A DNA stretch of 64,000 nt, from contig OX637797.1 of NCBI GenBank assembly GCA_951802425.1, positions 4,402,001-4,466,000 of the forward strand, in the 5' to 3' direction. Shown here piece by piece: positions 1 through 64,000 of the stretch. The stretch comes from Clavaria fumosa. Its lineage: Eukaryota > Basidiomycota > Agaricomycetes > Agaricales > Clavariaceae. The position numbers and the translations under genes were made by a program. The notes beneath the pieces are model-generated. The model was not told where the DNA came from, did not search any database, and saw nothing but the letters and a program-made list of their open reading frames with translations. Positions within the stretch are counted from its first letter, which is position 1, and the number at the start of each line of letters is the position of its first letter.

Positions 1-600
1 TGGTCCTTTTTGGTCACTTTATTGAGACCATGGAAATCAACACAGTGTCAGAGTGTTCCATTCTTTTTCTGGATGAAGAGCACAGGTGCTCCATGTGGAG
101 AATGGCTCAGACATATGGATCTGATGCAGAGATGCTCATCCAGAAACTTGTGGAGTTCACTGAGTTCAGACTGCAACAAAGGATAGACTATACCTGGCAG
201 AAGAGATTGCCCCTCCAGATGGTTGGTGCAGAGCCAGGGTGTCTGCCTTCTTTTTACTGAAGATGTCCAGAAAATCCCTGTACTCCTCTGGGACAGAGAG
301 GAGATCCTCCTGGGTGGTGTCAAGGACGTGCTGCAGATGATGGTTGAGCCAAAGCACATGGAATGGAGACAGACAGAGAGACAGAGGTGGACAAAGGGAC
401 AGAATGGAGAGTGCTGGCCAGTGCACCCTCCAGGACAGATTCCAGAGTTTTTTTCTCATTTATAGATGGTCTGGGTGTTATCTGGGCAGTAGTCCAGTCA
501 ACCAGCAGGTTGCGTTGGAACAGCCAATTCATTCCCAAGATCACATCACATGAGGGGTCAAGATCAGTAAGATGTTAGTCAGATCCATGGGGGAGAGCTG
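1..600 (-). pseudogene. Ty3/gypsy pol fragment (protease end to RT start), truncated by window edge
   Basis: Read on the minus strand, broken frames give the end of a retropepsin (ILGMNWL), then the linker VPEEYRDFLDIFSKKKADTL, then the start of reverse transcriptase (HGAPVLFIQKKNGTL, followed at the edge by CVDFHGLNKVTKKDR). The reading passes through at least three frames, so the copy is dead. The linker and RT start closely match the element at the right edge of the window (VPEEYHDFADVFSKTKADTL, HGAPVLFVRKKDGSL), so both belong to one gypsy lineage but lie in opposite orientation. No LTR was seen. Confidence 0.8.
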
Positions 601-601
601 A

Positions 602-3600
602 ATGGAGAGCTGGACTGCTTTGGTAACCCAGATGGAGGTGCCTTGTGAACTACTTGCCATTTCCAGAGATGTCCGCAAAAAGATGAAGGATATGGTCACT
701 GCCCGCCGTGTTCTGGTCACGGTCTCTGCAGTGCAGGATACACTCTACACAAATGTTACGGCTCCGGACACCTCCGATCTCGTTGTGGCAGTCGATGCCG
801 CTCCGCTCCGCATTGTAGAAGGCATATTGGATGGTCGAATCGCTGTGGAGTGCCTTCTCGACCAGGGAAGTTCGATTGTAGCAATGCGGCGAGACGTCTG
901 GGAGAAACTTGGCAATCCACTACACTCTGAACACGTTATTCACATGGAATCCTCTCATGGTACCATTGCTCTGATGCTCAGACTCATCAAAAATTCCCCT
1001 TTACAGATCGGTCTGTGCACGTTCCATGTTCAAATGCAAGTGGCAGACACACTGCCCTGCGAGGTTCTTGTCAGACGACCATTTTTTATGCTAACTGGCT
1101 CGCAAACAATCGATCATCCCCATGGGGCCCAGGACCTCATTCTAAATGATCCAAACACAGGAGAACGAATCATAGTGCCAACAAAAGAGCGAATCCCGAT
1201 CTGCAAAACATTGAAGAATAAGAAACCGCATCCGGATTTTTGATGGCTGGAGCCTCGAACATCCGCAAATCTATGGACTCACCTCTGATCAATGTGGACA
1301 TGGAAACTATACCCAAATATGAGACTCCAGCCATCTTTTCCACTTCCGTTCAGAATTCCTCATCATCTCTTTGTAAATCTAGCCCCTCTTGATCCTTGTA
1401 TCAGTGTCTTGGACATTTCTCTCGATTCTGTTGATTCCCCAGTGTAGTAGGCTGTACAGGTGTTGGCTGCAAATAGATGTTCGTGGCCGGGTTCTTCAGG
1501 GGGTCTTATTACACAATGGGTACACTAGACAGAACCTTGGAGGATGTGGAGGTTGAGTGTAAAAAGGTTCAGAGAGTGAAAATATACGTTGTCCGGAGTA
1601 TCCGGTATCGGATCCGATAGAGTCCGATGTTTGGATCGAAGGTTGGAGGGGCCAGCAACGACGAAGGCCAGCGGATCAATAGGTACGACGAAGGGTGAGC
1701 TTGCTAAAAATCACAGCACGATGTGGGCATTCAAAAAGCTGGATTTCCATATAGTCCGAAGTGTGCTTAAGTACAGTTCTGTAAGTACGGCAAATTGGAA
1801 TGTATGGAAATGTCCGGAAAACATATGGAACAGCGCCATGTCGCGTGAAGGGTTATATGGAGGAGTTATATCACAAGGGAATTGAGTAGCTCAGAGGAAT
1901 GAAATGTCCGATGTCCGGACCGCTCGTAAACTGAAGGAAAGTGGGGCTGGTACAGCAAAGGGGTATTAGGAACAATGGGCAAAGTACTGCAAAGGGTTTG
2001 AAACGTTCAAATGATTGAATGGTTGAAAGGGATCACAATATGAAATTTACAGCATGTTATATGAAATAAAGGAATGGGAATGGAATAGTGAGTATGTCGA
2101 GCGCTGACCATGCTGGAGTGATGAAATAGAAAGGCGTGGGCGGTGTGTGAGACCTGCGGGCTGTGATCGTCACGGGGGATTGAAGACCGGGGAGTCCGAT
2201 ATCGAATATATATCAGATGCTATTGGACGTTATCGGACGGTGTCAGATGGTTATCAGATCGTATCGCACGTAATTGCCTTGGATCGCAAAATATCCGGAT
2301 AGTCGGTTTCTGTCATATTTCCGTGTTTAGACCACATATAATCCTTACACCGGTCGCTACCAAATGTGAACTGACACATCCGAATATCGCATATCCCCTG
2401 TACAACAATTCCTCCGAAATGAAGGTCCTGTCTACAGATGCCATTTTGCCAGTTTACTTAGGAAAGAAATATAAGAAGGTGGCGAACTGCATCAATCCAA
2501 TCAAAGCGACAGTACCCGAAGAATTCTGTATTGTCTGACGATGGCATCCAGACCCCCTAGCCGATATACCGACTCTTCCAACACACCCCCCCGATTTCAC
2601 CCCCAGTCTCTGATATACTCAAGACCAGAAAGATGCGCATAACACAAACCCCACCGGATTCTTATGGCCGGAGGAAGAAGAACTTGTTCACTATCTTATC
2701 AAAGCCCAGGAAGATGCCTTCGCTTGGATGGAGACTGAAAAAGGACGATTCAACGCAAAATACTTTGATCCAATTATCATCCCAACAGTCAAACATGTCC
2801 CCTGGATTTTCAAAAATATACTGATTCCCCCTGGCATCTACAATGAAGTCCTAAAGGTTATCTGAGAAAAGATAGCAGCTGGAGTCTACGAAGAATCCAA
2901 TTCATCTTATCAGTCCCAGTGGTTTTGTGTGTTAAAGAAAGATGGAAAGTCCCTCTGACTCGTACACAACCTCCAGCCATTGAACAAAGTCACTATCAGC
3001 AACTCGGCAGTTCCCCCAATAATGGAGGTTTTTGCAGAATCATTTGCTGGACGCGGATGCTACGGATCACTCGATTTATTTGTCTCCTTCGATCAACAGT
3101 CTCTCGATGAGTGAAGCCGAGACCTTACCACATTTCAAACCCCTCTCGGAGTCAAACGGCTCACTTGCATCCTGATGGGATACACCAACGTGACGCAAAT
3201 TATGCATGGAGACATCACGCATATCTTGCAAGATGAAATTCCGCATGTCACCATCCCATTTGTAGATGATGTAGCAATTAAGGGCCCAGAAACCCGATAC
3301 AAGCTTCCGGATGGCACTTACAAGACGATCCCGGAGAATCCGCAAATATGGCAGTTTGTTTGGGAGCATTTAAATAATGTCAACCGGGTGCTCCAACGAA
3401 TCAAGAAAGTCGGAGGAACCATTAATGGCAAGAAAACAACAATTTGCACCCCCGAAACAATAGTTACTGGACACATGTGCACATATGAAGGGCAAGTTCC
3501 GGATGCTTCCAATGTTCAGCGTATTCGAGACTGGCCTCCATGTGAAACACTCACAGATGTCCGATCATTTGCAGACTACTCCAGATATTCATTAAAAACT

Positions 3601-5859
3601 ATGCAGTACTTGCCTGACCACTCATCAATCTGACTTGCAAGGATGTTCCATTCAGGTTTGAAGAAGAAGAGCAAAATTTGATGGACCGACTTAAGGATGT
3701 AATAGTCAACTCATCCACCGTTCGACTGATCAATTACCGCTCTGGATGGCCCGTGATTATGGCCATTGACTCGTCCAACATCACAGTCGGCTTTGCGCTA
3801 TTTCAAATCAGAGAAGATGGAATCTGGTACCCATCTAGATTCAGTTTGATTACCTGGAATGAACGCGAGGCCTGATACTCTCAAGCAAAAATTGAGTTAT
3901 ACGGACTGTTCTGCGCACTTCAGTCATATCGGATTTACCTTATCACCTTCCGAAATTCATTGTCAAAATGGGCACTAAATTCATTAAGGGTATGCTAAAC
4001 AATCCAGACATCCAACCAAACACTGCCATGAATCGATGGATTGCTGGTATACTGCTTTTCGATTTCGACCTTGTTCATATTCCCGCAAATAAACACACCA
4101 GAGCCGATGGATTATCATGCCGACATGCCACAGATGGTGAGGAAGACACTGAGTCCGAAGATCATGAAGAGTGGATCAATCGGAGCTATGTGTTCGCCAT
4201 GGAACACATGAATCGAGCACCGGAATCTTACTACCCATCCGAGGTGCACCCCCCTGGTATCACTCATACTGGCTTCCAACTTCACACAGGATTGATGCTA
4301 CTCAATTCGATGGTACCATCCAATGATTCACCAGCCCCCAACGAATCCTTCACTATCTTTATACCCTGGTCAGACGCAGCAAAGAAAAGATCCGCAAAAT
4401 TGAATCTTTCCTTCGAAACCTGATCCATCCTTCTGGCACCAACACAAACCAGTTCCGACGATTAGTCTGCTCCGCACCTGAGTTCTTCATCCTTGATAAC
4501 AAGCTATGGTGTCGCTGACCTAACAGATGCCACCAGGTAGTACCTCCGGACTACAAATGGCTTGCAATTATCACTGAGGCACACGATTCACTTGGCCACA
4601 AAGGTGTTTACATTATCCAGACATGTATCTTAAATCGGTTCTGGTGGCCGGTGTTGGATCAAGACGTAAAGTGGTTTGTCCAAACTTGTCACCAGTGCCA
4701 GACTCGGCAAATCTGGAAGATCTTTATTCCACCAATGGTCGCCACACCAGCCGGTCTTTTCCATTGAGCGCACATTGATACCATGTTCCTACCCAGGGCT
4801 CGCAGTTTTCGACTTCTTCTCCATGCCCGATGCTCATTATCCACATATCCGGAAGCGAGACTGCTACGAAACGAGACTGCCCGACTTCTCGGAACCTTCA
4901 TATTTGAAGATATACTGTGCTGATGGGGAGCAGTAGAGGAGATCATTATGGATAACAGTACCCCATTTATCAAGGCCCTCGATTTCCTCAAGAAATGGTA
5001 TGGAATCTGTCACATCTGTATCTCCAGATATAATTCCCGCACTAATGGCATCATTGAACATGCCCACCGGTCAGTCCACAAGTCGTTAATCAAAGCAGCA
5101 GATGGAGACAAATCGAAATGGCCAGACGTTTTACCCTCAGTCATTTGGGCAGAACGAACCACAATCCAATGATCCACCAGTCACTCTCCATTTTACATCA
5201 CACATGGCGTTGAACCACTTTTCCCTTTCAACATATCCGAAGCAACATATCTAATTCTGACCGCCGATGCCCCGATAACTACTGCGGAACTGATAGCCCT
5301 TCGAGCCTGCCAACTACAAAAATGAGAAGAAGATCTAGCAACAATCGCTGATAAAGTACTTGCTGCCCGAAAACAATCTGTCAAGCAGTTCATCGACACA
5401 CACCGGAACTCTATCATCAACTACGATTTCAAACCCGGATCACTGGTATTGATCTGCAATTTGGCTGTAGAAATGGCACTAAATCGGAAGACAAAACCGT
5501 GATTCTTCGGACTGATGATCATTGTTCGCCGAACTCAATACAGTGCATATATCCTCTCGGAACTCGATGGCGCTGTCTCAAAGATCCACTATGCAGCTTT
5601 CCGCATCATTCCATACTATCTGCGATTGCAAACATTGATTCCAGTCACATCTATCATCAATCAAGCGATGGAGATAAAAGAGCACATCTCACGCTATCAA
5701 CCACACGAGGCCTCACATAACTCTACCAACACCAAGGATGGGGAAAACCAAACTGCTGAACTATCTGATGAATTTGATAACGAAGCCACTGACACCGACG
5801 CTCCGAAATCTCGCCCACAACGCTCCGGAGCAACCCGAAACCTTCGGCCTCGCTATTAA
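602..5859 (+). pseudogene. Degenerate Ty3/gypsy polyprotein (protease, RT, RNase H, integrase)
   Basis: A decayed gypsy pol reads along the plus strand in the usual order. Retropepsin lies at about 602-1243, with LLDQGSSIVAMRRDVW where D-S/T-G is expected. RT lies at about 2640-3640, with IPFVDDVAIKGP as the catalytic YxDD-type box. RNase H lies at about 3660-4130 and ends in the family-typical HTRADGLSCR. The integrase H2C2 zinc finger is at about 4560-4720 (HDSLGHKG ... CHQCQTRQ), followed by the integrase core and C-terminal region to 5859. Many stops and frame changes break it, and an LTR of another family (1443-2349) sits between protease and RT. Its protease differs from that of the fragment to its left, so it is a separate, older element. 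Its own LTRs were not identified. Confidence 0.85.
1443..2349 (+). mobile_element. LTR of family A inserted in the gypsy pseudogene
   Basis: The 907-bp copy starts TGTAGTAGGCTG and ends ATCCTTACA, so it has TG...CA ends. It splits the gypsy pol, whose reading resumes right after it. The flanks are CCAG and CCGG, a 4-bp target duplication with one mismatch. The same sequence occurs twice on the minus strand at 7678-9464. No internal retroelement genes lie next to it, so it is probably a solo LTR. Confidence 0.75.
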
Positions 5860-6057
5860 GCATTTTTCTCTATCATATCCCTTATTTTTTCTTTAATCCA
5901 TTGATCTTTGACCAAAAAATAATAATTGAAATTTCGGACAAGTCCAAACTTTATACCTGGCGTCCCTTTTAACCTTTTTCTTACACTCTCACATCCTTTA
6001 CTCACTTCTCTTACACAATATAGTAATCCAATTGCAAAAGAAAAACACACAAAACAT

Positions 6058-7537
6058 TTATACAGTAAACAGCTCACCAAGGAGAAGCATCCAGAGCAAC
6101 TCGGCTCTGGCCTTCACCTGATCAGCCCCCCTTTCCATCATCTGGAGCGCCTCCCTCATAGACGACCCTGCCACCGTCTCCCGCTCCTTACCTTTCCGAC
6201 TCGGACCCACCTCCACTTTCTTTCGCTTTGCTGGCGGCTCCACCATCTCCACGCTATCATCATCCTCAATCTCGTCTTCTTCCTCCTCCTCTGGGGTCGT
6301 ATCTTCACGGACTGGTGCCCGCGTCGCACCCCGCCTCGGCCTCTTGCTCCCAGTTGCCTCCATCACCTTCAGACCTGCTCCGATACATTAGCTAATGCGG
6401 ATCCGATATTTTCTTGACTTACCTCCGGTGCCGGACACCGCCACCCTCTCGGCTTTCATTCCTGAAACATACCTTTCAGATTATTTCAACACCGAAATAA
6501 AAAGAATATTACTTACCTCGTACAGCCGAGAGACTGCACGACACCTTGTAGGTCCGACACCACTGACATGCCACTCCTTCCACTCCGTAACATGAGCGCC
6601 GCTTCCGGGCGCACGCTTCGCAGGCCGGCTTGTGTTCCTATTTTCCGGATCAGAGACCTAAGGCTCAAAAAAACCCCATTTGACAACTCACCTTGTCTCC
6701 AGGTTGCCATGCAGCTCGGGACCTGATGTCCGCTCCCGCTCCGGTCCTCCTCCCTCGCCCTCGTTTCTCTGCTGCCCCCCTCGCAATCTCAACCCATACC
6801 GGCGTCACCGTCATCCGCCCGCACACCCGATGCTCCAGAATGGGGGGACCTTGATGACTAGGTGATGACCCCCCGGCTCCCGCACTGACTGCCCCCACGG
6901 ATCCGTTTCTTCATTTACGCCCAGCTCCACCGCCTCCGTCAGATCCGTCACGGCCGGCACAACTGTTGCTGGTATTGTTGTTGTTGCTGTTGCTGTTGCT
7001 GCTGCTGCTGCACCCCCCTCTCCTCTTCCTCACCGTCCTCGCTCCCGACAATCCGATGCGCCCGGGCGAGTTGCGCCCTCTTCTCGGCAGCCCTCGCCGC
7101 CTCCGTCCGCCTCTCCTCCGCTGCGGCTCTCTCGGCGGCCGCCCTCTCCTCGCTCGTGCGTCTCTTTTCGGCCTCGGCCTCCTCCTGTTTCCTCGCCTGC
7201 TCGGCAGTCCATTCGTCCCCGCAGAGCCTCCGCCACTTCTTGAGCTTTCGCACAACGAGGATGAGTCCTTCGTCCACTTCCACGTCATCATCAATTGCAG
7301 CAATGTAGCCGGCAAGAAAATCATTCCATAAATTGTCAGTGCAATGTGAAAAAGAAAGAAAGATACACCATGCACAGCATCGCCCCCATACATCTGCACC
7401 CACTCTGCGTACTCACCATCCTGCCCCTGTTCCGGTAATTCTTCACCCAGCGCCATGGCCCGTGCCTCTATCATCGCCTGGACCGCATTTTGGAAGAGTA
7501 GGGAATCGAAGTTTTCCTTTGTTGAATAAGTTGACAT
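6058..7537 (-). CDS. Spliced gene with coiled coil and Zn2Cys6-like cysteine cluster, possibly frameshifted
   Basis: Exon 1 starts at 7537 (MSTYSTKENF) and is rich in short acidic segments. The next part (about 7340-6911) is a Glu/Ala/Arg coiled coil, then a CAG/CAA-rich stretch. An exon at 6637-6517 encodes C-EA-C-x6-C-x7-C-QW-C-x6-C, which fits the spacing of the fungal Zn2Cys6 binuclear cluster (CX2CX6CX5-12CX2CX6-8C). Two introns can be placed: 6638-6691 (GTGAGT...TAG) and 6375-6516 (GTAAGT...CAG); both join in frame. The last exon has a KRPRR basic motif and an acidic EEEEEDEIEDDD run, then stops at 6058. The reading shifts frame near the G-run at about 7012 and the C-run at about 6846, so either unplaced introns or homopolymer indels exist. 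A DNA-binding role is inferred from the cluster only. It sits directly downstream of an LTR (7678-9464), so it could be element cargo. Confidence 0.55.
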
Positions 7538-7677
7538 ATTGCTGTTGATGGAGAAAGCACAAGAGCCTGTTTGGACCCATGCGCGCCCACACAACACATA
7601 CTTCACAATCAATAAACGATTATTTGGCTTTGTTTGGTTGCAATCGAGGACGGTTGCATTTTCAGCCCCCAGGAGAA

Positions 7678-9464
7678 TGGAAGGATAATATACAGTTTAA
7701 ACAAGGAAGCATCACAGATACCGACTATCCAGATATTTTTCGCATCAAAGGCAACAGCGACCGATAGCGTCTGGGACGTCCGATAAATGTCTGATATCAG
7801 ACTCTCCGGTCTCCAGTCCCCCATGATGATCACAGCCTGCAGGTCACACGCACTGTCTACACCCTTCTATTTCATCACTCCAGCATGGTCAGTGCTCGAC
7901 ATACTTGCTGTTCCATTCCCCATCCTTTATTTCATATACCATGCTGTAAATTTCATATTGTGCTCCCTTTCAAGTGTCCACTAGTTTAAACATTTCAAAC
8001 CCTTTGCAGTATCTTGCCCATTGTTCCTAGTACCCCTTTGCTGTACCAGCTATGCTTTCCTTCATTTTACGAGCGGTCCAGACATGTGCTGGTCATCGGA
8101 CATTTGATTCCTCCAAACCGCTGTAAGGATGATATGCGGTTTAGACAAGGAAACATCACAGATACTGACTATCTGGATATTTAGGCATCAAAGGCAACAG
8201 CGACCGATAACGATCCGATACTGTCTGATAACATCCGGGACATCTGATAAACATCCAATATCGGACTCTCCGGTCTCCAGTCTGCCATGATGATCACAGC
8301 CCGCAGGTCATACACACCGCCCACATCTCTCTATTTCATCACTCCAACATGGTCAGCACTCGACATACTCACTATTTCATTCCCCTTCCTTTATTTCACA
8401 TACCATGCTGTAAATTTCATATTGTGATCCCTTTCAACCATCCAATCATTTAAACATTTCAACCCTTTGCAGTGCTTTGCCCATTGTTCCTAGTACCCCT
8501 TTGCTGTACCAGCCACACTTTCCTTCATTTTATGAGTGGTCCAGACATATGCTAGTTATCGGACATTTCATCCCTCCGACTCACTTATGAATTATGGCCC
8601 TTATATGACCCTGTGCACAATACCGCATTGCCTTCTGTAGCTTCCAGAGATTTCTGTAGGATCGGATTTGCTGTACTTAGAAAAATTGTACATAAGTATG
8701 TACCAGACTCTATGGAAATCCAGCTTTCTAGACGCCCATATTGCACTGGGATCTTTAGCAGGCTCACCCTTCGTCATACCCATTGATCCACTAGCCTTTG
8801 TCGTTGCCGGCCCCTTGAACCTTCGATCCGAACATCGGACTCCACTGGATCCGATACCGGATACTTTGGATAACATATATTTTCATTCTCTGAACATTTT
8901 ATACTCAGTCTCTACTTCCTCCAAGGTTCTGTCTAGTGTCTACGTCGTGTAACAAGACCCCCTGAAGAACCAGGCCATGAACACTTGTTTGCAGCCAACA
9001 CCAGTACAGCCTACTACACCGCATGACTCATTTATGAATTATGGCCCCTATATGACCTTGTACATGATATTGCATTGCCTTCTGTAGCTTCCAGAGATTT
9101 TCATAGGATCAGATTTGCTGTACTTAGAAAAATGTACATAAGTATGTACCAGACTCTATGGAAATCCAGCTTTTTGAATGCCCACATTGTGCTGTGATCT
9201 TTAGCAGGCTCACCCCTCGTCATACCCATTGATCCACTGGCCTTCATCATTGCCGGCCCCTCGAACTTTCGATCTGAACATCGGACTCCACCGGATCTGA
9301 TACTGGATACTTCGGATAACATATATTTTCATTCTCTGAACATTTTACACTCAGCCTCTACATCCTCCAAGGTTCTGTCTAGTGTCTCTGATGTGTAACA
9401 AGACCCCCTGAAGAACCTGGCCATGAACACCCATTTGCAGCCAACACCAGTACAGCCTACTACA
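7678..9464 (-). mobile_element. LTR of family A, interrupted by a second LTR
   Basis: On the minus strand the LTR starts TGTAGTAGG at 9464 and ends at 7678. Its two halves, 9464-9023 and 8117-7678, flank a full second copy. Without the insert and one duplicated tetramer it is about 886 bp, matching the 907 bp of the copy at 1443. Flanks (GACAT before, TTCTC after, minus strand) do not match. Either its partner sequence is rearranged or the sequence at lower coordinates is element interior. Confidence 0.7.
8122..9018 (-). mobile_element. Family A LTR nested inside another family A LTR
   Basis: A complete 897-bp LTR, TGTAGTAGG...CCTTACA on the minus strand, is flanked on both sides by CCGC (8118-8121 and 9019-9022, plus strand), a perfect 4-bp target duplication. 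Removing the insert and one tetramer rejoins the outer LTR, which explains the apparent partial tandem duplication here. Confidence 0.75.
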
Positions 9465-12100
9465 ATGTCCATAAAATTGTGGTACTCCTGTAGAACTATT
9501 TCTTTGGGGTTTGGGGGAGAAGTTTGGGTGGTTGCAGAACTCACGAGTATTGATTCATCATCATAGGGGTTGTTCGCAGGCTGAAAATGGAGGAGACCTA
9601 TAAATTCTCCTTGTTGTTCCAATTGACGAAGCATGGTGGCCTTGACCAATTGAACTTGCAGGGGTTTAGGAGATTTCGGTGTTGAGTTCATGAGGTCAGG
9701 AAGAGGTTTACTTGGGGGTTTCGCATCCAGAAGGGTGAGAGGGATAGTTGCGGAGCAGGCAGTCTGTCCAAAACTAAAGGAGAGGTTAGTCCAGTCAATC
9801 TTGGGGTTCCAGGTTCGCAGCCAGTCAAGCCCTAGAATGACGGGAGTGAGAGGATGGGTCTTGGTGATGAGGAACTTGATGGATTGGATGGTATTGTCAG
9901 GGAATTTTGTATTAGCGAGGATGTAGTGGGTGATATTGGAGCTGGAGGAACTTCTGTCAAAATATTGAAGAGGTAGGGGTTGTGGGAGTGGTATTAGGAG
10001 GTTCAGATGGGTGTTTGCAAGAGTAAAATCGATAAAATTCATTGATGTGCCACAGTCAACAAGAGTATTGAGAGGAATCGAGCCAAAATCTGGGATTTGC
10101 ATTTTTATGAGAAAGGATTGGGAGGACTGGGAAGCAATAGGCATATTAGAAAAGTTGCAAAGAAACTGAGAAGAGGAGGAACTAGTCGCAGCCCATGTGG
10201 GTATGGGGGTTGGTTCATCGTGACTCAGAGTTCCCCCGGAAGCTCCTGAGTCACTTCCTCGTTTAACTCTTCATGCAGATCATCAACATCCTCTTCTACT
10301 TCTTCCTCAACTTCATATGCTTCCTGGAAGTCTTCCTCTCCTTCCTCAAGCGTAAACACTGCTTGTCCGGCTACTTGTCAATCGGGGCATGCTGTGCTGT
10401 AATGTCCGGGCTTCCCACATCTCAAACACAAATTTCCCTGACATTGTTGTTCTTGTTCCTCATCACTGAGGGGAATGTAAGGTGGATTTGGATTCGGCTG
10501 GCAGGGTGGATTAGCAGGTCGCAATGTGGTCATGGGGTTTTCTGTGGCTGGTCTGGGCATCGGAGGATTGTTGCCAGCAGCTGGATAAGGTCGCGACATG
10601 TTCACGAAGTTGTGATTTCCACCTTGTTGAGGAAGGGGGCGATTTCTGCCTTGTTGAGCAGGGGGATGAGGAGCAGGAGGGTTGGCGCGAAAATTGGGTT
10701 CGGTGGGTCTCGCTCTCATACTCCCAGTGCCTCTGATTGATTTGCATTGCCAAATCTTGAAGTTCCTGATACATTGTAGGTCACAGAATGACCTTCATAG
10801 CCTCTTTGATGCACATGGACAGTGAACGATAGAGTTCCAATTGCAGAGCAGCAGAATTCCAGTTGGACTCAAAGGCGAAGGACTCGAAGCATATAATATG
10901 GTTCGAGAACCATTCGTTTTTGCCCATCTGCAACATATGGAGGTTCTGGTCCACCTCGATCTGTGTGTTAACCACTCCAAACATCCCTCCAAACTCACAG
11001 ATGAACCCTTCCCACGAGTGTAAGGCTGGGTGTTTGGGATTGAATTGAAGGAGGGAGGTGTAGTGGCTCTGCATGGTGCCCATGAGGTAAGAGGCTGCAA
11101 ATGTGACCTTCTCATGATCCCCTTGAAAGGTTATGGGTTTCACAAAGAAAGTCATTAGGCATTCCATGACAAAGGGTTTCCATTTACACTGGTTGCAACC
11201 ATTGAATGGCTTGGGGTGCCTAGTGTCAAGCTTAGATTCTCAGGCAGAAGTGTTTTAAGCTGATGGTCTTTTGGAAGGAGGGGCCTGGTAATAGTAGTGG
11301 TGATGGTGGGTACCAGGTGCCTCATCTTGAAGCATGGTAGTGAGGTGTGGAGGCATAGGGGGGACTGGAGGGGCCTGCAGGGCTTCAGCCTGAGACAGGG
11401 GGCAAGATGCTGGTTGCATCTCCATCGGAGGTACTGGTCATGCTTCCAGTTGAGGAATATGGAAGGGTTAGACCGGTATCTCGAGGCAGGGGGCAGGTTG
11501 AAGCATTGCTTCGGTCCCTATAGGGTTACGAGGGAGCGCCCTGCTCAGAGTAGTGGCTGGTTGTGTCCAAGTGGGCCAGCTGCTATGAGGGGTGGTGTAC
11601 CCAGGGATTCTGGAGACAATGGCAGGTCATTCATCAGGCACAGCAGGATTTGCAAAGTTCTGCAGAGATTGGGCCACAACCTGGAAAAGTGGGGCCATAT
11701 CCCAGGGTCCTCTGGCAGGATGAACTGATCTCGGAGGTCGCGAGGGGGTATCCAGGTCAGGGGGAGTGGGGACTCCACAGTCAGTGGTTCCTGGGTACTG
11801 ATGCTGACTCTTGTATAGTTGGTTCTGTGGGTTAGCACAGAATCTGTCCATCAATCATACCAAAGGCTCATAAAGATTTGTGGTCTCTATGAGATACGCC
11901 AGTTCTTTGTCAAGGGTTCCTGCTTCGTACTGGCAGTGAGTATTATTAAGGATTTGGTAAGTACGGTGGCAAGGACAGTCAAAGTGCAGGTAGCCATGCT
12001 GCTCTACAAGGGACTTGGCTTCTTCACACAGGGATGAAGCTTGGCTGGGGTGATTTGGGTGGTTTCCTTGGGTTGTGATTGAACGATGGATGCCGGTCAC
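9465..12100 (-). pseudogene. Ty3/gypsy gag-protease fragment
   Basis: On the minus strand, from high to low coordinates: an N-terminal gag-like segment (12100-11545, broken), a capsid-type Retrotrans_gag region (about 11167-10780, containing YLMGTMQSHYTSLLQF), a proline-rich linker, a CCHC zinc knuckle at about 10420-10380 (CLRCGKPGHYSTAC, CX2CX4HX4C), and a retropepsin from 10144 with LVDCGTSMNFID, where the usual D-S/T-G reads D-C-G-T. The frame changes several times. The protein is cut at 9465 by the LTR at 7678-9464, and no RT follows. The LTR at 12275-13613 lies upstream in the right orientation to be its 5' LTR. Confidence 0.75.
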
Positions 12101-12274
12101 TCTTGAACAGTGGTAGGCGGCTCACAGGTAGCCTCCAAGGCCATTGGAGTAATCGCACGGCTGCCTGTGCGGGTCTGAAAGTGATGAGTGATAGGTTGGG
12201 GAGGAGTGTGACTGGTGGACATAATAAATGGTTCTGGGTGTTGAGTGGTGGGGTGAGGGGGAGACTTGATATTA

Positions 12275-13613
12275 TGTTAGGGCCTGTCCTGTCTTGTAAG
12301 TAACGTTGAAGGTTGACTTGTTGGTGACCAATCCTGGAAACTTGCTAAGACCAATCAACTGTTGAGCACAGTCTTGGTCCTGGAAGGTTGTGGGGATGTC
12401 TGAAAGGTGTAAGAATGGAAATAGACAAATAGGGAGACAGGAGGACATCGCTGGGAAGGTCACGAAGTCAGTAGACAAAGTGTAAAGAAGGAAAAGGACA
12501 AGTTGAGAGAAACAGATAATGCTGAGAAGGTCACGAAGTCGACCAACAAAGTGTAGAAGGAGAAATAGACAATGTTGAAAGAGTCATGGGTAGTTGTGAT
12601 GGTGTCGAGAGATGTGTTGGTGAAGGCAATGACTTTGCCAACCAATGAGAGAACCTATGGGGTTCGAAGAATCAGTACCAAGACAAAAGAAAGGAAATAC
12701 TTAGAGCGTGCAAGTTGTATGAATGCAGAGGATGAATTTAGAAAGAAGCAGAGTGATCTTGGTGTTGTCAAGGTGAGACAAGACCTATCAATCATGGTGG
12801 TTCCAAGCTCAAAGGGTGTAATAGCCTCAAGCTTAAACCAAAGTGCGTCAATATCAAGTCTACAGTATGAGAAGTACATGTGAGACTTATATAAGTGCAT
12901 AGAGAAGAGTATAACAAAAGAGGAAAAGTACAGAGGTCACCAAGTGACAAGACTATAGTAGTATGGGGTATGTTTAGTCGTAAAGTGACTAGGCGCATGT
13001 TCTACTAAGGTCGCAAGGGGTTAAGAAAGCATAGGTAAGGTTGTGACCTGGTTAAATAATCATATATGTAACTATAACTACGGGGGATTCTCAGATCATA
13101 TGTAACATAGTTATAGACAACTGAGGAGAGGAAGGAGAACATAATTTGAAGGGTATATGCAGCTGACCGTCAGTGGCGCGTTTGAGTGTTAAGGTCACAA
13201 GGTCATAAGAGTGGTCATGTGGGTGACGGTAGTGATGCAGGTGACCTTGGGCGGGAGGTCACATGGGTAACGCTGGTAATGTGGGTAACAGTCGTAATGC
13301 TGATAATGTATTGGTGCTGGTAGTGGTAGCGCCGAGAGTGCTGAGCGGCAAGTCACATGCCAGCTGAAGAAGATGTGCAACAGCATGTCACGCATTGAGG
13401 TGGTGGGCCCAGGCAAAGTATACACATGGGTGAGGCAGAGAGAGGTGTCGCGAGTATGGCATGGTGGTCGCGAGTGTTGTGTGAACATGGGGGAGGTTGG
13501 GGAGGCTTCCAGAAGTGTGTAGAGGAGCTTGCGAGGTTGTAGAGGGTTGTCAGGAGGTTCATAGGTGTTTGTAAAGTCAGCTTGGGTAAGGGAAAAATGA
13601 ATGGGTCCTGACA
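12275..13613 (-). mobile_element. Long LTR (family B), probable 5' LTR of the gag fragment
   Basis: The plus strand reads TGTTAGGGCC...GGTCCTGACA (1,339 bp). A clearly related copy at 51572-52958 is a solo LTR with a target duplication, which confirms these termini. Here it sits about 170 bp upstream of the minus-strand gag, as a 5' LTR should. No target duplication is expected because the 3' end of the element is missing. Confidence 0.75.
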
Positions 13614-15014
<1,401 letters not shown>

Positions 15015-15090
15015 GAAACTCCAAGACTAACTCATTATGGGAGACATGTGTTCATGTGGACTTTGGCTAGAGGGTCTCAGGGGTTTGACC

Positions 15091-15502
15091 CTAAGAGGGG
15101 GATACTGTTACAACCCCATCTGATCACATAAGCACAATCCCTGCTCTGGACTCCAGACTCCATACCAACTCCAGCCATCTCTGATCCACTCCTCTGTAAC
15201 TCCACACGCTCTGCTCTGCACCTTCCTTGGACTCCATTCCACTGTCCTTCAGACCTTTCATACTTTGTTCTAGAACCTTCTCCCCTCATCCCCTCATTCT
15301 GTCCACCAATGGGAGGATGCCCATGACCCATGGGAATCATCTTTTGTTGTTGTTTCTTTGTTCCAAGAAAATTGCACAGGCACATGTGGTGAAACTCTCC
15401 TAGTAAGTTGATATATACTATGTTTGAAGTACTCCTATACTCCTGTCCTTACAGTATAAGATCCTACCTGTATTTCCCTGTTCTCCAGTTCAAATATTAA
15501 CA
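15091..15502 (+). mobile_element. Polypurine tract and LTR (family C), 3' LTR remnant
   Basis: The purine run AAGAGGGGGA lies just before TGTTACAACC (15106), and the LTR ends ATATTAACA at 15502 (397 bp). A polypurine tract directly before an LTR marks a 3' LTR in plus orientation. The same family occurs at 58857-59291. The sequence after each copy (to about 15730 and 59515) is also related, sharing GAGGCCATAGTCCC. Confidence 0.6.
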
Positions 15503-16191
15503 TCTCTTGGCTCCAAACATCCCTGAGCTTTCATCCTCATTGTCCTTGACATTCTCCATGTCATCCAACCAACTCTGAGTAACTCTGGCAGACTCCAACA
15601 GAATTTGGAGTTTGACTTCTGTTTTTGATCTTCTTCTTTGGTGTTGTTTCTGTCTGACAAATAGGGACATGTATATATGTGGCAGCACAACACATACATT
15701 GAGGCCATAGTCCCATAAGTTTCTGCTTATGCTATCTCTTTTCCATTCATCTGACATTGGACTCTTATCTATATATCTCTGCTCTGCTAACTACTCTGCT
15801 GCATGACACCAACACTGACTTAGTACTTGATATTTGTTACTGTTATCATTACCAGTTTGCTGAGGGCTTGCCCTAAGCCTTTATGATGAAGGCAGATTAT
15901 CTAATGTAACAAATGTAACAGTATGCATTAAGAAAAAGTGTACTGTATTATATAATTGATTTGTACAGGACTGCTAACTGGCATGTAAAAGAACAGCACA
16001 CTTTCCCACATAAAAGAACAGCTATATCTGCACCATGTCTGTGACTGAATGGGTTCAATACCAAGTGATCTGGGCATTTTGTAACCAGATAATTAAATGA
16101 CATGGGGGTCAACATGTAAAGCAAAATAGGGGAAGGGGAGGGGCTCCAAATGGCTTGTTAGAAGTGGTATCAGTACGAACAAAGAACCAAA
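15503..16191. other. AT-rich intergenic sequence downstream of the left JmjC gene
   Basis: No coding potential was recognised. It contains 15963-15986, whose reverse complement closely matches 28670-28693 just after the right JmjC gene. It also holds a segment around 15990-16045 (AAGAACAGCACAC, ATAAAAGAACAG) that recurs in direct orientation at about 29733-29795. Confidence 0.6.
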
Positions 16192-19100
16192 TCAACTTCT
16201 CCTTGGCCGCTTCACCACCTCAACATAGACATCATGCATGGCACGATTGAGGGCACGTTTGAGACCTGCAGGGCCTAGGTTAAAATAAATAAATAATTCA
16301 AAGGGAATGGGAAACCAACAATGAAACAACTCACCAACTGACTGGTCTTCATCAGCTGGGGGACATTCACTCAATGGGACTACAGAGAATTCACCACCTG
16401 TCCAGTCAAAAGTTTTGACATCATATGGAATGTCTGAGACACCACTCTTCATGTGATTAGTCAGTGGTGTCAACAGATCAGGCCGATGCTTTCTAAAATG
16501 CTCCATCATTTTGTTCTGGAAGGCCAACAACTTGAAAGATGGATTGGCCTTTGGGTGCAGTTCCTTGTACTTGCAGAGTCCCAGAGCCAATTTCAACAGT
16601 GTGAGATTGAAGATTATTCCCCTAGGACTCTGATACTTGTCCCCTGTCTTCAGTCGGTATCTCTTGCAGAAGTCATCTTGGAAGTTACTCCAGGTCTGGA
16701 CCAACTTAGCTCTTTGGGCTGCTTCCAGTTCAGGAATCCCTTCTGCAGTATATGCTCGGGGGTCATAGACCACACTAAGCTCCAATACATTGGCCAGGGT
16801 GACAACATCCAACAAACCAGTCATGGTCAGGACATTGAATGAGTGTGCTGAAGTTGTGAGAGACTGGTTTTGTCCTGGCAAAAAGAAAAAGATGAGACTT
16901 GAAAGCAAAGCAAATAGAAACTCACCCTTTAATTCCGTATACTCTACAATGGCCATTGCCAGCATTCGTCGAAGGAAGATGTCAGCTTCATACTGAAGTG
17001 TGTTGGTAATGTTGTAGAGCAACATCCCAGAGTGGATATGTGCCCAGCAGGTGTCACGAATGGTGGTTGTGGTGAACATGTGGCGGCCCAGGGTTACTGA
17101 GTTCTCAACTGTCACAACTAAGTGAGGTGTGTTTGGTCTCATGAAGCTGAGAGAAAGGATGTGAAAACAAATCTTACTAAATGGAGACATGACTCACAAG
17201 ACTGTCCCAGCCTGGAGAACCACAGCTTCATATTCAAAGCAAGGTGGGACACCACCATCTCTTGTCCACTCAACCCCATACATAGATGCCATGTCACCAT
17301 CTTGCCCCTGTGTCATGCAATCCCTTTTCTGTCTGCCAACCACCCAATACTTTGTGCCTGTAATGCTATCCACAATTGTCCCAAATCCCTTACCATCAAT
17401 ATGAAATGCAGTTGTTGCATTTTTCATGGCTGCTGTGGCCCATATAAGGTGATCTGTGGGGGGGTTGTCCTGTGTAAAACCAGGCAGTCCCCTTGTTTGT
17501 TGCCATGCCACTCCATGAGAGTACAGGTGACTAGAGTATTATTTTTCAGCTTAGAAAGCAAGCAAGGAATCAGCTACATACTGATATGGTAAAGCTTGCC
17601 GATATTCAATACCCAGAGGGAGATCCAACACATTGAGGATCCGACCCATCCCAGTAACTTGGCTTTGTGCATAAAAGTCCACAAGTGTCCCCTGGCTGTG
17701 ACGTAGTCCTTTTCCTGTCATTGGGAGGCTCATATCTGCACTCAATGGTAAGAATCTTGGTTCAAATAAGGAACAATCCACTTACCAACCATGTCCACTG
17801 TTCTGTGAACATTTGCATACATTTTGAGGGTGTTCAGAGTGAATCCCTCATCATGTAATGGTACTTTGAGCACCAAGATATGCCGATGGTGGAATATTTG
17901 CTGGATCTCCTGTGCTGATAGCCTGTTGAACTCCTCAAAGTTACAGACAAAGATGCTGGAGGGGGGAGGACATTTGTGATCATATCCCTGCTCCCAAGCA
18001 GATATGTGATGATGGGGTGGGTGGCCATCAATGTATCTAGCCTCAATACTCTGTTGGAGCTTTCTTATAATTGGATACTCAATCTCAGTCTTTGTAATGT
18101 CCATTAGCATCTAATAATATTTCAAATATAGATGTACTTACTGCATTTTCAGCAGTTTGGAAGTGCACCTCAATGGGCAGTGCATCACGGCATGGTAGAT
18201 AAGCTTGGAAGATGATCTCCTCATCAGACAACTATGGATAACTCGATATATCAGAGGTAAAAAGAGCTATTAATGAACACACACCTTGACCTCATCATCC
18301 ACATTGTCCAGAAGGGTGTTGCGTGTATAATGCTAAAAATTGTTAATGTAAAGAGAAAGCAATTCAGAAAAGTACTTACATCACCCTCCAAGTCAACATA
18401 TATAGGGTATTGCTTTGTCCCCTTGTGTTTAGCCATTCCTTTTTTCAGATGCTGCTGCTCATTTTTAGACTGGTGGTGGGTTTGTGGTTTCCTGGACTGT
18501 GAAGGCTCCTCAACCTCAACCTCAACCTCCCCCTCCTCTCCACTCTCCTCTTGACTGTCCCCTTGACTCTCCTTTTCACTCTCCCCTTTGTGATAGACCT
18601 CATCTTCACCATCCTCATCCTCCATTTCAGCCTCCCCCTTGCCATCCTCATCATTATCCTCAACTTCCATTTCACTGTCAAGACCTTGGTCCTGACCTTG
18701 TTCTGCTATTGGCAATGAAGGTGATTTCTGAAGAGATGGCTCAGGGGATGAAGATGATGTTGTCAAGGGGGAGTTTGACATTGAAGTGGGTGATGAGGGT
18801 AGAGGGAGTCTCACATCCCTAGCAGCTGGGGTCACTGGAATTGCTGGAGTGGTTGGAGCAGATGAAGTTGCTGGAGGTGCTGTTATACCCAGAGCTGCTG
18901 GAGCTGCTGGAGTCATTGGAGCTGTTGGAGTGACTGGAGTAGCTGGAGGTGTAGTCTCTAGAGCAGCTGGGGTTGCTGGAGTGATTGGGGCCACTGGTGT
19001 TGGAGTGGCTGGTGAATCCTCTGTTGGAGCTATTGGTAATTTGGGACCCAGATTGCTACCCTTAGTTCTCACATGCAAGGAAGACAAAGTGAGAACATAC

Positions 19101-21026
19101 CAAGCATAAAACATTCCTTTTGTGCACACTCTTCCTGTGACAGTGGGTGAAACATGTCTATATCTCTATTGGAGTGTGATTAGCCAATATCCTCCCTGAA
19201 AATGCAGACTGACTGTGTCTCCTGTGTCTCTTGTGTCTCCTGAGGCCCTGCCCCTTCTTGGGTCTGCCCATCATCTTGTGATGGTGGGTGAAAAGTGTCC
19301 ACATCCCTATTGATGTGTGATTAGCTTGTAAGCTTGTATCCTCCCTGAAATTGCAGACTGACATCTGCTGTGTCTCTTCTTCCTGGGTCTGCTGCTCATT
19401 CTGTGGTGGTGGGGAAGAAATGTCCATGTCTCTATAGAAGAGTGATTAAATGGCATCCTCCCTGAGAATGCCAACTCACTGTGTCTCCTGTGCCTCTTGT
19501 GCTTCCTGAGGTGCTGCCCCTGTATTCTCATGCATCTCCCCTTCATTAGGAAGAAGTGCAGGTTGAATTTGGGGGAATAATACATCTGGTATATCACCTG
19601 AACCAAAGAAGTGAGTAGATGAACTCTGGATAAATGTGGAACATGCTCACGTGTAACAAACCAATCCTGTAATTGTGGTATGTTGCCTTTGCACTCAAGT
19701 GCTGCTCCCATCTCATGAAGTTCAATAACTTCAGCCTTGTACTCCATCCCACATGATGATCTTAGTAATGCCTTCCACATCATTTTCTCTATAGCCAGTA
19801 GTGAACTTGGCTTTCCACCAAGTGACTGTCCCAACTGGGCCAATGAATCATAAAGATTAACCCATAAAAGGATAATAAAAAGCTTAACTCACCAAAAAGA
19901 GCTGCTCTTTATTGATGGACTGTGAGGCACTATTCCGTGGCACTAAGAGGATGAGAGGGGAGATCGCCAGGGCAAGTTGTGTGTATTGGATTATGTTTCT
20001 TATCACTGCTGCATTGGTAAGACCAGCAGGCAGTGCAACTTGGTGATCTGCAGCCTGCCTGGTTTTCATTGTCAGCAGAAATTCAAGAATATTAAAAACT
20101 AAATGCACATATGAAGGCTGTGGAGTAGGTCACTTTGTGGACCCTGGCTCTTGAGGTATGACTTGACATTGAATTAGTTATGATCTGTGATATCCAAAGT
20201 AACACTCACTGGTCTAAATGCACTGACTGCAAAGGCTACAGAATGCCACTGTTCTAAAACATCATGTGTGGAGCGGTGAATAGCATGCTGGGATGCCTTG
20301 AGCAGGTTTGAAATCGTGGCCTTGAACCTGCGAGGCTCCTCAGCATCCCCCACATCCCCCACATCCACATCCCACACATCCAGGTCCTGGACTGTTGAAG
20401 TGCTTGCCTCTAGCACAGGAAGAGCAGGCAGGGCAGATATGAGAGGAGGGGCAGGAAGGGCAATATTATGTGGTGAATGTACAAGGTGCTGTATAGCCCT
20501 GTTGGCAGTTGATGGGACAATTGAAGTCCATTTCTCAAGATTTTTGAGGATTCTCTCCAGAGTGGGTGAGAGAGTTGGAGGGTGAGAGCGGGGGGTGGGA
20601 TGGAGAGCAGGATGTGGAGGCCAGTCTTGGACCCACAAGAGGACATCAAGGAGTTGGTACATAAGAATAATTTTACCAAAGTAGGCCTGTTCTAATGGTA
20701 TGGGTGTGTGGCTGATTTGGCTAGGGATCAAAATGGCAAGGACATAGGCATTTGCTTTGTCAACTGCCAGGGGTTCATTTTCAACTGTATCTATTTCTTG
20801 TGCAAGCATCTACAGACTATCAAGGACAGTAACTGTGCTGGTAAACCTGAACACTCACCTTGATGAGATTGTGTGCAGGAGAAGGAAGTACAGTTGGGCA
20901 GTGGCTTTCTACCCATGCAAGGAGAGGTCCTGGTTCATGAATGCACCCATTTCGCCATGGGTAAGACTTTAGGACAGAAGAATTGATTCGAATATCACGG
21001 AGGCAGTGGAATTGGGTTTGAGACAT
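16192..21026 (-). CDS. JmjC-type Fe(II)/2-oxoglutarate oxygenase-like protein, left copy
   Basis: A spliced gene with short GT-AG introns. Exon 1 is 21026-20859 (MSQTQFHCLRD), exon 2 20809-20210, exon 3 20117-19893, exon 4 19834-19651; further exons run to the stop at 16192. The JmjC-like core reads AFHIDGKGFGTIVD (H-x-D iron ligands) at about 17400, then FMRPNTPHLVVTVENS at about 17110-17150 (distal His). A Pro/Ala/Thr-rich and then strongly acidic exon (about 19080-18390) ends in YPIYVDLEGD, matching the YYDIEGD exon end of the right copy. The tail ends KRPRRS. Known for the family: JmjC enzymes hydroxylate or demethylate proteins, often histones; the substrate here is unknown. Its first seven exons appear identical to the right copy, while later exons are diverged. 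The start was chosen because the model is open in all exons and is duplicated exactly at 24026. Confidence 0.8.
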
Positions 21027-21084
21027 GACAGTATGTATGAGAGTGCTGGGAGTGTGTTATCAAGATTGGACCAAATGATGATAA

Positions 21085-21103
21085 ACATGAACATTGTTCA
21101 TGT
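21085..21103. promoter_or_regulatory. Short palindrome upstream of the left JmjC gene
   Basis: Two 9-bp arms, ACATGAACA and TGTTCATGT, separated by one base, about 60 bp upstream of the ATG at 21026. The mirror copy is at 23949-23967. A dimer-binding operator is possible; this is inference from symmetry and position only. Confidence 0.35.
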
Positions 21104-21117
21104 ACTTACCTGACCTG

Positions 21118-22176
21118 CTCAAATAGAGTAGCTTTGTATTTGTTTAGGCCTCAAATATATTTGAGGCCTAAACAAATACAAAGCTACTCACCTGACCTGC
21201 TCTATATCTAAAGCCTAAACAAATACAAAGCTACTCACCTGACCTGCTCAATATATTGAAAGCCTAAACAAATACAAAGCCACTCACCTGACCTCATAAC
21301 TGGCTCAAATATATTTGAGGCCTAAACAGATACAAAGCTACTCACCTGACCTCATGACTGGCTCAAATATATTTGAGGCCTAAACAGATACAAAGCTACT
21401 CACCTGACCTCATGACTGGCTCAAATATATTTGAGGCCTAAACAAATACAAAGCTACTCACCTGACCTCATGACTGGCTCAAATATATTTGAGGCCTAAA
21501 CAAATACAAAGCTACTCACCTGACCTCATGACTGGCTCAAATATATTTGAGGCCTAAACAAATACAAAGCTACTCACCTGACCTGCTCAATATATCTAAA
21601 GCCTAAACAGATACAAAGCTACTCACCTGACCTGCTCAATATATTGAAAGCCTAAACAAATACAAAGCCACTCACCTGACCTCATAACTGGCTCAAATAT
21701 ATTTGAGGCCTAAACAGATACAAAGCTACTCACCTGACCTCATGACTGGCTCAAATATATTTGAGGCCTAAACAAATACAAACCTACTCACCTGACCTGC
21801 TCAATATATTTAAAGCCTAAACAAATACAAAGCCACTCACCTGACCTCATGACTGGCTCAAATATATTTGAGGCCTAAACAAATACAAAGCTACTCACCT
21901 GACCTGCTCAACATATTTAAGGCCTAAACACAAAGCTACTCACCTGACCTGCTCAATATATTTAAAGCCTAGACAAATACAAAGCCACTCACCTGACCTC
22001 ATGACTGGCTCAAATATATTTGAGGCCTAAACAGATACAAAGCTACTCACCTGACCTCATGACTGGCTCAAATATATTTGAGGCCTAAACAAATACAAAC
22101 CTACTCACCTGACCTGCTCAATATATTTAAAGCCTAAACAAATACAAAGCCACTCACCTGACCACATCAGTGTCTC
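21118..22176. repeat. Left leader array of 46-58 bp tandem units
   Basis: About 19-20 units. The long form has an exact 58-bp period (e.g. 21421 to 21479) and a shorter form of about 46-50 bp lacks the CATGACTGG part. On the minus strand, the sense of the left gene, each unit carries TCAG/GTGAGT followed about 24 bp later by TTTGTTTAG, i.e. donor- and acceptor-like sequences. Many units also hold the palindromic TCAAATATATTTGA. Confidence 0.92.
21126..21189. repeat. 64-bp perfect palindrome at the outer end of the left array
   Basis: The sequence GAGTAGC...GCTACTC is its own reverse complement over 64 bp, centred between 21157 and 21158. It is made of two array half-units joined head to head. 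Confidence 0.95.
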
Positions 22177-22605
22177 AGACAAAGGGGGCAAGGATTGGGT
22201 CAAATATAGAAATGGCTGGAAGGATCACATGGTTGTTGATAATTGTTAAATACTGTACTACTTGTTGTTGAAGTTCCAACTCATACCCCACCTTTCCCTG
22301 TTATAAATTCTGCATGTGTGCCCTTCATTTATGTGTGTTCTGTCACATTTCATTTTTGGTATCAGCCTTCCCTGCCAACTTGAAGGCAGACCCCAGCAGA
22401 ACATGCTTATTGGGTTGACAAAGAGACCAGCAAATGGATGGCAAACAAATGAAGTCATTCAGCACCTGTGCACATTGATAGGACCAGCAGTAACAGGACA
22501 AGTCTTCATTTCTGTCTTCTCAAGTCCTATTCTCTTCAGTGGCAACAAGAGTCTGCACTGAACATGCATAAAAAGGTAATTTTTTAATTGTAAATAAATG
22601 ACTGG
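22177..22605. other. Unique spacer at the centre of the palindrome
   Basis: 429 bp bounded by CATCAGTGTCTC (22165-22176) and GAGACACTGATG (22606-22617). The longest open frame (22316-22561, plus) has no recognisable domain. No gene is supported. Confidence 0.75.
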
Positions 22606-23945
22606 GAGACACTGATGAGGTCAGGTGAGTGGCTTTGTATTTGTTTAGGCTTTAAATATATTGAGCAGGTCAGGTGAGTAGCTTTGTATTTGTTTAGGCC
22701 TCAAATATATTTGAGCCAGTCATGAGGTCAGGTGAGTAGCTTTGTATTTGTTTAGGCCTTAAATATGTTGAGCAGGTCAGGTGAGTAGCTTTGTATTTGT
22801 TTAGGCCTCAAATATATTTGAGCCAGTCATGAGGTCAGGTGAGTAGCTTTGTATCTGTTTAGGCCTCAAATATATTTGAGCCAGTTATGAGGTCAGGTGA
22901 GTGGCTTTGTATTTGTTTAGGCTTTCAATATATTGAGCAGGTCAGGTGAGTAGCTTTGTATCTGTTTAGGCTTTAGATATATTGAGCAGGTCAGGTGAGT
23001 AGCTTTGTATTTGTTTAGGCCTCAAATATATTTGAGCCAGTCATGAGGTCAGGTGAGTAGCTTTGTATTTGTTTAGGCCTCAAATATATTTGAGCCAGTC
23101 ATGAGGTCAGGTGAGTAGCTTTGTATTTGTTTAGGCCTTAAATATGTTGAGCAGGTCAGGTGAGTAGCTTTGTATTTGTTTAGGCCTCAAATATATTTGA
23201 GCAGGTCAGGTGAGTAGCTTTGTATTTGTTTAGGCCTTAAATATGTTGAGCAGGTCAGGTGAGTAGCTTTGTATTTGTTTAGGCCTCAAATATATTTGAG
23301 CCAGTCATGAGGTCAGGTGAGTAGCTTTGTATCTGTTTAGGCCTCAAATATATTTGAGCCAGTTATGAGGTCAGGTGAGTGGCTTTGTATTTGTTTAGGC
23401 TTTCAATATATTGAGCAGGTCAGGTGAGTAGCTTTGTATCTGTTTAGGCTTTAGATATATTGAGCAGGTCAGGTGAGTAGCTTTGTATTTGTTTAGGCCT
23501 CAAATATATTTGAGCCAGTCATGAGGTCAGGTGAGTAGCTTTGTATTTGTTTAGGCCTCAAATATATTTGAGCCAGTCATGAGGTCAGGTGAGTAGCTTT
23601 GTATTTGTTTAGGCCTCAAATATATTTGAGCCAGTCATGAGGTCAGGTGAGTAGCTTTGTATCTGTTTAGGCCTCAAATATATTTGAGCCAGTCATGAGG
23701 TCAGGTGAGTAGCTTTGTATCTGTTTAGGCCTCAAATATATTTGAGCCAGTTATGAGGTCAGGTGAGTGGCTTTGTATTTGTTTAGGCTTTCAATATATT
23801 GAGCAGGTCAGGTGAGTAGCTTTGTATTTGTTTAGGCTTTAGATATATTGAGCAGGTCAGGTGAGTAGCTTTGTATTTGTTTAGGCCTCAAATATATTTG
23901 AGGCCTAAACAAATACAAAGCTACTCTATTTGAGCAGGTCAGGTA
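22606..23945. repeat. Right leader array of 46-58 bp tandem units
   Basis: About 24 units in inverted orientation to the left array. On the plus strand each unit has CAGGTCAG/GTGAGT, then TTGTTTAG/GCC about 24 bp on, so donor- and acceptor-like motifs again point in the direction of the gene that follows (24026). The last unit has GTAAGT. Units of two lengths are interspersed in a different order and number from the left array, so the arrays evolve in copy number. Confidence 0.92.
23863..23926. repeat. 64-bp perfect palindrome at the outer end of the right array
   Basis: Identical to the palindrome at 21126-21189 and placed exactly at its mirror position. Both array ends are therefore capped by a potential hairpin. 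Confidence 0.95.
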
Positions 23946-23948
23946 AGT

Positions 23949-23967
23949 ACATGAACAATGTTCATGT
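23949..23967. promoter_or_regulatory. Short palindrome upstream of the right JmjC gene
   Basis: Mirror copy of 21085-21103, about 60 bp upstream of the ATG at 24026. Role unknown. Confidence 0.35.
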
Positions 23968-24025
23968 TTATCATCATTTGGTCCAATCTTGATAACACAC
24001 TCCCAGCACTCTCATACATACTGTC

Positions 24026-27000
24026 ATGTCTCAAACCCAATTCCACTGCCTCCGTGATATTCGAATCAATTCTTCTGTCCTAAAGTCTTACCCATGGCGA
24101 AATGGGTGCATTCATGAACCAGGACCTCTCCTTGCATGGGTAGAAAGCCACTGCCCAACTGTACTTCCTTCTCCTGCACACAATCTCATCAAGGTGAGTG
24201 TTCAGGTTTACCAGCACAGTTACTGTCCTTGATAGTCTGTAGATGCTTGCACAAGAAATAGATACAGTTGAAAATGAACCCCTGGCAGTTGACAAAGCAA
24301 ATGCCTATGTCCTTGCCATTTTGATCCCTAGCCAAATCAGCCACACACCCATACCATTAGAACAGGCCTACTTTGGTAAAATTATTCTTATGTACCAACT
24401 CCTTGATGTCCTCTTGTGGGTCCAAGACTGGCCTCCACATCCTGCTCTCCATCCCACCCCCCGCTCTCACCCTCCAACTCTCTCACCCACTCTGGAGAGA
24501 ATCCTCAAAAATCTTGAGAAATGGACTTCAATTGTCCCATCAACTGCCAACAGGGCTATACAGCACCTTGTACATTCACCACATAATATTGCCCTTCCTG
24601 CCCCTCCTCTCATATCTGCCCTGCCTGCTCTTCCTGTGCTAGAGGCAAGCACTTCAACAGTCCAGGACCTGGATGTGTGGGATGTGGATGTGGGGGATGT
24701 GGGGGATGCTGAGGAGCCTCGCAGGTTCAAGGCCACGATTTCAAACCTGCTCAAGGCATCCCAGCATGCTATTCACCGCTCCACACATGATGTTTTAGAA
24801 CAGTGGCATTCTGTAGCCTTTGCAGTCAGTGCATTTAGACCAGTGAGTGTTACTTTGGATATCACAGATCATAACTAATTCAATGTCAAGTCATACCTCA
24901 AGAGCCAGGGTCCACAAAGTGACCTACTCCACAGCCTTCATATGTGCATTTAGTTTTTAATATTCTTGAATTTCTGCTGACAATGAAAACCAGGCAGGCT
25001 GCAGATCACCAAGTTGCACTGCCTGCTGGTCTTACCAATGCAGCAGTGATAAGAAACATAATCCAATACACACAACTTGCCCTGGCGATCTCCCCTCTCA
25101 TCCTCTTAGTGCCACGGAATAGTGCCTCACAGTCCATCAATAAAGAGCAGCTCTTTTTGGTGAGTTAAGCTTTTTATTATCCTTTTATGGGTTAATCTTT
25201 ATGATTCATTGGCCCAGTTGGGACAGTCACTTGGTGGAAAGCCAAGTTCACTACTGGCTATAGAGAAAATGATGTGGAAGGCATTACTAAGATCATCATG
25301 TGGGATGGAGTACAAGGCTGAAGTTATTGAACTTCATGAGATGGGAGCAGCACTTGAGTGCAAAGGCAACATACCACAATTACAGGATTGGTTTGTTACA
25401 CGTGAGCATGTTCCACATTTATCCAGAGTTCATCTACTCACTTCTTTGGTTCAGGTGATATACCAGATGTATTATTCCCCCAAATTCAACCTGCACTTCT
25501 TCCTAATGAAGGGGAGATGCATGAGAATACAGGGGCAGCACCTCAGGAAGCACAAGAGGCACAGGAGACACAGTGAGTTGGCATTCTCAGGGAGGATGCC
25601 ATTTAATCACTCTTCTATAGAGACATGGACATTTCTTCCCCACCACCACAGAATGAGCAGCAGACCCAGGAAGAAGAGACACAGCAGATGTCAGTCTGCA
25701 ATTTCAGGGAGGATACAAGCTTACAAGCTAATCACACATCAATAGGGATGTGGACACTTTTCACCCACCATCACAAGATGATGGGCAGACCCAAGAAGGG
25801 GCAGGGCCTCAGGAGACACAAGAGACACAGGAGACACAGTCAGTCTGCATTTTCAGGGAGGATATTGGCTAATCACACATCAATAGGGATATGGACATTT
25901 CCCACCCACTTCCACAGGACAAGGAGCAGACCCAAGAAGGGGCAGGGCCTAAGGAAACACCAGAAACAGAGGAAACACAGTGAGTGAACATTTTCATGGA
26001 GGACACAAGCTGATCATTCCTCAATAGAGATATTGATTTTCTTCACCCCCTGCCTCTGAATGACCCAAATGCATGGGATATAATACGCAATTTTGCAGCA
26101 GGCAATATCACACTGCCTCAGGCACAGGATCACCTACAGTTATGTCTGGGGTTGCAGTACAATGATAATGACTGGAAGCCCACTTTTGATGTGGTATTTG
26201 AAGCTGAGGAAGACACAGATGCAGCTATCAATGCAGTCAATTCATTGGCTGCAAAATACCTTCCCACTGCACTGCCTTTAACCTTCCTGAAATCTGCCTC
26301 AGCAAGTTCATCCCCAATATCATCTTTACCATCATCTCCAACTCAATCTGTGTACTTGCTTCCCACACCACCAATGTCCAGTCCCACAAGCACTTGGAAA
26401 CATAGGAAATCTGCAAGAAAGTCTGGAGCAGGTCAAAGTAAGGAGTTAGGCAATAGTGTTGATGAAGAGGCCACAATGCTCTTTCCAGTTTACTATGATA
26501 TTGAAGGAGATGTGAGTCTTATTAAATAATGATGGGATATTATCTAACATTTGTTTTGAGCCTGAGGAACCAAATACCCTCATAAATGCCACAGATAACC
26601 CTGGAGTGAGTTTTTCTCCCTGTGACTGCCAATTTCTGCTGATATGCTTTATAGTTGTCACCCCCAGTGAAGATCCAAGCATATCTTCCAGATCCTAAAG
26701 CAGCACCTATCTCTATCCACTTCCAGACATCAAAGACCACTGTGAGTTAACTGCTCATCAGGCATGTACTATTCCAACACTGGTAAATACAGGCTAGCAA
26801 AGAAACTAGGCTGTTGGTGGACATCCATGCCAGTGTTGAAGCTGGATATGTTGATGGTCACCCACCTCACCACCATGCCTCATCTCGATGCATACCATTT
26901 GACTTGCTGAACCCACCAGTGTCAAACATCTTTGTTACAACATACATGGAATTCCTGCAGCTCTCAACTAGGACTCTCCAGGACATCTTCCGGCATCGCC

Positions 27001-28662
27001 ATATTCTTGTTCTCAACACACCTCTCCAAGATGAGGGGTTCTCAATTTCAACATTGAGGAACTATGCAAATATCACAAGAACAAGAAGCATGATAGGTAT
27101 GGTATGACTAATGCCATGGCCTAAATATGCTTACAAATTATACACAGATCAGTCCATCGACAGCACCAACAGTGAGCGACACTGCCATGGCACCCTGCTT
27201 GACTTCTTCCATCACAGCCAAATGCCCAACAATGGACACATCCTCAATGTTCTTGACATACCACTTGGGTTGGAGTATCGACATTGCATACCCTACCAGT
27301 GAGTGTTCAATAAATCTGCACTGCCTGTGCTGAGACTTAATTTCCCTCACAAGTCACCTGAACTCCCACAGTATTGCATGGCAACAAACAAGAGGCACTC
27401 ATGGTTTTTCTCATGCCAATCCGCCCACCGATCACCTTATATGGGCTACAGCTGCCATGAAAAATGCAATGAGCTGGATTCACATTGATGCAAATGGTCT
27501 TGCCACTGCCATTGATGCTATCACTGGGACCAAATATTGGGTTGTTTGTCACCACCGCCACAATATGGAGTCCTGCTCAGCTGGGGATATGTCATCACCC
27601 CTTGCCTTTTCCACCACTGAGGTGGATGATGCAGCTACCTCATGTTTTGAGCATGAGGCTGTTATCATCCAGCCAGGCACCGTCTTGTGGGTGTACTTTT
27701 TACATTTTATTCAATTTGCTAAATGTGAAATAGCTTCATGCGACCAAATACCCCACATTATGTGCTCACAGTTGACAACTCAATTGTGCTGGGTCGTCAT
27801 ATGTATTGCACCTCAACTATTCGTGACTCATGCTGGGGCCACATCCACACTGGGGTGCTCTTACATGGTGTGACAAATACCAACCATTCAGAAACTGAGG
27901 TATTGCTGTGGCGCATCTTGGCAATGGCAATTGATGAATATACCTCTCATGAATATATCCAAGATGGTCTGCCCCTAACTATTCTCCTTTCCTCTCCCCA
28001 TCTGATGCAAATTGACAGTGGGTGATCATTCAATAGACCCAACCACTGCTCAAGGCCTTTTGGACCTCATTGCACTTGGAAATGTGCTTGAGCTATGCTG
28101 GACATATGACTTGGAGATCAAGGATCAAACAAGTTTGGAAGTAGGTGCACTTCAAAACATGATGAAGGCCCAGCGCACAGCAATTTTGAAGAAGTACATG
28201 GACTTCCAGCAGTCCTTCAGCAAATCACAATGGCTCAAGATTGGAGAAGAGTTGGTGGATCCCCTATCTGCTCTATTCAACCCATCTATTGTTCACCTTG
28301 CTGTGACGATTTGCAAGTACAAGGAGGATGAAGACTCTTCCAACCCTGGTCTCTCACAGAGTTGTCTCCATGCAAGGATGGACAAGCACTTCTGCAAGCA
28401 TCATCCTAACCTCCTATTTCATTTTCGAGCAGAGATGGGCAAAGAGTTGAAAGATCTTCCCTATTGCAAAACCTTTGAGTGGACTGGGCCAGAATTTGTT
28501 GTCATCAAGAAAACTGTGAATGATACCCAAGGCACCCGGAAGCGAATTCATTCAGAAAGTGGTGAGCATGTCCCAATCACTCCCATCAGGCATTATTTAA
28601 TATTTTCAGATGAGGAAAACAGCAAGCGGGCAAGGAGAATAGCTCTCACAGCACAGATCTAG
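24026..28662 (+). CDS. JmjC-type Fe(II)/2-oxoglutarate oxygenase-like protein, right copy
   Basis: About 16 exons give a protein of roughly 1,250 aa. Exons that join in frame: 24026-24193, 24243-24842, 24935-25159, 25218-25401, 25455-25572, 25621-25689, 25746-25838, 25887-25979, 26028-26511, 26561-26605, 26655-26741, 26793-27096, then four more to the stop at 28662. The catalytic-type core reads SWIHIDANGLATAIDAITG (H-x-D, near 27480), then FMRPNTPHYVLTVDNS (distal His, near 27750) and GRHMYCTSTIRDSCWGH. The part before it contains DGHPPHHH and FRHRHILVLNTPLQDEG, conserved in the left copy. The C-terminal exon (about 28018-28662) ends in a basic KRARR segment. Exons 6-8 are tandem duplicates. 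A chromatin or protein hydroxylase role is inferred from the family; the substrate is unknown. No frame break was seen. Confidence 0.83.
25621..26027 (+). repeat. Tandem exon-intron duplication (141-bp unit)
   Basis: Exons start at 25621, 25746, 25887 and 26028. The two 93-bp exons plus their 48-bp introns make exact 141-bp periods; the first unit is a shorter variant (69-bp exon, 56-bp intron). Every junction is phase 2, so units can be gained or lost without changing frame. The exons encode DxDxxHP...QTQEGAGP...ET repeats, and the introns end TCAATAG or similar. Confidence 0.85.
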
Positions 28663-30894
28663 CTGTTTTACATGCCAGTCAGCAGTCCTGTACCTGGTTG
28701 TCATCGAGTATATAATACAGTTATATCTGACTTGAATATTCAAATTATGTAATACCAACTGTCCAGGCATGGGCTCATGCACACCTCATGGCCTCAGTGC
28801 TGCCTCTGAGACTTGAACATTCTTGAACCACTACTTATGACTGACAACTCACAGTTTCTATCCAGCATGCTCTTCAAGCTTTGGATACAACTTTTGGCTG
28901 CTATTGAAGGTGTAGTACACTCAAAGATGGGTGAAGCTGAACAATCATTTTTCCAACAAATCCAGGATCATGATGAAGCCTAGCAGAGGCATGAAGAAGA
29001 GGCATGCGCTGGCATTCGCTGAGTCCTGCTGCGCCAACAGCAGTGCCTGCATAAACGAGTGGTACAGCATGGGCATGTGGTGCTGGGTCACCGCCACGAC
29101 CAAGAGCACATCTGCAACCTCTCGCACGAGCCGCAGCGTCTGCGCCTCGCCCTCCCAGAATGCACACAGCTTGCACTAGCACATCTTCAGCAGGCTCAGC
29201 ACTGCATATGGTGTGAACACGATGTGTGTGTCTGGAGAATGCCTGAGACCCAAGCCTGTCCTGGATGATCAGCACACATGCTGTTCACGTGCTCAGAGGT
29301 TCCAGATGACGCAGGCAGGCTTCAGGTGAGCTGCTCCTTATCATACATCAATACATTTTGATAGAAAGCAATAAATATTCATATCTGCATACTTTGGAAC
29401 CTACCTGACCTGCAGAAGGTTCCTTTGTCCTTTGTTTTGGTGTTGATGTTGAGCAGAAGGGGTTACCAAATGGCCATGCTGCTCATTACCACTTGCGCTT
29501 TTGATGCACATCCAAATGCATGGCACATGCACACAACTTGTATGCCACTTGAAGGCTGTGTGGTTGCTGATGAGGCCTGATTAGACAATGGATAAGTCAC
29601 ACAGGTGGTTGAGGGAAAGTGATGGCTGTCATGCCTGAACACCATAGCAGACAATTTTGATACCAAAATATTATATTATATTATATGTCACAAGTGGTCA
29701 CACAAGGCACAATAACAGAACAACTACAAGAACAGCTACAAGAACAGCACACATTTTCACATAAAAGAACAGTTAGATCTGTGCCATGTCTATAAGATCC
29801 ATTCCCTACAGTGTAATACTCTTCCTTTGACCAAGGATTCTCCTGAAGTGCATTTTGGCTGCTGTGTGTATGGCTCATACTTGTTACAGTCATGCTACCA
29901 GATATTATACCAGATATTATGTGCAAATGCTAAAATTTTTATACTGGGTTGTCTCAAAAGTTGCCCTGCAGTGAGACAAAGTGTGAGACATAAGGTAATC
30001 ACACAAACCTAGTAGCTGAAAGACTGATAATAGTGGTTGAAGCCTTGACAATAGTAGGCAGCCATTATGGAGGTATGAGGTTGGAGTTAGTGATGATCTT
30101 GTTGATGCCACCAATTCACATATAGTCCTAGCTGATATTGGAGATTGACCATAATATTCAAGCAGGCTGATATTCCCAAAACCCTATCAATGATGTCATC
30201 ACAGGTCAGCCAACATGAAGGTCAGGATACAGGATTTGGCACACTGGGATCAGGCTGATTTGATAATGCAACACCAATACATAGGTCTTGGCCAATGTTC
30301 AAGCCAGTAGATTGTGCAGATTTAATCTTGAGCCAACATTATATCTTTGTTCCATGCATCTCTGGTAGCTATGGTTTTATCAACAGGTGCCAATACTACA
30401 ATCTTGATTGGGCCATAAAGAAAAGTTCACCACCATGTGACTTCAAATTGTTTTTGACTCACCTGAGTTCTTGGCCATTAATTTGCCTCACTTCCATTGA
30501 ACTCTGCTACCCAACCCTGTTGCACAAGGTGAGTTGCTACTAATCTCTTGTGCACCCTTGAGCTATGATTTGGCCAAGGGTTGACACTACAGCCCTTGTC
30601 CTCACTAGTTGCAAGGCTGTTTGACTCAGAGTGAGGACACAATAGATTGCAAAACATGGTGATATATTGAGGAGTCACAAGAGTGTAATACAGGAGCACT
30701 GCAGAGGGCATAAGGGTTATGTACCAGGAGGAAGAGCCCAGAGTAAATGCATGTGCTAGAGTGAAGCAAGACTCTAGGACTAGCACACAGTCATGGATGC
30801 ATGACTGTTGGCAAGTGTTGATGTCTTTCTCATGCATCATGGTTGGGTGACCATGACTCTCAGTTGGTGACTGGCACAACACTGGTGGAAATTG
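28663..30894. other. Intergenic region, no gene supported
   Basis: A GC-richer island at about 28945-29270 is open on the minus strand over roughly 100 codons with one stop (HHMPMLYHSFMQALLLAQQD). It could be a remnant of an unidentified gene. Around 29733-29795 lies a copy of the repeat seen at 15990-16045. The rest is AT-rich without recognisable features. Confidence 0.5.
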
Positions 30895-31137
30895 CCCATC
30901 CCTACATTGTGTGTGGGAAATTGCAGGGGTGGTCATGTGTCCCTACATTGTGTGTGGGAAATTGCAGGGGTGGTCATGTGTCCCTACATGGTGTGTGGGA
31001 AATTGCAGGGGTGGTCATGTGTCCCTACATGGTGTGTGGGAAATTGCAGGGGTGGTCATGTGTCCCTACATGGTGTGTGGAAAATTGCAGGGGTGGTCAT
31101 GTGTCCCTACATGGTGCGTGGAAAATTGCAGGGGTGG
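30895..31137. repeat. 41-bp minisatellite, six copies
   Basis: The unit containing CCCTACATGGTGTGTGG and TTGCAGGGGTGGTCATGTGT repeats with an exact 41-bp period (30903, 30944, 30985, 31026, 31067, 31108). It ends about 50 bp before the start codon of the next gene. The frames open across it are repeat artefacts. Confidence 0.95.
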
Positions 31138-31187
31138 GTATAAATTTCCATATTTGCATGGAATGTTGATGCTAATTTGTGTGATGC

Positions 31188-34100
31188 ATGTTTGACCTCA
31201 CAAAGCTTGCCACATCATTGCTGCCATTGCCACACACAACCCCATCCTCACAGGCTTCATCTGCTAAGGGGACTATGGTGAGTCACCCAATTATCCAAGA
31301 TTCAACATAGTCTAATGACAGAACACAGGCCAGCCCCAATCGTTACAAAGATCTGTTTGCAAATGCTCACACTGAGACCCAACGCCATCTTGCCAGCACT
31401 TTTGTGGGATATTACTCTATTGACTTGCTTGAGTCACCTTACTCTTTCACCTGGGGCACTTACAATGACCGGCCACTGAATGATGAGAAGGTTGATGAAC
31501 TTGTTCAATGCTATTTCACAGAAGGCCTGCTTCACTGCGAACGTGACAGTGCTCTGCCAGTTGGGTTGAAGCCTGAATGGATTGATGATGTATCACCACT
31601 TGCAGACATTGATGGATGCACCATTGAAGAAGTACCCAACTTGCAACTCAATCAACTTGGCATCGATGCAGTGAACAAGGGTGAAGCCGAAATTTTTGGA
31701 GGGAACCACCGCCGACATGCCCTGAAAAAGTTCATTGCTGAACTCGAAGAAAAGCTGAACATCCTACGGGCAGACTTGGAAAACACGAAGGAGGCTGACA
31801 AATTGAAACAAGACATTACGACACTTGAGGAGTCTATTCAGAAGGCAAAGCGTTGGGCAATTGCAGTTTGGGATATAGGTAATGTCTATTATTCACAAAT
31901 TTTTGACTGATTTAAATTAAATATTCAAAGGAAAACTCTTCATGTTGCCAGACAAAGGTCTGGCCTGCATGCGTCTCCTAGCTCGCAACCAGGCAAAATT
32001 TGTTTTTGGTGAAACCCCTGAGGAACGTATTGTTGAAAAGGTTCGGGATATCATCATGGCTGATGATGAGGATGAGAAGGTCTATCAAGCAGCTGTGGAT
32101 GATGGCCTTGATGTCATTCGTAGCACCGAGAAAAAGGATCAAGCTATCACTTCAATCCGTCGGTGGGCAACCGATACATCCAGCGTATACTCACGAATCT
32201 TTGCAACCAATGATGGGATTGCATTTCTGACAATGATACTATCACTTGGCAAACACTTCCGTGATGCTCCTTTCCTCAAAATAAGCTGGATGGCAGACAC
32301 TTTATCTGGCACCCATGGCGGTGTGAGTATCCAGGCTCATTTGATTTTATTATTGTCTTTTCATTTTGTTTTAGCTCCTTAGTGCAATAGTCAATATGGC
32401 AGCCAGCAATCTATTTTGCATGGTTGGTGATGGTGAATTTCCTTCACTCCAGGAAGTTCAGACTCTCCTTGCACAATGGGCAGACTGGGACCCTACCATT
32501 GAAAACCCTGACCTCAAAGCTGCAATAACCAAAGTTGAGAAGCAGGCAGTTGGAGTGGCCAATACTCAGAAAATGCGTGCCAGATGGCATGGACCACTTC
32601 TGGACAGGATTGATGATGCGTTCAGGGATCACCTATTGGGCTGCCCACCCAACATGTGGAGCCAGGACTGGACAACTGCCTTTCGGCTTTATGCCCAAGA
32701 TGTAGTGCGTCTTTGCCAAGAGGAAACACGCAGAAGACATGCAGCAAAGCTTGATTTTTGCAGGACATTTCCAGCACGTGTTGCTTGGAAGCTTTGCTAC
32801 CCAGGGTCCTCAAGATACGCACAACTGCCAATTCCCACCACATCATTTATTGTCTGGATAGATCGGTCACTCAAACGTGTAGGCACAGCACTTGAGGAAG
32901 TGAGTTCATTATTCCACACTCTTAATTGGCTGCCACTTCATATTGTGGGTTTGACTTGGGATCATGGCCCTGCACTTTGTTGGCCTATGAAGTGTGGTTT
33001 GCCTTGGGGTCATGACCCTGCACTTCATAGGCCAACAAGGTGTGGGCCCAAGTAAAACCCACTATGGAGTGCAGACCTGACCTATACTAACATCTGCATC
33101 ACATCTACATCATTGACTCCACTTTTGCAGATCTTATTCTGGATTGATCCCATAGCAAGTTACTCAGCAATTTTTGCAAAAGTCACCAAATCTCGCGATG
33201 TGTCTTCCTCTATTCTTGCTGCACTTGCTAAGGATCCACTCATCCAAGAACATAATGAGGCTCATGACTTTGTGTGTTTTCTTGAATTATTTATCAACTT
33301 AACCATTTTGATTCTGCCATGTTAGTTTATCAAGACCATCTTGCAGCACCTATCCACCCATATGATTGACATGAGCTATGATGTCTCTGCTGCTTGGTCA
33401 AAGTTACCTATCTCCCACCCGAAGTCTGGCGCCGAGCTTGAAGCTATATTTCCTACAGGCGTGCTACATGCCAAACGACGTGGCGACTCAGTGAAGGATA
33501 TCCACCCCTACTTGGACAAGCTGGGCTTGAAACCCAGTGGTGTGTTTGACACTGTTGATCAACTATTGGAGTTTGTCAAGAGGAAGTCAGACTGGTCAAT
33601 TGAAGATCGTGTTGATGCAGACTTTACAAAGCGGGCCCTTGTTGCAACTGCCTTTCCAATTGACCCCTCTGACTCTCATGCCCTCCGCCGTGACTATGGA
33701 CGAGTTGTGCTCTCAGCAATGCTTGAAAGCTACCTTGCTTTACACTACCGCCCAGACATACTCAAGGGTGCTGCAGGACATGTCCGACAATCCCTCAACA
33801 ATATTTTTTCCTCAGTTTCCTGTGGACATAATGTCTTGGTCAGCCCAGGGAAATTTAAGGCTGTAAAGGAATGGAAATGGGTTGATGGTTTGGTAGTGCA
33901 AGATGTACTGAACACGATTACACCCTCTCAACAGCGTCAAGATGCCCGACAAACTGCTGACAAATTCCACTCTCACCAAGCTGCAGTCCAGAAATTCATC
34001 TCAAGTATTGAGAGGTCTGAAGTTGCTAAGCTGAGGGGTGGGGTGAAAGGTAGGGGAGCCATTGCAAGTGAGGTTGCCATTGCCATTGATGGTCTCATCA

Positions 34101-35786
34101 ATGTAAGTTTCATTTGCAGAATTCTAGTATTTCATAACTAAATGATTTTGCAATTGCAATCATCAGGCCTTGCAGCACAATTCAGCCCGTCAGCGTCACT
34201 TTTCTGTCAGTCCTCATGAACCTTTCATCTTTGATGAAAAACAAGATTCGTGGTCCCTCAAACGACTTCCGTCTATAAGCCATGAAGAGCACAAGGAGAT
34301 GACTTCGGTAAAATTTTATTCAAATTATTTATTGTTTATTATTGCACCCACTTCCCATACTCATGAATTGAACAGCGCAAAGGCAAACAGCCTGCAAAGG
34401 CCCTGGAACCACCTCAGATCACAGTGACAGAAGAAGACGATGACAATGAGCCAATGATGGCAAAGGTGGATACTGACTACCAGTCATCAAGTAGGAACAG
34501 GGAGAGGGCGAGGGCAAGAGTAATTTCAAATTTTATCCCAGCTGATCCATGACTGATTGATAAGATATTATTAAAGACTAAGGCTCATCCTCAATCCAGA
34601 TTGAGAGGCACTCCTAGTCACACTGCAAAGGCGATGCTGAAGCCGGTTGCACACACAAGTAATGAGGAGTCAGATGTCACTGAAGATGACGATGAGGCAG
34701 AGAAACATGTATGTCATTCTGCTCAAGTTTTGATATAAATTCCTCAAGCTCGACAATGCAAGCAACTTGACCCAGTTGTGCCCACCTCATCCCTGCCAAT
34801 TCCAGATTTGTCCCTGCCAAATCCGACCTCATCATCACTGATTCCAGCTTCATCTTCTCAAATCTCAATGGAAAGGTTGAAGATTACATCAGGTAGGTAC
34901 CAATATTCAGCTACAGTTTATGGTTTGCAGATCCCTTTCGTGCTCACCCGCACATCAACTGGCTATGGTTCGCGGGTCCTTCGTTTCCTTGCACCCACTT
35001 TAGCTTCTCACCTTTTCTCTGTTCACCCACACACCGACTGGCTGTGATTTGCGGGTCCCTTTTTTCTGGCTCCCACTCTGGCTACAGTTTGCTGCTCACC
35101 CGCACACCGACTGGCTACGATTTGCGGGTTGCCCTCTTTATCCTTTAATTCTGTTATTATGGCCCTCAGCAAACTGATTCTTTCTCAACTACAGCAATGG
35201 AAACAAGTGAATTGTCTTCAGGTGAGATTTTTTGTTTTCCTCGGCAATGAATTGAGCCATGAATTCTTGCATGAGTGCCAGATGATGATGACTCTCCAAT
35301 GGAGCAAGGTGAGTGCTTTGCTGTTCAACATTTCTTTGGATTAACTTATTACTATAGATAATGATGATATCATCGGTGATGTTACTTTGAAGGATAAACA
35401 GAGAGCATTGCTGCCACCTCGTGAGTACAAATTACCACTATGATTGTTATTGCTCCTGTGGACCTGTGGATATTTCAGGTGAGGTTGGGAGTCCAATGAA
35501 GAAGCCGACAACAGCATCAAAGTCTCATCAGAAAACAAAGGGTCAGAATTTGCTATGTTTGCTCTATTCATGTTACAATAACCAATCCGATTGCTTATTC
35601 AGGCGCGAATATCTCTGCACCTGAGACCTCTGATGCATCACGAAAGGCAAAGCGCAAGAATGTGTCAAACTCTCGTGAGTTCTAGTCATCTTCTTTGGGC
35701 CTTGCTTGATACTGAGCCACATCCCAGCTCCAACAGCGAAGAAGAGCAACACCCGCAGGCTGACAAAGAAGAGAGATCACCTGTGA
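31188..35786 (+). CDS. Large spliced protein with ParB-like N-terminal motif and basic tail
   Basis: Exons: 31188-31277, 31329-31878, 31931-32322, 32375-32899, 33131-33271, 33326-34102, 34167-34307, from 34376, then about eight small exons to the TGA at 35784-35786. All listed junctions keep frame, giving roughly 1,050 aa. Near residues 40-150 a region with NDRPLNDEKVDELVQCYFTE and, about 80 residues on, IFGGNHRRHALKKF resembles the ParB/sulfiredoxin fold, where a G-x-x-R loop binds nucleotide or phosphate. A coiled coil follows (AELEEKLNILRADLENTKEA). The middle (about 200-800) is not recognised. The tail is acidic, then Ser/Pro-rich, then basic (KKPTTASKSHQKTKG, RKAKRKN, TRRLTKKRDHL), as in chromatin-bound proteins. 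The ParB assignment is inference from a short motif. The next gene follows on the same strand after about 600 bp. Confidence 0.75.
32977..33038. repeat. Intronic hairpin with 18-bp perfect stem
   Basis: TTGTTGGCCTATGAAGTG (32977-32994) and its exact reverse complement (33021-33038), with a 26-bp loop, inside the 231-bp intron 32900-33130. This intron is much longer than its neighbours, which suggests a small insertion. Confidence 0.9.
34930..35130. repeat. CCCGCACA...GCGGGT hairpin-like repeats in an intron
   Basis: Three tandem-like copies of CACCCGCACA-(C/T)-CAACTGGCT or CACACCGACTGGCT, each followed by a TGCGGGT or CGCGGGT arm. The arms can pair within a unit. The repeats lie in a long intron of the ParB-like gene. 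Confidence 0.75.
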
Positions 35787-36390
35787 TATAGTTGTTTGTT
35801 GTTTGTTTACCAAGCCCATGTCCCCTTCGTATGCTCAGCTGTGCTTTCTGAAGCTGTCTGTCCATTTGTTGCTTCTTGCCTCCTGTACCCATGCCATCCC
35901 AAATGTGTCCGCCCTTCTTGGATATGGTTCCCTGTTTTTCTCAATTTGAACAAGTTGAATGAACTTGGATTGATTGATATTGATTGACAGACGTTTAACT
36001 GATGGACACAAAAATGGTTTCAGTTGCAAAATTGTAAAGATGACAAATGAGATTTGGGTAGGGCATGCCCACCAGGACATATCAGTCGGGGATTAGAAGT
36101 AGCACATGGAGGAGCAGGTAGTGATGCCGAAGTCCAGCTCAGTCCAGTTCATTACCAAACTGAGTTTGAACTTTTAATTAATTAATTTTGAAAAATTGAT
36201 GGTCTAACCATAAAAGTACTCCATAGAATTCCACAAGGAAAACTCAGGGTGTAGCCCGGAAAAATCAGACCATGTAATTTAAGAATTCTGATCTTAGTTT
36301 CTAGTGCACTTTTCTCATCAGGGTCCATATAAAGCCTTCAAATATAAGAAAGACTTTCCACACGACTCCTGAATCCCTCCACCTTGCATC
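35787..36390. promoter_or_regulatory. Intergenic region with TATA-like box for the next gene
   Basis: No coding sequence was recognised. TATAAA at 36328-36333 lies about 58 bp before the ATG at 36391, a usual fungal promoter distance. Confidence 0.5.
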
Positions 36391-39300
36391 ATGCCACCGA
36401 ACGATGCCCCTCCTGCTATTGACATTTCAGAGTCTGAGGTTGAAGTTGAAGCCAACCAGGACATCAATGAGATCCCTGATCACGTGATGTATCCATCAGA
36501 GTATGTCATACAATCAGTCCCACAATTTCTTTAGTTATTAAGTCACTGACTTATGTGGAGAAGTCCTGGCGAAAGTGAATGTGAGGAGCAAAATGCTCCA
36601 CTTGACATTGCTGCTGTCAGCCAGGCACTGCAAGCAGATGATGGCCTTGACCAAGAAACGATCCTGCGAGCGCTGCGTTCTGTGGATGCCATTCTTCCAT
36701 CTTCAGAACAAGACGAATATGAAAGAAAGAAAGTGCACACCATCCCTCTTTCAAAATATCAGACCATTTACGAGAAGAAAAATGCCCGAAATGCAATCGC
36801 CCTCTTACAGAACCGGTGCCAGGTCTTGATTGATGTCAACTTGAAGATTCCAGTTGATGAAGATGCCCTTCTCTGGGACTGCTCTAGGCACCGACTTGAC
36901 TTCATGCTTGCTGTTTCAAACACACCTGGACTATGGGCAGTGATCCCAAATGTTGAAAGTGATCATACTTTCTCATTTGAACTTGATCTGCATGCTCCTT
37001 ATCGAGACTTCAAAACAAAGTTTGCAAACCTTGGGTACAACCCAGCTGGGCGACTCCTGCATATTGGTCGTTGCAGAAATGAAAACGTATATCTGGCTAT
37101 GTGTCCGAAGGGTATAGTTGATGGGACAGCAGAAGACAATGTGTCAAGCTTTTGCACTGGAGACAATACCCGTCTTTCCTCAAAGCATTACCGAATGATA
37201 GTGATGCTCTTTGCTACTATTCTAGCCAAGATATCTGGACGATCCTTCGACTGCTTTAACCCTTATGGAATCAACATTGGGTCTGGGGAACCGGGTTTCG
37301 ACGAAGTGACAAACATCATGTACGTTCTCTTCACTCCAGACCCTATTTTTCTACAACCATATCTTCTGGCCTATTATTGTCGGCTCAAATGGGTAGTTAT
37401 TGTGAGCGAGTGCTGTGTGGGCAGGATTTTTCCATACACCATTGCTTACAATGATGAGGGTCTGTATCCTGCCCACATAGCATTGGCCCACGATGTGCGG
37501 GCAAGATTCCAGCTCATTGACATTGTAGGGACTGTATCCTGCCCGCATAGCGTTGGCCTACGATTTGCGGGCAAGACTCCAGCTCACCCATATTTATTGC
37601 TTGCCAATGCTGACTGGGATGCTCTGTGCCCGCTCATCGTGAGCCAACGCTATGCGGGCGGCATTCAGCCCCACTTTATCAATGTGAGCCGACACTGTGG
37701 GCACTGAAACATTCTGCCCGCAAAGCACTGTCTCACAATGTGCAGGCTGCCCGCCTAACATTGGCAAGCGATATGCGGAACGCTTGTTAAAAATTTCAAT
37801 CATCCATCATTAACTTTCTTTGTTTCAGGGAGCAGCCAAAAATACAACTTCGACTTGAAGATCTCCTGTTCCTCAATGAGCGGCTCATCAAGGAATATTC
37901 CAAATTTGTGGAGAACTCCCCTCCTGAATGGAGATCAGATGGCTTCTTGCAGTCACACCTGCCCTGTTCTGTAACGTCAATCTTTGGGCAAGACCAACTT
38001 ATATGTCAGCAACACACACTTGACACAGAGGGTGGCAGGTGGAACTCAGAAAGACACTATGACAAGGTGGACTATGTGATGTTTGCTTTGGTCACTGACA
38101 TCAGGTGTGTTTGTGATCAGCCGTGAAGGGATTATTGATCATTTCCAACTATTTTTTGTTTCGCAGTGCTCAGCAAGTTGTTGGCTGGGATCCAACCCCC
38201 ATCGAGGAACTGCAAGACAACTATGATTATCATCACGGATCTGTGTTTGATCACTGGGATCCCAACCACAGACAGGAAGTCAACCTTCTGGATACTCCTC
38301 TTTTGGATGAGATGGGGCATGAAATCAGGCTATATGACTCTTCAGGGCTCAAGATACCTCGGCGTGAAGCTTTTGTTGACGAGGATGAGGATCCTTGTGG
38401 TGTTCTCGTCAACCTTAGGACTATCGAGTCACTCTTCATCTATGGGAGTGACAGCATCGAGCTCATGTATAGGTCAGAGGGTGAGGATGCAGATGTTGAT
38501 GATGGTGGATCCAAGCCCACCGAAGTCAAGGTTTTCCCCCAGGCCTTCCTCCGTGATTTTGGACACATTCAGGCCAATGGGGTCATGCCTGCCTTTAACC
38601 AAACAATCAAGGAGGTCAACGTCTACATGGGAAGACGTACCATGGGTGGCACTGAATCTGATGACCAAAGTGACACTGAAGTCGAACAAGCTCTGAATCC
38701 ATCTAGCAAAGTTCTCACTGCTGTGGCATCTCAAGCATACAACGAACTGAGCCATCGTGCTGCCCACTGTGCAGGTGGACATGATGTCCAGAAAGGTTAC
38801 ATCACTGCTGCTTTATCAGGTGCTTATTCCGCCACTGCAAAGGCCAAGCGCATTGCAATGAAGAAACAACAACATTGTGCAAGTGCCCTCCCATTCGACC
38901 GGTTCAAGCACAAAATCAATGTTCCAGGCTGTCCCCGAGCACTCAGAATGGAGCAGGTTTTCCGTGTTGACCTTCGAAAAATTCATTCATCCAAACGAAA
39001 TGGAAGGCAAGCCCAGGTTTACACTCCTCAATTGCAGCCTTGTATATTAATGTTCTTCTGTAACAGAGAACTCTTCCACAACATTATTACACCACTCACT
39101 GGTGCCTGGTCCCGACCAGAGGTTTTTGAACAGCTGAAACAACATTTACTAGTTTTGAGACCTGAGGTATAAACACCACATTGTTCAGACCGTCTAATGT
39201 GAAAGTCTAATTCTGAACTCAATTTTGTCAGGTATTTCCAAACCTCTATAAATGGACCACCTATGGCATCTGTCACCTCCTCGAGACTATCTGGGATACT

Positions 39301-41531
39301 GAACACAAGAAGATCAGAGCAGGGGGAAAGCCATCCCCTTACGTTGTTGAATTTTCATCCACCTTGGAGAGGGCACTTGCATATGCTCTCGGAGGGAATG
39401 CAAAAGTCCTAAGCAAGAACCTGATGGAGCCATTGTGGATTTCCCGAGGCCTAGTCCAGCATGGCATGCCCACAGTCCGGCCATTGTTTGGAAGCGCTAT
39501 AACAGTCGATATGACAGCACCACTTTGCATGGATGCGACTCAGTGGCCACTCTCTGCCAATGGGAAATACCCTGCCACATCCTCAAAGCGGGCTCAGATG
39601 CTTACATATGGTGAAGCACACTATTTTGTGAGTCCTTCCAACAATATTCATTCCTCAGTTGCTGCGATGTCCCGCCCACTGGAGATAGTTGGATGGCGGG
39701 GACTGGCCAACTTTGCACATTAGGAATGAACATTTCAATGTCCCGCACACCAGAGACAGTTGATGGGCGGGACAGGCAGTCCATGACCTATGTGTGGAAT
39801 TATTCATTCAGGTTCAGGTCTGGAATGTTGTCAGGCATTAAATTTTCATTCATTTTCTCTTAACAAATTTACTTCTGAAGCTAAATCATATCTTTCTTGC
39901 TTTAGGCTTATGAAGCAGAATTTCGTATTCGTCATGCCCTGGCCCACTCCTCACCTGATTACTTCCGGGAAATTTCAGATGACACACTGCGGAAGGGCAT
40001 AATCATCGCTGATATAGCTTTGGAAATGTTCATCTCAGATGTGAAAGCCATTGTGACATCTGGTGTTGAGTCAGACATCAAAACTCCCCATTCTGATGAC
40101 GACACAGACGAATACACCTTGGTTCCAGCACAAGAGAGGCAACGTGCCTTGAAGAATTGGTGTAAAACAAACTACCCTCTTGACTATGGTGCCCTTGGTT
40201 TTCAGATGCTGTTACGGGCAATTTGTCGGAAACGGGAGGAGATTGTTGATGGGCTTCCAAACATGACACAAAACAAGATGTCTCCAGACGAGTTTGCAGG
40301 ATTGCTCTATTCCATGGCCAAAGAGACAAACTCAACTGTGGTTAAGGCCCCTATCCTTCCCTCAGGTACCTTCTTGCCTGTCCTCAAAGTTGCAGTTCGA
40401 TACATTGGCCGACTTAACTTCAATGCCAAAGGAAAGGAGGAATTTGTCAAGCATGTGCTACGCATTGCTACAAATCTCAAAAAAATCCACTTTGTGCCCT
40501 GGACGCTGAACAGAAGTCATGGAGCAGGTCGCCCCACTCGCATCCCTGTTTGGAACTCATGGGCACAACTTGGACTTGCAGAGAAAGGCAAGGCACAAGT
40601 GCAAGGTGCTAGGGTGATGGCCATGCATCCAGCTGAACAAATGGCTCAAGCACTTCGGGACGCTGAGAAGGCAGCACAAGGAGACGACCACCATATTGAT
40701 TGGACTGCATCAGAAACCACATTGGACAACCTCCACAATTTTCTTCATTGTACAAAGCTGCCAATGGACTGGAGTATTCCCAGGGACTCTACTGGATTTA
40801 TTCAGGATACCTACCTCTGGTTCCAAAATTGCTATGATCCAACAGCGGTCACCCATCATCTAGGCCTGCTGATTGGGATCCTCTTGTCACGGTGCCTCCC
40901 AAATATGTTTGCTCCAGATGACACACGTCTCAGTTTAAAGGGGGCCACCAGGCGAAGGACTCGTGAAATTGCTCGGACAGCTCCCTGGATTGCAAAGCCA
41001 AAACGACGGGGCATGTCAGACCCATCTATTTTCATGTCCATGTTCAGCACCTTCATTGCTGCCCTCTATGACAATACAAGCCCACTACGGAAACATATGG
41101 CAGCCAACAAGAACAGCCTCGGTGATTGGGCAACAAAACATAGTCAGTCATCTAGATTTCATTTTAATTCATTATCATTCATGATTTCAGGTGTCAAAGG
41201 GGTCACATCTTTCAACCTTCTTCGGGTGGGTGTCACTTGGGGACATGGTGCTGGGGCTCTCAAGGCTGGAGTCTTTGGTCGTGACTGGGGCATACTTGCC
41301 CAAGATGAGATTCAGAATGTGTACCATTCATTGGTAACACTGCTCAAGGAGAAACCATTTGGGCCCTATGATGCTCTGACGTTTCTGGTTGGGGAAACTC
41401 AAGCAAAGTCAGTTTCAAGTGTGGAGTGCATCACAGCGCGCACATTGACTGGCCAGAAGAGGCGCCGAGCAACCTCCAGTGATAATAGTGATATTGAGAT
41501 AGTAGCTGGTCCATCTAAGCTCAGATATTAG
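36391..41531 (+). CDS. Unrecognised large spliced protein, about 1,370 aa
   Basis: Seven exons join in frame: 36391-36500, 36561-37319, 37829-38104, 38167-39166, 39232-39627, 39906-41142, 41191-41531. The N-terminus is acidic (ISESEVEVEANQDINEIPD); the C-terminus has KRRRATSSDNSDIEIV, a basic patch beside acidic residues that could be nuclear localisation plus a SUMO-interaction-like motif. I recognise no catalytic domain. Visible features are DCFNPYGINIGSG (about residue 280), DGHIQ-like Asp/His patches, a conserved-looking WTTYGICHLLETIWDTEH region, and KGATRRRTREIARTAPW. No transmembrane segments or signal peptide are evident. Reading is clean over 5 kb, so it is under selection or young. 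Neighbour, strand and style match the ParB-like gene upstream; a shared role is possible but unproven. Confidence 0.75.
37320..37828. repeat. 509-bp intron filled with CCCGC/GCGGG inverted repeats
   Basis: The intron of the large gene contains GCCCGCATAGCGTTGGCC, CCCACATAGCATTGGCCC, the inverse GCCAACGCTATGCGGGC and ATGCGGGCGGC, among others. Several pairs are near-perfect reverse complements, so they can fold into hairpins. Donor GTACGT and acceptor TTTCAG are intact. Confidence 0.8.
39628..39905. repeat. Intron with GTCCCGCCCA hairpin repeats
   Basis: Two copies of ATGTCCCGC(C/A)CAC...GAGA(T/C)AGTTG...GGCGGGAC lie in the 278-bp intron. Each copy can fold on itself (TCCCGCC with GGCGGGA). 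Related to the hairpins in the other introns of this gene pair. Confidence 0.75.
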
Positions 41532-42294
41532 CATAGCCATTACATAAAGTAGGTAGGCATCATTTTAGGAAAGATAATAGCCATCCATCTATCCATCAAT
41601 CAACCAGTTGCCAATAATGTTCATCAAAAGATAGCAGAATCCTACATGTCAATCACTACTGCAGCATGGCCAGTGTTCGTGCATTCCCCCACATTACCAC
41701 AATGTGCAGGGAGGGATAGTACGACCCATATGTCAAGCATGGGCCAAGGCTAATGCATTGCTGCACACCAAATACTAACCACTGATGTGCGGGTCAACAA
41801 TATATTGCAGTCCCGCAAATCAATTACAACCGAAGTGCGGGACCATGCCATCCTTGATCTGCACATTTGCACGTTGCAAACTATTTATTATTATAATTTT
41901 TGAGAAAGGAACCTGTGAGATGATTCAACCCAATACACTGCATTTTGCTAGCCTTTCACATGCAAATCCACCTTGGACTAGCAAGCTGATATTATGAAAA
42001 TGCACTGCAAATTGCAATTGCAAATCACAGTTAGCACTGGCTTTATAATGCAGATCCAGAAGTGAGCAACCAAGGAAGCTCACTCTGAAATCATATAATT
42101 AATGCAATGCAATACAAAGCATGGGTGTAGGATTTTGCCATTCAGTAGTGGATTACAGTTCCCCAACCCTGCATCATGGGTTGGAGCAGGATGCTGAATG
42201 AATTTATGTCTCTCCCCTGCAGCCAGTGTCTCAGCTGTCCAAACCACAGGGTCAGCTATTAGCAGCAATAGAGTAGATATTAGTCTGAATAGAG
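41532..42294. other. Intergenic region with further short hairpin repeats
   Basis: No gene was recognised. At 41780-41850 there are GATGTGCGGGTC, CAGTCCCGCA and GAAGTGCGGGACC, which belong to the same hairpin family seen in the introns upstream. Confidence 0.55.
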
Positions 42295-42532
42295 TAGTGA
42301 TGTAAAAGTCTGGTTCAGGCAAATTTTCGAACCTTGAACCTGGTTCTGGTCCAGTTTGGGGTTCAAAAACCGGACTTTTACCTAATTTGGTAATGGCTCG
42401 ACCAATTTTGGTCCTCTTGAACCTGAACAAAGGTTTGGTTCAACCATTGACTGAACCTTGAACTGGACTTTGGTCTGGTTCTCAAAAGTTCAGGTTCGAA
42501 CCCTGGTTCAGAACCAAACCATCCCATCACTA
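42295..42532. mobile_element. hAT-type MITE, 238 bp
   Basis: Starts TAGTGATG and ends CATCACTA (8-bp terminal inverted repeat), flanked on both sides by GAATAGAG (42287-42294, 42533-42540), a perfect 8-bp target duplication typical of hAT transposons. The interior is built of GGTTCAGGTTCGAACC-like subrepeats. A related copy is at 46436-46728. Confidence 0.9.
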
Positions 42533-43205
42533 GAATAGAGTAAGATCCTTAGTTCTAAATGAAGCTATAAGTTATATTGATAGATACCTGAATAGAGTAA
42601 GACTAGCAACTTTATCAGTAGAGGAAAACAGTAAGTACTCACTCCTTAGTTCTGGACAAAGCTATGGAGTGTGGATGACTATACTAAGGCTTATACCAGC
42701 CTGTGGTAGCCATAGTAATGATAATTGTGAAACAAAAATAAAACAAGGAGTAATGAAACTTCCCCTGGAGTCCATACTCCATTGTACCAGCCTTCTAGGC
42801 CTGTTACTCTTCGTCACAGCCATCTAGGCTCATTGGACATCCCTTTAACATCAGCTTCATTATCACAGTCAAAAACCATTTTGTGCTTGACTCTAGCTTG
42901 TGCTCATCTGATCAAAACCAACGAAGTAGCCAAAGCATGCACATGTGTCGAGCTTTTCGGCATCGACTATCTTCACCCATGCATGAGTCCCGAACAGAAC
43001 AGCTTTCAAGAAATCTGGGTGTTTGCTGTACTGAGCTTGGTATGGCATATTGCTGTTGAGTGTGCAGGTAGGTGCACAGTTTTTTATCCATGCTGCATGA
43101 CTCATAGCTGCAGCCCAGAGACTCTTGGGAAGCATGGAGTCTATGAGCATAGCTTGTGCTAGCTCAGCTTTCGTTCTGTTCCAGCGTTCCACAATGCTGA
43201 CTTGC

Positions 43206-45147
43206 TCAGGCAATTCAAGTAAATTAATGCAATAATCTATTGTAATTACAGTAAGCATGTGATGCATAGAAGACAGTAAGTTTGTGAATGGTGAGGATGC
43301 ATCATCACACAAAGGGAAATGATGCATGGCCATGGGGTACATAATGCATGACTCCTGGAGGGGATAATGCATCATCCCTCATGCATCACTCTTGCCATCA
43401 TGCATCACACTCGCTGATGCCTGCTGCCTGCCCTGCTGCCGCCACCTGCCTGCCCTGCTGCCGCCACCCGCCGCCCGCCATGCTGCTGCCACCCGCCTCT
43501 GCCCTTCTGCTGCCACCTGCTGCCCGCCCTTCTGCTGCCACCCGCCACCCGCCCTTCTGCCGCCACCTGCCACCCGCCCCCCACCCCGCCGCTCCTTCCC
43601 TGCTGTTGCTGCCACTCCCTGCCCAGCTGCTACCAATGGCCCCAGTCCCCACCATTGGTCTGTGACCACAGTTGGGGGCTTGGAGGGAGGGTGCACCTGG
43701 CAGGCAGCCTATCGTGGCCGCTGCCCTCGTCGCACCTGTCGCCCCCATCGCCCCTGTCAGCCCTGTCGCTGTTGTCGTCGTTCTTGCCCCTCCCACCACT
43801 GTCATCATTTTGCCACTGCTGAAGAGAGGGAGAGAGAGAGGGGAGAGAGAGAGGGGGGAGAGAGAGGGGGGAGGGTGAAAGAAAGAGAGAAAAAAAAGAG
43901 GGAGGAACATGCACCAGTGGTCATCGTCATCACTGTCATCGCCTGCACCTCATTGAGACCCATAAGTCACAGCCACAGTATCTGTCCTACTGACAGAAAA
44001 ACTGTCCTTGCATCCTAGTCTGAGTATAATAAATTCTGAAAATAATTGGGAAGGATTGAGTCCACATGCTCAACAATCCTATGTTAAATTTACAATGTAA
44101 AATGCTGTCTAAAAAGTGTGATGATGATTGAATCAGTTTCTTGCTTTACAGTTACATGTGTGACTAGACAACTGCCTTGACCAGCCACACTTGTGCTAGC
44201 AATGGTGCATCATTATCCCCATCCCCCTTCTCCCCTCACTAATCCACCATTTAGCAGCTGGCAATGACATTGACAACACCTGTGGCAGACAATGATGGCG
44301 ATAATGGCCCCAGCAGACAGTGATGGTGACTATGACAGCAGTAGGCGATGATGATATGACAGCAGTGGCTAGGGCTCTTCCCCCAGGCGACAATGGCGAT
44401 GGCGACAACTGCTGGCACATGTTCCTCCTTCTTTCTTTTTTCTCTTTCTTTCACACTCCCCCCTCTCTCTTTCACCTCCCTCTCTCCCTCTCTTCAGCAG
44501 TGGCCCAATGACGATGGCAGCAGGAGGGGCAACAACGACGACGACGGTGACGGGGGCAGCCCCAGCCGCAGCCGCAGCGCCCGTACACGAAGCAGCCAGC
44601 GCGAGCGCCAGACCCACCATGTCCCATGTGTCCGTCGGCCTGATCACCCCGTCGTCCCACAGATGTGTCATCAAGTAGTATGCGGTCGACTGCGCCAGCA
44701 CAGCATGGCAGCCACAATAGGCTGCCTGCCAGGTGTGCCCTCCCTCCCTGTAGCAATGGCCCAAGCCCCCAACCGTGGTCACAGACCAATGGTGGGGACT
44801 GGGGCCATTGGTAGCAGCTGGGCAGGGAGTGGCAGCAATGGCATGGCAGGAGCAGCGGGGTGGGGAGTGGGCGGCGAGTGGCAGGTGGTGGCAGAAGGGC
44901 GGGTGGCAGGCATCAGTGAGCGGGATGCATGACAGCAAGAGTGATGCATGAGCTCGGATGATGCAATGTGCTGGGAGGCAGGGATGATGTAACATGACAG
45001 GAGCTGGGGAGGCGAGGGTGATGCAATGCGACAGGAGCTGGGGAGGTGAGGGTGATGCAATGCAGTGGCACAGCAACTTACCATCTTCCATGCATAACCA
45101 ACTAATGGTAATTAGCCTAAATAATGCATCAGATTGCTCACCTCAGG
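43206..45147. mobile_element. 1.94-kb hAT-like insertion with internal inverted repeats
   Basis: Flanked by perfect 8-bp duplications TGACTTGC (43198-43205 and 45148-45155) inside copia integrase. One end reads TCAGGCAATTCAAG and the other GATTGCTCACCTCAGG, so the termini are short and imperfect. The interior has an inverted repeat (e.g. 43626-43668 pairs exactly with 44775-44817) and many ATGCATGA/TGATGCAT motifs. The GC-rich interior opens long frames but shows no domain, so it looks non-autonomous. The TCAGG...AATTC end recurs at 50073. Confidence 0.75.
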
Positions 45148-46435
45148 TGACTTGCTTGTGTGTGTGCTTTGTGCCCTTTTCTGCTAGGTGGTCCAAGAAC
45201 GCATTGCCAAGGAACTCTCCACCACAGTCTGAACAAGGGTATTTGACCTTTGTATTCCCATGAGTATTGATTTCAGCTTCGAGCTTCTTGTATGTGCTGA
45301 ATGCCTGAGACTTTTTCTGTATAGCAACCATTGTCAACTAAATCCACAGTGTAGCAGTTCCTGCCAATCGATGTGGTGGGTGTTGGGCCCCATACATTGG
45401 TGTGGATGTATTTGCCATACTTCTCCACTCTATTTGATGCCTTTTCAGGGAATGGGGGGCAATTTGGCTTGGCCTGAGCACAGGTGTCACAAAAAGGTGT
45501 GTCAGCTGTGTCCTCTATCTTGATCCCAGTAACTTTCTTGGTAGAGATTGCATGTTTGACCACTGCATAGTTTACATGGCCAAAGACACAAAGTTCGATG
45601 CAAGGTGAGTTTCTGAGGGTTGATCGCTATGTGAGCAGTGTCTGTTGTAACTGACAAGGCTGAGATGCGATACAGGTCATTTGTTTTTGGAATGCAAGCT
45701 ATTACTCTGCCTGCAGGATCACTCACCAGGCAGGAGTTCACTGTGAACTCTGCAGTACATCCAGCATTGTTGAGCTTTCCAATGGATATGAGCATGAATG
45801 CCATGCTCAGTGCATGAGCGACATTTTTGAGCTTGAACTTACTAACCCCCATTCCATTAGGAACATTGAGGAGTATGTCCCCACATCCAATGGAGCTAAG
45901 AATGCAGCATCAGCAGCTGTAACTGCTTTGTGGGCAGTAGCATGGACATTGATTTATCTGGGCAGAAGTGTGTGGTCACTCTGCTGTTGAGGATAACCTC
46001 ATGCAGTCACTTGACACTGGGAGAGGTGGCAGTGGCAGTAAGAGGGTCACCAAGACAGGTGAATGCGAGGTAATCCTCATTATCTTTCTGCTTTGGAGTT
46101 GATGTAGCTGCAGTATTTGCCTTGTCTGCCTTCTTTTGCCAGGGTGCTTGGCCCTCTTTTGCCTACCGTGCTGGAAAGGCTAGTGGCATGAGTGATCATG
46201 TGAAGGAGTGAGCAGTAGCTGTGTGGGAACAAGGTAAGTAACATTGTTCCAAAGTCTTCATCCAGATGCGCCTATTCCTTCTAGCTCATGTCAGAGTTTT
46301 GTCATGGCATTGAGGTGCACCTTGACATCTCCATCCTTATCACAGAGTATTGATTGGAGCCTGCAGCAGGTATCCACTTTGTGTACTGACTTTTCTTCAT
46401 AGCATCATTATGGATTGCTGTCCACATCTTGGATG

Positions 46436-46728
46436 TAGTGATGTAAAAGTCCGGTTCAGTCCAGTTCTTGACCATAAATTTCGAACTCCGAACTGGACTT
46501 AAGGTCCAGTTCAGGCAAATTTTCAAACCTTGAACCCAGTTCTGGTCTGGTTCGAGGTTCAAAAACCGGACTTTTACCTAATTTGGTAATGGTTCAACCA
46601 ATTTTGGTCCTCTTGAACCTGAAAAAAGGTTCAGTTTGACCATTGACTGAACTTTGAACCAGCCTTTGGTCCAGTTCTCAAAAGTTCAGGTTTGAACCCT
46701 GGTTCAGAACTGAACCATCCCATCACTA
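46436..46728. mobile_element. hAT-type MITE, 293 bp, inside copia gag
   Basis: TAGTGATG...CATCACTA termini with a perfect 8-bp duplication CTTGGATG (46428-46435, 46729-46736). Removing one copy and the insert rejoins the gag frame exactly (KSMTASK/MWTAIHND). Similar in interior to the copy at 42295-42532 but about 55 bp longer. Confidence 0.92.
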
Positions 46729-47063
46729 CTTGGATGCAGTCATAGACTTGATGAGGGTGGTGAGGTGAGGCAATATTGTGGTGAGCATGACATGCTGCAC
46801 ACCATACTCCTGCTCATACTCATCTAGTCTCTTTTCTTTCTCTTCCACATCATTGTCAGTAGCCTCAAGACCTGGCTTTTCATCAGGACCCCATTTACTT
46901 CAGGGTAAGGTACTGGTTTTCTCACAGTTCCATCAACATGTTGTATTAACCCTCTCACACCCATAGCTGTCCTGGCTTTCGACTGGTAGTCTGGCCAGTT
47001 CACTCCATTGTCACAGAGTCAAGGGACAGCAATAGTACTGTTTGACAAGTTGGGGTTAGGCAT

Positions 47064-48508
47064 GTCGTTTTGTGCATTGGATCTCATAATCTATAGAAAT
47101 CAAGGCTAAGGGATATCTGTTAGCTCAGTCATAGTATGGACTCCATTGCAAACTACCTAAGGGATATCTGTTCTACATTTGGACATCAGAAAATGTGAAA
47201 TGATTGATGAAAACCAGAATTACTCACAGCTCAGTTGTAGTACAGACTGAGCTGTGGCAGCATAACTAGAAAGGCAAGAGGATTATGTAAGGTGGCAGCT
47301 TGATTACCATCATCCTGCAGCATGAACAAGTTGATCACCAGCATTGCATACTCAAAGTGTAACCGTGTGACCAGCTGCTTGTAGTGCAGGTCCAGCCCCA
47401 GTTTGTCTGGCAGGAAGGATATTCTGAGCCATTTTGGTGACTATGGACAGAACAGAAAACGTACCATCTGCTTGGGACAGATAGGAGAACCACTAATCTG
47501 ACCATGCAAAGAACTGCAACTCAAACATTTTAATGACCAGCAAATGGTCACACTGCATCTGCAGCCTAGAAGGATTGCTCATCCCTGCATACAGCAAATC
47601 AAGGCTCTGCAAGAGCAGCCATTACAGGCCCTAAAAATACAGAAAGTGCCATCAACACTGCACCTGAAATGACAAAGAGGGGGCAGAATGCACAACATAG
47701 GCAGCATTCAACAAGTCTGTCAGCTGCACAATAGGTGAGCAGAACCACGTATCCACATTGCAAATGATATAACTAAGACACATGCAAAAGAAGTGTCAGT
47801 GCCATCCACAACACCAAAGGAAACACTGCCTCACTGGTATGAGGCTTGCCCATCTGCACACTCAGGCTCTGGTTGAGGCAGAAACATAGCAGCCACATTT
47901 TGTCCTTTGAGTGTGGCAACAAGCAAGTGTCAGACTTCAAAAGAAATTCAACATAAGATCATGTGATCCTATGTTGCAATTTCTTTCAAGTCCAACACAC
48001 TGTCTTCAGCTCAGCCCCACTTTGTCCATCAGCAGCAACGGCAACAGACAACAACCATGACAGCAGTGGTGGCAGCACCCAGCAGCATGCAGTGGCAGGT
48101 GGCAGCAGCAACTGACAGCAGCAACTGGCAGCAGTGGCAGCAGCGACTGGCAGCAGTGGCAGCAGTGACCAGCAGCAGTGGGTGGCAGCAGGTGGCAGTG
48201 GCAGGCAGTAAGCACCAGTGGGTGTGGCACCTAGCAGTGAGTGGCAGGAACAACAAAGCTAGTCAATCTGTTTGCTTTCTTATTATTGTGTTTGCATGTG
48301 ACCTTGCCAAACAGAAAAACATCACTTACTGTATTCCAGCAGCAAATTTCAATCTGCTCTAGCTCCTCCAAATCTGCATGTATCAGTGAGATATTGAAAA
48401 TCTGAGTTCCTGCATTCAATCTCTCAGAGTTGGTAGCTTCAATGGTCCTAATTCATGCAAAATCAGAAACCCACTTTCAGCACCCAAATCTCATCTCTGT
48501 CTTGTGTC
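47064..48508. other. Copia upstream region and CAG-rich low-complexity sequence
   Basis: No gene was recognised. 47090-47290 has repeated AAGGGATATCTGTT motifs and may be degraded copia LTR/leader. 48010-48245 is a CAG/GGCAG-rich imperfect microsatellite (GGCAGCAGT motifs), whose long frames are artefacts. Confidence 0.55.
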
Positions 48509-49673
48509 TAGTGATGTTCCAGCCCGGCTTGGCCTGGAAGCCGGGGCTTTGGCCTGGCCTCAGAGGGCTCCGGCTTTCAGAATATCTGGGCCGGGCCAAA
48601 GCCCTTTATATTGGCTTAGGTCTGGCTTGGCCCGGCCCAGGCCGGGCTTTTGTATAAGACCAATACTGTACATGTATATGCACAAAAAAGATCAGTCCAA
48701 GTCTATCACGACATCTTTGCTGTCATCCTCAACAATGCCCGACCACCCTTCTTCTTCTTGTTCACCACCTTGAACCCACCCCACTCCGGTTGCGTTGGCT
48801 TGGGCTGCGCCTTGACTACGTCGGCTGTGGATATTGGTTTTGCCGCGCTGCCCCCAGTGCTCGCGCCTCTGGGATGGGAAGCAGCATCTGCTTTCCGCTT
48901 GGTAACGAATTCGGATGCAAAGCGTCGCAGCTACACACTGTTGACGGTGTTGTTGAGACCCTTGAGCGAATCAGTCAACCATTTGAGGAACTCATGTGAA
49001 GGCAGGATGGGGAAGTCTTCGGCCTTGCCCGACGACGCTTGAATAGGTTTGACAATCACTGGACTTGGCGTCGACCGGTTCGTCGTGGAACCATTCGCTC
49101 GCATCGAGCCGGTGGATGCGGTGTTCGCAGTTGACGCAGATGGAGCGACTGGAGGTTTAGATGAAGCGACAGGCACAGATGGCTTTCCTCCCATTCCTAC
49201 AGTCGTCCAAGTGCCCCCGGCCATCTGCGAAGCTATGGACTGTAAGAGAACCGCGTAAGTCGAGAATCTTGTATGTAGGATGAAGACTCCAACAAACCTT
49301 TGTCGGAGCCTCCCCATGTAGCCTTCGTGCTGCGGCCGACGTGACCGCTTCCTTCAGGCCCAACTTCTTGCGCTTTTCCTCTTCCTCTTGGATCTCCTTC
49401 ATGCTCTTCTTTGCCGGTTGAGTCTTGGCCACAGCCGTCCACACTGGACCAGCGGGTGGTGTCGGGTCCTTCGAAGAGGCATGATTACGGGCAGCGCCAG
49501 CATGTGAAGCTGTGAGCCCCCACTTCGTATCAGCCCCGGCCTCACGGCCCGGCTCAGGGCTTGGAAATGTCTGGGCCGGGCCAAAAGCCTCCAGAAGCCG
49601 ACCAGCCGGCCCAGCCTAAATGGGCCTGGCCCGGCCCAGCTGACGGCCCAAAGCCGGGCCGTGTCCATCACTA
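48509..49673. mobile_element. Pack-type hAT element carrying a host gene fragment
   Basis: Starts TAGTGATG (48509) and ends CATCACTA (49673), with perfect 8-bp duplications CTTGTGTC (48501-48508, 49674-49681). About 150 bp at each end is a GC-rich GGCCGGGCC-type subterminal repeat, in inverted orientation at the two ends. Between them lies a spliced fragment of a GYF-domain-protein gene and no transposase. This is the structure of a Pack-TIR element that must move using a hAT transposase encoded elsewhere. The termini match the two MITEs at 42295 and 46436, so the same transposase may drive all three. Confidence 0.88.
48700..49466 (-). pseudogene. Captured 3' part of a GYF-domain (Smy2/Syh1-type) protein gene
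   Basis: The minus strand reads VWTAVAKTQPAKKSMKEIQE, EEEEKRKKLGLKEAV, an intron (GTTTGT...TTACAG, in phase), SIASQMAGGTWTTVGMGGKP, a Ser/Pro/Thr-rich stretch, then PSHEFLKWLTDSLKGLNNTV. After a TAG come LRRFASEFVTKRKADA and finally EWGGFKVVNKKKKGGR. The KSMKEIQEEEE motif, the HEFLKWLTDSLKGLN segment and the GF-VV-KKKKGGR end are, as I recall them, C-terminal hallmarks of fungal GYF proteins linked to mRNA decay and translation control; the GYF domain itself is absent. The TAG and an apparent deletion after NTVNSV make the copy non-functional as a full gene. Confidence 0.72.
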
Positions 49674-49744
49674 CTTGTGTCGAGTGGCATTGGGGCAAGC
49701 AATACATTGTGGTATAGCGAGGTGTCTGTCTGGCAGTGGTTAAC

Positions 49745-49977
49745 TGTAAAGACAGTAAGCTAAATCTCAGTCTTGAAAGAGAGAACTAAATTCATTTGCC
49801 TGTAAAGACAGTAAGCTAAATCTAAGGACAGGCTATTAGTTAGGACTGATATAGTGAATGTAATGGGAGTCATACCTCAGTCTCGAAAGAGAGAACTGAG
49901 GTTAAGTGGTGCGAGTGTCAGGTAATATGTATGTTACGTAATGTTGCCCAATATGGGCGAACCTCCCATATCCAACA
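49745..49977 (-). mobile_element. Copia LTR, 233 bp
   Basis: On the minus strand TGTTGGATATGGG...CTTTACA directly follows the end of copia RNase H, the place of a 3' LTR. It has an internal 22-bp duplication (GTAAAGACAGTAAGC..., 56 bp apart). Confidence 0.65.
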
Positions 49978-50077
49978 CGCCCACTCGAACTTATGCGGGC
50001 AACATCAATCCCATCGTCTTCACGAATGCCTCATGCTTTGGTCGTGACAATCCCTTGGTGAAGGCATCTGCAGCCTC
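49978..50077 (-). pseudogene. 3' end of copia pol (RNase H)
   Basis: EAADAFTKGLSRPKHEAFVK is the typical end of copia pol (ADxFTKxL), followed by MGLMLPA and a stop. The rest of pol is missing at this site because an insertion abuts it at about 50073. It may be the lost tail of the 42782-47063 element or of a sister copy. Confidence 0.75.
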
Positions 50078-50380
50078 AGGCGATTCAAGTAAATTAATGC
50101 ATTAATCTATTGTAATTACAGTAAGTGTGTGACGCATAGAAGACGGTAAGTTTGCGAATGGTGAGGATGCATCACACAAAGGGAGATGATGCATGGTCAT
50201 AGGGTACATGATGCATGACTCCGAGGGGATGATGCATGGCCATAGGGTACATGATGCATGACTCCTGGAGGGGATGATGCATGGCCATAGGGTACATGAT
50301 GCATGACTCTTAGGGGATGATGTATAACTCTTGGGTAGACAATGTGTGACCGCAATTTAAATAATACCTGACTGTAGGTA
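50073..50380. mobile_element. End of a second copy of the 1.94-kb insertion
   Basis: TCAGGCGATTCAAGTAAATTAATGC and the following 150 bp match the left end of the 43206-45147 element (TCAGGCAATTCAAG...). It again abuts copia pol. ATGCATGACTC repeats follow (GATGCATGGCCATAGGGTAC, three times). The other end and its target duplication were not found. Confidence 0.65.
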
Positions 50381-50682
50381 GACCACATCGTTCAGTCAGA
50401 TATTTCAATTACAGTTGCTGTACCGGAGGGTGAATATCCTAGGGCAAAGAAGTAGCAACAGACTCCAGCGGAGATATTCACATTATGCAGTACAGTTGCA
50501 AGCGGCAGAAGGATATTGACTACAACAGACATGGCACCCCCAGATCAGCCACAAGAGTGAGATGAATAATCCCTAGCAGTCAGCATCAGGTGCCGGACAA
50601 CACAGGAATAATCCGTTGCCATCTGCACCCTATCCGCTGGAAAGTGAAGAATAATAATCATATGCATGGGCTCAGCTCCGCC
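50381..50682. other. No gene seen
   Basis: Unique-looking sequence between the insertion end and the satellite. It has no convincing frame or known motif. Confidence 0.5.
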
Positions 50683-53600
50683 GGACAATGCAAAAATATT
50701 CATTAGCCATCACAACAAGCTCTGCCGAACATTGCGAGAATATTCATCAACCATTAGGCATAGCTCCGCCAGACCATGCCAGAATATTCAACCACCATTT
50801 AGCATGGCTCCGCCGGACATTGCCAGAATATTTGTTAGCCATTACGACCAGCTCTGCCGGACTATGCTAGAATATTCTGCAACCATTTGGCATAGCCCTG
50901 CCAGACTATGCTAGAATATTTGTTAGCCATTACAACCAGCTCCGCCAGACTATGCTAGAATATTCAGCCACCATTTGGCATAGCTCCGCCAAACATTGCG
51001 AGAATATTCATCAACCATTGAGCATAGCCTGGCCGGACTATGCTAGAATATTTGTTAGCCATTACGACCAGCTCCGCCAGACTATGCTAGAATATTCTGC
51101 CACCATTTGGCATAGCTCCGCCGGACATTGCCAGAATATTTGTTAGCCATTACAACCAGCTCCGCCGGACTATGCTAGAATATTCAGCCACCATTTGGCA
51201 TAGCTCTGCCAAACATTGCGAGAATATCCATCAACCATTGAGCATAGCTCCACCGGACTATGCTAGAATATTCAGCCACCATTTGGCATAGCTCCGCCGA
51301 ACATTGTGAGAATATTCATCAACCATTGAGCATAGCTCCGCCGGACTATGCTAGAATATTCTGCCACCATTTGGCATAGCCCCGCCAGACTATGCTAGAA
51401 TATTCTGCCACCATTTGGCATAGCCCCGCCAGACTATGCTAGAATATTCTGCAACCATTTGGCATAGCTCCACCGGACCATGCTAGAATATTTGTTAGCC
51501 ATTATGACCAGCTCCGCCAGACTATGCTAGAATATTCAGCCACCATTTGGCATAGCTCCGCCGGACATTGCTGTTAGGGCCTGTCCCGTCTCGATAGTAG
51601 TGCCGGAGATCGACTTGTTGGTGACCTATGCTGGAAACTCGCTAAGACCAATCAACTGTAGAGCACAGTCGAGAATGCTCGGTCCCGGAAGGTCGCGAAG
51701 TCGGTAGACGAAGTGTAAAGGAGGAAATTGACAAGGAGGGGGGAAATGGGTGATGCTGAGAGGGTCGCGAAGTCGACCAACGAAGCGTGAAAAAAGAAAT
51801 AGACGAGGTGGGAGAAAGTGACAACGCTGAGAAGGTCGCGAGGTCGACCGACAAAGTGTAGAGAAGGAAAAAGATGAGGTGAAAGAAATAGACAATGTTG
51901 GAAGGGTTGTGGTGGTTGCGACGGTGTTGAGGAATGTGTCGGTGAAGGCGATGACTTTGCCAACTGACGGGTGAACCTGTAGGGTTCTAAGATCAGTACC
52001 AAGACGAATAATAGAGAATACTTAGATTGCGTGAGTTCTACGAGCGCAGAGGGTGAATTAGGACAGAGTAGAGTGTGTCTTGGCGATCTTGTGGTCACCA
52101 AGAGAGACAAGACCTATCAATTGCGATGGTTCCAAGCTCAAAGGGCGTACTAGCCTCAAGCTTAAACCAATGTGCGTCAATATCAAGTCTACAGTACGAG
52201 AAGTACATGCGAGACTTATATACGTGCGTACAGAGAGTATAACGAAAAAGGGAAAGTAAAGAGGTCGCCAGGCGACAAGACTATAGTAATACAGGGTATG
52301 TTTAGTCGTAAAGTGACTGGGCACATATTCTACTAAGGTTGCGAGGGGTTAGGTATGCATAGGTAAGGTCGCGAAGATGACCTGTCATGGGTCGCGACCT
52401 AGTTAAATAAGTATATACGTCGCTATAACTACGGAGGGATTCTCGGATCATAAGTAACGTAATTATAGACGACTGAGAGGAAGAAGGGACGCATATTTGA
52501 AGTGTATATACAGCTGACTGTTGGTGGCGCGTTTGAGTGTTAAGGTCGCGAGATCATAAGAGCGATCACGTGGGTGACGCTAGTGACGCAGGTGACCTAT
52601 GGGCGGGTAGTCACGTGGGTAATGCTGGTAACGCATTGGTGCTGGTAGTGGTAGCGCCGGGGGTGCCGCTTGGCAAGTCACGTGTTGGTGGAAGTAGACG
52701 CGTATCAGTGTGTCACGCGTAGGATTGGTGGATCCGGGCGAAGTATGCGCGTAGGGTGAAGTAGTAGGAAGCGTCGCGAGTACAGCATGGTGGTCGCGAG
52801 TGTCGTGTGAGTGCGGGGGAGGTTGGAGAGGCTTCCGGAAGGAGACAGCGGGTCCCGGAAGTGTGTAGAGGGACTCGCGAGGTTGTAGAGGGTCGTCGGG
52901 AAGCTCATGGATGTGGGTGAAGTCGGCTTGGGCAAGGAAAAATGAATGGGTCCTGACAATTGCCAGAATATTTGTTAGCCATTACAACCAGCTCCGCCGG
53001 ACTATGCTAGAATATTCAGCCACCATTTGGCATAGCTCCGCTGTACATTGCCAGAATATTTCTTAGCCATTATGACTAGCTCCGCTGGACTATGCTAGAA
53101 TATTCTGCAACTATTTGGCATAGCTCTGCCGAACATTGCGAGAATATCCATCAACCATTGAGCATAGCTCCGCCGGACTATGCTAGAATATTCAGCCACC
53201 ATTTGGCATAGCTCCGCCGAACATTGCAAGAATATCCATCAACCATTGAGCATAGCTCTGCCGGACTATGCTAGAATATTCAGCCACCATTTGGCATAGC
53301 TCTGCCAGACATTGCCAGAATATTTGTTAGCCATTACAACCAGCTCCGCTGGACTATGCCAGAATATTCAGCCACCATTTGGCATAGCTCCGCCGAACAT
53401 TGCCAGAATATTTCTTAGCCATTATGACTAGCTTCGCTGGACTATGCTAGAATATTCTGCAACTATTTGGCATAGCTCCGCCGAACATTGCGAGAATATT
53501 CATCAACCATTGAGCATAGCTCCGCCGGACTATGCTAGAATATTCAGCCACCATTTGGCATAGCTCCGCCATACATTGCCAGAATATTTGTTAGCCATTA

Positions 53601-53935
53601 TGACTAGCTCCGCCAGACTATGCTAGAATATTCAGCCACCATTTGGCATAGCTCTTCCGAACATTGCGAGAATATTCATCAACCATTGAGCATAGCTCCG
53701 CCGGACTATGCTAGAATATTCAGCCACCATTTGGCATAGCTCCGCCAGACATTGCCAGAATATTCATCAGCCATTAAACATGGCTCCACCAGACTATACC
53801 AGAATATTTGTTAGCCATCTTGCCCAGCTCCGCCAGACAATGGCAGAATATTCATCAGCCATTAGGCATGGCTCCAGAACTTTCATGAGCCATTAAGCAT
53901 GCCAGACAATGCCAGAATAATCCTGAGCAAATTCA
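50683..53935. repeat. 43-44 bp satellite array, split by a solo LTR
   Basis: Monomers contain AGAATATT, CCATT and AGCTCCGCCGGA. Several variants follow one another (ACTATGCTAG..., ACATTGCCAG..., ACATTGCGAG...), so there is partial higher-order structure. Without the LTR the array is about 1.86 kb, or roughly 43 monomers. Open frames across it are repeat translations only. Confidence 0.93.
51572..52958 (-). mobile_element. Solo LTR of family B in the satellite
   Basis: TGTTAGGGCC...GGTCCTGACA (plus strand), 1,387 bp, with a perfect 5-bp target duplication ATTGC (51567-51571, 52959-52963). The satellite continues in register after it. Orientation is set by the related LTR at 12275-13613, which is upstream of minus-strand gag. 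No internal genes, so it arose by LTR-LTR recombination. Confidence 0.93.
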
Positions 53936-53975
53936 TTCACCCTTGATCTACTACACTGAACAGGTATGAGAAAAT

Positions 53976-56900
53976 CTAGCCTCCTCCACTAACCATAGTG
54001 GTTGCCTTATCACATAAATCCTCTGCTTCTTGCTCAAATTGCTCCCATACATTTGCCTGCCTGAATGCGTAGCATGTCAAACCACTCTTTGCCTCTTCCA
54101 TCTCTCCCAGTCTCATCCACTCCTCTTTCCTATGCCTGAAGAAGGCTACTGTCCATTGCATCTCATGTTTTAGCAAGTTGACTTCCTCATCCCATCTCTG
54201 AAATCGTGCACTTGCTCTCAACCAGTTGACTCTGTAGACTAATCAAAGTTGCCAGACATTTCATGCATATTAATGATTTGTCACTTACATTCCTTCATTT
54301 GCTCACTCTGCTCTCCTTCCACATTGACATCCAATCTCCAAAACCATGGTAGTTTGTCTGATTGCTGTCCAAACCTATTTTCTTCTATGATATCACCTGG
54401 CATCTTCAAGTCTTCCTTGGTGATGTCATTGAATGTTGGCTCTGTAACACCCAATCTGCATAAAGCAGACTTAGCCCGCTTGTAATCTTGTACTGCCTGC
54501 TGGACTCTTGACTCCATCTGCTTCACCTGGCTCCATGCTCGTGTTGAAGTTTTCTGGCTGCGAGCATTTTGGACCTAATGGCAGTTAGATCGTCAATGAC
54601 AGCAGAGCTAAAACTTACATTTGCCCTATATATCATAGACTTCTCACCCAAAGCAATCCTGAGCCGCCGTAAAGCATCATTCATCTGCCCTATGCGAAGC
54701 TTTGCCTCCCAGTTCCCCATCTCATTCAAGTTATGTAATTGCCGAACTTCTTTGGACAAATTGGAGGGCAGAAATAGTGTCACAGCCTCGGGCTGTACTA
54801 CTACATCTTCCTCATCATCAGAAGCAGCAACATCGACACTGACTTCTTCATCGAGCTGAGATGAATGGTTTGCCTGCAGTTCAATGGCTTCTTCAAAGAG
54901 AGATAAAGTGGCCCATTTCTTCTCATATTTGCTGATCTCAATCTGGAGGCGCCTTCACTTTTCCTCCAACTCCTTTTTATCAGAGAGTGAGGGTTGCCTC
55001 AAAGACTGTGTATAGGCAACCAAAGAGGCCCTATTTTGTTGTGAATGACAGGCAATGGAACTTTGCAATACGACTCACTGAGTGGCTTCTATGCTCAATC
55101 CTAGAGCCAAGAGATTAGATATGCCAGATAGATTTCCAGCAGCACGATGTTTTTGAGAAAGCTCCAGTAGAACCTCAGCACAACCTGGTTCTGTGTAAAA
55201 GTGTATGCCATTAGCCAGGCAATATAGCAACTATAGATATGTTTTCCAAGTACTGGCCTTTCACATTTGTGACATCGTACACCGAAAGAGCATCTCCCTG
55301 TTGAGTCATTGCCTTCTCCTCTAGGTCCTTCCATTCTAATACCAATGTTGGTTCAAGCCGTTTTGTCAACTCATCCAGGGCTAACTTCTTGTCCTCTCTT
55401 TCAGTCATTGCTTTTTTTAACTTGGTGACAATAGATTGTGCTGTGCCAAGTCATCAGCAAAGACACATGTGAGAATATGGGGATTTGCTTACATGCTCTA
55501 GACATTTTCTTCCAATTGGAATCCTGCATGTAGCTGTCCAGTATCTCCTGCCGATGTGGTTGAGACATGCCCCTTGTATGGCTTGCTGCCTTATTAAGTG
55601 ATGACCAAAGGCTTTCCAATACTTCCCCATCCAACTGCCCCACACCTTGCACAAAGTTCAAAGAGAACTGTGCAAAACATTTTTGGATGTGAGCACCTAA
55701 GTGGAATTTTCCAACTGCAGTTATCACTTCAAGATCCTCCCGCACATACAAGTGCCCACTGGCATCAACTCGCTGCTGAAAATTGATGTGCCACTCACAT
55801 CCAACATCATATACAAAAATGACTCTCTTGGCAAGTAAGACTTGCTTAAGAGCCTGACAGAAAGAATAGTCAATGTTCATCTGTCTTTGGCAATGTCAAT
55901 TGGGAGAACAGAATTCAATGGCATTCCCCACACACCTCTCTCCTTTTTGGAGATCCACTACACTATGAGGATAGAAACAGCCATGGCGTCCACATGCAGA
56001 TGCAGCCACTCCAGTAGCAAGTAAATGGTTTCTTTGCAATCCACTGTGTCCATTTGCTTGGGTTATTGCACGGTGGTTGTGACATTTAGACTTCTGAAAG
56101 TGAATTGTCAATAACTATAGAGGAAATAATGCAGGAAATTTGGACCTGTTTTATCTCAATAGATGCCTTAATATGTTCCTGATATACTGCATCTTCAACC
56201 ATATAACCTCATCCATCACTGAGATAGACATCCTCCTCTGGCTTCTTAGTTACAACATTTTCCAGTTTGAAATTGCCATCTGCAACAATTGATGGTTCAT
56301 AGATGGATCTATATGCTCCTGTTACTCTGAACATCTTCACAAGATGTGAAATTACTTACGGGTCTTCTGCATGTTTGACTTCATGCTCTGAGACATTTAT
56401 TCCAGGTTGAGGACAACTGGGACAAAAGAGTGCCAAATCTCCAGGTTTTTGCATCTGGTTGGGGTTATGTGCAACGCCTGTCCGCTTCAAGGACTTGAGG
56501 TACCTCCACTCCCTTGATACCCTCATGAGTTCTCGGTAACGATCCTGGAAAAAGATAATCAATAATTTTTCAAAGAGACTTTCCATGTGTGATATACATA
56601 CTGGAACAAGTGAAGGAAGCCTGTTGTATGTTATTCTCTGCAGCTTGGTGTAGAAATTACAAGCTGATGTGTGGCACTCCAAAGTTTCAATATGAAACTG
56701 ATCAAGGACATTGAAGGTAAACGCTGTGGAGGGCCTCTTGAGGGTAGATGGGAAAAATCGCATACAAAGCAGCTGCATGTGTGCTGGTAGGGCATCTTCA
56801 CAATTACACCATTGCACTTGATGCTTGTAGATTCCTGAGGTAGTCACAAACACCATGCTTTTTCCCCTCTGAAATGCACCATCCTCAACATCTGGTTGTA

Positions 56901-57590
56901 TGTCCCCTTCTGATTCTCCCTCGTGAACAAGATCATCCTCCCAGATGTCATCCCCAGGGGTGTGAACAGAACTGGCAAAGAGTGTTGGGCAAGGTTTCCC
57001 ATCATGTCCAAGGTGAATAAGGAGTCCTAAATTTCCCAGGTCCTCTCTCTCAAAGAACTTCCCTGTCCATCTCCGTATATGATGGAAAGGAAGATGTTGA
57101 TGTTGTACCAGGCAACAGTTGTGACAAAGAACTTGTTGGCCCTGGCAACAGTCAAGACAACGAAATAAGGCTAATGGTCCACCACAAACCACACAACTAG
57201 AGTCATGTGGGAGAGCCTTAAGTCCAACTATTGCAGAGAGGTGAAGACTGCACGCATCCTCTTTCCACTCTCGCAGGAAGTCATTTTGAGTCTAAATAAT
57301 TTTGAGTAAGACATATGGTCATACAGTGTGTTTGGTTTGCACACCTTTCCCTTCCGCAAACGTTTGGGAGTAGGACTTTTTGGTGTCTCAAATTCCAAAG
57401 TCATTGAAGCCAAGGCTTCAGGACTTATCTCTCTGCCTCGTTTCTTTGATGGTGATTGAGATACAGCCCTCCTTTCTTGGAATACTGGCTGATCTCTCCC
57501 TACCACCTTCCTGCCCCTTGTCCTCTCCTTAACCTCCAAAACCCTCTCTATGGCTCGTGTTGCTCCTTTCTTGCAAATGACTGCATGCAT
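53976..57590 (-). pseudogene. KDZ transposase with CxC2 cysteine cluster, two nonsense codons
   Basis: Minus strand, spliced, from MHAVICKKGATRAIERV at 57590. A basic N-terminus (SPSKKRGREISPEALASM, KRLRKGK) precedes the CxC2 cluster (CVVCGGPLALFRCLDC ... CHNCCLVQHQHLPFHHIRRW). The KDZ core follows: VADGNFKLENVV (first acidic residue), CHNHRAITQANGHSG, ATGVAASACGRHGCF, VVDLQKGER, VYDVGCEWHINF, and KFHLGAHIQKCF ... GQLDGEVLESLWSSLN. The C-terminal part has KLPWFW and coiled coils. These are hallmarks of Kyakuja-Dileera-Zisupton DNA transposases of fungi. In-frame TGA codons at 56209-56211 (after YLSDG) and 54955-54957 (LEEK*RRLQIE) would stop it, so this copy is probably dead. Several introns join in frame (e.g. 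GER|Q near 55930). Terminal repeats were not found. Confidence 0.88.
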
Positions 57591-58856
57591 GGTTGGTTTC
57601 ACATTAAACAAAGTCACATGATCACATGAGGTGAGACAGGAACATGACCAACGAAGCCTCATCACGTGCAGCCTTTGTCCTGAAGCTCGCCACTAGATTC
57701 ACATTGTGTCATGAAGTCTCAACAGCTTGTTGTTACTCTGAGCAACAGTGTAGATAAATATAAAATGATCATAGTTTTTCATACATAACATGTGAACAAC
57801 TTGGTCACTGCTGTCAAATGCATGATTGAACTACAACAGTTCACATGACAGAAAAAATGATTCATGAAGCAGAAGTATGATTTCACAACGTAGAAATTAT
57901 TTGTACAAGGCAAGAAATTCCTAGAACATGTAGTAAAAATTTTGGGAGGCCTTCCAGATGGTCAAGAAGCTGGCAGGAGTCCCATACAGGAGGCGCTTCC
58001 CCCAGCCCGCAATTCCTCCACTCGTAATCTCCAAGCCACTCTTGCCTGCTTTCTGCCCTTTCCAGCCACGTGAACAAGAGACAGAATAAAAACTGGGCTT
58101 TGCCATCTCAGTGCCAATTGTCAGTGTACGAACAGCATGACAGACTGGGCACTGTGGCGAAATTAGGTCCCCGAGCGGACGGAGATTCTAACAGCATAGT
58201 CCTTGTGCAGATGGAGTATCTGCGCTTTCTTTCACTGCAAGCTAACCACTCAAGCTAGTCTTTTGAAATTTTGTGTGCCTATATCTACCCTTCTTATCCT
58301 CAATTTCCATGGTTTACATTTTCCCAAAACTCATTTCCCAATGCATGCCAAAGCTGCTGACTAACCCAGTCAAAATTCTCCCGTTTATCAAAACCAACCA
58401 TAGGATTCCAAAACAATTGCAATGCTATACTGGGCCATCCCATACCTATCATATTCCATCCCTCTCTCCCCCCTCCCATCACCCACAAAGCAACAATTCT
58501 AGCATATAGTCAGAATCCAGTTCTCACATCCTCACACAAGTTTGTACTTGTGGTGGCACCTAAATCAAATGGGATCACATTGAAAGATTGAGTATAGTGC
58601 ATGAATAATACACCCTGACTTTGTTTCAATTACTCTGCCACATCCAGGACTACAGTTGCCTTCCTACAAACCTAAACAACACAAGTACCCCTACAAGTTT
58701 GCAGGCCTCACAGCACAAGATCTAACTGTGAAAATCTCTTGAAATTGATCATGGATGCTCTAAATGATGACCACTATCATATAACATGCTAAACAGACTA
58801 AACTGTTTTTCTGCGAATGATCCCTTGTTGCTCCTATCCTAACAGCATAGTCCTTG
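57591..58856. other. No gene supported; contains a 20-bp direct repeat
   Basis: AT-rich. A minus-strand frame of about 60 codons at 57921-58106 has no recognised domain. CTAACAGCATAGTCCTTGTG occurs at 58188-58207 and exactly again at 58839-58858, the second overlapping the start of the next LTR. Confidence 0.5.
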
Positions 58857-59291
58857 TGTCACGGTCCTATCCAGTCACCTAATCACCTCCGAAACACCTC
58901 CGAAGCACCTCCAATGCAACTCCGAAGCATCTCCGGCATCTCCGACACAGTTCTGCCCAAACTCCGCTCCGCTCCATCTCCGCTCCGGCTCCAACTCTGA
59001 AGTTCCGGACCGGACTTTCGTCGGACTTCGATATCGGTCCTTCGGACCATATGGACTTTGTTTCTAGCATGTTCCCTGGCGCTATTCCATGGTTGGTAAC
59101 CATTGGGACAATGCCCACTACCCATGGGAACTTATTCTTTGCCTTACATGTATCATCTATGCCTTCCCACTCCTCAGGTGAAATTACTATGCATATTTGA
59201 TATATTCATGTTTCACAGTCTGCCCTATGCCCTACCCTAGTAGCATATAAGCCCCCATGTATCTCCATGATCCTCAGTTCGAATATTAACA
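58857..59291 (+). mobile_element. LTR (family C)
   Basis: TGTCACGGTCC...ATATTAACA, 435 bp, homologous along its length to 15106-15502. Following sequence to about 59515 is also shared with the region after that copy. No polypurine tract precedes it here, so it is a 5' or solo LTR. It is rich in CTCCGAAGCA-type short repeats. Confidence 0.6.
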
Positions 59292-60959
59292 TTATTTCTG
59301 GTCCTTGTCACTTGGTCTGTGCGTTAAGCGACTTCGTCCTCACTGTTCTTGACAGTCCCGACAAGTTCCGCAAAACTCCGGCGGACTCCAATGGACTCCA
59401 GGCGATTTCCCTTCGGACTTCATCCTTCCTTGTCCTGGAAAGCAAAGTACCAGCAAGGTTAAATTGGGACACATATACACGTGGTGGCACAACCCATAAG
59501 TTGAGGCCATAGTCCCAACACCTTTGACCTCCTTCTAGTCCTTCTCCTTTGTGTAGAGGAGAAGTCCTTGCGCAACTCCGATCCGGACTCCGACCGGACT
59601 CCGCTCCGCTCCGGCTTCGCCTTTGCCACCCTCCTTTTTGGTCTCCTCTACACTACCCCTCCTACTCCTGCTTTGAAGCAAAGAATCAGATCTTAACAGT
59701 ATATTCGAACTAACAACCTCGTGTATACAACTGGTCCTTTGCTTGCCCTTTGTGCTACTGCTTGCCTTGCTCCTTGCTGCAAAAGCCAAAGGTCCGATCC
59801 GAACCTCCGATCCGAAACTCCGGTCTGTTCGAGCACACTTTGTGTGCATTTGCTCCGGACCTGGATTTGCCACAAGCCGTCTGTCCACGGCGATACAACT
59901 AGGACATTTTCCAAAGCCCAGCCAACAATTCCCAGTGCTCCTTAGCTCATCTCCTTCATGTTGGGAGAATTGAGGCAGGAAAACACCGAATGCTGGACTT
60001 CTGAACTCTGGCCCCCTGTTCCTGGGTTCTCCCTGGCTCGCCTCCTTCATATCCCATGTTGCAAGGCTCTGAGATGGGAAACTCCGAACTCCGGATATCC
60101 GGACTCCGTCTCTGGCCACTCCGAGATGGGGAATGCTGGATATCCAGTCTCTGGCTCTTGTTTGTGCTTTCCTTGTGCTCATTTCCTTCATGGATTACCA
60201 TGTTGTGAAACTCCAAGACGGGAAATGCCAAACTCCAAGCCCCAGACTCCCAAAGCTCCGAACCTCCGAACTCCAGAACTCCGATATTGCTCTATTTTGA
60301 GCTTTCCTTGCGCTCGTTTCCTGCATGGATTACCATGTTGTGAAACTCCGAGACGGGAAATGCTGAACTCCGAGCTCCAGACCCCCAAAACTCCGAACCT
60401 CCAAACTCCGGAACTCCGATATTGCTCCTTTTTGAGCTGTCCTTGTGCTCGTTTCCTTTGTGGATTACCACATTGCGAAACTCCGAGATGGGAAATGCCA
60501 AATGCCGAGCACCAAAGTTCCAAACTGCAGACCTCTGAACTCCAGACTGTCAAACTCCGGACCTCCGAAATCCAGAACTCCGAACTCCGGACACTTTGTC
60601 TTGCTTTGTGGCCCACTGTCTTGTCTCGACATGGCCCTCTGAACTCTGATCTTGTCCCCTTGTGTGACTTGGTCCTTTGGACACCTGGCTGTACCATATA
60701 CAATCCGCTGATTGTCCAGTGTACAAGCCTAACAATTTGAGGACTCCTGCACTTGCGGATATCTGACTCCAAAACTCTGATCCGACTCCAGCCCGATCCG
60801 GGCACGGACTCCGATGGGCGCTTGGCCAGTGCATACTCCACACCTACTCCGGAACTCTGACTCCGGGACTCTGATTCTATCCTTGCTGCAGCGAGTCCGA
60901 ATCTGGACCTGATTCTGGATGCTGCCCACTGTGGTTGCATCACCAGTTCTCAGGATTGC
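59292..60959. repeat. ACTCCGGA-rich non-coding region with a 135-bp tandem repeat
   Basis: A clear tandem repeat with exact 135-bp period starts at 60171, 60306 and 60441 (CCTTGTGCTC...TGGATTACCATGTTG...GAAACTCC...). Weaker copies reach back to about 59950. The whole region is rich in CTCCGAACTCCGG motifs, and frames on both strands are compositional artefacts. It may be the interior of a non-autonomous element of the flanking LTR family. Confidence 0.75.
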
Positions 60960-61706
60960 TGTCACGCCCGTGCCAACCGGACTATTCTCCGGCCTTCTCC
61001 GACCTTCTCCGGCGGTCTCCGGACCCCCGTTCTCAACTCCGGGCTCTCGGACTTATGTCCAGAGCGCCGGACTTTACTTGCGCGACGTAGCGCAGGATCA
61101 GGAAGTGTGCCTGAAGGGCCACCAACTGATGTCCGCACTAGTTGCTGTTGCTTCGAGCAACCAGGAACTGGTCCTGCCCCAGACCCGTCGCCCGGACAAT
61201 TGATGGACTCCCGGAAACATCTGTACAATCATAGTTAGTAGTTTAACGTTTGTCCCGATCAGATTCCGTCTCCGTCCCGTAGTCCCGTTGTAAAGATCTT
61301 CTCCTGACTCCCGGACATTTCTCCGTAGCTACGAACAGATTCCGTAGTCGTACCGGAGTTATCTCCGTCGCTAGCATCGCCCCGGACTTTAGTATAAGTA
61401 CTCATAGATTACCGCCTTGTCTAGCCAGTCTGATAATCAACCTCGCCCACTCGCATTCTACTCCGCTAAAGCCCGAAACCCGTCTCCTTCGACTTCCCGA
61501 AATCCGAGACACTGATCCGCAGAGGGCGTCGTTTCAATACGTTCGCCAAGTCTCGTCCGAACCCAAGTCCAACTCCGCCCAAACTCCGGATCGCCCCACC
61601 GCGCCCGGACTTCGTTACTCCTGCCCGGACTTTGTCATACACGCCCGGACTTTGTCATTCCTGCCCGGACTTTACTCCGCCCGACCTCTGCGACATAGAC
61701 GTAACA
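60960..61706 (+). mobile_element. 5' LTR of the right-edge Ty3/gypsy element
   Basis: TGTCACG...CGTAACA (747 bp), with near-inverted ends, directly before gag. Preceded by ATTGC (60955-60959), the candidate target duplication, whose partner lies outside the window. It contains three copies of GCCCGGACTTTG within 61610-61675 and a TAGTATAAG box at about 61390 that may be the promoter. Confidence 0.75.
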
Positions 61707-61737
61707 GTATTATCAGACTGACCACTCTGCGCTCACA

Positions 61738-62892
61738 ATGTCCGAACCCCCCCGACGCAGTGGCCGCTTGCGCCCAAGTGCCAGACCGACGACCCCTGGT
61801 GGGTCCGACGTTGGAGAACTCATTAATCCAACCCCTCCTGGCGAGGGGGACGAACCGGCCCAACCCGCTCCACATAAAACCCGATCCCGTTCCCCTCCGG
61901 CTGAACAGCCCGACTCCCCCTTATCTGACCCCGACACCGAAGCCCCGAACCTCGCGAACGCGATCCGCGCCTTGGCCGCGTCCACCAAGGAACGAGGCAC
62001 GTCGTCCTCCCGCGTCAAGGAACCGGAACTGTTCAACGGTTCCAATACCAAGAAACTCCGCAGTTTCTTGGTCCAATGCGAATTGAATTTCCGAGACCGC
62101 CCGAGGACTTTCAGCGAGGACTCGGTGAAAATTAACTTTGCCATCTCCTTCCTGCAGGGAACTGCTCTCGAGTGGTTCGAACCCGCTCTCCTAGGCGAAG
62201 CCCCGGACGCCGACTGGATTTCCGACTGGAACTTATTCGTCCAGGAACTCCGGGATAACTTCGGACCGCACGATCCCGTCAGAGATGCGGAGGCCGAACT
62301 CGACCGCCTCCACATGAAAGACTCCCAACGGATCACGACGTACAACGTCGAGTTTAACCGGATTGCCGCGCGGCTCCGGTGGGACGAAGCTGCGCTCCGG
62401 CACAACTATTACCGCGGACTCCCGAACCGCCTCAAGGACGAGATCTCCCGAGTCGGGAAACCGACTTCCCTCCCTGTCCTGCGCAAACTCTGCCAGGACA
62501 TCGACGCGCGATACTGGGAGCGTCAAGGAGAACATTCCCGTGACGCGCCCGCTAAATCCGACAGCAAGCCCCGCCAAGGAAACAACTCCGGACAATCGTC
62601 CGGAGGAAACAAACCCGCCAACAATTCCGGAGGAACTTCGAACGCCTCCGGATCCGCACGAAAGACCGATCCCCCGAAGGACAACAAGATCGGCAAAGAC
62701 GGGAAGCTAACTCCGGAGGAACGGAAACGCCGCTTCGACAACAACCTCTGCCTTGTTTGCGGAGGTACCGGACATGTTGCGAAGGACTGCCCGAAGTCCC
62801 GGAACACGCAGGGCAAGAAGGCCCGAACCGTCACGACCTCCGACACAGTTCCGGAGGTTAAGGCTGCGGCTGCTCGGGCAAAAAACTCCTGA
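61738..62892 (+). CDS. gag: Ty3/gypsy Gag
   Basis: 384 aa, uninterrupted, starting 32 bp after the LTR (MSEPPRRSGRLRPSARP). Residues 1-90 are Pro/Ser-rich and disordered. A Retrotrans_gag capsid region follows at about 95-270 (ELFNGSNTKKLRSFLVQCE, ISFLQGTALEWFEPALLG, YYRGLPNRLKDEISR). Then comes a Gly/Asn/Ser-rich linker and a CCHC zinc knuckle CLVCGGTGHVAKDC (CX2CX4HX4C), which binds the element RNA. Gag forms the cytoplasmic particle in which reverse transcription occurs. The stop TGA at 62890 is preceded by a canonical slippery heptamer, and pol is in the -1 frame. The intact frame and clean LTR suggest a young element. Confidence 0.93.
   Translation: MSEPPRRSGRLRPSARPTTPGGSDVGELINPTPPGEGDEPAQPAPHKTRSRSPPAEQPDSPLSDPDTEAPNLANAIRALAASTKERGTSSSRVKEPELFNGSNTKKLRSFLVQCELNFRDRPRTFSEDSVKINFAISFLQGTALEWFEPALLGEAPDADWISDWNLFVQELRDNFGPHDPVRDAEAELDRLHMKDSQRITTYNVEFNRIAARLRWDEAALRHNYYRGLPNRLKDEISRVGKPTSLPVLRKLCQDIDARYWERQGEHSRDAPAKSDSKPRQGNNSGQSSGGNKPANNSGGTSNASGSARKTDPPKDNKIGKDGKLTPEERKRRFDNNLCLVCGGTGHVAKDCPKSRNTQGKKARTVTTSDTVPEVKAAAARAKNS
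62880..62886 (+). promoter_or_regulatory. Probable -1 ribosomal frameshift site (A AAA AAC)
   Basis: Gag codons GCA AAA AAC TCC TGA hold the heptamer A AAA AAC in the correct phase. Shifting one base back enters the pol frame (AAA AAA CTC CTG AGC), which is open to the window edge. A downstream stem is possible (GCGGCCC with GGACCGC, one mismatch). The function is inferred. Confidence 0.7.
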
Positions 62893-64000
62893 GCGGCCCT
62901 TCGAAGTCCGCACTACCGGAGGACCGCGCCGCCCCAGCCAGTGCACGTTACGAGTTCTGCCTCAGCGCATCTGCCATTTCCCCTTCCTCCGACTCCCTGT
63001 ATATAACTTTGTCTGCTCCGAATATAGATCGTTCCCCGTATTTCCGGACCCTGGTTGATTCCGGGTCATCGCACTGTTTCATAAGTCCCGACTTCGTTAA
63101 GGAAAACAAACTCCGGACAACTCCGATTTCTCCCATGTCACTCCGACTCTTCGATGGCTCCTCTACGGACATCGTCGACTCCAAGCTCACCCTCTCCGTC
63201 CGATTCCCTACTGGAGAACTTTTTAAGTTAGAATTCCTGGTAGCCCGAATGGATCCCGCCTGCTCCGCTGTCCTCGGATATAACTGGCTCACCCGCTACA
63301 ACCCGTTGGTTGACTGGGTTAGAGGCAGTGTCGAATTCCGGACACCGGAGTATTCCCGAACATCAAATCCGACCTCCGACCCCCGAACCCCGACTCCGAA
63401 AGTGGGAACTACGGTCCTCACTCCCCCTCCGAAATCACCACCACGGCACACGGAGATTCGTTTTGTCAACGCGGTGGAATTTACCAAGATCTCCGAATCA
63501 AAGGGATCTCGGACTTTCATGCTGCACCACTTTGGTAACGAAACGACCGTCCGCTCCGTCGCGACCGAACAGGTGGACCTGTCCTCCGTCCCGGAGGAAT
63601 ACCACGACTTCGCTGATGTGTTCAGCAAGACGAAAGCGGACACTCTAGCTCCGCATCGGCCATACGACCTCCGGATTAATCTGGAAGAAGGTAAAACTCC
63701 GCCCCATGGGCCAATATATTCCCTCTCCCAGACGGAGCTCCGTACACTGCGGGATTTCCTCGATGAACATCTCCGCATCGGATTTATCCGCCCGACCAGC
63801 TCTTCCCATGGAGCTCCTGTTTTATTCGTCCGGAAAAAGGATGGAAGTCTCCGGCTATGCGTGGACTTCCGAGCCCTGAACCGGATTACCCGCAAAGACC
63901 GATACCCAATTCCCCTGACCCGCGATCTGCTGGACGTAGCCGGAAGTGCGAAGGTTTACACCAAAATCGATCTCCGGCACGCGTACCATCTGGTCCGGAT
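62889..64000 (+). CDS. pol: Ty3/gypsy Pol, 5' part (protease and RT start)
   Basis: Open in the -1 frame relative to gag and running off the right edge. The retropepsin is at about 63050 with FRTLVDSGSSHCFIS (catalytic D-S-G) and VLGYNWLTRYNPLVDW near its end. A linker with VPEEYHDFADVFSKTKADTL leads into RT: HGAPVLFVRKKDGSLRLCVD, FRALNRITRKDRYPIP and YTKIDLRHAYHLVRI. RT catalytic YxDD, RNase H and integrase lie beyond the window. Being expressed as a Gag-Pol fusion by frameshift is the expected route, since there is no separate start near 62889. No stop or frame break was seen over 1.1 kb. Confidence 0.9.
   Translation, partial: MSGPSKSALPEDRAAPASARYEFCLSASAISPSSDSLYITLSAPNIDRSPYFRTLVDSGSSHCFISPDFVKENKLRTTPISPMSLRLFDGSSTDIVDSKLTLSVRFPTGELFKLEFLVARMDPACSAVLGYNWLTRYNPLVDWVRGSVEFRTPEYSRTSNPTSDPRTPTPKVGTTVLTPPPKSPPRHTEIRFVNAVEFTKISESKGSRTFMLHHFGNETTVRSVATEQVDLSSVPEEYHDFADVFSKTKADTLAPHRPYDLRINLEEGKTPPHGPIYSLSQTELRTLRDFLDEHLRIGFIRPTSSSHGAPVLFVRKKDGSLRLCVDFRALNRITRKDRYPIPLTRDLLDVAGSAKVYTKIDLRHAYHLVR

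Follow-up and report, generated by a model that had tools for sequence, protein, structure and literature searches.

Divergent pairs of paralogues in Caenorhabditis form inverted repeats that are maintained, with arms alike within a genome, and duplication tends to involve both members of a pair at once (Zhao et al. 2007, PMC1803023). In the C. briggsae pair CBG13231/CBG13232, the first 297 nt are 100% identical and the overall identity is 59.6% (PMC1803023). The flip/flop (FF) region of Saccharomyces chromosome XIV, located near the centromere, comprises 24 kb between 4.2-kb repeats; these inverted repeats are homogenized within strains and species, the interior inverts recurrently, and conversion with occasional crossover is the proposed cause (Salzberg et al. 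2022, PMC9731477). For the human Y palindrome P6, arm-to-arm conversion is reported to be GC-biased and inversions to be rare, three having been detected (Hallast et al. 2013, PMC3723533).

The locus presented here lies in a 64,000-nucleotide stretch of Clavaria fumosa DNA, referred to as the window. It consists of two divergent genes, L and R, placed on either side of a centre of ~2.7 kb (Table 1). The locus is very probably a two-gene palindrome whose inner part is in concerted evolution through arm-to-arm recombination. The mechanism would be of a known kind, by analogy with the C. briggsae pairs, the Saccharomyces flip/flop and the human Y palindromes; the many copies, both orientations and the splice-donor arrays make this locus a variant of it. 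L and R present the same half-gene identity pattern as CBG13231/CBG13232, yet the coding reach is a few hundred nt in Caenorhabditis versus 1394 bases in seven exons, together with their introns, in Clavaria. Unlike in Caenorhabditis, there are 11 pairs, the spacer is found in both orientations and donor arrays are present. Homogenized inverted repeats and an inverting centre are shared with FF, which, however, is a single region with genes wholly inside its repeats, whereas here the repeats end within the genes. Arm-to-arm conversion plus some inversions is also the pattern of P6, although inversions are rare there and opposite centres occur at about half of the 11 loci here. A literature search of titles and abstract openings, with many subscription journals outside its coverage, returned no account of this locus or of a palindrome in a fungus that stops within a gene pair.

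Table 1. Features of the palindromic gene pair, in window coordinates.
Feature	Position	Strand	Basis
Gene R, 17 exons, 1239 aa	24026-28662	+	gene model
Gene L, 17 exons, 1293 aa	21026-16192	-	gene model
Gene L, 3' portion: tail of intron 7 plus exons 8-17, of which 12-15 contain a JmjC-like domain	16192-19173	-	gene model
Left arm: gene L exons 1-7, introns, 163 bases of 5' flank	19174-21189	-	alignment and gene model
64-base perfect palindrome, left arm inner edge	21126-21189	.	sequence
Left array of 18 units (45-58 bases each), with consensus splice donors facing gene L	21190-22177	-	
Asymmetric spacer of 428 bases, the orientation of which with respect to L and R varies among loci	22178-22605	.	
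Right array of 23 units, with consensus splice donors facing gene R	22606-23862	+	
64-base perfect palindrome, right arm inner edge	23863-23926	.	verified in sequence
Right arm: gene R exons 1-7, introns, 163 bases of 5' flank	23863-25878	+	alignment and gene model
Repeated small exons, period 141; arm identity stops inside	25723-26033	+	repeat and identity step
Gene R, 3' portion: tail of intron 7 plus exons 8-17, of which 12-15 contain a JmjC-like domain	25879-28662	+	gene model

The sequence CAGGTGAGT occurs 19 times on the left side (21023-22177) and 24 times on the right side (22606-24030). A search of the window against Rfam yielded no match.

Including that of the window, 11 inverted pairs were found in the genome, which made a test between loci possible. 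Loci are labeled by contig of the same genome (C1, C3, C4 and so on), and C1b is a diverged copy on C1, at 4.95 Mb. Full-length arm copies at ~100% identity number 21, arranged as ten inverted pairs and one single arm, and the eleventh pair is at 98%. The 3' part of gene L (query 16192-19132) has ten full copies in the genome, and that of gene R (query 26028-28662) has 11. Most of the inverted pairs sit in near-identical duplicated blocks close to contig ends, and the flanks differ little between loci.

In the window, the left arm and the reverse complement of the right arm are identical at 2016 of 2016 bases; beyond these limits the exact match extends by 0 bases on the outer side and by 13 on the inner side. 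Each arm runs from upstream of the start codon into intron 7, stopping 8 bases short of the end of that intron, and residues 1-466 are identical in the two proteins. The original prediction of mirrored, identical first seven exons, introns and 5' flanks was thus borne out. Its description of the remaining exons as diverged yet homologous also holds, given that 276 of 572 aligned residues are identical in the 3' parts, where dN is 0.50 and dS is 4.1 (saturated). When the arms were aligned and identity was binned, a step was obtained rather than a gradual decay. In 200-base bins outward from 23863, bins 1-10 present 100% identity, and the bins beyond the arm edge present 46, 41, 31, 34, 50, 53, 55, 66, 53, 63, 51, 47, 45 and 39%, i.e., identity falls from 100% to 46% across adjoining bins and stays at 31-66% thereafter. 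The arms of C1b and C14 have their edge at the same place as in the window. Inward, the repeat extends through the arrays, yielding an inverted repeat (19133-22177 / 22877-25919) with 98.04% identity. At C12, gene L carries an additional in-frame exon of 93 bases at this edge, equivalent to one more small-exon unit, the start of which resembles R exon 8 and the end exon 7.

Although near-identical arms make a wrong join possible, as assembled the 428-base spacer has one orientation relative to the two genes at six loci and the opposite at five, with the flanks unchanged. The arrays, whose lengths likewise rest on the assembly, vary among loci (15 + 23 units at C1, 17 + 29 at C13, and 22 + 14 at C12) and mostly move together with the spacer. 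Among nine pairs of loci with opposite orientations, the arrays fit the spacer end better than the flank in six, tie in two, and fit it worse in one, C13-C12, where the flank fits better. A unit variant unique to C7 is located at the arm-side end of both C7 arrays. Given that both orientations are found and that the arrays are mostly linked to the spacer, these results point to crossovers between arms besides conversion. If so, an inversion would swap the upstream arrays between L and R. The centre could even be an invertible regulatory module, in which flips reassign the upstream splice-donor arrays and the spacer between two oxygenase-like genes while conversion equalizes their N-halves. We consider this unlikely; if true, it would be a eukaryotic promoter-swap switch that works through ordinary homologous recombination and is repeated at many chromosome ends.

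Arms were compared base by base in eight of the 11 pairs (C5, C4 at 0.12 Mb, and C6 were left out), four of which are identical and four of which have one to three differing sites. The C1b arms agree with each other at 1973 of 1974 bases and with the window at 1943 of 1974. Relative to the window, they have 31 substitutions in common and one unshared, as well as two common deletions of 32 and 10 bases, the longer of which removes part of the 64-base palindrome (23863-23926). Under a simple assumption, ~0.2 shared sites would be expected in C1b without exchange. The C14 arms have two variants in common against the window and one site that differs between them. The C13 and C7 arm pairs have three differing sites each, and the R arms of both loci carry a common variant that their L arms are without, which indicates that homogenization is incomplete. 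Because the C1b arms match each other yet share variants against the window, the arms are homogenized within loci. That arms of the same locus share variants absent at other loci supports the earlier claim of conversion or crossover limited to the inner palindrome, as do the two orientations that the centre takes between the flanking gene halves. GC-biased conversion, such as that described for P6, should leave an AT-to-GC excess, which is not clear in the arms: AT-to-GC versus GC-to-AT changes are 13 versus 3 in the main lineage, with six of the 13 inside 13 bases, and 2 versus 5 in the C1b lineage.

It is quite improbable that this pattern is an artefact of assembly or polishing, with reads of different arms mixed and centres joined in arbitrary orientation. 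Arms of ~3 kb that are near-identical in many copies of an assembled genome would favour such errors, but mixing could mask a few differences and not generate the substitutions common to the C1b arms. Moreover, some arms do differ (C13 and C7) and array lengths vary by locus, so the assembly did not collapse the copies. Artefact is a greater concern for the orientation result than for the arm result.

Still less probable is a single recent event, in which one inverted duplication placed the 5' half before another paralogue, with no ongoing conversion. The complete identity of the window arms and the small differences between flanks agree with such an event, and suggest that the main group is young. 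However, C1b presents the same palindrome with the same edge, and its shared variants can be explained only by exchange that postdates the C1b split or by a palindrome that originated twice independently. In addition, a degenerate copy on C10, with an arm 93% identical, already has this N-half joined to an L-type 3' half. A single duplication without later exchange is rejected on the evidence of the C1b arms and the C10 relic, as the original prediction had held.

That the palindrome is a self-inserting mobile element carrying the two genes along is barely credible: there are many copies, a single arm and spacer adjoin a Helitron-type ORF on C3, and weaker relatives of the 3' half (~31-37%) are dispersed in the genome, but the loci remain similar well beyond the palindrome edges, over nearly all of the 30 kb compared and in the same order at C13, C11, C7 and C1, and R is the gene nearer the contig end at all 8 main-group loci for which this could be determined, which argues for duplicated chromosome ends rather than insertions.

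The C3 fragment is, judging from its sequence, a rearranged piece adjoining the Helitron ORF; a retrocopy, with the spacer directly before the ATG, was rejected given that introns are retained. The spacer may derive from the tail (3' end) of a gene for a TET/JBP-like oxygenase: the C3 copy runs upstream into a frame that, by eye, resembles such a gene. A Pfam search returned no match at E 0.5.

Gene L looks chimeric, with mixed ancestry, because its 3'-half paralogues on C11 (2241-2246 kb) and C5 (178-188 kb), at 85-86% DNA identity and known as search matches only, have N-halves with only 43% residue identity to the arm protein. The original N-half of L has apparently been lost, and, with these two paralogues as the basis, the likeliest donor of its 5' half would be R. 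In the original prediction, the arrangement could diversify the enzyme while control stays shared; this putative function takes no account of the apparent loss of the L N-half or of the swap of upstream arrays by inversion.

The original assignment of the genes to the JmjC group is plausible. Residues HxD, GxKxW and a distal H line up across three sequences, namely R, L and a relative on C1, and we take HxD, K and the distal H to be the JmjC metal and co-substrate residues. The scores, however, are below the Pfam curated (gathering) cut-off of 24 bits: PF02373 matches the C1 relative with 19.1 bits (positions 4-114 of 114) and gene L with 13.8 bits, and R is not among the matches. The gene L region also weakly matches JmjC_2. 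In the shared N-half, Pfam yields one weak presenilin match (E 0.26) and nothing else. A PDB sequence search with the R domain returned no match, and the predicted structure has a mean pLDDT of 32.7, too low to judge a double-stranded beta-helix fold.

Under concerted evolution of the inner palindrome, the starting point would be divergent paralogues R and L that differed along their whole length. One of them, most probably R, would have overwritten the 5' half of the other with its own, producing the L chimera and long inverted arms, which would have recombined with each other ever since. Non-crossover repair would keep exons 1-7 and the 5' flank alike, and crossovers would invert the centre, such that the spacer and arrays switch sides. 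Strand exchange would halt where L and R are too different, in the repeated small exons, giving the sharp step at exon 7/8, and exchange between chromosome ends would have spread the entire block. The 64-base palindromes or the arrays may help initiate breaks.

With 11 replicate palindromes in one genome, the locus is a natural experiment on the limits of gene conversion. The replicates offer a nearly fixed edge, few arm differences, both orientations, and a repeated-exon edge that can shift by a unit, and sequencing alone could measure tract length, the share of crossovers and the similarity required for strand exchange. The locus may also illustrate a route to chimeric genes by conversion, in which one paralogue seemingly took the N-terminal half of the other while the diverged 3' halves were kept.

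The window lies at 4.402-4.466 Mb on the 4.598-Mb contig C4 (OX637797.1), and the genome searched comprises 48.8 Mb in 17 contigs. Window features are presented in the table below. When the arms, i.e., the mirror-image 5' halves of genes L and R, were compared base by base, the mirror match was exact at 2016 of 2016 bases, beginning 163 bases 5' of the start codon and stopping 8 bases before the end of intron 7. Beyond this edge, L and R present a DNA identity of 31-66% in 200-base bins, and their 3' parts are identical at 276 of 572 aligned residues (48%). The arm identity is real, and these values bear out the original prediction of identical 5' halves and diverged 3' halves, with identity ending in a step.

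Features in the window (positions of the whole stretch)
Feature	Position	Strand	Description
Gene L	21026-16192	minus	Gene model: 17 exons, one open frame, 1293 residues
Gene R	24026-28662	plus	Gene model: 17 exons, one open frame, 1239 residues
Arms	19174-21189, 23863-25878		Mirror-image 5' halves
Tandem arrays	21190-22177 (left), 22606-23862 (right)		Inward continuation of the repeat; 45-58-base units, 18 left, 23 right
Spacer	22178-22605		Asymmetric 428-base centre between the arrays
TCTCCT array	14146-14480		Pure, 335 bases
Two minisatellites	50674-53876		Periods 44-88, flanking a segment 75% like 12275-13614
Long open frames	30481-41528	plus	No clear Pfam match in three stretches tried
Open frame	61705-62889		CCHC zinc-knuckle-like motif, of the kind present in retroelement gag proteins

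The identity step is located within a run of small repeated exons of period 141, and its position in C14 and in C1b (a diverged palindrome locus on contig C1) is that of the window. In contig C12, L has one additional 93-base exon at the edge, with phase kept and a 48-base intron, which starts like R exon 8 and ends like exon 7; we read this as a tract or unequal exchange reaching one repeat further.

Judged from sequence, L and R are labelled here as JmjC-like. The motif side of the originally proposed JmjC assignment stands, as HxD, GxKxW and the distal H line up in L, R and a hand-spliced relative (C1:3269580-3270980), but the Pfam scores stay below cut-off. Neither full protein has a Pfam match reaching cut-off: the L core scores 13.8 bits against PF02373 and the C1 relative 19.1 bits (E 0.0018, positions 4-114 of 114), with a cut-off of 24, while R matches cupin-like models only, with a top score of 20.2 bits (cut-off 21.1). 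A sequence search of the R domain against the PDB returned no match, and the structure model, with a mean pLDDT of 32.7, was unusable.

The full-length arm occurs at about 100% identity in 21 copies, of which 20 form ten inverted pairs and one (C10) is unpaired; an eleventh inverted pair, C1b (C1:4.945-4.954 Mb), is at 98%, and shorter or older arm pieces are found on C2, C3 and C10. There are 11 full copies of the R 3' half (26028-28662), with 2338 of its 2635 bases present at C1b and the remainder 17 kb off, and 10 of the L 3' half (16192-19132), besides one split copy in C12 and paralogues at 85-86% in C5 and C11. In the other loci compared, R is intact in five of five and L in five of five, the C12 L, split by an insert, being excluded. 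The loci on C13, C11, C7 and C1 resemble the window across nearly all of the 30 kb compared, in long alignments of 98.6-99.9%, lowest where they run into arrays. Over three flank blocks of 4.5-5 kb each, six loci of the main (near-identical) group differ at 0-4 positions per block, and C2 at 8-19 (two blocks compared). Flanks this similar would be expected if blocks were exchanged between chromosome ends. At ten of eleven places checked, the distance between the arms and the nearer contig end is 17-337 kb, the eleventh being C14, a 161-kb contig. R faces the nearer end at all eight main-group loci where its side could be told (C13, C12, C11, C7, C4, C1, C4 at 0.12 Mb, and C5, judged from low coordinates; C14, C6, C10 and C2 were left out of the count), and C1b has R on the opposite side.

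Two copies are broken: that at C2:71875 ends at window position 24941, where it meets sequence with a 98-99% likeness to window 1-4960, and that from C10:3311159 onwards breaks inside the array and is followed by a tandem repeat of about 0.9 kb.

Base-by-base comparison covered 17 of the 23 arms, leaving out those of C5, C4 at 0.12 Mb and C6. Among the eight of eleven pairs compared, four are identical (window, C12, C11 and C1), while the arms differ at one site in C14 and C1b and at three sites in C13 and C7. The C1b arms agree with each other at 1973 of 1974 aligned positions, yet one of them agrees with the window at 1943 of 1974: both have 31 substitutions, a 32-base deletion and a 10-base deletion in common against the window, and one substitution is present in only one arm. 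Given that about 0.2 shared sites would be expected, under a simple assumption, had there been no exchange after the C1b split, the C1b arms, the main-group arms or both were homogenised after the lineages separated. Both C14 arms have two variants in common against the window, and a unit variant confined to C7 occupies the end next to the arm in both C7 arrays. Homogenisation is imperfect, with one R-arm variant common to C13 and C7 missing from their L arms. When changes are polarised by the older arm copies (relics) on C3 and C10, the main lineage presents 13 AT-to-GC, 3 GC-to-AT and 3 neutral changes, six of the 13 within 13 bases, and the C1b lineage 2 AT-to-GC and 5 GC-to-AT. The variants shared by the C1b arms support gene conversion or crossover between the arms, and our verdict on the mechanism is that original proposal, plus inversion.

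Read from L to R, and depending on the assembly, the spacer is oriented as in the window at six loci (window, C14, C13, C7, C6 and C1b) and reversed at five (C12, C11, C5, C4 at 0.12 Mb and C1). Comparing units at six loci, the arrays are mostly linked to their spacer end: at the a end the array begins AB or AN at six of six loci, and at the b end AFK at five of six, the exception being C12. The window has its 23-unit b array next to R, and C1 has a b array identical to it, unit for unit, next to L; between these two loci, with opposite spacer orientations, about 14 kb of flanking sequence shows 2 differences. Over nine opposite-orientation pairs, end linkage is better in six, tied in two and worse in one. 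Hence, the exchange points lie mostly outside those stretches of the arrays that adjoin the spacer.

The C11 paralogue, known here, like that of C5, from search matches alone, matches the arm protein in its N-half at 43% identity across residues 9-259 (C11:2241049-2241822, with weaker pieces to 2242353), and adjoining this is a 3' half with 85% DNA identity to L, to about window 18821. The C5 paralogue repeats this pattern in pieces scattered over 178-188 kb. In the simplest reading, these paralogues would retain an old L-type N-half, and the palindromic L would have an R-type one. Given that a copy at C10:410-412 kb is already chimeric (arm 980 of 1051 bases, L part 93-95%), the takeover of the L N-half predates arm identity.

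At C3:3446132-3453000, a Helitron-type frame (Helitron_like_N, E 2.7e-54) adjoins copies of the arm (about 87% like the window) and the spacer (94%), the latter immediately preceding the ATG, with no array in between. Upstream of this spacer copy, C3:3450650-3450840 holds a frame which looks to us like the final part of a 2-oxoglutarate oxygenase gene; it had no Pfam match, and the window spacer starts with its last codons.

The array units bear a consensus splice-donor motif, with 24 CAGGTGAGT over 22606-24030 on the right and 19 over 21023-22177 on the left, all pointing toward the gene next to them; the opposite strand has none. Elsewhere, CAGGTRAGT occurs once in 49 kb of the window (1-15000 and 30001-64000), counting the two strands together. 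The 29-base unit core has 423 exact genome matches (224 forward, 199 reverse), lying, among the matches listed, at three palindrome loci (C1, C1b and C4 at 0.12 Mb). Leader exons that have been repeated may make up the arrays.

A divergent gene pair of C. briggsae, reported by Zhao et al. (2007, PMC1803023), has 100% identity over its first 297 nt and an overall identity of 59.6%; these authors list conversion as a mechanism but favour selection on structure. Conversion with recurrent inversion has been proposed in Saccharomyces by Salzberg et al. (2022, PMC9731477), and conversion with rare inversion is shown for a Y palindrome by Hallast et al. (2013, PMC3723533). The L/R palindrome works like these systems, yet is set apart from them by the depth to which homogenisation extends into the genes, by the presence of 11 pairs within a single genome, by centre orientations divided almost equally among the loci, and by donor arrays that switch sides.
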